Assembly (NCBI GenBank): GCA_019054805.1
Contig: JAHQIY010000017.1
Coordinates: forward strand, 1,736,001 to 1,800,000
DNA from: Brachionus manjavacas
Lineage: Eukaryota; Rotifera; Eurotatoria; Ploima; Brachionidae
Direction of reading: 5' to 3'
Length of the DNA stretch: 64,000 nucleotides
The notes under the pieces were generated by a model that was given only the letters and a program-made list of their open reading frames with translations, did no database searches and was not told the DNA's origin. Positions 1 to 64,000 of the stretch are shown here, in pieces. Position 1 is the stretch's first letter; every line of letters starts with the position of its first letter. The position numbers were made by a program, and so were the translations under genes.

Positions 1-2560
1 TCGCTAGTACCTTTGGATATTTGCCTAGTTTATAATTATTTATTACGTAATTCAACCAAAAATTGATAATTATTCCCCCGACGCTTCCCAGAATCCTGAG
101 ATGTTCAATTAAAAGCTAAAATTTATCTTCAACATGCTAATTCAATTAAACTATACAACAATTTATTTTTTTAGCAAAAATTGACTCTCTCTCTCTCTCT
201 ATAATCCTAATCTTTATTTACACAAATTTACTTTTATATTTATTTTTATTACTAAGCAAAAAAGCAGACTTGAACAGGTTGAATTTGTTTTCGTATTTAG
301 TACGGTTCTGAAAAAAAATTGGCCTTTAAGGTAAATAAAAAATTTAGTGTTTTTAACAGCTCAGGTTAAAATTTATTTTTGAAAAAAATAATAAATTGAC
401 CCTGAGCATTTAGCTACATTAGGCTAGGTAGAAAAATTTTTCAGCCTCGATTGAAGCAAAAAAAAAGAATTGAGCTTTAAAGTAAGAAGCCTTGATAAGA
501 CCAAGCGGTAATCTGGTGTAATAAGCATCGAGTAATGAGATAAGCGCCAATCTAGCAGCTTATAATAAGCGTAAACAACAAAAAATATTCAAAAAAATCT
601 AATTAAACTTTTTAAATATTTATTTACACTAAAATTTATTCTGACAAAAAAAAAAAACAACAACACAAAATCTCGAGAACCCATATGGTTTCCGAAAAAT
701 CTGAAATAAGCTTCGTAATTATCTCTTGATCGAGCTTTATTCATCGTTGAATAATACTTAATAAAACTCTTGAAAATTTCTACAAGCACCTCTCTTCTAC
801 TAGCAACAATGCTAAAGCTCTTAATTAAAAGCGAATAATTCCTTTTCTAGTGATACAGGTATCCGCAGGCAGGGGGTATTACAAAACAATCGTTTTTTAT
901 GAGCTTAAATTACTTATTTTAGATGCTTACCTTGCCGGTTTTCAGCAAAAAAGCACTCTCTACAATTCTACAATTTTCTACAATTTGTGTAGCGTAGACC
1001 AAATTGTCAGATACAAACCATCTAATTGCATAATAGCTGCTGAATGAGTCCCTTATCATCAAAAGACTTTGAGATTAATATCATTGATTAAGAGCCTTGG
1101 GTGCCTAAGTCTTCTTATCCCTAATCTCGTTTAGCTTAGTAAATTTTCTAATGCTATTTTAATTGTAATTCAATTTAGCTTGGAAAATTCGTCAACACCT
1201 TTTAGATACACAATCTTTTTATGATTTACAAACAAAATATTTTGGCTAGGAAGAAATATCTTGAATACAAATAGAACGTGAGATTAAAATAGCTTGCCCA
1301 AAATGAGTATCTTGGAGATAAATAATTTTATTCAAAAAAAAATAAGAAAAATAAAAGAAAATGTTATTCAAAACTCGATCGAGCACATACCTTGTGATTT
1401 AGCCTTGAGCTAGATGCACATTCTAAAACAAACATTAGCTAAAAATTTTAAATCAACAACAATTCTTATGAAAATAAAGTATTTTTCTTCAAAATTGTTA
1501 TTCCATTCACAAGACCCTTTTCTATTCACCCAAGCTATCTACAGCGATCATTTAAAAAAAAAAAAAACTTTTAAAATTTTTCAACTAAATTTGCTGTTTT
1601 TCAGAAAACTGAATTTTTGAGAAAAAAGAGAAAAAAAAACTTATTAGCTCTATTACATTCTATTACTGACATATAATCGATTGCTCGGGGAATCGAAGCC
1701 TTTAAGTCATTAAATGAATTTGCTTTTAAATAAAGATACGATCACTAATACAATTATCTCTTAAAAATAAGCAGCTTTTGCCTTGGATGGCCCGGGGTAG
1801 TGTGAATATTCGACCCGGAACAAATGCTTGATTTGGCCGATCCGGGTTCAAAATATTTTTGTGTCAATCAAAACTTGATTAATTGAAATTTTTCTTGATT
1901 TTTAATTAGACTTTTTGTCGTGGTTCAGTTCATTCGTGATTAGTTGCACTCTATCTGTAGTTTAAAAGTTTTTTGCCAACAAGTGGTCGATAATCTGGCG
2001 ATGAAAGATCAATTTGAATGCCGATAGCTGGTGTTATCTGATAACCAGCTCAAATAGCAGACCAGTCAAGAGTGGGAATTTGAAATTTGAACGCACTTTT
2101 AGAAGCAAATGAAGAAAAAATTCTCATTAAGAGCAATTATCGAAATTGATTTTTTAAACTTTTTTTTTCTCTTTTTTTTTAAGCCTCAAGAGTGCAATTA
2201 ACCCTAAAAAATGTTACAATCTGACTTTATTTGGCGTCAAAAAGCCCAAGCTAAATATTCGAAAAAGTCGAAAATATATACCGAACAGAGTTATCTAATC
2301 TTAATCTTTCAGAAATTTTTCTTGAGATTAACAAGCGTTTAAGATTTAGGCAACAAGAATTTATTTGATTTTTAGAATTATCTGTTTCCGCCCGGTTCTA
2401 ATCATTCAAAACTATTCATCAAAAATATTTTAATTTAAAATAAAGTCTTTTAATCAAAATCCCACCCAAATCCCATCAAAATCTAATTCATATACTTTAT
2501 TTAAAAAATTTTAAAATTTAATAAACAGCTAAATTGATTTTTTGTTGTACTATTAACTAT
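1..2560. other. Intergenic AT-rich stretch with a short CT microsatellite
   Basis: I see no supportable gene here. Open frames are short, low-complexity and lack splice-linked partners. A (CT)n run lies at about 184-201 and there are many A and T homopolymers. A locally GC-richer patch at 1788-1850 has no recognisable tRNA fold. Confidence 0.6.
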
Positions 2561-3888
2561 TTAGTTAGATCTTCGAACTGTTCCCAGACCCAAACTGAAG
2601 CCGGCCATTTGACTTTCAACCGGTTGATACAATCTAAAGAAACTGGACGATCCGCGTTTCAATTGATTCTTAAATTTAATTTTTTTCCTTTAAATCCAGA
2701 AAAATAAAAAAAAATTTACAGTGTCATAAAGATGCTTGAAAACGTCTATCCAAGAGGCGTACAGAGCCATCCTAGGTGGCCTGGCAGCCATTATGGAACT
2801 GCCGCTGATGCAACTAATTGAGCTCACTAATGAAAGCGGGTAGGTTACCGAGTTGGCAATAAGCTTTAAAAAAAATTTAATTTTTTCCCCTAGGACAAGC
2901 ATATTTGAATACTGATGAAAAAAGATCAATCAAAGCATCGATTTCTTTGTCCTCATACACATAATTTCTGATCAAATAAGCCAGTGAACTTGTCAACGCA
3001 ATGGTAGAGGCCTCGAACAAAATTCGAGGTATTAGACCACTTAAAGTCAAAAAAACTAATTTGATGTCTTTTTGTTTAGCTTGAAAAAAATACCTGAAGA
3101 ATCCTTGAATACCCTCGCCTCGATATATTTCAGATATATTGTGAAATATGTTCCACGAGCTGTAGGCAGTTTCGCCTCCGACGAATTGAGCCATGCAGCG
3201 TAAGCCCATTACATGAAATGGATGGCTGAAAATTACACCCCAGCATCTTGCTGTCAATTCTTTGGAAGTCTTTATTTTTAATTTTTTTTTCATTATTTAA
3301 TTTCTATTAATTTAATAAAATTAATTGGACTTTACTTGTTTAATAAACACTGCTATTTTGTCTTCGCTTTTGTCTTTTCTCTCCACTGATTGTTCTTGGT
3401 CCACAGGCTCAAATTCGTCCAGCATCTAAATTACATTGAGGATAAAGGCAAAGTTAAAAAAATTGGTTCTAGACACTACGTACTACGTTGACTGAGTCGT
3501 AAACATAGGTGGCTACTGATTGGGATATAACTTTCATGCCGAGACCTCGGTATAAACCGGCTATTCCTTCAACGGAGTACACATACCTCACTTTAGAATT
3601 TATTTTTTTTTAGGATTCAGATAAAAACCAAAGATTTTTGTTTACTGTATGAAAAATTGTTCGGGTAAAAAAATTGCTCGCGTCCAAAAATACTTAGAGA
3701 TTTGAACGGTGGTAATGGTTCGTGGCCAATCTGCACAGAAATTAAATTTTGTTTGTTTACAAAGAGAGGATTTGTTTTACTTGTATGAGGACTTTGATGT
3801 AGGAGAGCGGATAAAATGGAGTCTGAAAGAGTCCAGCGGTGAGTGAGCTGGACGCTGATGGCTCCTTTTTTTTTGATTTCTGTAGCAT
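2561..3888 (-). CDS. MTCH2: Mitochondrial carrier homolog 2 (MTCH2-like), eight exons
   Basis: This is a divergent member of the mitochondrial carrier family that sits in the outer membrane; MTCH2 is known as an outer-membrane protein insertase and BID receptor. The minus-strand exons I could place are 3781-3888, 3646-3730, about 3484-3590, 3336-3425, 3094-3269, 2913-3039, 2720-2863 and 2561-2668. All have GT-AG borders, the phases agree, and the introns are 49-66 nt. The product is about 314 residues (human 303). Segments alignable by eye to human MTCH2 are YIKVLIQIGHEPLPP, GLYRGLG, SHPFHVMGLRCMAQF, SGLIPRILFEA, YASWIDVFKHL and SSSFFR. The first ATG follows an in-frame stop. The third donor is ambiguous by one codon (3484 or 3487). 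MTCH1 is the alternative name, because the two paralogues are vertebrate duplicates. Confidence 0.93.
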
Positions 3889-6545
3889 GGTATTTGAATC
3901 TAATTATGAAGGTAAAATTGGTGTTAATTCGGCGATCGCGTCATTAACTCAGAATAGAGAATAGTTTTTTAAAATGCAAAATTTCGATCATTTTAGTTCA
4001 GAATTGGATGTATAATTTTACTTTATATTATTAACTTTACAATTTTTCTAGGTTTCAAATCTCAGATACTTTTTGAAGCAATTTTTTTTCAATTAGAAAT
4101 TTAAAAATTTAATTTTTTTAGATAATTTTTTTTGTTTAAATATTTATGAATTTTCTAAATCTAGAAATATTCACGCTAACCTTATAGACCTATTGAACTA
4201 GATTTGTAAAAAAATTAGAACAGTTTTTATTTCAAGTTATTTTTTTAGTAATCAATCTAAATAAAATAAAATAATTTTCGTTTATTTTTTTTGAATCAAT
4301 GAATCTAAACCAGGCTCTTTCCATGGCAAAAATGTTGTTTGATTTAAGATTTTTTATCAACCTTTGTCAGAAACTTTTTTGATTTTTAATTTGTATTTAT
4401 GAATTGTAATTCATTAGAGATTAATTTTCTTATGTATATTAAATATGTTAACTATTAGATCAGAAATTTATTTATGTAAAATATTTTTTTTATATTTAGT
4501 AAAAACTCTTGGTTCTATCTTGACCCTTGAATTTAAAATATAACAATGCTAATTTTCTCTTTGAATTACAAATTGGGATTCATTTTGGCATTCAAAAGTA
4601 TTATGGTTTTTGTTAAGCATTACTCAAAAGCTGAACAACTTAATTTAAAAATTATAACAGATATCTTCATGAAAATCTTGAGTTGATTTGAAAAAAGATA
4701 AATTTTCTAAAATATATCGATTTGTTTCAGAAAAACAGATAAAATAAAAATTGTAATTTACTACCACTCTCAGCTGGCATTTAAGTAAAGAAAACAAAAA
4801 AATACCAAGCATTAGTAAATTTTATTAAACAAATAATAAAAACGATTTTTGTTCGCCCAAATTTTGAACAACCTCAACTTTTTTTAAATAATATCTCAGT
4901 TATCGAAAAAGTAAAATATCTAAAAAATAATTTCAATTTAAATAAAGTTTAAAATATCAAAAATAACCAACGAAAAATATTTTATAGAAAAAAACTAATA
5001 CTCCCTTCACAATTTCCTTTCTTTAAAAAAACTCTAAAAATTTTTTAACTAATTTTGTCTAAAATCCAAAGCATAACTTTAATTTCAAAATCGAAATTTT
5101 TTTAGACCTAAAATTTTCAAAAATTGTCCATTATCTAAAATATAAAAACCTAGATACAAAAGATTATAAATGAATATTTAAACTATCTTTATAATTTAAA
5201 TTTTATTTTGAAAGTTTCATATTAAGTAAACAGGTCTAAGTTTACCAATGACTCTGAGTAACTATTTTTTCCAATTGATTCAGAAAAATTTTATAATTTT
5301 TTTAACAGACTAAGTTAATTCATTTAAAAATATTAATTTAATGGTGAAAATGTTATAAATTATATTGAAAATAGAAAGTTTTAATAAGGTGATTAAAAAT
5401 TGTCATTTGGATAATTAAATTACAGATTTTAATTTACTAAATTTTTAATTATTAATTTTAATTTTAACTAATAGTTTTCTAATCCACAAAATACCTGAAT
5501 CCCTAAACTAGGGCTCTGCCCCGGACCCCGTTTAATTTCTATATGAGTATCAATTTTTTTATATGATATGATGGCTTTATATTTTGCCTTTAATTTATTC
5601 GATCAAAAATATAACGATTGATCAATTTTTGAAAAAAAAATTAAAATTTTAACAAGACTGATTACTATTTACAAAAATTGTTTGGTTAAGTTTAACTCTC
5701 TGCCAAAGGTAACTGTATTCTCTAAATCTGACAGGGTTTTTTAAAAGTAACCATTTTGTTCACCAAAATTAAATAAAAATTATTTTAAGTTTAGTCATAC
5801 ACTTTTAAAATCTGAGTTCTGTTTAACATAGTAAAATGTTATCAAATTCATTATGAAAATATTTTAATAAAAGAAAATTTTAACAAAAAATAGTTGCGAC
5901 AGATAATGAAAAAGGACATGACTTTTGTTTATTAATCAAATTGAGATCAGAGTTATTTTTCGTGTAGAACAGCTTCAATCTGGAAAAAAGTTAACAACTA
6001 CTGAACTTATTTTAAACTAAAAAAAAAATTTGAACTATTTTTTTCCAAAGTCATTTGAATTATTTAAAAAAAATTTTTAGTGTTAACAAATTAAAGAAAT
6101 TTGCTTTTTTTTTTTTGGATTCTGATTTTATTTTAATTAAAATATTTTTTTCGAAATGTGTATAATTTATTTTTTGTTCATTCTAAAAATAAAATCGATT
6201 TGACTCTAAAATTAAACAATTTTGAAAAAATTAAATTAAATATGCCAATATCTGGTAAACTCTAAAAAGAAGATTATAAACTGGACTCTTCAATCAATGT
6301 CCTGCTAAGACAAAAAATAACATAAACTCACATCGAGCCAGATTTTCCTAAACAAAAACTGAACTTTTTCATTTTAAACAAATTTTCGATCGACCTGATA
6401 ATATTTCAAAGGCTTTTTTTTGCATATTGGAATTATTTTCATAAGCTAAATAATCTTAAATAAAAATTTCTCATAATTTTTTATTTTTTTATTAAAATTT
6501 AACGCAGTAAATTTTTCAGAATTAAAAAAAAATACATTGCTGAAA
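3889..6545. other. Intergenic AT-rich stretch
   Basis: No coding signal was found on either strand. The stretch is dominated by A and T runs. The only structure noted is a dispersed repeat at about 5400-5600, listed separately. A T-rich tract ending in TTTTTCAG at 6512-6519 just before the epimerase could be a 5' UTR or trans-splice acceptor. Confidence 0.6.
5400..5600 (-). repeat. Dispersed repeat related to the core of the 8.6-9.7 kb element
   Basis: Read on the minus strand, this stretch resembles 9030-9190 on the plus strand. Both have AATTAAACGGG, then GAGCCCT, GTTTAGGGATTC, and a matching AT-rich tail with TAGAAAACTA. The match is imperfect, so it is an older or partial copy of the same element family. 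It is the only GC-richer block in this gap. Confidence 0.6.
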
Positions 6546-7625
6546 ATGTCCAGATCAGTTCTGGTAACAGGAGGTGCTGGATTTATAGGATCACATTGCG
6601 TAATAGAGCTCATAAAAGACGGATTCGAAGTTGTTATAATAGACAATTGGATCAATTCTTCTAAAGGTAATAAATTAAAATCAGAAATTTTTGGAAATAT
6701 TTCTATCTATAAAGAATGCATTCCACGACTTGAACAGATAGTTGGTAAAAAAATTACTGCCATCACTGGCGACATATGCGACAAACAGCAAATTGAAAAA
6801 ATCTTTGAGAACTACAATTTCTTCGCGGTTCTACACTTGGCCGCATTCAAGGCTGTAGGCGAGTCATGCCGAAAGCCAATTGAGTACTTTATGAACAATG
6901 TTTACGGCAGTTTAAATGTGCTGGAAGCAATGAAAAAGCATTGTGTAAAAAATTTTGTCTTTTCAAGCAGTTGTACGGTCTATGGAAAGCCAAAATATCT
7001 TCCATTAGATGAAAAACATCCAAGTAACAACGAACATATAACAAATCCATATGGAAGAAGCAAATTTGTAGTAGAAAATATTCTCAAAGATTTGTATTCC
7101 TCGGACAAATCATGGAACATAGTAATTTTGCGCTATTTTAATCCAGTAGGAGCACATGAATCTGGTTTGATTGGGGAGGATCCAAGAGATGAACCAACCA
7201 ATTTAATGCCATTCATAAGCCAAGTAGCTGTGGGAAGGCGATCAGAGGTGAACATTTTTGGAAGCGATTATGACACTAAAGATGGAACTGGAGTGAGAGA
7301 CTACATACACATATTTGATTTGGCGCGTGGTCATAGCCTGGCTATGGCTAAATTAGAACAAAATCCTGGACTAAAAATTTATAATCTTGGCACTGGCAAA
7401 GGATACTCGGTTCTTGAAATGATTACCACTTTTGAAAAAGTGACAGGTTTGAATATTCCAAAGAGATTTGTCGCTAGACGGCCTGGTGATGTGGCCAGTA
7501 TCTTTGCCGTATCTGATTTGGCAGAAAAAGAACTTGGATGGAAAGCGACCAAAACTTTACAGGATATGTGTCGCGACACCTGGAATTGGCAGTCGAAAAA
7601 TCCAAATGGCTTCGACAGTTTTTAA
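6546..7625 (+). CDS. GALE: UDP-glucose 4-epimerase
   Basis: The enzyme interconverts UDP-galactose and UDP-glucose in the Leloir pathway, using tightly bound NAD in the cytosol. It is a single exon of 359 residues, close to the usual ~348. The extended short-chain dehydrogenase fold is plain: a Rossmann glycine motif TGGAGFIGSH near residues 8-17, LHLAAFKAVGES near 93, SSSCTVYG near 131, and the catalytic YGRSK (YxxxK) near 162. They are followed by LRYFNPVGAHESGLIGEDP and GTGVRDYIHIFDLA, both typical of GALE. The open frame extends nine bases upstream through TTG, but the first ATG is at 6546. No introns, unlike its neighbours. Human-type GALE also acts on UDP-GalNAc; that cannot be judged here. 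Confidence 0.96.
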   Translation: MSRSVLVTGGAGFIGSHCVIELIKDGFEVVIIDNWINSSKGNKLKSEIFGNISIYKECIPRLEQIVGKKITAITGDICDKQQIEKIFENYNFFAVLHLAAFKAVGESCRKPIEYFMNNVYGSLNVLEAMKKHCVKNFVFSSSCTVYGKPKYLPLDEKHPSNNEHITNPYGRSKFVVENILKDLYSSDKSWNIVILRYFNPVGAHESGLIGEDPRDEPTNLMPFISQVAVGRRSEVNIFGSDYDTKDGTGVRDYIHIFDLARGHSLAMAKLEQNPGLKIYNLGTGKGYSVLEMITTFEKVTGLNIPKRFVARRPGDVASIFAVSDLAEKELGWKATKTLQDMCRDTWNWQSKNPNGFDSF

Positions 7626-7900
7626 TTTTTTTTAAAGATTTTACAACAGCAAAAAGTTATGATTAATTTTTAATTTTTTTTTTTTGTTGTGTACCGGACA
7701 AAGCTGATGATTCTAGTCCATGAAAAATATTACCAAGACAACACAAAATAAAAAAATAATTTAATATTTTAATTGAATTAAAAATTATAATAAAATTTAA
7801 GAAGAATTTTTTTTTCGTTTTTGAGCTTTAGGTAATTTGTATTGCCAGATTTAATAGAATGTTATGCGTGAAAAATATATGAAACAATAATTTAACTAGC
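7626..7900. other. Short intergenic spacer
   Basis: AT-rich spacer between the epimerase and the WD40 gene. A T12 run lies near 7677 and AATAAA-like signals near 7746. No gene seen. Confidence 0.5.
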
Positions 7901-10900
7901 ATGCCGAATAAAAGATTGGAAAAGGCGCTCAATGCCGGAAAACTGTATCAATTAGGTAGATATTGATTATTTTGAAGAATGTGCTAAATTTTAATTTTAA
8001 AAGGCCTAAATTTTATTGATTCCAAGCCTGAAAATTTAAGTCTATTGTATAGAGTTAATTGTTTGAATAAAAAAATTGATTACGGAGGAAATAGTGGTCT
8101 GGAATCTGGGAGAAGTAACTTTTCCGAGGAAAGTGGTAGCAATGCAGGATCGGATGAAAATGATAAAGTCGAAATTCTAAGTCTTCATTTCAATCAAAGT
8201 CAAAATTTAATAGCCACTGGTGACTCTGATGGCAATCTTCAGGTAATTTATTATTCATTTGAAGAAAGTATTTTAGAGAAATTAATTAATGGAACTAAAA
8301 TAAATTTTGAATAGTTTTGATTTTTTATACTGAAGGCAATAGAAATTATGAATGTTTTTTTAAATTAGATACATAGCTCATTTATTAAAAAATGTTTTTT
8401 AAGAAAAAAAATCTCTTTTCGGGGAAAAATAAAATAAATTTTTTTTTTTAAAAAAAAATATTAGTTAAATTTTTGTGCCCATGAAAATTTAAGAATTAAA
8501 AGAACAAAGATATTGACTAGGTTATGGTAAATTTTTATACTAGAGTTTATTTTATACCAAATAAAATAAATATAAAAAATTTTTAATAATAATAATTAAA
8601 ATTAAAAGAAATACTAAATAACTTCCATTAATATTTTGTAGAGCAAAACTTTTAAAATTTATTCATTATCTTCTGTCAAGTTCTCATTTTCTAAAGAAAT
8701 TATTTATTGTGTGGAATTAATTTTTTTTTAAATTATCAATAAAAACTAAAGAGATAAAATATTTTTTTATATTTTCAAAGCACAAAAGTTATTTGATCAA
8801 AAAAATTGATACAAGTGAAAACACTTTCTGTACTTTTTTTTTAAGTCCTTCTTATTTTTTTACTTAATGGGAATTTATTTCGTTTGACATGCTCCTTTTT
8901 ATAATTTCTGTACCTAATGGTTTATTCAATGGAATAAACCGAAACGGCTGATACAGCTCTACACGGCAAATCGGCGGTGATGGGCTCAGACAATCTACAT
9001 GTTAGGTATTGCAGCAAGAACTACTACTACTTATTTCAATCATTATATTCATAATTAAACGGGATACGAAGCGGAGCCCTGGTTTAGGGATTCGACTATA
9101 TTCTGTTGAATAGAAAACTAATAACAAAAATTTAAATGAATAATTTAACTATTAATTAATTAAAATCTTAAATTAAATTCCTATAAAAGGCCAAATAAAA
9201 AAAATTACCTTAAAGTACAAAAAGTGGCATATGTCTGATATGTGAACTGAAAATTATGTGCACTTACTTAAAGTTGATAGTTGAACTAAGTGCACGAAAA
9301 TTTAAAGACAAAAAAAAACGTGAACTGATCAATTAATACGTGAACTTTATTGATAATTAAAGTGTTTATTCGAGTTAATTAGATAATTTAGAAAAAAAAA
9401 GTATCACAGTGTTTCAATTTTTTTATGAGCCCGACTTTCATGTTTTTTTAGACCCCACTCTTTCAAACAATATTTCTCTTATCCCAACTGACTACACAAT
9501 TCACATAAAATACCACTTGTATTGACTACTTTATTTTTGTTTAAAATTTTTTTTTGATCAAATAACTTTTATGCTTTGAAAATATAAAAAAAATGTTTTA
9601 TCTCTTTAGTTTTTATTAAAAAAAAATTAATTCCACAAAATAAATAATTTCTTTAGAAAATGAGAACTTGACAGAAGATAATGAATAAATTTTAAAAGTT
9701 TTGCTCTACAAAATATAAAAGGAAAAGCTTCAACTTTTTAATATTTTTCAAAACTGAAATACAAAAGCTTTTTACCAAAGATGAATCAGAGTCCACGAAG
9801 CTAAGCTTTTTTAATTCAAAATTAAAAAATAATCTTAGTCTTTCAAAAATTGATACTAATTAAAACTTATAAATTAATTTTAATACTTAGTTTTTATTAA
9901 AAAAAAATATTATTTTAAGATTTATGACATCTTTTCAGCTGAAGCGTTAAATGACAGCAAAAGTGTTGATAACATGCCAATAATATGCATGAAATGGCAT
10001 CCATATTCCAATTTTAGTAGCAATTATTTATACTACGCCCATGTTAATGGTCTAATCGGAGTTTTTGATAAAGAACTGTCAAAAAAGAAAATATTGGTCC
10101 AGGAAAATGATGAAATATCCTGTTTGGACTTTAGTTTAGATGGCAGTGTACTAGCTTCAGTTGGGAAGGATTCAGTAATAAGAGTGTACGATTCGGATCT
10201 AAAAGGTTCACCCGACTTGAAAAAAATTATAACAACATACGGAGCTGACGCCGAGAATAGGTCTTTTTTTTCCTCAATTTCAAACACGGTCTCGTCCCTT
10301 TTGTCCACATCTCCGAGTCATACAGGCCGCCTCCAGTGCGTAAAATTCAGCAATACCAACAATGACCTGTTCTTTACGGGCGGTTGGGATCGATCTGTAA
10401 AAGCTTGGGACAAGCGCACAAACCAAGGGTATGTAAACAGTCTTCAAGGACCATTCATTTGTGGTAGTGATGCCATAGATATAAATGTAAGAGTAAAAAA
10501 AATATTCATAAGCATTTATTAAGAAAATTTTCAGGACAATTTAGTGTTGACAGCTTCTTGGGTGAGAGAGAATGCACTAGAGTTGTGGGATATAAGAAAA
10601 TTTGAAAAAATTAGCACATTGTCGATAGCGAATAATACACCGGAATCAAATGATGGAAATGTGAGTCTGAGAGAGAAGTTGAAGCTAAACGATACTAAAG
10701 TCAATGAATATTTGTATGCATGTAAATTTTTTTCCAGCAATGAACTGAAAAATGAAGGTAAATCAACCGTAAACACCGTGCTAGCATGTGGAAGCGGAAC
10801 TCAGTCCCTGCATTTAGTTGACTACGAAAAGAACAATGGATCAGAGCTGATTTCATCGTTTTTTTGTGGATCTGCATTGTATTGTTTGGATGCAATTTAT

Positions 10901-10960
10901 TCATGTTCATTAATATGCTGTGGAGGAGTCAATAACTTTAGTGTTTTGACAGGGCATTAA
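7901..10960 (+). CDS. WD40-repeat protein, four exons
   Basis: The exons are 7901-7955, 8004-8242, 9920-10486 and 10535-10960, with matched phases, giving about 428 residues. The N-terminus (MPNKRLEKALNAGKLYQLG) is charged and an acidic, serine-rich stretch precedes the first blade. I count about seven WD-like units, enough for one propeller. Visible examples are IATGDSDGNLQIYD, GLIGVFDKE, LASVGKDSVIRVYD, FFTGGWDRSVKAWDKR and LTASWVRENALELWDIR, followed by weaker blades. Exon 3 starts after the acceptor at 9918-9919, which restores the blade ending NLQIYD. The second intron (8243-9919) is far longer than the rest because it holds a 1.1-kb transposon. The family is scaffold-like; I do not recognise the orthologue and assign no pathway. 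Confidence 0.88.
8634..9713. mobile_element. Non-autonomous DNA transposon with long terminal inverted repeats
   Basis: The ends are inverted copies. The left begins TTTTGTAGAGCAAAAC at 8634 and the right ends with its complement at 9713. The arms stay similar for about 170-190 bp, to about 8820 and from about 9510. TA flanks both ends (8632-8633 and 9714-9715), matching a TA target-site duplication as made by Tc1/mariner-like transposases. No transposase frame lies inside, so it would be mobilised in trans. The core (9030-9190) is shared with a repeat at 5400-5600. It lies in the second intron of the WD40 gene and makes up most of that intron. Confidence 0.82.
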
Positions 10961-11768
10961 GTTCATCTTTCTTCGTAAAACCTCACAAACTACCCCATGA
11001 ACTTTTTTTTTAAAAATAATGGACCTCTAATTTGAAAATTAATTTTTTCCTAAAGTTTAAAAATAGGAAAATTTAAAGAATTATTTTAAAATTTTATTTA
11101 TGTTGCCTAATGAGTGTTTATAGAATAAAAAAATTAATTTTTAAAAATAAAAAATGAAATAAAATAGCTTAAAATTAAAAAAAAAATCCATCTCCATTTT
11201 AGAACCTTGGTCACTCTCGTTGAACATTTGTCACCAAGGTAAAACTATCAACTAGAAAAAAAACACCAAAAATTCTTTATTAATTAGAAAATGCTCCAGT
11301 TCGCAATGAAACATTTCGATCATATTTAATGTGGTCCCAGCTTGATAAAACAAATTTAAAATAAAATAAGAATATAAGAAACAACTTAAACATCACAACC
11401 AATTCTCCGGGGTAGTTTGTAAGGCTTTTATAAGAAAAAAAAGAGATTGACACTTTTTTAATGTCGAAATTATAGTGTTTTAATTGATATTAAATAAAAT
11501 TAGAAAAATGTCCAAGTCTTTTTGTTTAGTAGGAAAAAATATCAAAATTTGTAATTGCTTCAGTTTAAAAAAATTTTAAAAAGCTGATTTAAATATTTTT
11601 AACTATTGATGAACCTAAATTCAAAAAATAAACAATTCAATGATTAATTTTTTTATTTTTTATCAGAATTTTTTTTACTTTTTCTCATATTTTCCATGGA
11701 AACACAATTTACTTTTACAATTAATCTTATTTTTAATTTGAAAATTTCAATTATTATTTGAGACCAAG
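10961..11768. other. Intergenic spacer
   Basis: AT-rich spacer between the WD40 gene and WDR93. No open frame or structure worth naming was found. Confidence 0.5.
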
Positions 11769-14700
11769 ATGCCAAATTTCAAGCCAAAAAGTGAAGATAA
11801 TGTCGTGACCTATTCGGTTCTCGATCGTGAAATAAGTAATAGCGATTTTTTGAAAGATCCCGATCTATACCGAGACAATTTACCTCAACCATATAGGTTT
11901 TTTTTTCTTAATCTTAATAAGTTATTACCAAAGTTATTTTTTCTTAGACGAATTGATAAAATTGTACAGGGCATATTAGAAGATGTTTGGAACAATATCC
12001 AGAAAAATGAAAATGAACTCAAAATTGAGCAAAAAAAGCATCGAGCACAAGCTTTTGATGTTTCAACTACTTTGGTAAAAAATAAAAACTTTGGTTTACC
12101 ACGTTATCTTTATGTGTATTTAAGGATTTGCCAGACATTAATTGTATGTTTTCAAGCAATGATGATTACAATGATTTTGTATTTGCTGGCTCAAAGGGTT
12201 TTATCTATGCAATTGATACGGGAAAATTATCAGCGATTGATAAGTTTGATTTGAATAAAGTTGTCGCTGACATAAGTACTAATGTTGTCAAAATTTATTC
12301 ATCTCAAATGAAACCATCCGTTTATCTGATCATTTCAATCACAGATTCAGGTAGTTTTTTAATAGTTATTAAAATGAATCTAAAATTTTCAAAAGGTCAT
12401 CTTTTTACTCATGTTTTTATGAGAGAAAAGTTTTATATGGTTCAATCATTAACTCAGGAAATTGTGAGATTTTGAGAAAAAAAGATATGCAGAAGTTCTC
12501 TAATCAAGTTTTATTTCAAAGGATTCAGAGAGAAAATTTTCATATAAAAAATGTGAAATATCAAAAAATTGCGAATTTGTGGCTATTTTTATAGAAAGTA
12601 AGTTGACAATTTAAATGCTTAGTTCTAAAAAAATTGCTGATAATAATCAGTTTTTTTTCTAATTTAATTAGTAAATTATTTTGATTTGAATATCCCATAT
12701 TCAATTTTTTTTTCTAATGCCATTACCAAGCCAATTTGCGAAATTTTTAGCAAAATAAGTTTTAAGAACCAGTCCTGTAAATATTAAATTTAGATTTAAC
12801 TGAATTAATTATTTTTTGTTGGTAAAATAAAATTAAAATTTTTCAAAAGGTCACTGATCCTTGGGTTCCCCACTTTTCACTCGGGTCACACTTGACCTAA
12901 GACTACTCTTTGTTATCTACATGTTAAAAAGTCAGTGAGTCGATTAAGAAGAGAACCTTTGAAACCATAAGCTTCAAGTTTTTTAATCAACGCTCTATGC
13001 GATTCCTTATCAAATGCTTTGGCAAAATCCATTAATACAACTGTTGAAACGAAACCGCGGTTTAATGCTTCTGCTACTGAGTATATTATTTCAAGGAGGT
13101 TAATTAAGCATGATCATTTAGAAAATAAACCGTGTTGCTGAAGCGCAATCAAGCCATATTTGATTAGATGAGCCATCATTGCTTCCTTGGTCATTCCTTC
13201 CATTATCATGCATGGTACTGATGTCAGTGGGACTGGTGTGTAGTTTACCGGTTCAGTCCTCTTTCCTTTCATGTAGATAGGTGTTATATTTGCCTCTTTC
13301 TACACATTTGATAATTTTTCAGACACGAAACTTGTTTTGGAAATAGGTTCCAGAAGCTTGGCAAAGTTTGCTGCTCAGCATCTTAATACATGTGGATTCA
13401 TATCGTTCTTTCCACAAGATTTCCTTTTATCAAGTATATTGAGATGTTTGAGGATGTTAGTTTCCGATAGAAACTCTTTGTCAATTAAATACGAATTTTT
13501 ACATCGAGTTTGAACTCTAGGTAGTTTAGTTAAAATATGATAATATCTAATTTGTGTGTACAATTTTTTTCTATATTTAATCTTGAAAGCTTTTTTGGTC
13601 AAAATTAGTTTTGAAATAAATTATTATCAAATTATAAAAATTGAACTTGGTTTAAATATTTCTTTGATTTTAGTATTTTTACTATCTTGGCGCTGACAAA
13701 TTTAATATAAATAATTATAAATTTTCTATCAAATTACATCATGGTATTAATATCTATCTTCTGTTTCTAACTATTATTTTTATTTTTCAAACGTTTTAAC
13801 AATTCCGAAAAAACAGTAAGCAATGGTTTTATTTGCTTTATATGAGTATTACAAAAAACTTTTCATTTAATATCATTAAATCTCATTAATTAATCTCACA
13901 ACAAAATTTAAAATCAGCAGCTATTTTTAGTTATTTAATGATAGGATCTTTTCTTTGATCATTAAAAGTTAGTTTTCGGGGTAAACCATACCGGTCTCTG
14001 CCACTTGCAGTTCCATTTTCTTTTGTTCAAATTTTACAGTAAGTTTTTCAATTTAGATTCTTGAGCAGCTTTTAAAGATTGCTTAGTCTGATAAAAAAAT
14101 AAAAGAGGAAAAAGCATATTTAAAATTAATGTTTTTAAATTTTTATTAATTTTTAAAAATTTTATTTTTTAGTAATTAAAAATAGAAAAGAATAATTTCT
14201 ATACTTTTGTAAGATATTGTAAAGTAAGCATGGCTATGAATATGATAAAAGTTTTGGCAAATGAATGCTGTCCTAAATTTGACAAAACATAAATATACTC
14301 ATAGAATTTAGGAAAATATTAAAAAAAAAAAAAAAATATTTGTTTAAATTAAATCAATTTAAATTTGTTTTCTAGGAAAACATTTTAATTTATTTGCAAG
14401 ATAAATAATCAACAAAATTAAATAAAACAAAAAAAGTAATATCTGAAATCAATTTTTTTTCAAATAAAATTTTCATTTTTTATTTAGATTTTTTCAAAAT
14501 TTTGAATATTTGGTCAATTAAATATGGTTCAAAACTTGTTAAAAAAATGGCTAACAGTTTACTTTTTAATTACTTTAAAAAATTAAGTATCTATACACTT
14601 TTTCTCATATCTGCCGAAATGAGAGTCTAATTTATTAAAAAAAATTTAACTCATTAATTTATGTGTTTTAATCTCGGTCTCTTTATTAACCAAATACACT

Positions 14701-17700
14701 TATATTTTTCAATTCATTTCTCAATGAGCCCTGTTTACATGTTCAAAAAACTTAAAATTGTGTGTCCTCACTTCGTAATGCACTTAACTAAAATATATAA
14801 ATAAACCAATTAATTGATTTTAAAACAAACTTTAAAACAATACATTCTGGTTTAATTTGTTAACATTTCCTAGAGTCAAAGCTTTTCGGGATTTAAATTA
14901 TTTTATTCAAAAAAAATTAAAGTTTAAAAAATAAATCTAAAAGTCCAATAAATTGCTTTATTAAAAAATTTTGCCGTATATCAAATTAATGATTGATATA
15001 TTATCTTAAATGATACATAAATATTGATTGAAAGATCTGTATAAGTTTTGGTTTGCTTCCGAGACTTTTTAGAGGGTAAATTTTTCCACTTTGTTCATCC
15101 TATTTTCCACACAATCATTTATTGACTTTTGGTTTTCAATAGGAAGGTTAAGATAAATCAAACTTTGTAATTTTGGAATCTAAGATTCATTTAATATAAA
15201 ATAATTTTTAAAGTTTGTACTTTTTATTTTATACTAGAGGCAAAAGATTCTATTTTCCAGTACTTAGCATATTCTTAGTAGGTTCTTGGCAACATTTTGA
15301 TGTGTTTTTCAGAGGGTGACAATAAGACTAAATCTTCACATTAAGCAACAATGAACAAATTTGACTCACCAATCTTTACACCAACTTTCAAATCAGTTCA
15401 TAGGGATAACATCTAATAGATAAAAAAATTGAATAAATATGGAGATAATATTCCTCCTTAAACCCTTCAGTAATTAGAAACGGGGTACTTTTTTTCTTTG
15501 CCATTTTCGATGATCACTTATAATATTCATAAAACAATATCTATATAATATTCTCCACAAATAACTATTCATTTTTCCAATTAGCTTGTAGAAAAGTTCA
15601 GCACGCCATAGTTTATCAAATGCTTTACTGGCATCAAGACTTATTAGAATTAATCGAGATCCTCCTTGGCGATAATGATTGACTTAATCTTTTTCTAAAA
15701 AATAACTATGTTTTAATGAACTTTTTGTTTGTATCCAAATTGATTGCTATTTATGCCAAAAACATTCGTCTTGGTCAAAATAAGTGTATCGAAAATGGCT
15801 GCTAAACAGGTTGATACAGTGATAGGTCTCAAATCCGCAGGATCCTTTGATAATCCAGTTTTAGGAATCGGTTTTAATATGGAAATATTGAAATTCTCTG
15901 GGAAATGACCAATTTTAAAAGAATATTAAAAAAACCATTCAAGCAAAATGAGTAGATTAGTTGATGATCCATAAATAAAAATTCATTGCAGATTAGACCG
16001 TGAGCTGAACTTTACGACCAAGTATTTTGGGTATACCCTTAGTTTGTTCAATCGTGAAATAAAAAGGCGATTCACTATGATTATCAGGACTTGTGTTTTA
16101 TTTTTTTACATCTAATTCTACACTGTCTTGTTCTAAGTTATTAGGTCTATCAAAATTTCTTATGATAGTCTTCAAATTGACTAATGCTTGTCACTTCACT
16201 GTGTAATTAATTATTTTCTTTATGTTTTAGTTTTTTTCTGTCTAATTTTTAATCTGACTGAGGTCATTAGACTCAAAATTAATAAATTCTGAGTACAGTT
16301 TATGATTTGGACCACTAAAAATTTTAAAAATAAAAAAATGGCTTAAAAATTTTGAAAAAAGATTAAAAATTTGAACAGAAATTAAAAATGTTAAGACAAA
16401 GCGAAGCCTTAAAAAAAATTAATAACCGAATCGGATACCTTTTTTTTAAATAAAAATTAATTAGTTAAAGCAAAAACTAAATATTTTAGCAGCACAGGTA
16501 AATAAAATAAAAATAAATAAAAATTTAGTTGCACAGGTAATTGTTTTTAATTGACGAGTTTCTAACTGACTGTTTACACAACAGTTGAAAATAGATTTTT
16601 TTTCTAATTTAAATTTAATTAAATCTGGACCTGCAAAAATTAAAAGAGTGACAAAAAAAATTGAACATAAAATTTATTATTTATTAATTAAATAAGAAAA
16701 ATAAATCATTTGACTGAAACATCTTTTTTACTAATATCAACCTTAAGATCAAAATTGTTTGAGCTGTTCGTGTTCAAATTGCTGAAAATAGAATGATCGC
16801 GATTAAACAAATAATTCGACGATTCATTCAAGCTTTTCAACGATTCCAAATTAAAATTGTGTTTTTCAGCTTGAAATTCGTTCAACACAGACTTGTTGAC
16901 ATAACTTCTTCTCTCTTTCATTTTGCTATTCTGACTCGGCCTCACTTCATATTCAGCCGAGTCATTGGCCACCTTTTTATAGTAACCAAAAGCGCGCACT
17001 GGCGGCATGTAGTACCTGGGCGCATGGTTTTCCTTATTGAGCAAAGAATTCAAAAAGCCGGGCGGCACCTGGTCTATATTGATCAAAATTTTTGTGTCTT
17101 CGAATGGCTGCAAAATAGTCATTCGGTTCAGATTGTGCTTTTCAGTTTGTTCATACAAAATTTTATCTCTAGCTTGTTTAACTCTTTTCCTGTACTTTTC
17201 ACTACTGGTCAAGCTGTTCGAAAACATCACTGTGTTCAGGTACTCGTATTCTTTGATGATCGAGTGGTCTTTGCTGATTACATCTTTGTTGTCTAGATGG
17301 GACTCGCCGCGGACTGTGGCGCCTGCCGATGGTGGCTTGGTCTCGGCCGAGTTGAACCTGATCATTGATTTTATTTCTTGGACAGCTTTGCGATAGTGGT
17401 ACAGAGCTCCTTTGTGTTCTTTGGAATCTTTTGCTTTCTTAGAATTGGAGCGCTTGCAGGACTTGAACTCCAGCTTGGCAAGCTTTTGTTTGTGCTTGCG
17501 GATTTCGCTATTCATGTTCTCCACATACTTCAGGTCGACATTGTGGGCGTCGATGAGCAAATCGGCTGATTTGGACAAATGTTTGGGCTTTTTGTACGCA
17601 TCCAAAGCCTCGTCCTTTCTCGGACTAATGTTTTCCCTCAGCACCGACTTGACATTGGATATGTCAACCGGTCTGGTCAAGTTTAGTCTAGAAAATTCAT

Positions 17701-20700
17701 TGTAGGTTTTTTTTGAGTTTTCCATCTGGTCGAGAGGGTTCTTCATGGGCTCACTTAGTTTTAGACTCAGGTTGCTTTTGATTTTTTGCCGGTGCAGGTT
17801 CCGGTCGAGCTCGCAGCTCTCCGTAAAGCGAAGTTCATTGAATATCTTGGGCAACTGTTGAATTTGGTGCCGGTGCGGCACTATGGGCTGACCGCGTGTG
17901 GGCGCGAAATTCTTCAGCGGATTACTCTTGTAGTATTTGAGTTTTTGTTCCAGTTCGTCATAATTTTCCATTTTAAATTTACAAACATTAAAATTTACCG
18001 GTTTCTTCTTTTTTTCGCTCTTTTTTTTATTGTGTGTTGCCAATGCCAATTTACGAAGCTAATTACTTAGATACCTTTATTATTTAAGGTTTTGAATTAA
18101 AATAAATTTCCCCTTGAAAAATATAAAAAAATAAAATAAAATTTTTGAGCTAATACTTTTTTATTTTTAAACAATAAGCAAAAAGTAATTTAAGTGATTG
18201 TTTAATTGAAATACACAAGTGCCCTAAAGAGCTTTGGCTCCAATCGCTGGAATTGATTGAGCAAAAACGGGATGAAAGTGAGGCGAGCGATGATCCGGCA
18301 CCTTTGGCCAAGCTGAACTTGGTTTGTAAAATAAGGCCACCTGCCAACCAGTTTCGATTTCAGAGTATTTTTCGCCTTATTTAAATTAGAAATAATTAAT
18401 TGACAGTTTCTGAAGGCTCTAATCAGCAAAGTTTGACTCAGGTTTTAAAACAAGCCGAGCAAAGCCAGGATATAATTGGCACAGGATTGAATACGGTTTT
18501 TACCAAGGCTTTTATCGATCTCAAAAGTCAACTGGCTGAGAAATGTTTCAACCTGAAATTGACTGAAGAATCAATGAATCAAGTTAATGGCAACAAAAGC
18601 TATGATTTTCCTGGAAATAGAGTGTAAGTTTATTTTTTTTTATTGAAATAAATATGAAAATATTTTCAATTTAAAATTTAAACCTAATTAATAGGAATTA
18701 ATTTTGGGCTGTTAATAGGCAAGATGTTTTTACTATTTTGTATTCTAATTTTAAAGAATCATAATTATCATTTGCAGATTTTTTTTAAGATTAATATTTT
18801 AATTTTTTTACAGAAAACAACATTTCAAGGTCAATCAACATGCTAGTGTCCTTGTCTAAAAAGGACTGATTAACACTTCATTTATTTAAATTCATTACAA
18901 AATATAGATAAAATATAAAATTTAATTATATTATTTTAATAAAAAGTAAAAAATTTTATCAAAGTTAAAAAATACTGCTAAATTAAAAATTTTGCACTTT
19001 ATTTATTGATTTGAAAAACAAGTGTTTGCTTTAAATTAAAATAACATTTTTTTAGTCTAAACAATTTGGTTATAAACAAATCATTTATGCTTACATTTTT
19101 TCTTAATCATACCATCATGTATCCGCAATCCATTTTCTTGGAAAAGCGAAATGATCACCGATAAATTGATTTCTTTGCTAGTTTCAATAATATTTTTTAC
19201 CATACAAATACTGAAATATACCAAAAATTAAAAAAATAATTATAATTATCATGAATTTATTTATTTCTAATTAATATACTTACAGTAAAACAAAAAAATT
19301 TAATATTTACCAAAATTTAAATAAATTTACCAATTTTTGTTAAAGTGCTTTAAGTTTATTTGTTTCATTTTTTGGTTCTTTCCATGAGCATTTTAAAATT
19401 GCCTTTATAAACTCGAAATTACAAAAATTTCCATAATTTTACTGAAATTTACGCAATTCAATATTCAAGAGAAAAATTGAAACTTTATGTATTTTTAAAA
19501 CCTGGCTCCCAACTGACCCCCAATTTCAAATTATTGACCTCCTATATTGTTGTGGAGAATTTCAGGAGTTTTCTAAAAATGCATTTAGTTCTTGCTCAGG
19601 AAGCATGGATTTTGAGATATTTCAAAAAATTCATAATAATTTAGAAAATTTGATTTTTAATATTTATATTTTTTGATTTATTAAGCGACCAAATTTAAAT
19701 CTTGATGCTAAAAAAAGTTGTTAATGAACAAGATCGAGTGCTAATGTAAAAGTGGTGTTTCAATATGAACATTATTTTATTTTTTTTTTGCATCAAGATT
19801 TAAATTAAAAAAAAATTTTTTAATTTTCAAAAAGTGCAGAAATTCCAAACTGACATTTTAATATTTTTAGAAATATTTTTTATCAAATTTAAACATAAAT
19901 TGTATTTATTTAGTAATTTTGTTTAGAAATTCAAATAAAAAAAAAGATTAAATACTTGTTCAAAATTTGTTCAGAAATTAATCTTTTTGGTCCAAAAATA
20001 ACTAGTAATTGAAGATTTTCTATAGATTAAAAATAATACTTCAACTTAACGATACTCATTCTTCAGCATCTTACCGCATAACTCAAGATATTAAATTACA
20101 ACATAATGAGAAAAGAATCATGCTCAAAATTATTTATATTATCTAAGATACAAATTGTAAAAGAAATACAAATATAATTTGAAAAAATTTAAAAGAACCA
20201 AATGATTTTAAATCTGTGGAAAATAGAATGGGAAATAAAGTGAATAAAAAACTTAAAGGTAAAAAGGTTCTTAATTTTAAGTAGCATTTGGGATCAACTC
20301 TATGAAGGTGAACGGGGCTTGAAATTACACATTTTCATATCTCATAAGAATAATCAATTAAAAAATTAAATATTAGAATATTATGATTATTATTTATTTA
20401 TTTATTTTTTGCACCGAGCTAGGGCTTCATCAGAATAAATTGAAAAAAATAAAATCAAAATCAAAAATAAAATTAAAGTTAATAATATGAGTTAAAAAAA
20501 TCAAAATAAATTAAATAAGCTAAAAGATTTGATTCAATTTTTTAAATACTGGTGACATAAAATACTGGACCCAAAAATTTTTTTTCTTGTCACACTTTTA
20601 ATTGCAGTACTTGATCTGATCACATATTAAGCTACCAGTGTTGGTCACATAACAGGTGGATAATAAGTTGGCAACACATTAGGTGAACAACAGGTTAAAT

Positions 20701-22172
20701 ATGCGGTCAGACTCCTTTATCAATTTAACTTTAATATAAGATCTAAAAGAAGAAAAATATTATTTTGATATATTATAAAAATTGTACAATTAATTCTCTT
20801 TGATGTAATTATAAGTGCAACAATTTGTCTATTTTAGAGAACACAAAATTTTCCTATAAGACAGCATTGGTTTACTCTTTAATAAATACTAAACATAACC
20901 AAATACTGTTGAACAACTTAGAAGGAGCTACATCCATTAAATTAGATTTAGTTTTTAAAATAAAAAAAATTTTCTGATATCAATTAATATCAAAATTTAT
21001 TTTAGAACTGCTGAGTTTATTTTTCTCCCTGCAAATAAACTAATATGGGCTGCCAACAACGATGGAAGTGACAATGTGACTAGCATAGCGGTCTGCTGGA
21101 ACCATTCAAATCAAATATATTTGTATCCCTTAGGCAAAGTTTCAAAAGGTAAGAGCAAAAAAATTTTTTAAAAATAAATTTTTTCTTTTTCTTTTAGAGC
21201 TTGAATCAAAATTTGAGTGTGCTCTTCCATTTTCATCTCAAATAAGCCAATTTGAGACGACCAAGTGCAGTAATCTTCTTGCCGTTTCACTCAAAGACAA
21301 TAACATAGTCGTGTTCGATTTGAATATGGGAATCGAACGGACATGTGTTCATCTCCCAGATAGTGAAATAATCCGACAAATATATTTCATGCCCAAAAGT
21401 GCTCCAAGCACATCATTTTTGATAGAAAACTCGACTTTACTCAAAGTTGAATCCGAACTTGTTTGTTTGACAAGTGTTGGAAATCTGTACAGCATTGATT
21501 GTACTTTAAACTCTGGAAATAAACTAAGGCATTTGTTTAACCCTCAGTAAGTGTTTAATTTTTTTTATTTTAATTTTTTTGATATTTTATAGTAAATAAA
21601 AAAATATTCAAGGCTAGCAAGCAAGGATGATAAATTAATCTTTATAAAGCCAATTCATAGTGATCCTAATCTGGTAAGTTTTTTTAACTTAAATTAGATT
21701 GCTTCTAATTATTTAAAGATAATGGCAGTTGGTGAAACCAAAAAATTGTTTTTATTTGGAATGGAAAAATCCCAACTCTTGTGTCAGCTTGACCAAAATG
21801 AAGTGACAATAGAATTGGATAATATAGAGCTTAATTTTTCACTAAAGTGCCACAATTTATTCGTGAAGGGAACAATTTCTGAAAGTGGTAGGCTAGTTTG
21901 TCATTCAGTAAAATCCGTTGCCGATTTGAACGGATATTTAAATACGATGGCACCCATTATGGCCAATTGTCTGCCAATAAATGCTCATGTTAATGATCGT
22001 GTCAAGATTCTCTTAAAAAATAAGTAAATGATTATTTTTGTTATTATTTTAGCTTTGAATTTTTTATTTTTTTTCCTAAAGAAGTGATGAACATCAGGAC
22101 CGAAGAAATAGACTCAAAAGTGTATGGAATGAGCTCAGTGACTTTAGGAATTATTCTAAACCTAATCATTAA
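11769..22172 (+). CDS. WDR93: WDR93 homologue (axonemal WD-repeat protein), multi-exon
   Basis: WDR93 (Chlamydomonas FAP297) is known from the ciliary central apparatus. Placed exons are 11769-11896, 11948-12074, 12125-12350, 12396-12463, 12522-12597, 18179-18364, 18407-18623, 21006-21148, 21198-21546, 21613-21673, 21719-22023 and 22082-22172; phases agree except across the gap between 18623 and 21006. There, exon-like sequence at 18812-18860 and 20838-20950 could not be joined with confidence. Identity rests on the N-terminal FLKDPDLYRDNLPQPYR (human FKDPEMVFDSLPQPYR), EIHKCPKELWLQ (human EVYRLPKDSWL), SIAVCWNHSNQIYLYPL (human GIHWTRSHNFFLYSL) and a charged C-terminus. The fifth intron (12598-18178) spans 5.6 kb and holds LINE pieces and another gene. 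Exons from 18179 onward recur twice downstream; this first copy is the one contiguous with the 5' exons. Confidence 0.85.
12855..13440 (-). mobile_element. LINE reverse-transcriptase fragment (jockey/CR1-like)
   Basis: Minus-strand translation gives pieces typical of a non-LTR retrotransposon RT: YTPVPLTSVPCMIMEG, LIKYGLIALQQHG and VVLMDFAKAFDKESHRAL (the last is motif A with its first catalytic Asp). The frame contains stops, so this is dead. It lies inside the long WDR93 intron. Confidence 0.85.
13441..15555. other. Intronic AT-rich stretch
   Basis: Part of the 5.6-kb WDR93 intron. I see no gene, structured RNA or repeat family here apart from homopolymers. Confidence 0.5.
15560..16050 (-). 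mobile_element. LINE reverse-transcriptase fragment, second family
   Basis: Minus-strand translation shows FPENFNISILKPIPKTG, LRPITVSTCLAAIFD, NSNQFGYK and LILISLDASKAFDKLW, in the usual order of non-LTR RT blocks up to motif A. Frames are interrupted. The wording differs from the 12.9-13.4 kb fragment, so it is a different lineage. It lies in the same WDR93 intron. Confidence 0.8.
16706..17971 (-). CDS. Unrecognised lysine/asparagine-rich protein nested in a WDR93 intron
   Basis: A single open frame of 421 residues runs antisense within the 5.6-kb WDR93 intron. The first ATG is at 17971; the frame stays open upstream to 18049 (TTG) but with no earlier ATG. The GC content is clearly above its surroundings, which supports real coding. 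It is hydrophilic and basic, with no membrane segment or signal peptide. Short coiled-coil-like stretches occur around DLKYVENMNSEIRKHKQKL. A proline-bearing block, INIDQVPPGFLNSLLN then PRYYMPPVRAFGYYKK, looks most conserved. I do not recognise the family; a cilium-associated role would be a guess from its host gene only. Lack of introns in an intron-rich region could mean a retrocopy origin. Confidence 0.75.
   Translation of the reverse strand: MENYDELEQKLKYYKSNPLKNFAPTRGQPIVPHRHQIQQLPKIFNELRFTESCELDRNLHRQKIKSNLSLKLSEPMKNPLDQMENSKKTYNEFSRLNLTRPVDISNVKSVLRENISPRKDEALDAYKKPKHLSKSADLLIDAHNVDLKYVENMNSEIRKHKQKLAKLEFKSCKRSNSKKAKDSKEHKGALYHYRKAVQEIKSMIRFNSAETKPPSAGATVRGESHLDNKDVISKDHSIIKEYEYLNTVMFSNSLTSSEKYRKRVKQARDKILYEQTEKHNLNRMTILQPFEDTKILINIDQVPPGFLNSLLNKENHAPRYYMPPVRAFGYYKKVANDSAEYEVRPSQNSKMKERRSYVNKSVLNEFQAEKHNFNLESLKSLNESSNYLFNRDHSIFSNLNTNSSNNFDLKVDISKKDVSVK
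20385..20530 (-). mobile_element. LINE 3' tail relic (copy in first S segment)
   Basis: (ATTT)n, then GCACCGAGCTAGGGCTTCAT, then an A-rich tail. This is the complement of the 3' end of the LINE at 51.05-52.11 kb. It lies in a WDR93 intron. The same relic occurs in the other two S segments at about 27085-27235 and 33795-33950. Confidence 0.75.
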
Positions 22173-22329
22173 TGACTAAGGAATTATTTCAATTCAAAAC
22201 TCAGAAAATATTTATTAAAAGTTAAATAAAAATTAATGGCAAAGCATTTACCACTTTTTAATTTTATTTTTTTAATTTTAATTCCAATTAATCTTCTAAT
22301 GATGCTTTCAAGGCTTTTCGTCCTTTTTT

Positions 22330-22841
22330 TATAGTAGTAGTATTGGTAGTTTTGACTGTAACTGGCTAGCAAGCGAGTGTGCTGATAAGGCACACTAAGA
22401 CAGCCGATGTGATTGATTGCTGCTCATCAAGCAATCATTGCCTGCTTTATAACTGTTAACATTGGAGACTTCAACTAATTTATTTGGCAGCGAGTTCCAT
22501 TTGCTAGCGGTTCTGTTGAGAAAAAAAAGTTATCTCTCTATGTTAGAGCCTCGAAATTTCTGTGTGATATTTGAAAAAGTGGCTTCTTCCTTGGATTTTG
22601 GTGACATTAAAATTTTTGCTTTTTTCAACCAATTCTATTCCATGCATGAACTTGTATAATTGAATTAGATCACCTCTTTTTCTTCTTTCCACCAGATTTG
22701 GAATGTTCAGACTTAAGAATTGGAGACCATACAAGCACAGCAAATTCCAAAAGAGGACGAACAAAAGTTAAATACAATGATCTAGATAATTAACAATCAA
22801 AACGAGCGAATGCTTTCCTGATGCGACTCAAAATTTTATTT
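22330..22841 (-). mobile_element. CR1/jockey-type LINE, C-terminal RT relic interrupted by a PLE
   Basis: Minus-strand reading gives PNLVERRKRGDLIQLYKFMHGIE and FFLNRTASKWNSLPN, which are standard C-terminal wording of a non-LTR RT ORF, ending near 22396. The relic stops abruptly at 22841 where the PLE starts. The same boundary recurs at 29545. The relic follows the WDR93 stop codon and would lie in or just past its 3' UTR. Confidence 0.85.
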
Positions 22842-24853
22842 TATTCTAATGAAAATTATTCTCAATTATTAAATGAACATTTAAATAATAATGTTTCATA
22901 CATAAAATTAAACTTTGATCCTTTAAATTCTACAATTTTAGAAATAAATTTAAAAATCGAAAAATTGTTTAAAGAGGAACTTATTTCTAAAAAACTTTTT
23001 GATCTATTAGAAATTGAAAAAGATTCAAAATTAGGCTCCTTTAGAATTCTACCAAAACTTCATAAACATAAATTTAATATTAGACCTATAATTAATTGTA
23101 AAAACCATCCTACTTCTAAATTGGCATTTTTGTTAGATATGATTATTCAACCTTTTGTTAAAAAAACTAGTTCTTTTATCCAAGATTCTCAAAACTTAAT
23201 TCAAAAACTTGACTCAATTAAATTTCCAGAAAATAGTGAGTTATATTCATGCGATTTTGAGTCTCTTTATACAAATATTGATCATAGAGATGCACAATTT
23301 ATCATATGTGATTTTATGAAAGATAAAATAGAATCTAAACACTTAAATATTCAAGCTTTTGCTACAATTCTTAACTTAGTTCTAAATAACAACGTATTTA
23401 AAAGTTCGGACAATTTTTATAAACAAGTTGTTGGAATAGCTATGGGTTCAAAATGTGGCCCTTCAATTGCAAATTTATTTCTTTCTATTTATGAAACAAA
23501 ATGGTTAGCAATAAATTTACCACTTCATTATTCAAGATTCATAGATGATATTTTTATAATATCAGTAAATGGAATTTCTAACCTAGAATCAGCTTTTGGT
23601 AATTTGAAACTTAATATTACTAAAAGTAATCCAGTGATTTTTCTAGATTTAAATATATATTTTGATATGATCACTTGTAAACTTAATTTTAGTTTATATA
23701 TAAAACCAACAAATACTTTTTGCTTTTTACTCTTTTCATCAAATCATCCTGAATTTATATTTGATAATATTCCAAAATCTATTTTTATAAGAGTAAGAAG
23801 AATTTGTTCATCTTTAATAGATTATTTATCATTTGCTAGACTCTATACATTTGAGTTAGTTAAAAGAGGATATTCCTTTAAAATTGTTTGTTCTCAATCA
23901 CGAATGGTTAGTAATATCCCTAGGAAAGACTTAATTCCATATAAGAAAAAGAAAAATTTGTAAATCAAAACAATATTTATCTTTGCATTGAATATGATAG
24001 GAATATAATAAATTTAAAAAGCTTAATTAAAAATGTTTGGAATCACTCTTTTAAAGATCATCCTGTATTAAAAAATGCTCAATTATTAGTTCTTAATAAG
24101 ATGCAATTAAATTTAGGATCAATTTTAATCCATAATTTTCCTTTTCCTAAAGTGGAACATTTTTCTTTCAAGAAATGTCAAGACCTGAACTGCTTAGTCT
24201 GTAGATTTTCTAATGAAGATTTCAAAATTTATCTAAAAGAACAATTTTTTCTACCGATTGAGTCTAAGTCTAGTTGTAACTCAACTGATTGTGTCTACAT
24301 TATTTTATGTATTAAATGCAAAGTCTACTATATTGGACAAACAAATTGTTTTAAAAGAAGATTTAATGAACATTTAAACGGTATACAAAAATATACTCCA
24401 TATGTAAATCACAAGTCAAATGTTTCAATTCATTTTAACTTGAATGAACACGATTTTACAGTAGATTTACGTTTTTTTATTTACAAAGTCAATGTGGATT
24501 TGGAAGAAAGACTAAAAAATGAAACGTTTTTAATACACATGTTTATTAAATTAGGAATTGAGCTTCTTAATGAAGTCATTCCCTCAATTAGCACGTTAAC
24601 ATTTTTAAATTACATATAGTAATTGAAATTTCATCATAAAAATTTTTTTTTTTTTTTTTTTCATTTTTTTCCTTTTATTTCGAAATTTTAAAACGTGTTT
24701 TTTTTTTTTTTTACTATAAAAGCATCAAAAATTTAATATTTTTTTCTCCATTGCCTGAAGAAGACTAAAAGTCGAAATAGCTATCGCAAATTTAAATAAA
24801 AACATTATAAATTAACTTGTTTTAGTTTTTATTTCAAAAAAATTATTCCGATT
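22842..24853 (+). mobile_element. Penelope-like element, GIY-YIG type, 5'-truncated (copy 1)
   Basis: PLEs are retroelements with a telomerase-like RT and, in this class, a C-terminal GIY-YIG endonuclease. The RT core shows LGSFRILPKLHK, CDFESLYTNI (motif A), GIAMGSKCGPSIANLF (motif B) and SRFIDDIFII (motif C, the DD pair), then a C-terminal CVYIILCIKCKVYYIGQTN with FKRRFNEH. The usual N-terminal region is missing and the coding frame runs straight out of LINE sequence at the left edge, so the element is 5'-truncated. Its frame is broken about once. A 3' tail with T-runs carries a hammerhead-like motif. It occupies the junction between two WDR93 segment copies. Confidence 0.92.
24751..24789 (+). 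ncRNA. Hammerhead-ribozyme-like motif in the PLE tail (copy 1)
   Basis: Stem I is TTGC/GCAA. The core is CTGAAGA and GAAA (canonical CUGANGA...GAAA). Stem II is GACT/AGTC with loop AAA. Stem III is a minimal ATA/TAT with a two-base loop, followed by C as the cleavage-site H base. One extra A separates the core from stem II, so activity is uncertain. PLEs are known to carry hammerheads with very short stem III. Confidence 0.55.
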
Positions 24854-24894
24854 AAAATTTTTGAGCTAATACTTTTTTATTTTTAAACAATAAG

Positions 24895-27800
24895 CAAAAA
24901 GTAATTTAAGTGATTGTTTAATTGAAATACACAAGTGCCCTAAAGAGCTTTGGCTCCAATCGCTGGAATTGATTGAGCAAAAACGGGATGAAAGTGAGGC
25001 GAGCGATGATCCGGCACCTTTGGCCAAGCTGAACTTGGTTTGTAAAATAAGGCCACCTGCCAACCAGTTTCGATTTCAGAGTATTTTTCGCCTTATTTAA
25101 ATTAGAAATAATTAATTGACAGTTTCTGAAGGCTCTAATCAGCAAAGTTTGACTCAGGTTTTAAAACAAGCCGAGCAAAGCCAGGATATAATTGGCACAG
25201 GATTGAATACGGTTTTTACCAAGGCTTTTATCGATCTCAAAAGTCAACTGGCTGAGATATGTTTCAACCTGAAATTGACTGAAGAATCAATGAATCAAGT
25301 TAATGGCAACAAAAGCTATGATTTTCCTGGAAATAGAGTGTAAGTTTATTTTTTTTTATTGAAATAAATATGAAAATATTTTTAAATTAAAATTTAAACC
25401 TAATTAATAGGAATTAATTAAAGATGTTTTTCCTATTTTGCATTCTAATTTTAAAGAATCATAATTATCATTTGCAGATTTTTTTTAAGATTAATATTTT
25501 AATTTTTTTACAGAAAACAACATTTCAAGGTCAATCAACATGCTAGTGTCCTTGTCTAAAAAGGACTGATTAACACTTCATTTATTTAAATTCATTACAA
25601 AATATAGATAAAATATAAAATTTAATTATATTATTTTAATAAAAAGTAAAAAATTTTATCAAAGTTAAAAAATACTGCTAAATTAAAAATTTTGCACTTT
25701 ATTTATTGATTTGAAAAACAAGTGTTTGCTTTAAATTAAAATAACATTTTTTTTAGTCTAAACAATTTGGTTATAAACAAATCATTTATGCTTACATTTT
25801 TTCTTAATCATACCATCATGTATCCGCAATCCATTTTCTTGGAAAAGCGAAATGATCACCGATAAATTGATTTCTTTGCTAGTTTCAATAATATTTTTTA
25901 CCATACAAATACTGAAATATACCAAAAATTAAAAAAATAATTATAATTATCATGAATTTATTTATTTCTAATTAATATACTTACAGTAAAACAAAAAATT
26001 TAATATTTACCAAAATTTAAATAAATTTACCAATTTTTGTTAAAGTGCTTTAAGTTTATTTGTTTCATTTTTTGGTTCTTTCCATGAGCATTTTAAAATT
26101 GCCTTTATAAACTCGAAATTACAAAAATTTCCATAATTTTACTGAAATTTACGCAATTCAATATTCAAGAGAAAAATTGAAACTTTATGTATTTTTAAAA
26201 CCTGGCTCCCAACTGACCCCCAATTTCAAATTATTGACCTCCTATATTGTTGTGGAGAATTTCAGGAGTTTTCTAAAAATGCATTTAGTTCTTGCTCAGG
26301 AAGCATGGATTTTGAGATATTTCAAAAAATTCATAATAATTTAGAAAATTTGATTTTTAATATTTATATTTTTTGATTTATTAAGCGACAAAATTTAAAT
26401 CTTGATGCTAAAAAAAGTTTTTAATGAACAAGATCGAGTGCTAATGTAAAAGTGGTGTTTCAATATGAACATTATTTTATTTTTTTTGCATCAAGATTTA
26501 AATTAAAAAAAAAATTTTTTAATTTTCAAAAAGTGCAGAAATTCCAAACTGACATTTTAATATTTTTAGAAATATTTTTTATCAAATTTAAACATAAATT
26601 GTATTTATTTAGTAATTTTGTTTAGAAATTCAAATAAAAAAAAAGATTAAATACTTGTTCAAAATTTGTTCAGAAATTAATCTTTTTGGTCCAAAAATAA
26701 CTAGTAATTGAAGATTTTCTATAGATTAAAAATAATACTTCAACTTAACGATACTCATTCTTCAGCATCTTACCGCATAACTCAAGATATTAAATTACAA
26801 CATAATGAGAAAAGAATCATGCTCAAAATTATTTATATTATCTAAGATACAAATTGTAAAAGAAATACAAATATAATTTGAAAAAATTTAAAAGAACCAA
26901 ATGATTTTAAATCTGTGGAAAATAGAATGGGAAATAAAGTGAATAAAAAACTTAAAGGTAAAAAGGTTCTTAATTTTAAGTAGCATTTGGGATCAACTCT
27001 ATGAAGGTGAACGGGGCTTGAAATTACACATTTTCATATCTCATAAGAATAATCAATTAAAAAATTAAATATTAGAATATTATGATTATTATTTATTTAT
27101 TTATTTTTTGCACCGAGCTAGGGCTTCATCAGAATAAATTGAAAAAAATAAAATCAAAATCAAAAATAAAATTAAAGTTAATAATATGAGTTAAAAAAAA
27201 ATCAAAATAAATTAAATAAGCTAAAAGATTTGATTCAATTTTTTAAATACTGGTGACATAAAATACTGGACCCAAAAATTTTTTCTTGTCACACTTTTAA
27301 TTGCAGTACTTGATCTGATCACATATTAAGCTACCAGTGTTGGTCACATAACAGGTGGATAATAAGTTGGCAACACATTAGGTGAACAACAGGTTAAATA
27401 TGCGGTCAGACTCCTTTATCAATTTAACTTTAATATAAGATCTAAAAGAAGAAAAATATTATTTTGATATATTATAAAAATTGTACAATTAATTCTCTTT
27501 GATGTAATTATAAGTGCAACAATTTGTCTATTTTAGAGAACACAAAATTTTCCTATAAGACAGCATTGGTTTACTCTTTAATAAATACTAAACATAACCA
27601 AATACTGTTGAACAACTTAGAAGGAGCTACATCCATTAAATTAGATTTAGTTTTTAAAATAAAAAAAATTTTCTGATATCAATTAATATCAAAATTTATT
27701 TTAGAACTGCTGAGTTTATTTTTCTCCCTGCAAATAAACTAATATGGGCTGCCAACAACGATGGAAGTGACAATGTGACTAGCATAGCGGTCTGCTGGAA

Positions 27801-28873
27801 CCATTCAAATCAAATATATTTGTATCCCTTAGGCAAAGTTTCAAAAGGTAAGAGCAAAAAAAAATTTTTTAAAAATAAATTTTTTCTTTTTCTTTTAGAG
27901 CTTGAATCAAAATTTGAGTGTGCTCTTCCATTTTCATCTCAAATAAGCCAATTTGAGACGACCAAGTGCAGTAATCTTCTTGCCGTTTCACTCAAAGACA
28001 ATAACATAGTCGTGTTCGATTTGAATATGGGAATCGAACGGACATGTGTTCATCTCCCAGATAGTGAAATAATCCGACAAATATATTTCATGCCCAAAAG
28101 TGCTCCAAGCACATCATTTTTGATAGAAAACTCGACTTTACTCAAAGTTGAATCCGAACTTGTTTGTTTGACAAGTGTTGGAAATCTGTACAGCATTGAT
28201 TGTACTTTAAACTCTGGAAATAAACTAAGGCATTTGTTTAACCCTCAGTAAGTGTTTAATTTTTTTATTTTAATTTTTTTGATATTTTATAGTAAATAAA
28301 AAAATATTCAAGGCTAGCAAGCAAGGATGATAAATTAATCTTTATAAAGCCAATTCATAGTGATCCTAATCTGGTAAGTTTTTTTTAACTTAAATTAGAT
28401 TGCTTCTAATTATTTAAAGATAATGGCAGTTGGTGAAACCAAAAAATTGTTTTTATTTGGAATGGAAAAATCCCAACTCTTGTGTCAGCTTGACCAAAAT
28501 GAAGTGACAATAGAATTGGATAATATAGAGCTTAATTTTTCACTAAAGTGCCACAATTTATTCGTGAAGGGAACAATTTCTGAAAGTGGTAGGCTAGTTT
28601 GTCATTCAGTAAAATCCGTTGCCGATTTGAACGGATATTTAAATACGATGGCACCCATTATGGCCAATTGTCTGCCAATAAATGCTCATGTTAATGATCG
28701 TGTCAAGATTCTCTTAAAAAATAAGTAAATGATTATTTTTGTTATTATTTTAGCTTTGAATTTTTTATTTTTTTTCCTAAAGAAGTGATGAACATCAGGA
28801 CCGAAGAAATAGACTCAAAAGTGTATGGAATGAGCTCAGTGACTTTAGGAATTATTCTAAACCTAATCATTAA
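24895..28873 (+). pseudogene. WDR93 3'-half duplicate, second copy
   Basis: This repeats WDR93 from exon 6 to the stop: exon 6 begins near 24895, exon 7 is 25123-25339, the exon with GVCWNHS-type wording begins at 27705, exon 13 begins at 28420, and the stop is at 28871-28873. Exons 1-5 and a promoter are absent; PLE sequence lies directly upstream. Splice sites and reading phases are kept. One coding change versus copy 1 is seen in exon 7 (Lys to Ile, codon at 25257). It could be a dead partial copy or serve as an alternative 3' end if spliced from exon 5. Confidence 0.85.
27085..27235 (-). mobile_element. LINE 3' tail relic (second S segment)
   Basis: Duplicate of the tail at 20385-20530, with the same ACCGAGCTAGGGCTTCAT core. 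It was carried along by the segment duplication and is not an independent insertion. Confidence 0.7.
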
Positions 28874-29034
28874 TGACTAAGGAATTATTTCAATTCAAAA
28901 CTCAGAAAATATTTATTAAAAGTTAAATAAAAATTAATGGCAAAGCATTTACCACTTTTTAATTTTATTTTTTTAATTTTAATTCCAATTAATCTTCTAA
29001 TGATGCTTTCAAGGCTTTTCGTCCTTTTTTTTTA

Positions 29035-29545
29035 TAGTAGTAGTATTGGTAGTTTTGACTGTAACTGGCTAGCAAGCGAGTGTGCTGATAAGGCACACTA
29101 AGACAGCCGATGTGATTGATTGCTGCTCATCAAGCAATCATTGCCTGCTTTATAACTGTTAACATTGGAGACTTCAACTAATTTATTTGGCAGCGAGTTC
29201 CATTTGCTAGCGGTTCTGTTGAGAAAAAAAAAGTTATCTCTCTATGTTAGAGCCTCGAAATTTCTGTGTGATATTTGAAAAAGTGGCTTCTTCCTTGGAT
29301 TTTGGTGACATTAAAATTTTTGCTTTTTTCAACCAATTCTATTCCATGCATGAACTTGTATAATTGAATTAGATCACCTCTTTTTCTTCTTTCCACCAGA
29401 TTTGGAATGTTCAGACTTAAGAATTGGAGACCATACAAGCACAGCAAATTCCAAAAGAGGACGAACAAAAGTTAAATACAATGATCTAGATAATTAACAA
29501 TCAAAACGAGCGAATGCTTTCCTGATGCGACTCAAAATTTTATTT
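29035..29545 (-). mobile_element. LINE C-terminal RT relic (second S segment)
   Basis: Duplicate of the relic at 22330-22841, with the same right boundary against PLE sequence. It shares T at 29184 and C at 29517 with the first copy, where the third copy has G and A. Confidence 0.82.
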
Positions 29546-31555
29546 TATTCTAATGAAAATTATTCTCAATTATTAAATGAACATTTAAATAATAATGTTT
29601 CATACATAAAATTAAACTTTGATCCTTTAAATTCTACAATTTTAGAAATAAATTTAAAAATCGAAAAATTGTTTAAAGAGGAACTTATTTCTAAAAAACT
29701 TTTTGATCTATTAGAAATTGAAAAAGATTCAAAATTAGGCTCCTTTAGAATTCTACCAAAACTTCATAAACATAAATTTAATATTAGACCTATAATTAAT
29801 TGTAAAAACCATCCTACTTCTAAATTGGCATTTTTGTTAGATATGATTATTCAACCTTTTGTTAAAAAAACTAGTTCTTTTATCCAAGATTCTCAAAACT
29901 TAATTCAAAAACTTGACTCAATTAAATTTCCAGAAAATAGTGAGTTATATTCATGCGATTTTGAGTCTCTTTATACAAATATTGATCATAGAGATGCACA
30001 ATTTATCATATGTGATTTTATGAAAGATAAAATAGAATCTAAACACTTAAATATTCAAGCTTTTGCTACAATTCTTAACTTAGTTCTAAATAACAACGTA
30101 TTTAAAAGTTCGGACAATTTTTATAAACAAGTTGTTGGAATAGCTATGGGTTCAAAATGTGGCCCTTCAATTGCAAATTTATTTCTTTCTATTTATGAAA
30201 CAAAATGGTTAGCAATAAATTTACCACTTCATTATTCAAGATTCATAGATGATATTTTTATAATATCAGTAAATGGAATTTCTAACCTAGAATCAGCTTT
30301 TGGTAATTTGAAACTTAATATTACTAAAAGTAATCCAGTGATTTTTCTAGATTTAAATATATATTTTGATATGATCACTTGTAAACTTAATTTTAGTTTA
30401 TATATAAAACCAACAAATACTTTTTGCTTTTTACTCTTTTCATCAAATCATCCTGAATTTATATTTGATAATATTCCAAAATCTATTTTTATAAGAGTAA
30501 GAAGAATTTGTTCATCTTTAATAGATTATTTATCATTTGCTAGACTCTATACATTTGAGTTAGTTAAAAGAGGATATTCCTTTAAAATTGTTTGTTCTCA
30601 ATCACGAATGGTTAGTAATATCCCTAGGAAAGACTTAATTCCATATAAGAAAAAGAAAAAATTTGTAAATCAAAACAATATTTATCTTTGCATTGAATAT
30701 GATAGGAATATAATAAATTTAAAAAGCTTAATTAAAAATGTTTGGAATCACTCTTTTAAAGATCATCCTGTATTAAAAAATGCTCAATTATTAGTTCTTA
30801 ATAAGATGCAATTAAATTTAGGATCAATTTTAATCCATAATTTTCCTTTTCCTAAAGTGGAACATTTTTCTTTCAAGAAATGTCAAGACCTGAACTGCTT
30901 AGTCTGTAGATTTTCTAATGAAGATTTCAAAATTTATCTAAAAGAACAATTTTTCTACCGATTGAGTCTAAGTCTAGTTGTAACTCAACTGATTGTGTCT
31001 ACATTATTTTATGTATTAAATGCAAAGTCTACTATATTGGACAAACAAATTGTTTTAAAAGAAGATTTAATGAACATTTAAACGGTATACAAAAATATAC
31101 TCCATATGTAAATCACAAGTCAAATGTTTCAATTCATTTTAACTTGAATGAACACGATTTTACAGTAGATTTACGTTTTTTTATTTACAAAGTCAATGTG
31201 GATTTGGAAGAAAGACTAAAAAATGAAACGTTTTTAATACACATGTTTATTAAATTAGGAATTGAGCTTCTTAATGAAGTCATTCCCTCAATTAGCACGT
31301 TAACATTTTTAAATTACATATAGTAATTGAAATTTCATCATAAAAATTTTTTTTTTTTTTTTTTTCATTTTTTTCCTTTTATTTCGAAATTTTAAAACGT
31401 GTTTTTTTTTTTTTTACTATAAAAGCATCAAAAATTTAATATTTTTTCTCCATTGCCTGAAGAAGACTAAAAGTCGAAATAGCTATCGCAAATTTAAATA
31501 AAAACATTATAAATTAACTTGTTTTAGTTTTTATTTCAAAAAAATTATTCCGATT
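29546..31555 (+). mobile_element. Penelope-like element, GIY-YIG type, 5'-truncated (copy 2)
   Basis: Near-identical to the PLE at 22842-24853, with the same left and right boundaries, RT motifs and tail. Its frame is also broken about once, at a different place, so the two breaks arose after duplication or are read errors in homopolymers. Identical edges in both copies show they descend from one insertion and are not two independent ones. Confidence 0.92.
31453..31491 (+). ncRNA. Hammerhead-ribozyme-like motif in the PLE tail (copy 2)
   Basis: The same 39-nt motif as at 24751-24789, unchanged: stem I TTGC/GCAA, CTGAAGA and GAAA core, stem II GACT/AGTC, minimal stem III. Confidence 0.55.
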
Positions 31556-31596
31556 AAAATTTTTGAGCTAATACTTTTTTATTTTTAAACAATAAG

Positions 31597-34500
31597 CAAA
31601 AAGTAATTTAAGTGATTGTTTAATTGAAATACACAAGTGCCCTAAAGAGCTTTGGCTCCAATCGCTGGAATTGATTGAGCAAAAACGGGATGAAAGTGAG
31701 GCGAGCGATGATCCGGCACCTTTGGCCAAGCTGAACTTGGTTTGTAAAATAAGGCCACCTGCCAACCAGTTTCGATTTCAGAGTATTTTTCGCCTTATTT
31801 AAATTAGAAATAATTAATTGACAGTTTCTGAAGGCTCTAATCAGCAAAGTTTGACTCAGGTTTTAAAACAAGCCGAGCAAAGCCAGGATATAATTGGCAC
31901 AGGATTGAATACGGTTTTTACCAAGGCTTTTATCGATCTCAAAAGTCAACTGGCTGAGATATGTTTCAACCTGAAATTGACTGAAGAATCAATGAATCAA
32001 GTTAATGGCAACAAAAGCTATGATTTTCCTGGAAATAGAGTGTAAGTTTATTTTTTTTATTGAAATAAATATGAAAATATTTTTAAATTAAAATTTAAAC
32101 CTAATTAATAGGAATTAATTAAAGATGTTTTTCCTATTTTGCATTCTAATTTTAAAGAATCATAATTATCATTTGCAGATTTTTTTAAGATTAATATTTT
32201 AATTTTTTTACAGAAAACAACATTTCAAGGTCAATCAACATGCTAGTGTCCTTGTCTAAAAAGGACTGATTAACACTTCATTTATTTAAATTCATTACAA
32301 AATATAGATAAAATATAAAATTTAATTATATTATTTTAATAAAAAGTAAAAAATTTTATCAAAGTTAAAAAATACTGCTAAATTAAAAATTTTGCACTTT
32401 ATTTATTGATTTGAAAAACAAGTGTTTGCTTTAAATTAAAATAACATTTTTTTTAGTCTAAACAATTTGGTTATAAACAAATCATTTATGCTTACATTTT
32501 TTCTTAATCATACCATCATGTATCCGCAATCCATTTTCTTGGAAAAGCGAAATGATCACCGATAAATTGATTTCTTTGCTAGTTTCAATAATATTTTTTA
32601 CCATACAAATACTGAAATATACCAAAAATTAAAAAAAATAATTATAATTATCATGAATTTATTTATTTCTAATTAATATACTTACAGTAAAACAAAAAAA
32701 TTTAATATTTACCAAAATTTAAATAAATTTACCAATTTTTGTTAAAGTGCTTTAAGTTTATTTGTTTCATTTTTTGGTTCTTTCCATGAGCATTTTAAAA
32801 TTGCCTTTATAAACTCGAAATTACAAAAATTTCCATAATTTTACTGAAATTTACGCAATTCAATATTCAAGAGAAAAATTGAAACTTTATGTATTTTTAA
32901 AACCTGGCTCCCAACTGACCCCCAATTTCAAATTATTGACCTCCTATATTGTTGTGGAGAATTTCAGGAGTTTTCTAAAAATGCATTTAGTTCTTGCTCA
33001 GGAAGCATGGATTTTGAGATATTTCAAAAAAATTCATAATAATTTAGAAAATTTGATTTTTAATATTTATATTTTTTGATTTATTAAGCGACAAAATTTA
33101 AATCTTGATGCTAAAAAAAAGTTTTTAATGAACAAGATCGAGTGCTAATGTAAAAGTGGTGTTTCAATATGAACATTATTTTATTTTTTTTTTGCATCAA
33201 GATTTAAATTAAAAAAAAAATTTTTTAATTTTCAAAAAGTGCAGAAATTCCAAACTGACATTTTAATATTTTTAGAAATATTTTTTATCAAATTTAAACA
33301 TAAATTGTATTTATTTAGTAATTTTGTTTAGAAATTCAAATAAAAAAAAAGATTAAATACTTGTTCAAAATTTGTTCAGAAATTAATCTTTTTGGTCCAA
33401 AAATAACTAGTAATTGAAGATTTTCTATAGATTAAAAATAATACTTCAACTTAACGATACTCATTCTTCAGCATCTTACCGCATAACTCAAGATATTAAA
33501 TTACAACATAATGAGAAAAGAATCATGCTCAAAATTATTTATATTATCTAAGATACAAATTGTAAAAGAAATACAAATATAATTTGAAAAAATTTAAAAG
33601 AACCAAATGATTTTAAATCTGTGGAAAATAGAATGGGAAATAAAGTGAATAAAAAACTTAAAGGTAAAAAGGTTCTTAATTTTAAGTAGCATTTGGGATC
33701 AACTCTATGAAGGTGAACGGGGCTTGAAATTACACATTTTCATATCTCATAAGAATAATCAATTAAAAAATTAAATATTAGAATATTATGATTATTATTT
33801 ATTTATTTATTTTTTGCACCGAGCTAGGGCTTCATCAGAATAAATTGAAAAAAATAAAATCAAAATCAAAAATAAAATTAAAGTTAATAATATGAGTTAA
33901 AAAAAAATCAAAATAAATTAAATAAGCTAAAAGATTTGATTCAATTTTTTTAAATACTGGTGACATAAAATACTGGACCCAAAAATTTTTTTTCTTGTCA
34001 CACTTTTAATTGCAGTACTTGATCTGATCACATATTAAGCTACCAGTGTTGGTCACATAACAGGTGGATAATAAGTTGGCAACACATTAGGTGAACAACA
34101 GGTTAAATATGCGGTCAGACTCCTTTATCAATTTAACTTTAATATAAGATCTAAAAGAAGAAAAATATTATTTTGATATATTATAAAAATTGTACAATTA
34201 ATTCTCTTTGATGTAATTATAAGTGCAACAATTTGTCTATTTTAGAGAACACAAAATTTTCCTATAAGACAGCATTGGTTTACTCTTTAATAAATACTAA
34301 ACATAACCAAATACTGTTGAACAACTTAGAAGGAGCTACATCCATTAAATTAGATTTAGTTTTTAAAATAAAAAAAAATTTTCTGATATCAATTAATATC
34401 AAAATTTATTTTAGAACTGCTGAGTTTATTTTTCTCCCTGCAAATAAACTAATATGGGCTGCCAACAACGATGGAAGTGACAATGTGACTAGCATAGCGG

Positions 34501-35585
34501 TCTGCTGGAACCATTCAAATCAAATATATTTGTATCCCTTAGGCAAAGTTTCAAAAGGTAAGAGCAAAAAAAAATTTTTTAAAAATAAATTTTTTCTTTT
34601 TCTTTTAGAGCTTGAATCAAAATTTGAGTGTGCTCTTCCATTTTCATCTCAAATAAGCCAATTTGAGACGACCAAGTGCAGTAATCTTCTTGCCGTTTCA
34701 CTCAAAGACAATAACATAGTCGTGTTCGATTTGAATATGGGAATCGAACGGACATGTGTTCATCTCCCAGATAGTGAAATAATCCGACAAATATATTTCA
34801 TGCCCAAAAGTGCTCCAAGCACATCATTTTTGATAGAAAACTCGACTTTACTCAAAGTTGAATCCGAACTTGTTTGTTTGACAAGTGTTGGAAATCTGTA
34901 CAGCATTGATTGTACTTTAAACTCTGGAAATAAACTAAGGCATTTGTTTAACCCTCAGTAAGTGTTTAATTTTTTTTATTTTAATTTTTTTGATATTTTA
35001 TAGTAAATAAAAAAATATTCAAGGCTAGCAAGCAAGGATGATAAATTAATCTTTATAAAGCCAATTCATAGTGATCCTAATCTGGTAAGTTTTTTTTTAA
35101 CTTAAATTAGATTGCTTCTAATTATTTAAAGATAATGGCAGTTGGTGAAACCAAAAAATTGTTTTTATTTGGAATGGAAAAATCCCAACTCTTGTGTCAG
35201 CTTGACCAAAATGAAGTGACAATAGAATTGGATAATATAGAGCTTAATTTTTCACTAAAGTGCCACAATTTATTCGTGAAGGGAACAATTTCTGAAAGTG
35301 GTAGGCTAGTTTGTCATTCAGTAAAATCCGTTGCCGATTTGAACGGATATTTAAATACGATGGCACCCATTATGGCCAATTGTCTGCCAATAAATGCTCA
35401 TGTTAATGATCGTGTCAAGATTCTCTTAAAAAATAAGTAAATGATTATTTTTGTTATTATTTTAGCTTTGAATTTTTTATTTTTTTTCCTAAAGAAGTGA
35501 TGAACATCAGGACCGAAGAAATAGACTCAAAAGTGTATGGAATGAGCTCAGTGACTTTAGGAATTATTCTAAACCTAATCATTAA
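31597..35585 (+). pseudogene. WDR93 3'-half duplicate, third copy
   Basis: Third copy of WDR93 exon 6 onward, with the stop at 35583-35585. It again lacks exons 1-5. It carries the same exon 7 Lys-to-Ile change as the second copy, yet differs from copies 1 and 2 in the LINE relic beyond its stop. An A-run length change in the intron near 34370 leaves a longer open frame across an intron; this is incidental. Beyond 36253 the original single-copy flank resumes. Confidence 0.85.
33795..33950 (-). mobile_element. LINE 3' tail relic (third S segment)
   Basis: Duplicate of the tail at 20385-20530, carried by the segment duplication. Confidence 0.7.
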
Positions 35586-35744
35586 TGACTAAGGAATTAT
35601 TTCAATTCAAAACTCAGAAAATATTTATTAAAAGTTAAATAAAAATTAATGGCAAAGCATTTACCACTTTTTAATTTTATTTTTTTAATTTTAATTCCAA
35701 TTAATCTTCTAATGATGCTTTCAAGGCTTTTCGTCCTTTTTTTT

Positions 35745-36420
35745 ATAGTAGTAGTATTGGTAGTTTTGACTGTAACTGGCTAGCAAGCGAGTGTGCTGAT
35801 AAGGCACACTAAGACAGCCGATGTGATTGATTGCTGCTCATCAAGCAATCATTGCCTGCTTTATAACTGTTAACATTGGAGACTTCAACTAATTGATTTG
35901 GCAGCGAGTTCCATTTGCTAGCGGTTCTGTTGAGAAAAAAGTTATCTCTCTATGTTAGAGCCTCGAAATTTCTGTGTGATATTTGAAAAAGTGGCTTCTT
36001 CCTTGGATTTTGGTGACATTAAAATTTTTGCTTTTTTCAACCAATTCTATTCCATGCATGAACTTGTATAATTGAATTAGATCACCTCTTTTTCTTCTTT
36101 CCACCAGATTTGGAATGTTCAGACTTAAGAATTGGAGACCATACAAGCACAGCAAATTCCAAAAGAGGACGAACAAAAGTTAAATACAATGATCTAGATA
36201 ATTAACAATCAAAACGAGCGAATGATTTCCTGATGCGACTCAAAATTTTATTTGCTTTATTTGTAGCCTCTATCACTTGATTTTTCCATTTAAGATTTGT
36301 ATTGAAAATAACTCCAAGTTCTCTTTCGGTTTCTGACGTTGATAACTACTTACCATTAATAAAATAAGAGAATTTATGATCATAATGTTTTTATGATCTT
36401 TAAAAAAAAAAAAATAAATT
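35745..36420 (-). mobile_element. LINE C-terminal RT relic, uninterrupted copy
   Basis: Here the LINE relic runs on past 36253, where the other two copies meet a PLE. Minus-strand wording continues as SETERELGVIFNTNLKWKN and KILSRIRKSFARFDC, the normal RT C-terminal order. Frames are broken. This copy shows the state of the right edge of the segment without a PLE. Confidence 0.82.
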
Positions 36421-37439
36421 TCATAAATGTATACCGTAAACCGTGTTAAAGACTCCAATACACAAGCCCAAATCCAACATTTCTGGTGGCACAAAGTTTT
36501 ATCAGTTGTTACTATTTACTGAGCAAATTTTGGCCCTAAAGAAATTTAGCTTTGGCTTTTATTAATATTTTATTTTTGCTTTTAATACTAAATTTCAGAA
36601 GGCTAGGATATAATGAATGTCAAAAAAGCTAACTCGTATAGCAAAAAAAATAAGTTTAAAACAACAAAAAAAATTTAATAAAATAAAAAAAGAAACAAAA
36701 AATTATTGTTGCACCAGAGCTTTTGGAAAATAAAATAAAAATTGTCAGTTGTCAATTGAATACGGCCTATTTATATTTTAGAATTTAAGGCAATTATATT
36801 TTATATTTCTAGCTTGAACTGGGACATTACACAAATCAAAACGAATTGCAAAAAAAATAATTGATAATAAAATTAATTCTCTTGAAAAAGTAAAGGAGGT
36901 ACAACAACTTTATATCCAACTTTATTTGTTAATCTCAAAAATCCAAATTTAATTAGAAAGTACTTTATCCTCTTGGTAATCAACCCTTGATCTTTTGTTT
37001 AGACTCTTCTTGAATCTCTTGACTGTTGCTTCAAACTTTGACTTGATTTTTGGTGAGCCGATATTAAACTTGTTTTGGTTTCCAAAATAGTAGAAGCTCT
37101 TTTGAAAGCCATCCTTCTAAAATTGAATCGGTATTGAAGGTTCATTAAAACTCATCATAAAAGGATAAAAATAAATTTTAAAAAAAGAAAACAACATCAA
37201 ATTCATTAAAGTTCAATCATTCAGGTTTTTATCACAAGATATGGTGTTTTTAAAATATTTAATTTAAAAAATTAAATTTTTTCGACTCCAATTTCTGAAA
37301 ATAATAGAAATTATAAAATCATTTTATTATCAAAAAAAGCTCTTTTTTATCTTCATTATTCCGGCAGCGGAGCAACGGGTAATACTTTCTAATAACTAAT
37401 GTTTAAAGGTTTAATTCTGTACTACTGTAGTATTATATT
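36421..37439. other. Intergenic stretch between WDR93 copies and H3
   Basis: AT-rich, without a clear complete gene. It holds one possible small gene remnant on the minus strand, listed separately. Confidence 0.5.
36949..37155 (-). pseudogene. Possible small gene remnant or terminal exon
   Basis: On the minus strand, ATG at 37155 opens MSFNEPSIPIQF, meets one TAG, and then continues in the same frame for 55 residues (KDGFQKSFYYFGNQNKF..., rich in Lys and Arg) to a TAA at 36949. An AG just before AAGGATGG could instead be a splice acceptor, making this the last exon of an unseen gene. I do not recognise the product. Confidence 0.35.
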
Positions 37440-37573
37440 AGTAAAGAAATATTTGGAGACCAAGTCAAAATATTTACTGTACTGTAAGCTTTTGTAATTG
37501 ATCATTTAAAGGGCAGAAGATGGGAAATACAAAGTTGTCTTTAGATTTGCTCTATTTAGTAGGAAATATATTT

Positions 37574-37589
37574 GGTCTTTAAAAAGACC
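37574..37589 (-). terminator. Histone 3' stem-loop
   Basis: Downstream of the H3 stop, on the minus strand: GGTCTT, loop TTTA, AAGACC. This is the six-base-pair stem and four-base loop of replication-dependent histone mRNAs, bound by SLBP and processed with U7. The animal consensus is GGYYCU-UHUH-ARRRCC; this stem and loop fit that shape. Confidence 0.82.
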
Positions 37590-37638
37590 GGGGGTTTAAA
37601 TATTTATAAATGTACAACATTAGTTGGCCAAATAGAAT

Positions 37639-38088
<450 letters not shown>

Positions 38089-38142
38089 TTAGTGAAAATG
38101 TTGAAACAAGTTGTTTTGTGGTTTGGTCCACAAATCTAGCTC

Positions 38143-38156
38143 TATTTATACTCTTT
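38143..38156 (-). promoter_or_regulatory. TATA box of H3 copy A
   Basis: On the minus strand GAGTATAAATAGAG lies about 95 bp before the ATG, and the same element precedes the other H3 copy. It is a good match to a metazoan TATA box. Confidence 0.75.
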
Positions 38157-38464
38157 TAATTAGAATCAAACAAAGTCAAGGTTATTTGCCAATATTTTCA
38201 AATCAAATCAAATTTATTTATTTTATTCTAACTGAAAAATTATGAATTTTTCGTTTTCTAAACTAAAGTTCACGCAATCCCATTCTTTTATTCACTCTCT
38301 CACACAAAACCAATTTTTTCTCACTCTGCTCTTTTAAACCCAACTAGATCAATTTGCTCACCCAACTATTCAAAGACTTTACAATCCTTAACATTTGGCT
38401 TTGAAAGCATACAACTGTAATAGGGATTGTTTTTTAGCTTACCTATAAACATTTTTCACAAATA

Positions 38465-38770
38465 CTAGATAGCAACTTAAATAAAGAGGAAAAAGTCAAA
38501 TCCTTAGAAATTACATTAGACTCAAAACTTACTTTTGGCCCAATGGTTGATGAATTAAAAGAGCGCTGTAATTCAAGGCTTAACTTAATAAAATATCTCA
38601 GAAGCTAACATCAAAAAAATACGAAAAATTTAAAATTCAGCAGTTAGATCTATTTTGAAGCTGATTTATGATACCCCCTCCAATATTATTCATCAAGATG
38701 TCTTCAATAAACAAAATCTACTGTTAATTGGTTTAATTCAATATTGAAGGAGCTTTAGAAATACCATTTT
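38465..38770 (+). mobile_element. LINE RT C-terminal fragment
   Basis: Plus-strand translation reads KSLEITLDSKLTFGPMVDEL then KERCNSRLNLIKYLRS, then SAVRSILKLIYDTPSNIIHQD after a frame change. It belongs to the same jockey-like family as the next LINE. It is degenerate and begins immediately at the edge of the H3 duplication arm. Confidence 0.78.
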
Positions 38771-39429
38771 CTCTGATCTGAATGACCTGGTGTTAATATA
38801 TATTCATCTAAAAATCGCAAAATACTACCTACTCCGCTCAACTTTAATTTTTTATCTAATTGTTTTTTTTTCTATCTAATTTTTTAATATTGTAATTAGC
38901 TTTTTTCTAAATAGATGAAAAAACTCAAAATAGGTGAACTAAAATCTGAGCTCATAAAATCTGTGAACAAGTAACTAGACCTCAAAAACTTTGATTTTTT
39001 CTTTATAAATTTTGACTTGAGTGATCATTGACGTTTGTTTAATGCATTCTAACAAAGACTCAACTGATAAAAAATGGAAATCAGAGCTTTATTTTTCAAA
39101 ATTTTTATGTTTACTTTTATAATTTAAAAATTTTATTTTGTTCTTTGAAATGGCGGAAGAAGTTTGTTACTCGGAGCCATTTCGAATTTAAATAGGACGA
39201 GGGGATTTGACGCATAAAAAAATAAACCATCGCATAATGAATAAAAAGTTAAATTTATTTTTTTTTTTCGCATTTTTATTAAGTTCAACTTAATTTATTT
39301 TATGTGAGACTAATTTTTATATGCTATAGTGACTAAATCTTTATACGTTAGTTAATTAATTATTACGTCACAAATTTTTAATACTAACAATTGAAATAAA
39401 CTATCTATTTAATGTTCCCCTATTTAAAA

Positions 39430-40975
39430 AATTGCTACTATTAGAAACAAATTTGCGTCTAGATTTAGGAAACACCGGCGAACATTAGATAAACTATTCT
39501 TTTTAATTCAAAAAATTGTGGAATCATTTAATAGAAAAAAAAAGAGTTTGTGGCCTTTTTTTGATATTTCTAAAGCCTTTGATAGGGTTTGGCATGAAGG
39601 TTTACTTTCTAAATTGATTAAAATGAATCCACCTCATAACTTGAATAACTGGATTAGATCGTTTCTAGACTCTAGGACATTTAAGGTAAGTGTGAATTGT
39701 GGTGTTCAAAGATTCACTAAAAGACTTTCTTTTTGGAAAAACAATTTTATTCTCTTATTAATTTTTCTTCTCCTCTTTTTAAAATTAAATCTTCTTTAAA
39801 TACTGTGTTCTTTTGAAACAAGCTTAGAACATCATAGTTGTTTTCAGTTTTCAACTTCAAACAACTATGATCTAAGCAGAAGCTTTACACGCGTCAAGTG
39901 AATGTGAGACTAAGCTCAGACGCGTGTTATGTAAGACATCACATGAATGACTACCTGAGCGAAGAATACCAAATACCAAATAACTGCAGGTGTTCCTCAA
40001 GACAAAGTAATGAGTCCTCTTTTATTTAGTATTTGAATTACATTGACATTTCCATTAGTTACATTCTTCATTTACAACAAAAAGTGGAACCTTGAAAATA
40101 AGATAAATAAATACACCAACGAACTAGAATAATGGCTTATTAAATGGAAAATGAAGATATCAGTTGAAAAGTCGTGTTCAGTAGTCTTCTCTAGGTACAA
40201 AAAAGACAGTTAAAATCTTAACTTAAAAAAAAATTATGGAAACAGAATTATGAACCAAAAAGAAATCAAGTTTGTTGGTATAAAATTTGATTTTAAGTTA
40301 AATTTTAATACACTGGAAGAACGCTGCAATAAAAGGCTAAATATTAAAGATACTGTAAAACAAAAAATGGGATCTTAATAAATTTACATTAGGAAATTTA
40401 TATAAATCTTTAGTCGGATCAATTTTAGACTATTCTTTTCCTTGCTTGAATTCATTTTCAGAAAATTATATCAAAAAACTACGAGCAATTCAGAATACAG
40501 CAGTCAGATCTATCCTTAAGTTAAATTATGATACTCCCTCTCACATCGTGCATCATGAAGCTTTTAATAAACTTAAATTTCTTACTGTATCGAATTGGCT
40601 TTTTGAGTAGAGTGAGAGATATGTTGGGACAGGACTGAGTCATCCATGGGTTGTCAGATTGGCGAAAGAATTTAGAGAAGGCTTCTAATTAAGATATATC
40701 GAATATCCAACTCCATTGTGCAATTGCTGCGTAACTTTTCCTTCTCTTCTACTATTTTCTCTTTTTTTCATGAAACCTGAACTATGTAAACATGTGCCAC
40801 ATGTAACAAGCTTTTTCAATTTATGTTTTTTAACTTTCTTTACATTTTTCTTAACTTATTTATTTTATTTTTATTCGATCTTATTTTATTAACTTTATTT
40901 TTATTTTTTATTTTTTTATTATTTATTCTGAGAAAACAAATAAAAATAAATAAGATTTAACAAGTCTTTAGATTT
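39430..40975 (+). mobile_element. Jockey-like LINE, degenerate 3' half
   Basis: In order: LFFLIQKIVESFN, FFDISKAFDRVWHEGLLSKL (RT motif A), an unrelated insert at about 39730-39970, then ITAGVPQDKVMSPLLFS (motif B), the IKFVGIKFD region and KLRAIQNTAVRSILKLNYDTPS-type C-terminal wording. The 3' UTR resembles that of the LINE at 51.05-52.11 kb (for example ATGTTGGGACAGGACTGAGT). Many stops and shifts: dead. Confidence 0.85.
39821..39927. repeat. Two adjacent hairpins inserted in a LINE
   Basis: The first hairpin has perfect 13-bp arms, ATCATAGTTGTTT (39831-39843) and its complement (39859-39871), extended outward by GCTTAGA. The second has 9-bp arms, ACACGCGTC (39887-39895) and GACGCGTGT (39919-39927). 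They sit in the roughly 250 bp that separates two RT blocks which are contiguous in other copies of this LINE, so they mark a foreign insert. Confidence 0.65.
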
Positions 40976-41212
40976 TCTTTTATCATTATGTATGATGTAT
41001 TTTACATGTACATTTAGGTTTGATTATCAATATTCAATCAATATCTCAAGCTAATAAAGTTCCATGGTATCACAAGGTAAATTATGTTTTTTCATGAAAG
41101 CCAATTTCGTTGTTAGTTCTTTCGTTGCAGAAAAACATGAATGAACATGCTTTTGAAAATTTTGATTTTTTAATTTTTGGAAATTTTTTTTTTAGTTTAA
41201 AACTAATTAGAA

Positions 41213-44200
41213 ATGGCTTCGGAAACAAAAAAATCAAAAAGCGACAATAAAGATACGAACAAAGAAATAGCCAACATGCTGAATGGTAATTTTATTTCAT
41301 CCGTGTTAAATCTTTAAGAGGTTTTATACTAAAAAAGTCAAGTGTCATCTTTAAAAAGTCATATTTTAGTAGAAAATTTTTAATGGATAAAATTTGGATA
41401 AAATCTCATATTCTAAAATACAGAAATAGAATTTAAAAAATTCAATCTTTTACTTTAAAAAATATTTCCATAGACATGAGTGAATATGAATTTGGAAGTA
41501 TTTATGAAAGTTAAATTATTAAAATCAAATTTATGAATTCTAAAATATTATAAATATTCAGGTTTGAGAAAATCGCATTACTTATGCGTTCATTTACATT
41601 TTGCCAGTTTCTTTTTTTTATTCATTAATAAGTTAATTAGTGTTCATTAATAAGTTTTTTTCCAAATTTTTGTACCGCTTATTTCTGCAGCATTCTGTAA
41701 TAATCCGTTTTTATGCTAAGCCTGTACCTTAACCAAATATATTCAGCGACTTATATGGAGATTAACACAATGTTTGCTCCATTTGAGATCAAAGGACATC
41801 ATTACCTTCTAATAATGCAAACATTTGATATTTATGTTTCAACCTGTGTTAAAATGCAGTCTTTTTATTTTCAAAAATAACAAAAAAAAGATCTTAGCGT
41901 GACTTTTCCCTAGTTTTCTTGAAATTATCGAGTTTTATTTTGGATGCGGTGTAGAGCAATTTAATTTATTTATTTAAATTTTTAGCCGCATTGTAAATTG
42001 AAAAGGGAAGATGAAAAAAAATAAATTTTCCAAAAGGAATTATTAATATTCGCTTTCAAAAGAAAAATCAATCATTATTATTATTTATTTCAATTAACGC
42101 CTTGAAGGCGATGTAAAAAAAAAAACAAAAAAAATTAAAAAATAAAATTTAATAAATAAGACAAAATTTAAGTGTTTTCTAAAAAATTGAATGAAATATC
42201 TAATTTTAACTTGAAATATTAATTTTTTTTTATTTCAATAATTATCATTCATTTTGTGCTCTATATTTTTAAAAATTTTTTTAAAATAAAATAGAATCTA
42301 TTTTTTAATTATGATTTGAGGAGTAGTTTTAGGATATTTCTATTTTTCTCACTCGATTCTCTAAAAAGGTACCTTATAGAATCAATCACCTTCTATTTTC
42401 TGGATTAATCAGAGTTGTTTAAAAGTCACTACAATATAAGTCAAAGTGTGGACTTCTTTTTCTTAAGTTCAAGCAAAATTTTAAAAATTAGAAATTTACT
42501 GAAACTTTATTCTTTAATTTTTTTTAGTTCAAATTAGACCATGAAAATTTTGGACAAAAATAAGTTTTAAAAGGGAAGAGAAAAATAGACGAACTTGATT
42601 TATATTGTTTTTATAACTTAGTCTCATAACTACTTGAGTTTAAAATTTTAAGTATATAGCTTATTGCGTTCAAAAGTTATTGCTAATTAACTGAATTATC
42701 CCTTTTTTTCACCCCTTGGAAATAAAGGTTATTAATGGTTTTTTGACCATAACTTTTGAACAGAACATATTACAGACATATTCTATTTATCCTTTTAATC
42801 CTCATTCAATTTTCTATCCAACAATATGTAAAAATACATTTTGAAAATCGAAAGGCTAGAGGACATTTTGAGGGTTTGAGAAAGTTCAAGGTCACGAGAC
42901 TGGCTATATCAGGAAGGCATGAACTGGAAAACTGCCTGTGTATTTTTATAAAGCCAAAAGCCAAAAGTACCCTTGTGTAAAATTTTATTGAGATTGGTCT
43001 CCCGCAACATATTTTTTTTCCATTTAAAAAAAGCACCCAGTTTTTTGAACACCCGTTATTATTTTAATTCTAGATAAATAATCTTGTCGATAAAAACAGA
43101 ATTATTTTTCAAGTAAAAATTTTTTAAAATTAAAAGTATAAGTATATTTATAAGGACATTTACTTGTTCCATTTCAATTTTCCAAAGATATTCATTCGTA
43201 TTAATGTGAGCAGACTTGCGCAAAAGTCATTTGACTTGTCTCCAATAATTTTTTGAATGTCTGTGGTTAAGAATAATTTTATCTTTACTTATTTTAACTT
43301 TATTAAAAATTTAAGATTATAATTTTTAAAACTCTTTTTAATTTCGAAAAAAAAATGTTCAATTCATTTGACTTGACTTAAAACTTTACATTTTTGAACT
43401 ACTATGACTGTGAGTAAAATTAAAGATTTAAAATTAAAAAATAAACCTGAAAAAATGATAATTTTCATCATTATTTTTATTATGTTCAGAATAAAAACAG
43501 ACTAGTGCAAAAGTAAAAAAAAAGTCATTTTAAAGTCTTTTTAAAGGTAAATTAACGTAAATTGTTAAAAGAGAGATGTCCAAAAATTTACTCTGGTGTC
43601 TTTTTTGTTTTCTCAATGGCTTAGGAACTTGATGTATTTTCAATTAATTTTTTTTATAGACATTTTTGTCATTTTTGTATTTAAGTAAAATCTGGTAAAT
43701 TTACAGCTTTTTACTTTTAAACCATTTTAATTCCAAAAAAATAAAAGTCAACTTGAAAATACTTTAAAATTACTTTTTTCTTTCTTTTGCACAATTCTGA
43801 ATTAAATCTTCGTTGTTCCATAACTGATTATGGAAAAAAAAGTACCAGGTTACTTGAAAGATCGTTTAAAAGATTAAAGACTGAAACGTCACCAAGATCT
43901 TGACTTAGCGTTGCTCGTGGATTTAAGGAAGATAAGGAGATAAATAATCACTTCTGTTTAAGAACTTGCTGAATATGAAAAAAACTACAACAAGCAAAAA
44001 CATAAATACAATGCTTACCGTAAAGCAGCTCAATCAGTATTAGCTAGCAGCAATCAAATTAGAAGTGTGTCTGAAGCTAAAAGATTAGTAAACGATTAAA
44101 AGTTAAAAAATGATAAGATTAATTAATTTAAAGTCAAGAATGGCGTGGGACAAAAAATTGCCGAAAAGATTGGTCAATATCTCGAAACAGGAAAAATAGA

Positions 44201-46782
44201 AAAACTTGAAAAAGTAAGCAACTCAAGGCATTATGGATTTTAACTAAAAAATTTAGAATCAAATTATATTAATTTTTCCTATAAGCCAAATTTAAAATTA
44301 GTTAATTTTATAAACTCAAAGTATAAACTGAGTTATATCTCTAACTTAATCACTTCATAACTATCCCAAATGAACTGCTAAAAAATTACTGAGACTCATT
44401 TTCAAGGTCTTTCTTATTTTTCTAAATTTTTTACTAATCGACTTAAATGTGTTTTACTCAATTTTCTAAAGATGCTTTTATATAATTTTATATTTTTGTA
44501 TTTTCTTTTTTTTTGGAATTTTTAAATTTAGTCTTCTTAAAAAAGGAGGTAAATTCAATTTTATTTATTTAAAAAATAATTTGGGAAAATTCCCTGGCTG
44601 TTTGGAATGAATATTAATTCTCCCTTTCAGCCACATTAGCGTTAATTTTGGAATTTGTAAAAGTTATTTTTGATTATTTTAAAAATTGAAAAAATTGAAA
44701 AAAAAAGGTAAAGGTAAATTCAATTAATTAATAAATAAACTCAAAGATTTATTATTCATTTTGTTTTTTTGTTTTCTGTACCGAGCTAAAGCTCTTCAGA
44801 ATAAATCATAAAAAAAAAATAAAAGTAAAATAGAGTGAATAAAAAAATCAAAAAGAAAAAAAAAAAAAAGTTAAAAAAAATCAAAAGAATGTTTAAAAGA
44901 CATATACTTTGAAGTAGGTTGTTACAAAGAATAATTTGAATTCTTTTTGTGCAAAAAAATTCCATTAAGAATATTTGCAGAATATTATTTTTTTCATTAA
45001 TTTAAATTGACAAAATTGTTAATCAAATATTTTTAATTATAATTAAATAATTTAATATTATTTTATTTCTCAAAAAAATAATAAATAAATTAAAAATATA
45101 ATATTATAAGTAAATAATTTTGAATTGATTGGATTTAATTGTAAAAATTGTATTTTTCAATTCTGAATTAAAATACAATTTGATTAGAAATAATCAATTA
45201 ATTGGCAAATATTTTTTCAAATTTTTTTCAAACTGGATAATTAAACATTTTATTCTGTTACTTCTTATTTCATTCTATCTATTTTTTAATACTTTCATAA
45301 CATTTCCCTTTTTAAATTATACTTACTACATTTTATTTTATTCTTATTTTTTATTTTTATTTAATTTTATTTTGATTCTAGATTTTTTAATCTGAAGAAA
45401 CATTAGCTTGGTACAGAATTCAAATAAATAAATAAAATGAAACATTGTTTGTTTCGCCACCTAAAATTTTCAGAATAATCTGTAGTACAAAATTCATATT
45501 TTAATTGAGAATTTAAATTTTGTATTGAAATATTTGAATTTCTGAAATTCACAATGCCATGATTTAGCTGAAACATAAAGGGTCTTTGAGTTTATAGAAT
45601 TTACAGAACCATTTTTTGCTCCTTAGAAAAAAAAAAATTTTAAGCTTTTCTCATTTTAATTCTGTTGTTAAAAATTCACAATGCCAATTTTTTAAATAAT
45701 TTAGTTTCTTCATTCATATTTGAAAGGTAAAGACTAATTTTAATGCAAATGTGATCAAAGAGTTGACAAGAGTGACAGGAATTGGGTAATCAAATGAAAG
45801 AAAAATTTTTTTTAGATTAAATTATCAAATTAATAGACCAACACATGCACACAAACTTTTTGACGAGGGAATTCGCAGCATTGAAGATTTGAGGCGAAAT
45901 CAAGATAAATTAAATCATCATCAAAAAATAGGACTCAAGTAGATGAGACCAAAAATTGTGCAAAATTTTGTCATATGTCTCTAATTTCAGGTATATAGAT
46001 GATTTTGAAAAACGCATCCCCAGAGAAGAAATGATCAGACTCAAGGACTTGATTCTCCAGGAGGTCGAAGCTCTTGACAAGGACTATTTAGCAAGTGTAT
46101 GCGGAAGTTTTCGAAGAGGCTTAGAGTCTAGTGGAGATATTGATATTTTGTTGACTCATCCGAATTTTGTCTCTTCGTCCCATGTCAAGGAAAACAAAAA
46201 ATCAGTTTTAGACTCAATCAGAGAAAAAAGTGTAAATACAGATCCTAAAGATTTACTCAAAAAAGTCATTGACAAGCTTATCAAAATTGATTTTATCACA
46301 GACACACTTGCGTATGGAGACACAAAATTTATGGTATTATTCTTTCTAATTTCGCCTTACTATTAATGTAATAATTAATAAATAACAAAAAAGGGAGTGT
46401 GTTCAATTGACAAACAGGCTCCGTTTAGACGAATAGATATTAGGTAGATTGGAAATAGAAAAGCAATAGTTTTTTTAATTATTTTTTTAAAATAAAAAAG
46501 ATTAATCCCTAAAGATCAATTCTATTGTGGAGTACTTTACTTTACTGGAAGTGACACGTTCAATAGAAATATGAGAAAAATTGCGCTAGAAAAAGGCTTT
46601 ACATTAAATGAATATAGTCTAAGAAAAATAAATACTTCAGGTAATTTTCTAAAACAATGTGTAATTTGAAAGCTAATTTTACATTTTTAGGAATTCCTGG
46701 TAAAGCCGAAATTGTTAGCTCTGAAAAGGAGATATTTGATTTACTCGGAATGAAGTATCTGAAACCCGAAGAGCGAAACTAG
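41213..46782 (+). CDS. POLB: DNA polymerase beta, nine exons
   Basis: Family X polymerase of nuclear base excision repair: it removes 5'-deoxyribose phosphate and fills the one-base gap. Exons 41213-41285, 43963-44087, 44139-44213, 45727-45785, 45837-45938, 45991-46333, 46394-46443, 46501-46640 and 46691-46782 have agreeing phases and give about 352 residues (human 335). The lyase domain shows [19 protein letters not shown] and [12 protein letters not shown], the latter holding the Schiff-base lysine. HhH wording follows ([19 protein letters not shown]). The polymerase domain has [21 protein letters not shown] (two catalytic Asp), [24 protein letters not shown] (third Asp) and a C-terminus YLKPEERN. 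The fourth acceptor could be six bases later. The first intron (2.7 kb) and third intron hold repeats; the rest are about 50 nt. The gene looks intact. Confidence 0.95.
41286..43962 (+). other. First POLB intron: AT-rich with minor repeats
   Basis: Long intron without a convincing gene. It includes a LINE-tail-like block near 42085-42170 with a perfect CGCCTT/AAGGCG mini-hairpin before an A-rich tail, and a slightly GC-richer block at 42720-43050 with a 74-codon open frame that I cannot assign. Confidence 0.5.
44755..44885 (-). mobile_element. LINE 3' tail relic in a POLB intron
   Basis: TTTCTGTACCGAGCTAAAGC, then CTCTTCAGAATAA and a long A-rich tail. It has the same 3' signature as the LINE at 51.05 kb. 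The hairpin stem GAGC/GCTC is kept with a different loop (TAAA). Confidence 0.72.
45385..45440 (+). mobile_element. LINE 3' tail relic, plus orientation
   Basis: TCTGAAGAAACATTAGCTTG then GTACAGAA and (AAAT)n. Same family signature in the opposite orientation to its neighbour at 44755-44885; the two face each other inside one POLB intron. Confidence 0.6.
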
Positions 46783-46974
46783 CTTTCAAAAACGCCTTGT
46801 TCGAATGAAATTCAGAAATATATTGTTTATATAAAAATATATTTTTTTCTAAATTCAAATTAAATTGAATTTTTTTCTCCTTCATTTTCATCTTTTATTT
46901 TTATTTATTTTTATTTTTGATTCGTTCTGATTTGAATTTGAATAAAATCCAGATTGATATTAACCTTTTTTTCA

Positions 46975-47170
46975 GGTTGTAATAGTCTGCAGGTAAGAAA
47001 TGTTTAAATATTTGATAGTTAACTACTAGGTTCTAGGTATTACTAGGTAGCAATTGCACAATGGAGTTGGATATTCGATATATCTTAATTAGAAACCTAT
47101 GGAACAGAATGACTCAATCCTGTCCTGACATATCTCTCACTCAACTCAAAAAGTCGATTTGAAATTGGTT
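46975..47170 (-). mobile_element. LINE 3' region fragment downstream of POLB
   Basis: Shares AGGTAGCAATTGCACAATGG, GATATATCTTAATT and the TCCTGTCCTGACATATCTCT block with the complement of the LINE 3' regions at 40.6 kb and 51.3 kb. Confidence 0.7.
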
Positions 47171-47399
47171 TAGTTTTTTGTGGGTGAATTACAAAATGTA
47201 TCCAATGTTGAAATAACATTGAAAAAGTGCGATGTCTCAAAGATTTTTTTCAGTTTCAAAAAAAAAAAATTTCAAGTTAACATTATAAACATTTTCATAT
47301 TTGAAATTAAATTCTTTGGTGAAATAGAATGAGTTGAATTTTTGTTTGGAAATTGGAAAAAAATATTGAAAATTCTTTTTTAACTTTTAAGCAATTCAT

Positions 47400-47520
47400 T
47401 TATTTATTTTTTACCGAGCAAATGCTCCTTCAGAATAAAAACATATTAAAAAACTAAAAATAAAGCTAAATAATAAAAAAATTAAAAAAAAATGAATAAA
47501 AAAAAAAGATAAATAATTCA
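47400..47520 (-). mobile_element. LINE 3' tail relic
   Basis: TTTTTTACCGAGCAAATGCT then CCTTCAGAATAAAA and an A-rich tail. The hairpin stem GAGC/GCTC is preserved although the loop is AAAT. Confidence 0.7.
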
Positions 47521-47797
47521 CTTAGATAAAAGTTTATATTCAGTCGTTAAAAACTGGGTCTTGTCGGTTAGGTGAATCACTTATTATCCGAAAAATTCTT
47601 GTTCTCAGATTTTTTGAGCTATTGGTTCATCCAACTTTTTTGTTCAAAATAGAATTAAAAGTGAACCAAAATAGAATAAGAGATTAAAGACAAATATTTG
47701 AAATCATACTAAATAATTATTGTAAAAAATGTTAATTAAACTAGTTTGGTTAAATATTATTCAAAATTTCTTTTATTTATTTTTTTCTTCGACCCAG

Positions 47798-47859
47798 GAG
47801 GCAGAGTAGCAAATCAAACTTTGGAGGACAATCAGTTCACTGATGGATTTTCCCTTGAG
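47798..47859 (+). other. Orphan exon-like block
   Basis: A 62-nt block lies between a pyrimidine-rich acceptor (TTCGACCCAG) and a GTAAG donor, and is open in one frame as GRVANQTLEDNQFTDGFSLE. No flanking exons could be joined, so it may be a stray exon or chance. Confidence 0.3.
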
Positions 47860-47880
47860 GTAAGATTTTTTTCTTTTCTT

Positions 47881-48126
47881 TTAGTGGGACTTGGTTAGTT
47901 CTATCAGCATTTTTCTATAAGTCTCATTTCCTATATTTTCTAAACATTCTTCGATGGAGTCAGTTATTCCATTCCGATTTGTATTTCTTAACTCTCTTAA
48001 TTTAAGTTCTATTTTCTGAGAAATATCCATCTCTTCATTTCCATCTTCTTTTAAGCGCTCATTCAATTCTTTAAATATAGATTTTTCGCTAAGTTGGTCT
48101 TGTGTGCTTCTTTCGAGCTCTTTCAA
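47881..48126 (-). CDS. Hypothetical small charged ORF
   Basis: Open frame of 81 codons: a Glu/Lys/Leu-rich, probably helical peptide (ISQKIELKLRELRN, then IEECLENIGNETYRKMLIEL). The first codon of the open frame is TTG, so the true start may be an upstream splice. It could be a fragment of a LINE ORF1 coiled coil or a lost exon. I do not recognise it. Confidence 0.35.
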   Translation of the reverse strand: MKELERSTQDQLSEKSIFKELNERLKEDGNEEMDISQKIELKLRELRNTNRNGITDSIEECLENIGNETYRKMLIELTKSH

Positions 48127-48598
48127 GGTTTAAGGCTAAATTGTTTGCACTTCCTACCTGGAGATAATTCAAGTGAAAATTCGGGAGGACTTTTTGAATA
48201 AATAGTATTCTTATACTAATAAAGTTTTTGGTATGTTAATAATGCAAGTATGGTGGGATGAATAGTGCTGAAATGTTCTTGCTAGTATTCTAAATTAAAT
48301 ATTTATCGGTATGCTAAAAAACAATCCCTATTACAGTTGTATGCTTTCAAAGCCAAATGTTAAGGATTGTAAAGTCTTTGAATAGTTGGGTGAGCAAATT
48401 GATCTAGTTGGGTTTAAAAGAGCAGAATGAGAAAAAATTGGTTTTGTGTGAGAGAGTGAATAAAAGAATGGGATTGCGTGAACTTTAGTTTAAAAAACGA
48501 AAAATTCATAATTTTTCAGTTAGAATAAAATAATTAAATTTGATTTGATTTGAAAATATTGGCAAATAACCTTGACTTTGTTTGATTCTAATTAAAAG

Positions 48599-48612
48599 AG
48601 TATAAATAGAGC
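48599..48612 (+). promoter_or_regulatory. TATA box of H3 copy B
   Basis: GAGTATAAATAGAG, about 95 bp before the ATG, identical to that of the other copy. The upstream 250 bp are shared with the other arm, so both genes should share regulation. Confidence 0.75.
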
Positions 48613-48662
48613 TAGATTTGTGGACCAAACCACAAAACAACTTGTTTCAACATTTTCACTAA

Positions 48663-49112
<450 letters not shown>

Positions 49113-49161
49113 ATTCTATTTGGCCAACTAATGTTGTACATTTATAAATATTTAAACCCCC

Positions 49162-49177
49162 GGTCTTTTTAAAGACC
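49162..49177 (+). terminator. Histone 3' stem-loop
   Basis: GGTCTT, loop TTTA, AAGACC, 49 bases after the H3 stop codon; same element as in the other arm. Confidence 0.82.
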
Positions 49178-49744
49178 AAATATATTTCCTACTAAATAGA
49201 GCAAATCTAAAGACAACTTTGAATTTCCCATCTTTTGCCATTTAAATGATCAATTACAAAAGCTTAAAGCAAATATTTTGACTTGGTCTCCAAATATTTT
49301 TTGACCTAGACCCTTGATTTTCAATCTTAGTGAGCTTGAGACTTTTGGAAAAGACTTGTGTTATTTATTTTTTTTTTGATCTCTGTATCCTAATTATCTT
49401 AACTAAGTACGACTTATGAAGTCTTTCCCAAGTCTAAATAACTCTAAATAAGTCTAAATAACAACTTTGTCAAAACTAAAATTTCAAAACTAACGCCAGA
49501 CTTGAGCAGGGTTAGCCACGACTCAACACTATTGTTGGTACGCTTTCATAAATTCCATACCTCGATCGGATATCTTGGCTTACAATGATTGCCACACTTG
49601 TGTTTTTTTCTTCAATTTATTTTTCTACATTTTAAAAATTCCATCAATTGGCACTTTTTTTTTTCTTTTATTTTCCTGTAATCTACTTATTAAACTTTTC
49701 TACGTTATAATATGGCCTCCAAATTTTTGAATATTTGATTGTTC

Positions 49745-49915
49745 AGGGAGAAAAGAAGAAATAGTTAGGTAGCAAATACACGGTTGAGTCGGGTGTTCGA
49801 GGTATCTTGCCTCAAAACCTGCTTTATATTTTTCAAAAAGTTTGACAACTAATAGAATAAAGAACGACATATATCGCACTCAATTCAAAAATTCAATTTG
49901 AGATAGTTCGTAATT
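49745..49915 (-). mobile_element. LINE 3' region fragment, diverged
   Basis: Resembles 51.27-51.42 kb (GTTAGGTAGCAAATACAC, then GATATCTTG-like text and a block ending in CACTCAATTCAAAAA), but with many changes, so it is an old copy. Confidence 0.55.
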
Positions 49916-50397
49916 GCGAGGAACGAGCATCATAAGCAAAAATGTAAGCGAATAAAAAAAAACATCTATGCATATGAAAAATTATTCGAATACCGTTATG
50001 CCGTACAAAAAAACAGAAAAAAACGACCAACTAATTGATTAATTGGTCCGAAAAAAAACTTAAAAATATTTAACTTTGCTAATTATCTTGGGTGTTACAA
50101 GTAAAAATAGCTTTGTTTTGTATTCCCTTCTATTGAAAATTTAAAGTTGAATAAAGCCTAAGTATTTTGTTTTATTTAAACCTTTAAAATTTTTTTAAAA
50201 ATTTTATTGAGACAAATTAAAAAGTATTATTTTTACAATTAAATTAAAATAATAAAAATGTCCAACATTTTTTATGTCTTTGCTTTGCTTTGTATTTTTT
50301 TCATTATAGTTTAGTTTCGTTTAATTTAATATGATTTAATATGATTCAATTTTCTTCACTACAAATAATTAATTGATTATAATAAACTTCAATTGCT
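49916..50397. other. AT-rich spacer
   Basis: No gene or named repeat seen. Confidence 0.5.
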
Positions 50398-50846
50398 CCT
50401 ATCAAAAAGATTATTGCTGCTAAATGCAAAGATGCTTGCTTGAAGTCTATACAAAGACTAATAAATAATGAAAAAAATTACACCAGAGCATTAAAAAATA
50501 AAAGAGATAGTAATAAAGCTGAACGATTAAGGAAATGTGATTTGGTAATATTTAATTTTGTTTTTTTATCTTTTGTTCTTTTTTAAAATGTAATGCATTT
50601 AAAATAATAACACTATAGTTGAATGCACAAAACGCAATATTAAATGAAATCGATTAGGATGAAAGACTAGATGATCAGCTTCTGAATGATTCGGTTGATT
50701 CATATTTTGCTAATGTAGAAAATATGTCTAAATCAAAAGTAGTGAATGAACGAAGAAGTGAGCAAATCAGGGGACCATACGAAATTAAATCAACAGAAAT
50801 TAAATCCAGAGTTTCAAAAGCTACTAAAAATACAAAATACAATTAA
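50398..50846 (+). pseudogene. Split gene remnant with one in-frame stop
   Basis: Two open blocks join across a GT-AG intron (50545-50618) in phase. The first encodes KKIIAAKCKDACLKSIQRL then INNEKNYTRALKNKRD. The second, 50619-50846, encodes LNAQNAILNEID, a TAG at 50655, and then DERLDDQLLNDSVDSYFANV to a terminal TAA. It is hydrophilic and probably helical. Retained intron structure argues for a decayed host gene and not a retrocopy. The 5' part was not found. Family unknown. Confidence 0.5.
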
Positions 50847-51044
50847 AACAATTTTTTTCAAAAATAATTTTACTTTTAATTTTAATAATTAAAAATATAT
50901 ATAATAAAAAAATGAACAAAAATTAGATGATATAAGTATAACGGACCGTTACGAGCATAAAATCTGAAAGATCTCTATTTTATAAGTTTAGTATATGGAG
51001 GGAGTATCAAATTTTAGTTTAAGAATATGCCTAACGGCAGAGTT

Positions 51045-52110
51045 TATTATTTATTTATTTATTTGTTTTCTGTACCGAGCTAGGGCTCCTTCAGAATAAA
51101 TTAAAAAATCAAAATCAAAATAAAAAATAAAATTTAAGTTAATAAAATGAGATAAAAAAAATCAAAATAAAGTAAATAAACTAAAAAAAAAAAAGAAAAA
51201 AATGAAAGTTTAGAAGACATAGATTGTTATATGTGGCAAATGTTTACATAGTTCAGGTTTCAGGAAAAAAGGAGGAAATAGTAAGGTAGCAATTACACAA
51301 TGATATTCAATATATCTCGATTCGAAACTTTCTTTGTATTCCTCCACCAATCTGACAACCCATGGATGACTCAGTCCTGTCCCAACATATCTCTCACTCT
51401 ACTCAAAAAGCCAATTCGATACTGTTAGTAATTTAAGTTTATTAAAAGCTTCATGATGCACGATATTGGAGGGAGTATCATAATTTAACTTAAGGATAGA
51501 TCTTACTGCTGAATTCTGAATTGCTTGTAGTTTTTTGATATTATTTTCTGAAAATGAATTCAAGCAAGGAAAAGAATAGTCTAAAATCGATCCGACTAAA
51601 GATTTATATAAATTTCCTAATGTAAATTTATTAAGATCCCATTTTTTGTTTTACAGTATCTTTAATATTTAGCCTTTTGTTGCAGCGTTCTTTAATTTCG
51701 TCTACTAATATATTAAAATTTAATTTTGAATCAAATTTTATACCAAGAAACTTGATTTCTTTTTGGTTCATTATTCTGTATCCATAAATTTTTAAGTTTA
51801 GATTATTACACTCTTTTTTGTACCTAGAGAAGACTACTGAACACGACTTTTCAACTGATATCTTCATTTTCCATTTAATAAGCAATTGTTCTAGTTCGTT
51901 GGTGTATTTATTTATCTTATTTTCTAGGTTCTCCTTTTTGTTATAAACGAAGAATGTAACTAGATCATCTGCGAAAAGCAGAGAATATTCGTTATTTGTT
52001 TTGTTTCTTTTGGGATGTCATTAATATATATACTAAATAAAAGAGGACTAATTACTGAGTCTTGAGGAACACCTGCAGTTATTTGAGTTGGAGAGTATTT
52101 AAATTAAGCA
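51045..52110 (-). mobile_element. Jockey-like LINE, 3' half with tail
   Basis: Best-preserved LINE copy in the window. The minus strand reads FADDLVTFFVYNKKENLENK (RT motif C, the DD pair), then KWKMKISVEKSCSVVFSRYK, KFLGIKFDSKLNFN and a C-terminal region. A 3' UTR follows, ending in TTCTGAAGGAGCCCTAGCTC then GGTACAGAAAACAAAT and an (AAAT)n tail. Upstream RT blocks are gone and the frame is broken. A GAGC/GCTC hairpin lies 15-25 nt before the tail. Confidence 0.88.
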
Positions 52111-52179
52111 GTTTAGGAGCACAATTTATTCAAAACTAAGAGATATGTAGGAATTAATCAGTAAAGTGTGAAAAAAGTT

Positions 52180-52480
52180 TGATATAGTAGTAATAGTTTT
52201 GACTGTAGATGGCTAGCCATACTAAGACAACTGAAGTGATTGATTGCTGCTCATTCAGCAATCAAAGCCTTGGAAACTGTTAACATTGGGGACTTCAACT
52301 AATTGATTTGGCAGCGAGTTCCATTTGTTAGTGGTTCTGTTGAAAAAAAAGTTATTTCATGTTGGAGTCTCGGAATTTCTTTGTGATATTTGAAGCAGTG
52401 ACCTCTTCCTTGGTTCTTTCTGACATTAAATTTTGTGATTTTTTCGTTCTGTTTCATGTATCAATTTGTGTAATTGAATT
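52180..52480 (-). mobile_element. CR1/jockey-type LINE C-terminal relic
   Basis: The same family as the relics after each WDR93 copy: GTTTTGACTGTAGATGGCTA, the GATTGATTGCTGCTCAT block and the GATTTGGCAGCGAGTTCC block are shared. It keeps the G also seen at 35895, which marks that base as ancestral to the T in the first two WDR93 copies. Confidence 0.8.
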
Positions 52481-52559
52481 ATTTAATCTTTTGGATTATC
52501 CGAATTTATAAACTTTTGAACTACTTTTATTTTTTAACTTATATAGGAATTTTTTTGAT

Positions 52560-52935
52560 TATAAATATTTAAGAGTTTATTATATTTCAATGCCGAGTGT
52601 GATAAATCAAATTCCACCACCCAAAGAATATTTTTAAATAGCATGTAGATAATAAATGTAAGGTATGCAACAAGACAGAAGAGGTAACAAGTCATTTTGT
52701 TGCCAGCTGTATTGACACTTGCACCGTTTGAATACAACTACATACAAGAAAGACATTTATATTAAATGGGCTATGTGCAAGCATCTAGGAGCACAATTGC
52801 CAGAGAGGTATTATGTTCACTGGCCAGAAAAAAAAGAGAACACAAACAACACGATCATCATGTGGGATAGTCTTATAATAAAGAAAAAAACCATCTTAGC
52901 TATCTGTCAAGATATGTTATATAATTGATCAGAGA
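52560..52935 (+). mobile_element. LINE C-terminal fragment with Cys-His wording
   Basis: Plus-strand translation shows VCNKTEEVTSHFVASC, then after a frame change YIKWAMCKHLGAQLPERYYV and a WPEKKENTNNTIIMWDSLI block. This order (CxxC...H...C, then IHWxxC, KWYxHxP, ILWD) is familiar from C-termini of another non-LTR family. Short, degenerate. Confidence 0.55.
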
Positions 52936-54171
52936 TGATTTATACCAATTTGAGGTACAAACTAAAAAAAAATAAAAATCTACTTCTAAAATAACTTGAA
53001 ATATATGAAATAACTTGATAGATTTTATTATCAGTTTATATCATTTGATTGAATCAGATATTAGCTGATACAGGTTTTGGAAAAGAAAATGGTACAAAAG
53101 ATATCATCTGATATCAGCTGAGGGCTGTTACAAACCTAATTCCGGCTCTGTAGTTATATTAATTGTCTTTATTGAGCAAAAGCTTCTTTGGATTAAAAAA
53201 AATATCATAAAAAGTTCTACAAATACACACGAATACAAGAAGCATTTCATAAGCAATGCCAGTGATAAAAAAATTTTGGTATAAATTTTAATGGCCCTTT
53301 TTTAAAAATATTTAAAATGCTACACTAGATTTTTTGTCTGATTTTTTTATTTAACAAACTTTTATTTTCACTTTATTTTGATAAAATTTGAAGCTCAAAA
53401 TTTTAAATTTTGTACAAACAAGAAAAGAACAAAATTATAAAAATTTAATAAAGAACAATACACTGTTTCCATTGAAATTTTGCCCTTTTATATTTTATTT
53501 AAAAAAAGAGGGTTCAACTTAATTTTTATATCAAAATAAAGGTTTTTTACTCATCTTTCGGCAAAATTATCTAATTTTTTTAGATTTCCAAAAAAAATGT
53601 CAATTTTGGCAAGATGAAAATCTACATTTTTTCATAATAAACTTTACAATTTTACTTGCAAGCAGTCGTTGTTTCTTTTTTTTCTTGGTGAAAAAGAATA
53701 ATTCTCTATTAAGGATTTATTTTGCTTAGAATTGAATTAAATAACAATTTAAAAATAATAAAAAATATCTTTTGATAAAAGTTAGATAATTAAATAAAAA
53801 TTCAGATTAAAGATGCAGAAAACTTAATGAACCTTATTAAATACTTAAAATCTTCAAGAATACAACGAAAATTTTAGCGTTTGAGAGTTATTTTTCTAAA
53901 GATTTAAGTTGTAATTTTTATTTCATTTAACAAAAAATAATTTTAGTTACAAAAAGTTTTTAAATAAGATTACATAAATATCTATTTAAAAAAGAGGATA
54001 ATTTTTGAGTCATCTTCTTCGTATTTTTCAATAATCAAATTTTTTTCCAATTGAAAATAGAGCATTACATATTAAATTGGACATAGCATATTTTTTAAAA
54101 ATTGCACATAAATTAATTTATATATAAATTCATTTTAAAAATTTTAGACAAAGTTTAACTGAAGCTAAAAA
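52936..54171. other. AT-rich spacer
   Basis: No gene seen. A tail-like block near 53165-53205 (GAGCAAAAGCTTC followed by A-runs) resembles the LINE 3' signature. Confidence 0.5.
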
Positions 54172-54799
54172 ATGAATTTAAAAATCAATGATAAAGTTTC
54201 ATTTAAAAGATCAAATGGTATAAAATTAATATCATGCATTATAATTAAATATTGTTTAAAATTTTTTTTTAAGGATTAATTCAAATAGGATTTATTAAGA
54301 GTATAAATCAAGAAAAATTAGAGCTGGTATGGAATAGTAATCAGAGGACTTTTGCAAAAAATCTTCGAATTGAGGACGTCAAGCTTGTTAAAAATAAATA
54401 TTTTTCCCTTAAAACATTCTTAATATCATTGATGGTTGTCATTTTTAGTTTGTTTGGAATTTTGATTGGGGAAGGTGTTTATGTTAACTATGTTGAACAA
54501 GAAATAGCATATAATAAGTGCTTGCCGTATAAAGATTTAAGTTTTTTTGTTTTTTTTTTCACAGACTTTTGTTCAAAGAGTCCTTCTTTTCTAAGAGCAA
54601 TCCTTGTTACTTTTTCTGATATAGCTTCTAGTATAGGGCATTGTGGTGGTCTCTACTTAAATTTTTTTTTAAAGGATTATTTACAAATGTTGGAATTTTT
54701 GGATTTTTTCAAATTGTTATTTGTGTGATCACCTTTGTTATAATTTTTTTAACTTTAATTTTTTTTATATGTTTATATGCTAGAAAAAAATTAGTGTAA
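54172..54799 (+). CDS. Small membrane protein, four exons, unknown family
   Basis: Exons 54172-54217, 54274-54540, 54565-54630 and 54675-54799 join in phase (introns 56, 24 and 44 nt as placed) to give about 167 residues. The N-terminal ~55 residues start MNLKINDKVSFKRSNGGLIQ and resemble an SH3- or Tudor-like barrel in pattern. A hydrophobic helix follows (FLISLMVVIFSLFGILIG, near residue 64), then a loop with spaced cysteines. A second long helix near the end (VICVITFVIIFLTLIFFICL) is followed by a basic tail YARKKLV. Two membrane passes therefore seem likely, with both ends on the same side. The second intron is unusually short, so that junction is the weakest. No family recognised. Confidence 0.65.
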
Positions 54800-54869
54800 T
54801 ATTATTGTTTTTTCTTTAAAAAATAAAATTTTTTAAAATTTAAATAAGAAAAATATTATTTTATGGACC

Positions 54870-55820
54870 TTGTTAATGCAGAGAAGTCCGCTATGGGTCT
54901 TACTTTCGTCCTGGGTCTCGAGACCAGCAAAAAAGTTCCGCAATATCGTTCCTATTTGATCGTTCCGCAATATCGGGATGATTCGACTATTCTGGCCTTT
55001 TAAAGAGAGACCAGCACGAGTCCTTATCCTTATCGCTGGACTAATTTTGTGCTAATAGCTCTTAATACGAGCGCAACCAGCTGCCGACCGAATCATGAGA
55101 CCGTTTTGTAGATTGGCAAAGAGCGCGTGAGTGATTGGAAATTCCTAATGGAAAGATATCTGTGGGTAGAGCGAAGTAGGCGTCCACCTTTACTTTTTCC
55201 CTAGATATAGAGCTGTGAGCTGTGAGACCCTTGGCCTGAATCTGACAATCATCGAACTGGGCGAAAATTCTTTCGACCTGGTTGCAAAGAAGCTGGTGGT
55301 AGTAGGTGGAGGAGGCTGTTGGAGATCCCTCGCCTATTTGATCATTTTCCTTATCATTTTGCTCTTGAAGCTCGTCTTCCGAGCTTTCTGGATTGTCCAT
55401 GTACCTCCACGATTCCATAAGGAATTATGGAACATTACTAATTAATTCCATAATTAATTAATAATGTTCGTGTCTTTGTCCCAGAAGTATTTACTAATTA
55501 CCGGGCGACCGAACTTCCACTTATGAATTAATGAATAATTAGGGTGATTAGTGGTGGGTGAAAGGATATTGTTGACTAAATCGATCCCCGGTGTGAGCTT
55601 TGCTAGTTCCTTAAAACCGCATCCTGCTTTTTGAGCGAGTGCGAGACTTAGCTGTAGCTGTCTTGTTGCCTCCTGTTTTAGGAAGCCTTCCTGAGGAGCT
55701 AGCAGGCTTTGTGGCTACCACTACTACGTTGTCCCTCTGTGGGATGTAGCTTGCCTTATCTAATGAGAATATCATGATCTTCAAAAAAATTTAGGGTCCT
55801 ATCCCAGCTTCCTTTAGAGA
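54870..55820 (-). other. Compositionally distinct island, possible mobile-element remnant
   Basis: About 950 bp are far richer in G and C than anything around. On the minus strand 55062-55418 is an open frame of 118 residues (SSEDELQEQNDKENDQIGEG, then a stretch with YYHQLLCNQVERIFAQFDD). A second open run lies at about 55615-55770 (KPASSSGRLPKTGGNKTATA, basic). Between them is an AT-rich imperfect palindrome near 55436-55475. I recognise no family; a transferred or recently arrived element is the simplest reading. Confidence 0.5.
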
Positions 55821-56847
55821 CTACTTAACTACCAAAACAAAAAAACTTCAATTGAATTAGAATAAAGTCTTTTAAAGTTTATAATAGTTTTTAACCACAA
55901 TTATAAAAAACGATTAAAAAATTAAATATTAATTATTAAATTTTTCTAATCAATAAGTGGCTCAAGGATACGAGGTCAGCTTTTTTAATGACAATTGGTG
56001 CTATTTGTAGAGTACCACAAGTAAAATTGTGATTAATTTGCAGGAGCATTAGGACTTAAAACAGTCAGCATAAAAAAATGAATAAGTCTTAGATTTGCAG
56101 GTTAAATAAAATTATGAAAGTTTTTAAGTTTTTTAAAGTTATTAAATTCAAATGATTATTGATAATTCATTGCATATGTAAATGAGTAAAAAGAGATAAT
56201 ATTTTTTTATTAAGAATTCGAATCCAAATCATGTCACAAAAATATAACATTAAAAAAAACCTATTTATTCTTCAGCTCAGATTTGGGCTCTTTTTGACAT
56301 TTGATTTGATTTTTTGGGGTGTTGTGAATTTCAAAAAAAATAGAAAAAAAAATTCATGATGTTTTGATAAATCAAAATTAGAGTTAATAAAAAATATTAG
56401 AAAAAATAAGGCCACAAACTGCAACAAAGTATGTTACACTTTATCGCCTTAAATAAAATTTTTTTATTCTATTTTCTGTTTTTTAAATTCACAATACCAT
56501 TAATGGTAAATAATTTATTTGTTTATTTGTAATTTTATATTTTTGTTAAATAAATGTGAATATTAAATATCTTATAAAAAATTCCAATAAAATGATGATT
56601 CGTTCGAATTTATCCATCTATTTTCCTGAATCAAAAACCAAGTTCAGATGCAAAAATTAAGATTTTATCATTCAAGTGAAATTTAAAATTAAACATTGTT
56701 TTTTGAAATAAAAGTGATATTCTAAAAAAATGATATTTTTCCTTTTCTCTAAATTTTTTTATCGCTATTAATAATCTAATAAAATATACACTATGTTTAA
56801 AAAGTTAATTATTGTATTTAGCAAGTAAAAATTTATTTAAAAAAAAT
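55821..56847. other. AT-rich spacer
   Basis: No gene seen. Confidence 0.5.
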
Positions 56848-57429
56848 TTACATAAAATTAAATTGATTTATTTTTTTTAATTCTTTTCTTCTTTTTCTGT
56901 AAAACCATTGACTGATTTGTCTTCTTGTGATCTCGAGATTCTCTGCCAATTCAGATATTTGTTCTTTTTGTGGATATGCACACACATTTTCAAAAAATTC
57001 ATTCAGTTTTATTTCTTCGTTTAATGATATGCGTTTAGACGAATTAAATTTTTTATTTCTTGAATTTGAAATCCATCTTGATATTTGACGGACCGACAAA
57101 TTTGTTTTTTTAGCTAATTGAATCTTTTCATTTCGAGAAAATCTTTTTTGGTATATGAGTGCATCGTAAAGAATCCTGCGATTTTTAAAATTTATTCGTT
57201 TTTTTGAATTTTTCTTAATAGGCTGATTATCATTTTTCTTGGACTGTTTTTTATTGATAAATGTATTGAAAACTTTCGATAAACTTCGAAAAGAGACTTT
57301 CGAAGAATTAAAAAACATTTTAAAAGCATTGGTAGAAAATCTCCAGCTTAAGTTAGCTGAAGCTCTAAGTGAAGTGAGTAAAATGTTTGAATAACGAATT
57401 AATGCCATTTTAAAAATAATCTTAAACAT
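56848..57429 (-). CDS. Protein with two homeodomain-like segments
   Basis: Single-exon frame of 193 residues from the ATG at 57429. Two tandem helix-turn-helix segments have homeodomain spacing. The first (about residues 80-133) ends LSVRQISRWISNSRNKK, keeping Trp48, Asn51 and Arg53. The second (about 137-190) ends ITRRQISQWFYRKRRKELKK, keeping Trp48, Phe49 and Arg53 but with Arg at position 51. Homeodomains bind DNA through this third helix. The N-terminal 60 residues are basic, Ser/Phe-rich and lack acidic residues, like a mitochondrial presequence or simply a basic tail. It is transcribed away from a minisatellite and a transposase remnant, so it may be host or element-borne. Two homeodomains in one short protein is rare outside mammalian DUX. 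Confidence 0.7.
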   Translation of the reverse strand: MFKIIFKMALIRYSNILLTSLRASANLSWRFSTNAFKMFFNSSKVSFRSLSKVFNTFINKKQSKKNDNQPIKKNSKKRINFKNRRILYDALIYQKRFSRNEKIQLAKKTNLSVRQISRWISNSRNKKFNSSKRISLNEEIKLNEFFENVCAYPQKEQISELAENLEITRRQISQWFYRKRRKELKKINQFNFM

Positions 57430-57531
57430 CAAGATAAAAAGATTAAAATAAAATATTGGAATAATAATTATATCAAAAAAAATCTAAAATTAAAATACTA
57501 ACGACAAGAAAAAATTTTTAAGGTAAAAGAT

Positions 57532-58265
57532 ATAGAATTTGGAAGAAAAAACCATAATTTTTATCTTTTCTAAAGATATGTTTTCTGCCTTAAAATAAGT
57601 TTTTTAGTATAAAAATCTTTATTGAGGTCAATATCGATTTTTTATGTTAAAAAAATAGAATTTGGAAGAAAAAACTATAATTTTTATCTTTTATAAAGAT
57701 ATGTTTTCTGCCTTAAAATAAGTTTTTTAGTATAAAAATCTTTATTGAGGTCAATATCGATTTTTTATGTTAAAAAATAGAATTTGGAAGAGAAAACTAT
57801 AATTTTTATCTTTTCTAAAGATATGTTTTCTGCCTTAAAATAAGTTTTTTTAGTATAAAAATCTTTATTGAGGTCAATATCGATTTTTTATGTTAAAAAA
57901 TATAATTTGGAAGAGAAAACTATAATTTTTATCTTTTTAAAGATATGTTTTCTGCCTTAAAATAAGTTTTTAGTATAAAAATCTTTATTGAGGTCAATAT
58001 CGATTTTTTATGTTAAAAAAATATTATTTGGAAGAAAAAACTATTATTTTTATCTTTTTTAAAGATATGTTTTCTGCCTTAAAATAAGTTTTTTAGTATA
58101 AAAATCTTTATTGAGGTCAATATCGATTTTTTATGTTAAAAAATAGAATTTGGAAGAAAAAACTATAATTTTTATCTTTTTTAAAGATATGTTTTCTGCC
58201 TTAAAATAAGTTTTTTAGTATAAAAATCTTTATTGAGGTCAATATCGATTTTTTATGTTAAAAAG
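57532..58265. repeat. Minisatellite, six ~122-bp units
   Basis: Six head-to-tail units, each starting ATAGAATTTGGAAGA and containing AAAGATATGTTTTCTGCCTT, then AAAATAAGTTTTT and TTGAGGTCAATATCGATT. Starts lie near 57532, 57654, 57777, 57900, 58020 and 58145. Units differ mainly by single bases and homopolymer lengths, so the array is young. It fills the gap between a leftward and a rightward gene. Confidence 0.93.
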
Positions 58266-58434
58266 TAAGAATTTTCGCTGAAACTTGATTCAAAAAAGAT
58301 ATTCTTAAAAATATAATATTTTTTTATTTCGATAAAAAAGTTGTAGTAAAATAATTTTTTCAAACAAAATCTAAAAGGAGATGCAATTATATATTTTTTT
58401 CTTTTTTTATTTTGTTTAAATTTCAAAAAAAGTA

Positions 58435-59173
58435 AAACTTTATCATCTGCCCATATAATTTCTAATAAAAAAAATGTAAACACTGAAACATTTTCTAGTC
58501 ATTTTCCTCCAAACACTTTTCATGGTGTAAGCAACGCTGTGGCATGTGATGATAAACTTCGTTGCCTAAAAATTATTGAATTTTCAATATCTCCAAATCA
58601 TTCATTGAATTGTTTCGACAAATATCTACCAATTATTTTTGGCGATTCTCAGATTGGTTTTTATCCACGGGATGGAGGCATTTTATTTTACCATCAAAAA
58701 AATTCAGAAACATGTCAAAAAATTAAAAGGTAATTTTTGATTGCAGTAAATTTTAATTTTCTTACTCTAATTTCTTTTGTTAGGTTTAAAATAAATGAAG
58801 AACAAGTTCTAATTATAATTAGGGAAACAATAGCAATTAGCGACATAAAAAATGTAGAAGAGACAATTGAATGGCTCTTATTTAAAAATAATGAGTTCGC
58901 TTGTTGGCTTATGTTCTCATTTGGATTATACGATGAAGAAAAAAACAGAATTTTTTATTTTGTTGGATTAAAAGTATTTTTTTTTATTTGAAGATTTGAA
59001 TTTAAAATTTGTTATCTATTTAGGATCTAGTGTTTATCGGAGCTTGTCTTCTTACAGTGAAATCTATTTATACAAAACTGTGCATAATTTACATTTGTAT
59101 TAAAGTTTTAACAGAAGAATCAAGAGTAAAATATCAGATAAAAAAAGGAAATGAAACGAAAAAATCAAAGTAG
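58435..59173 (+). CDS. Unrecognised spliced gene (3' part)
   Basis: Three blocks join in phase: 58435-58729, 58784-58973 and 59024-59173 (introns 54 and 50 nt), ending at TAG 59171. The encoded text includes TFHGVSNAVACDDKLRCLKI, PIIFGDSQIGFYPRDGGILF and EETIEWLLFKNNEFACWLMF, with a hydrophobic final exon (DLVFIGACLLTVKSIYTKLC). The first block has no in-frame ATG, so a 5' exon is missing, perhaps within or before the minisatellite. It could belong to the adjacent transposon. Family unknown. Confidence 0.5.
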
Positions 59174-59319
59174 ATTTTTCAATTTTTTTTGTATTTTTTT
59201 CAAATAAAAGTTTAAACTATATTTATTATATCACTCTAATCGATAATAACACAAAATATTATTTTTATGAAATTTTTAAGAACTCAATCTTCATTTTTTA
59301 GATAAAAAAATAAATTAAA

Positions 59320-62300
59320 ATGTCCACGAAAAAGATAGAAACAGCTATAAATTCGCATAATTGCTGTTTTATTTGTAGACGGAAGCGTTCTGATAGGATT
59401 AAACTGCGAACAATTAATAAAAATTCAATTATTCATGCATTCAAAATGAAAAGAATAATTATTGATGAAAATGCAAGATGCTGCAGAAACCATCTTGATA
59501 ATAATGGTTGTATTAAAGAGGAACTTTATGGTCAAATTCGTACAAAAAAAAATTATAAGAATCAATTAATAAAAATGTTTGATATGTTTGAAGTCGGTGA
59601 AAAAAGTGTGTTTGAAAAATTTAAAGATATTTCTTCTGTTCAAGACTCACATTGTATTGAAATTACAGGTTGGACAAAAAAACAATTTTTAGACTTTTCT
59701 AAATTCATCACTAGCATAAAAAATAGTAAAAATCGTTCGAAAGAACAGCTGATTGCTCTTTATCGATACTGGTTAAGAACAGGAACAAACCAATCAGTAC
59801 TTGCTAAAATTTTTAAAAAGGGATGTTCTCAACAAGCCATTAGTAAATACTTGTCTCAAATACGAAAGGCAATAAACGATGATTTTGTTCCATTTTTTCT
59901 TGGAGCTGATAGAAAAAGAGAATTTTTTTGAAACACAACAATGAAATGGTAACAGAACTTCTATCAATTAAGAATGAAGAACTTGTTATTGTTTGTGATG
60001 GTACCTATACTCGCATTGAAAAAAGTCAGAATAATAACTTCCAGTATAAAAGTTGGAGTGTTCAAAAATCAACATCATTACTTAAGCCTTTTATTATATG
60101 CTGTAGTGATGGATATATTATTGACTGTTATGGATCATTTTCTGCAAATATGAACGATGCTTGTATATTTGAATATATATTGAAGACAGACTTAGCTCTA
60201 AAAGAAAAGATTCTTCTTCCTGGAAAAACAATTATCTTTCTCGATAGAGGTTTGTAAAAATTTATAATTTGCACTAAAGAATTTTATTATGTGAATTGTT
60301 AAAAATAAAAGATTTATTTAAAAGGATTTAGAGATGTCGTATTACAACTTAGAGAAAAATACGATTTTGATGTAAAAATTCCAACTTGTCAGCAGTTTTT
60401 AAATAATGATTTGGATGAGTCTAATTTAAAATCTAAACAGCTTTCTACCAAACAGGCTAATGAAACACGAATGGTAACAAAGGTAAATTAAATTATGTTT
60501 TTTTTATTAAAATTTTATTTGATTAATTAAGTGTCGATTCATAGTTGAAAAAAATCGGCGAAATTAAAAAATTTAGGGCTTTAGAAAATGTTCGAAATAC
60601 AGCTATTGGTCATATTCAAATTGACTATCGAATAGCATCAGCAATGATTAATTTCAGCCATATTAGTTGTTCCCCTGATGGAAATCATGGAAAAAAAATT
60701 GCGCGAAGAATGATTAGAAAATCAAAAATAACCAAGAATGAATTAGAGTTTTTAATAGGAAAACATTTGGAAACAAAATTGATAGCATCTATTTCGATTT
60801 CAAGTATTGTTGATTTTCCAATTCTAAGACCAAAACAAATGATGAGAAAGTTATTTCTTGGATCATATCAGTTAAAGCAAGCTAGAGCCTACGCTGATGA
60901 CCTTTTATTTAATAAAACAGCTTACATTGTTAGCTCAAGATTGATGAAGAATATGTCAAATAGGGTTTTAACTGATGAATATGAAAATTCAAAAATCCTT
61001 GCATTTGAAATAATTTCACGTCATAGAAGATCTAAAAAATCTAAAAGATATTGGGCAAACCAGCTATGTTAAACAGTTTAAAAATACATACAAAGTTTTT
61101 ATCAAATATATACCTGGATTAAATCATTCGAAGTCAATTCAAGGTAAATTCAAAATTTTACACTATTTACTAGGTAATCTTTTGATTTTAATTTTTATTT
61201 AAGCTCATATATGCACATGTTTGTCAGGTCGTCGAATAGTCGGATGCTGTAGCCATGTCGCAACTGTGATTTATTATTTAAGCTATTTAAAATATAGAAC
61301 ACCTGGTATCATATCAAAAGGAAGACATTTAAACGAAATTCCTATCGATATACAGAATCAACAGTTGCCTAACAAACCGAAAAATATTAAAGGAAAGAGA
61401 AGTAGAAAAGAAAGTTCAAGTGATTCGGAATATACTACTAGTTGTTCAGATTCAAGTGATATTGAAATTGAAATCCTTCAAAAGGAATTGAATCAAACTC
61501 ATGAAATATCATCAAACGATTTAACAAGTATTGAATCATTCAAAAATCACATACCAAAGTGGGGAGCTTTCATTGAATACAAAGGGGAAAAAAACGTTTT
61601 TGTTTCAAAAACTTGCTCAATTGATTATATTCTTTTAGCATTCTGGTATCTTTATAAAAAAATTCTTCTTATTTTCAAAATATAATAAGTAACAAGTTGA
61701 CTATAGTTATAAAAGACATTATAGATGAAGTGGATAAAAAGAATTTCGATAAAGCTAAAGAATTATGGATTAAACAAATAATGAGCTATGATACAAAATT
61801 AAATTTTTCTGAAAATTTTATTGAAATATCACTTGATAATAATGAAGAAGATAATTTTTCAAAGAATTTAAAAGAATTTCAAAAGTATGTATTTATTCAA
61901 CAAAGTTGTTCAAGATGTGAAAAAAATGAGAGAAATATTCCCAAAGAATCTGATGTCATACTTTTTAAAAAATCTAATTCAAAAATTAAGTTATCAGCTG
62001 AAAATGAAGAAAGATGCAAGTCATGCAAGTTGACTTTTGAATTCAACGTTAAATTTTTTAATCAGCCTACATTTTTGTTTATAAAATCAGCAGAGAAGAA
62101 CATTTTTATCCATGAATTACCAGATGTTATAACATGTGATAATAGAAACTATAATTTTCTTTGTGCAACTTTAAACAAACCAGGCCATACTGTTTCAATT
62201 TTTAAGCTAAAAAATGATTTTTATGTGGTTGATGACATATATAAAACTGTCAAAAAATTATCTAAATATGGAAAAAATCTGAAAAAGAAGAGAGATCATT

Positions 62301-62359
62301 TTTATTTTCAAAAAGCAACCATCAGTTATTCATTTTATTATTTAATCAATAGTTTTTAA
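59320..62359 (+). mobile_element. DDE transposon gene with SWIM-like and cysteine-protease-like regions, decayed
   Basis: Five consecutive blocks read as one ancestral protein. 59320-59931: N-terminal zinc-type CCFICRRKRSDR...RCCRNHL, then an HTH-like region with SQQAISKYLSQIRKAIND. 59928-60248: DDE core start VCDGTYTRI with an Asn-Asp-Ala pattern (ANMNDACIFEYIL) and FLDRGFRDVV. 60545-61072: continuing transposase helices. 61200-61685: ICTCLSGRRIVGCCSHVATV, a SWIM-like CxC...CxH, then an acidic linker and SKTCSIDYILLAFWYL. 61697-62359: a CxxC/CxxC pair and PGHTVSIFKLKNDFYVVDDI. In-phase introns lie at 60249-60330, 60484-60543 and 61142-61201. About three frame breaks (near 59928, 61050 and 61685) make it dead as read. 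IS5/Harbinger-related DDE is the closest class I can name. No terminal inverted repeats found. Confidence 0.75.
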
Positions 62360-62743
62360 TTTTATTAAAATTTTTTTGAATAAACAAATTATTAATTCAT
62401 TTTCTATTTACTAACATTTAAACGTTATAACAAAAAAAAAAATTTAGACGTATGTTGATTTTTTAAATATATGTTGATAAGTAAAAAAATTAAATATTAA
62501 TTACAACTAATATATTTACAAAATTTTAATGGATCGCAGCAAATTTTTTACAATTAAATTATACAAAAAGCAACAAAGACAATTAACCAGAACAAGTTAG
62601 AAGGAAATATTAATACAAAAACAATGGATCAGAAACATGAAACAGGATGAGAAACTAATTCTCTTGTTCTGGTTGAATCAGTATCATTTAGTTTTTCTAA
62701 TTTAAAATGTTCCCTTAAAAATTGAGAATTTTCATATTGGTTT
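62360..62743. other. Spacer with a 12-bp inverted repeat
   Basis: AACCAGAACAAG at 62585-62596 and its exact complement at 62663-62674 enclose 66 nt. No coding seen. It could be a hairpin or the end structure of a small element. Confidence 0.45.
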
Positions 62744-63283
62744 TCATAAATACAAACATCCTTTTAATGAAATTGTGTAAAAAAATGCCATTTTTTTATC
62801 TTTGTAAATTACTTCGAAGCTATCGTCATTTGTCTGATTATACACTTCTTCAGAAACGATTGCAGATTGAAGCTTAAAAAAAATTTTGCTTATTCTTTTA
62901 TAAGATATTTTTGAAAAAACCTCGTTAAGATCTCTCAAAAATGCTTTGGCAAATTTTGGTTGTGCGCACAGACAAGGCTGTCGATCAATTATAGGAACAT
63001 TTTGGTCCTGGCCCTTTAAAAATATTTAAAAGGAAAATGCAAGACAATTTATTACCAAAATCTGATTCCGATTATCAGCTGAAAAACGTGAGACACCATT
63101 TTGACCAATACTTAAGTTCAAATCTGAATTTGGGTTCTTAATTTAAAAATAAAAAAATTGCTCAGCTTTTAGAAAAAGAAATTACATTTTTTTTTGAAAA
63201 ATAATTTTTTTCAGTAATGATACAGATAAGCAAATTAAAAATACAGTCAAAAGAACTATAAAAAATCTGGTCATTGATATCAT
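62744..63283 (-). CDS. Small secreted protein, three exons
   Basis: Minus-strand exons 63224-63283, 63056-63136 and 62744-63013 join in phase 0 (introns 87 and 42 nt) to give 136 residues. The first exon, MISMTRFFIVLLTVFLICLS, is a textbook signal peptide: a basic residue, then a hydrophobic core. The mature part (NPNSDLNLSIGQNGVSRFSA..., then RQPCLCAQPKFAKAFLRDL) has few cysteines (CLC pair and one near the C-terminus) and a basic/aliphatic middle that may be helical. The frame is open upstream of 63283 to 63427, but those residues lack a start. No family recognised. Confidence 0.65.
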
Positions 63284-64000
63284 ATTTATATCAATTCTGA
63301 TATCTATTGAATTTTTAGAATTGTTCAAAAAGTTTGAAACTGTCAAATTCGTTGAAATCGAAGACTTTTTAGCTGCAATTTTTGTACTTGACCAAAATTT
63401 CTCCAAAAACGCATTGAACGAACTCACTTTATAAAAGAAATATTAATGAAAAAACAAGTTGAAACCGGATGGTAAAGAAAAGCTTAAAGAAACTTTTTGA
63501 GTAAAAAAATAGATTAGAAAAGAAGATCAAAATACAAAGAAATCGGTTCAAACTTCTTTTAAAACAGATTTCATAAGGCCATTAAAATTTTGAGCTAGGT
63601 TAAAAAGAGACTGACTGAAATTTCAAAATCAAAAAATTCATTTTTTAAAATGACTAATCATTTTTTGAAAATTTTGTTTCAATAAACAATTAAAAAAATT
63701 TTTCTTGAGATGTATGCTATAATTTTTTATTAATTTTAAATCATTAATATGGAAAAAATAAATTGAAAATAATATTTCAAAATGAATATTGACAAATGAA
63801 ACAAAATAAAACTTAACAAAAAGTTTAAATATTTTAGATTATATTAAATTTTTAATTGCTTTTGCTTTCCTCTGCGTTACTGGTTTAAATTCATTTTTTC
63901 ATTTTTATTTCTTTTTAAAAAGTAGTCGATAATTGATGAAAAAAATTTATGATCAAAAATAAGTAAATTATTGATAATCCAAAATACTTTAAATTATTTA
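63284..64000. other. AT-rich end of window
   Basis: No gene or repeat recognised. Confidence 0.5.

Follow-up and report, generated by a model that had tools for sequence, protein, structure and literature searches.

Long target copies around a Penelope-like element and a part of a WDR93-like gene present three times in a Brachionus manjavacas contig

How can three copies of a host segment come to alternate with two copies of a retrotransposon when no element lies outside them? This question is raised by the window analysed here, a 64,000-nt AT-rich stretch (C17:1736001-1800000) of an assembly comprising 114 Mb in 61 contigs. The array S1-P1-S2-P2-S3 spans 18137-36253 in the assembly and is composed of three ~4.7-kb host segments (S), each holding portions of a WDR93-like gene and a LINE-like repeat, and of a Penelope-like element (PLE; P) that occurs twice. 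Its existence in the assembly was confirmed by self-BLAST, where 24853-36253 matched 18137-29545 at 99.4% and 31555-36253 matched 18137-22841 at 99.1%. Together with the mapping of the joins, this bears out the initial annotation, which had described three near-identical segments alternating with two 5′-truncated PLEs. The features are as follows, in positions of the window.

16706..18136, − strand: left flank, with a divergent 450-aa open frame (16706-18058) that has no Pfam match; DNA single copy up to 18136
18137..22841, + strand: S1, first copy of the target segment, delimited by self-BLAST and the joins
18199..22176, + strand: WDR93-like gene part in S1 (PF21030; exon limits and end read by eye)
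22842..24852, + strand: P1, 5′-truncated PLE with reverse transcriptase and GIY-YIG domains; its 3′ end CCGAT abuts the left edge of S2
22842-22843, + strand: two filler bases at the start of P1
24853..29545, + strand: S2, hybrid middle copy, left part S3-like and right part S1-like
29546..31554, + strand: P2, second copy of the PLE, with zero substitutions relative to P1
31555..36253, + strand: S3, last copy, with the native flank on its right
35744..36396, − strand: LINE-like dispersed repeat, unbroken across the right edge at 36253

At the left boundary, 17700-18136 is present in one copy and 18137-18400 in three. For the right boundary, nine copies of the LINE-like repeat were compared. 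Eight of them align straight through 36253 and the ninth stops short, while none crosses the S1/P1 join, at which seven end exactly (22841); the right edge is therefore native, and the LINE runs on intact there, as had been annotated. No PLE is present at 18136 or 36254. This absence, also noted at the outset, leads us to reject a crossover between two pre-existing PLEs, which the initial annotation had likewise judged not to fit. The segments differ by 8/4683 (S1/S2), 10/4685 (S1/S3) and 2/4687 (S2/S3) substitutions; S1 and S3 are further distinguished by one 16-bp indel and by their unique flanks. P1 and P2 show 0/2006 substitutions, and their sole differences are four single-base indels in A or T runs. 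Outside the array, the window also contains a 1.0-kb inverted pair (37443-38454 and 48297-49302; 97.8% alike) whose arms each contain a 149-aa histone H3 open frame, and a tandem repeat with a period of 123 bp and 6.2 copies (57515-58274).

The gene in S had been called a host gene half, and this is roughly right for the part that is present, since the matches to the 321-position WDR93 profile start at position 115. The match to PF21030 positions 115-222 is just above the cut-off (E 1.6e-06), and that to positions 238-319 is below it. By eye, the first exon appears to start about 40 bp inside S, behind a plausible splice acceptor. The 5′ part was not found by Pfam search (E up to 0.1) on the + strand of 1-18136 and 36254-45000 or on the − strand of 10000-18136 and 36254-40000. 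Either the gene was already truncated, or the exons escaped detection, or the left edge of the array has its own history, the last of which may hold because the 5′ part was not found beside S1. A PDB sequence search using the WDR93-like exons gave no match.

The element encodes a reverse transcriptase (RT) domain (PF00078, E 2.4e-07 in P2, + strand) and, downstream of it, a GIY-YIG endonuclease domain (PF01541, E 7.7e-08; 30922-31323, + strand), and the 3′ end of the family is CCGAT. A copy on another contig, C13, is full-length (4043 bp) and carries identical 137-bp terminal direct repeats (pLTRs); relative to this copy, P1 and P2 are 5′-truncated and without the 5′ terminal repeat. With RT, GIY-YIG downstream of RT and pLTRs in the full-length copy, the family is a PLE with endonuclease. 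PLEs are often reported to carry hammerhead ribozymes. Nothing in the window reached the Rfam gathering score, and the Rfam search at two loci (L049 and L050) returned one sub-threshold microRNA match only. The Cys-rich stretch seen by eye ahead of GIY-YIG recalls the Neptune group as it is described in the accessible text of PMC3846280. Other PLE families occur in regular arrays elsewhere in the assembly: five places about 4.25 kb apart on the − strand of C23:312598-329959, and ten places in 3.8-kb steps and both orientations in C25:475155-505578.

Since P is on the + strand, its 3′ end meets S at the left edge and its truncated 5′ end meets S at the right edge, an order that target duplication of the length of S would give. 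We consider, with a probability of about 0.75, that the PLE inserted once, duplicating about 4.7 kb of the target in doing so, and that an unequal crossover came later. A nick made by the PLE in one strand at the left boundary of S would have primed reverse transcription, which would account for the element's 3′ end lying against S. The 5′-truncated cDNA would then have been joined by its free end to a break about 4.7 kb downstream rather than across the same nick; this distant break may have been one in the sister chromatid or one at a replication fork. The expected product is left flank-S-P-S-right flank. Two such chromosomes would later have paired out of register, with the left S opposite the right S, and an unequal crossover there would generate S-P-S-P-S with a hybrid middle S.

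A search of the assembly with the 3′-terminal 153 bp of P yielded 16 candidates; all were scored, and 17 matches were obtained. Five matches were at least 98% identical, the threshold by which a PLE was defined as young, and these fall at three loci: two in the window, two at C13 (its terminal repeats) and one on contig C3. The loci outside the window correspond to C13:2397980-2403020 and C3:1208550-1211350. Long direct repeats of the target abut both PLE ends at all three loci, measuring ~4.7 kb in the window, ~0.5 kb at C13 (about 493-500 bp) and ~0.4 kb at C3 (405 bp). The PLE is thus bounded as by a target-site duplication, with copies of 405 bp to about 4.7 kb in place of the typical short length of about 8-20 bp. 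The proposal that a single PLE had been joined between two copies of its target is supported by this shared anatomy, and the young C13 and C3 target copies indicate that long target duplication is a recurrent outcome.

Dispersed repeats at the edges show the origin of these flanks. At the C13 left edge, four of four repeat copies extend across by 12-26 bp, and all four end exactly at the PLE/target join; at the C3 right edge, five of five extend across by 37-41 bp, and at the target/PLE join all ends fall within 17 bp, one copy overrunning the join by 5 bp. Because the repeat copies cross the outer edge and end at the PLE join, the flanks at the young loci are target DNA, the native outer edge being shown once per locus (window right, C13 left, C3 right). 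The target sequence is different at each of the three loci, and among the best 40 candidates scored no full stretch turned up away from its own locus, those of C13 and C3 being present at two places each. We therefore rejected the idea that the flanks were carried by the element.

Read by eye, every 3′ join falls at CCG(AT); the shared bases there number two at C13, two at C3 and none in the window. The 5′ joins, also read by eye, share six bases at C13 and three at C3, and that of the window shares none and has a 2-base filler. The initial annotation had taken AAAATTTT at both edges of the segment as a sign of microhomology. It was found within S near both ends and is absent from the PLE ends, and it was accordingly rejected as junction microhomology.

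S could have been tandemly duplicated first by ordinary repair, with the PLE inserted later exactly at the copy junction; the order is not directly visible, and both PLE joins fit any insertion at that point. We compared substitutions only, and the counts are small. In the window, the target copies S1/S3 differ at 10/4685 positions and P1 differs from the C13 element at 5/2007; the C3 target pair differs at 4/393, excluding 12 bp at the join that hold three more differences, and the C3 and C13 PLEs differ at 18/1977; the C13 target pair differs at 0/492. Because target copies and PLEs diverge by similar amounts, the duplication and the insertion look simultaneous, and these counts suggest that they arose together, as expected if a single PLE was joined between two target copies. 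Had the duplication come first, the target copies should predate the PLE, and three loci would each have to show this coincidence, so that we regard this order as unlikely.

Insertion with target duplication followed by unequal crossover predicts S1 and S3 as outer copies, S2 as their hybrid, and P1 and P2 without substitutions. Among the ten substitution markers of S, the first eight are S1-odd, the last two S3-odd and none S2-odd, placing a single switch point in S2 between 19720 and 22481. Under random order, the 8-then-2 split would arise with a probability of 1 in 45, and the lack of an S2-odd marker with one of 0.017 if the three copies were equally likely. The substitutions of S2 thus show what is expected of a product of non-allelic homologous recombination, a middle copy combining the two outer ones through one switch. 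Homopolymer single-base indels among the S copies deviate from the crossover pattern; their appearance suggests slippage or sequencing noise. The second amplifying step postulated in the initial annotation is therefore supported, in that the left part of S2 follows S3 and the right part S1, and one unequal crossover between two S-P-S chromosomes may well have made it.

The same copies, 99% alike and known from the assembly alone, could in principle be an assembly artefact, either in the third copy or in the entire array; a phase switch could produce the hybrid middle copy, and the single-base indels in runs resemble noise. This is improbable, as S1 and S3 differ by their ten substitutions and 16-bp indel and meet different unique flanks, and an artefact here would leave C13 and C3 unexplained. 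A further reading is highly improbable: the PLE would have inserted at the right edge of S with a short target duplication or none, and non-allelic exchange with a PLE-less chromosome would then have brought its 3′ end against the left edge of S. By our map this also yields left flank-S-P-S-right flank without an outer PLE, but the exchange would have to fall precisely at the 3′ end of the PLE in three separate cases, each with its 3′ join at CCG(AT).

We next consider how general the preferred reading, insertion with long target duplication, may be within the family. A fourth young copy, on C10, is 98.7% identical to the C13 element and without its 3′ end. It has no long direct repeat, its flanks having in common only an 84% dispersed-repeat stretch, and it gives the target-duplication reading no support. 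The older loci with 3′-end matches number 11, of which 10 were counted (L052, L053, L054, L055, L056, L019, L026, L030, L032 and L033), leaving out C1:6818094; L055 ends about 35 bp before the PLE 3′ end. Also excluded were L051, L057 and L023, which are without the 3′ end, and L015, L018 and L022, which repeat L053, L054 and L056. None of the 10 has long direct repeats within flanks of 0.24-5.2 kb, a range in which longer or deleted target copies could be missed. This result speaks against long target duplication as a family-wide rule; the older copies could have lost their repeats by recombination between them, or the young subfamily could have changed.

As controls, long direct repeats were absent from LINE copies (0/4, these being the loci among 11 with both ends inside the locus), whose longest exact string common within 30-40 bp of the ends was 6 bp. 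They were likewise absent from three dispersed copies of a second PLE family (0/3), where the 700-709 bp downstream of the 3′ end had no copy starting at the PLE edge on the other side. One second-family PLE, at C11:2870368-2878076, has a downstream flank that recurs at 99% on C9:3685834-3689483. A 33-34 bp stretch occurs twice on each contig, at a spacing of 3616 bp on C9 and of 7676 bp on C11, and the difference of 4060 bp fits a PLE, so the C9 stretch may be the empty site of the C11 element.

It is conceivable, though we would bet against it, that the family integrates by a wide stagger or distant capture and as a rule duplicates hundreds to thousands of target bases. If so, every landing would be a small segmental duplication able to seed gene amplification by unequal crossover, and a retrotransposon would duplicate genes in place, introns included, without carrying them. 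The completion of PLE integration is, to our knowledge, poorly known, and young insertions with 0.4-4.7 kb target copies make it testable, as nick spacing and cDNA capture become measurable. The array also illustrates what should follow, namely unequal crossover between the long repeats just created, and it points to a way in which genes could be duplicated in place by retrotransposons, with introns retained, outside cancer.

No description of kilobase target duplications by PLEs was found in open-licence PMC titles and abstract openings, which is weak evidence of absence. The R9 retrotransposons of rotifers reportedly make a target-site duplication of 126 bp. Their authors term it exceptionally long, in which R9 resembles the present family; R9 is rDNA-specific by title, and its duplication is much shorter than those described here. 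The Penelope elements of a bdelloid rotifer are similar in having RT and GIY-YIG domains, terminal repeats, frequent 5′ truncation, one 5′ join via microhomology and a role in host gene family growth, according to the parts of PMC3846280 available. In contrast, their target duplications are 8, 9 or 10 bp or none, and they move genes between their terminal repeats, whereas here the gene is duplicated in place (PMC3846280). A related mechanism is that of L1 insertions, which cause tandem duplications in human cancer genomes with the element at the junction, and for which the accessible text of PMC7058536 proposes capture of the cDNA by a further 3′ overhang that lies downstream in the sister chromatid. 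Both cases place a retroelement insertion at a tandem-duplication junction; the L1 case concerns tumours and 22.6 Mb (PMC7058536), whereas here a PLE is associated with heritable copies of 0.4-4.7 kb in the assembly, at three loci and from one family. We class the present case as the PLE equivalent of duplication mediated by a retroelement, seen repeatedly, at three loci.
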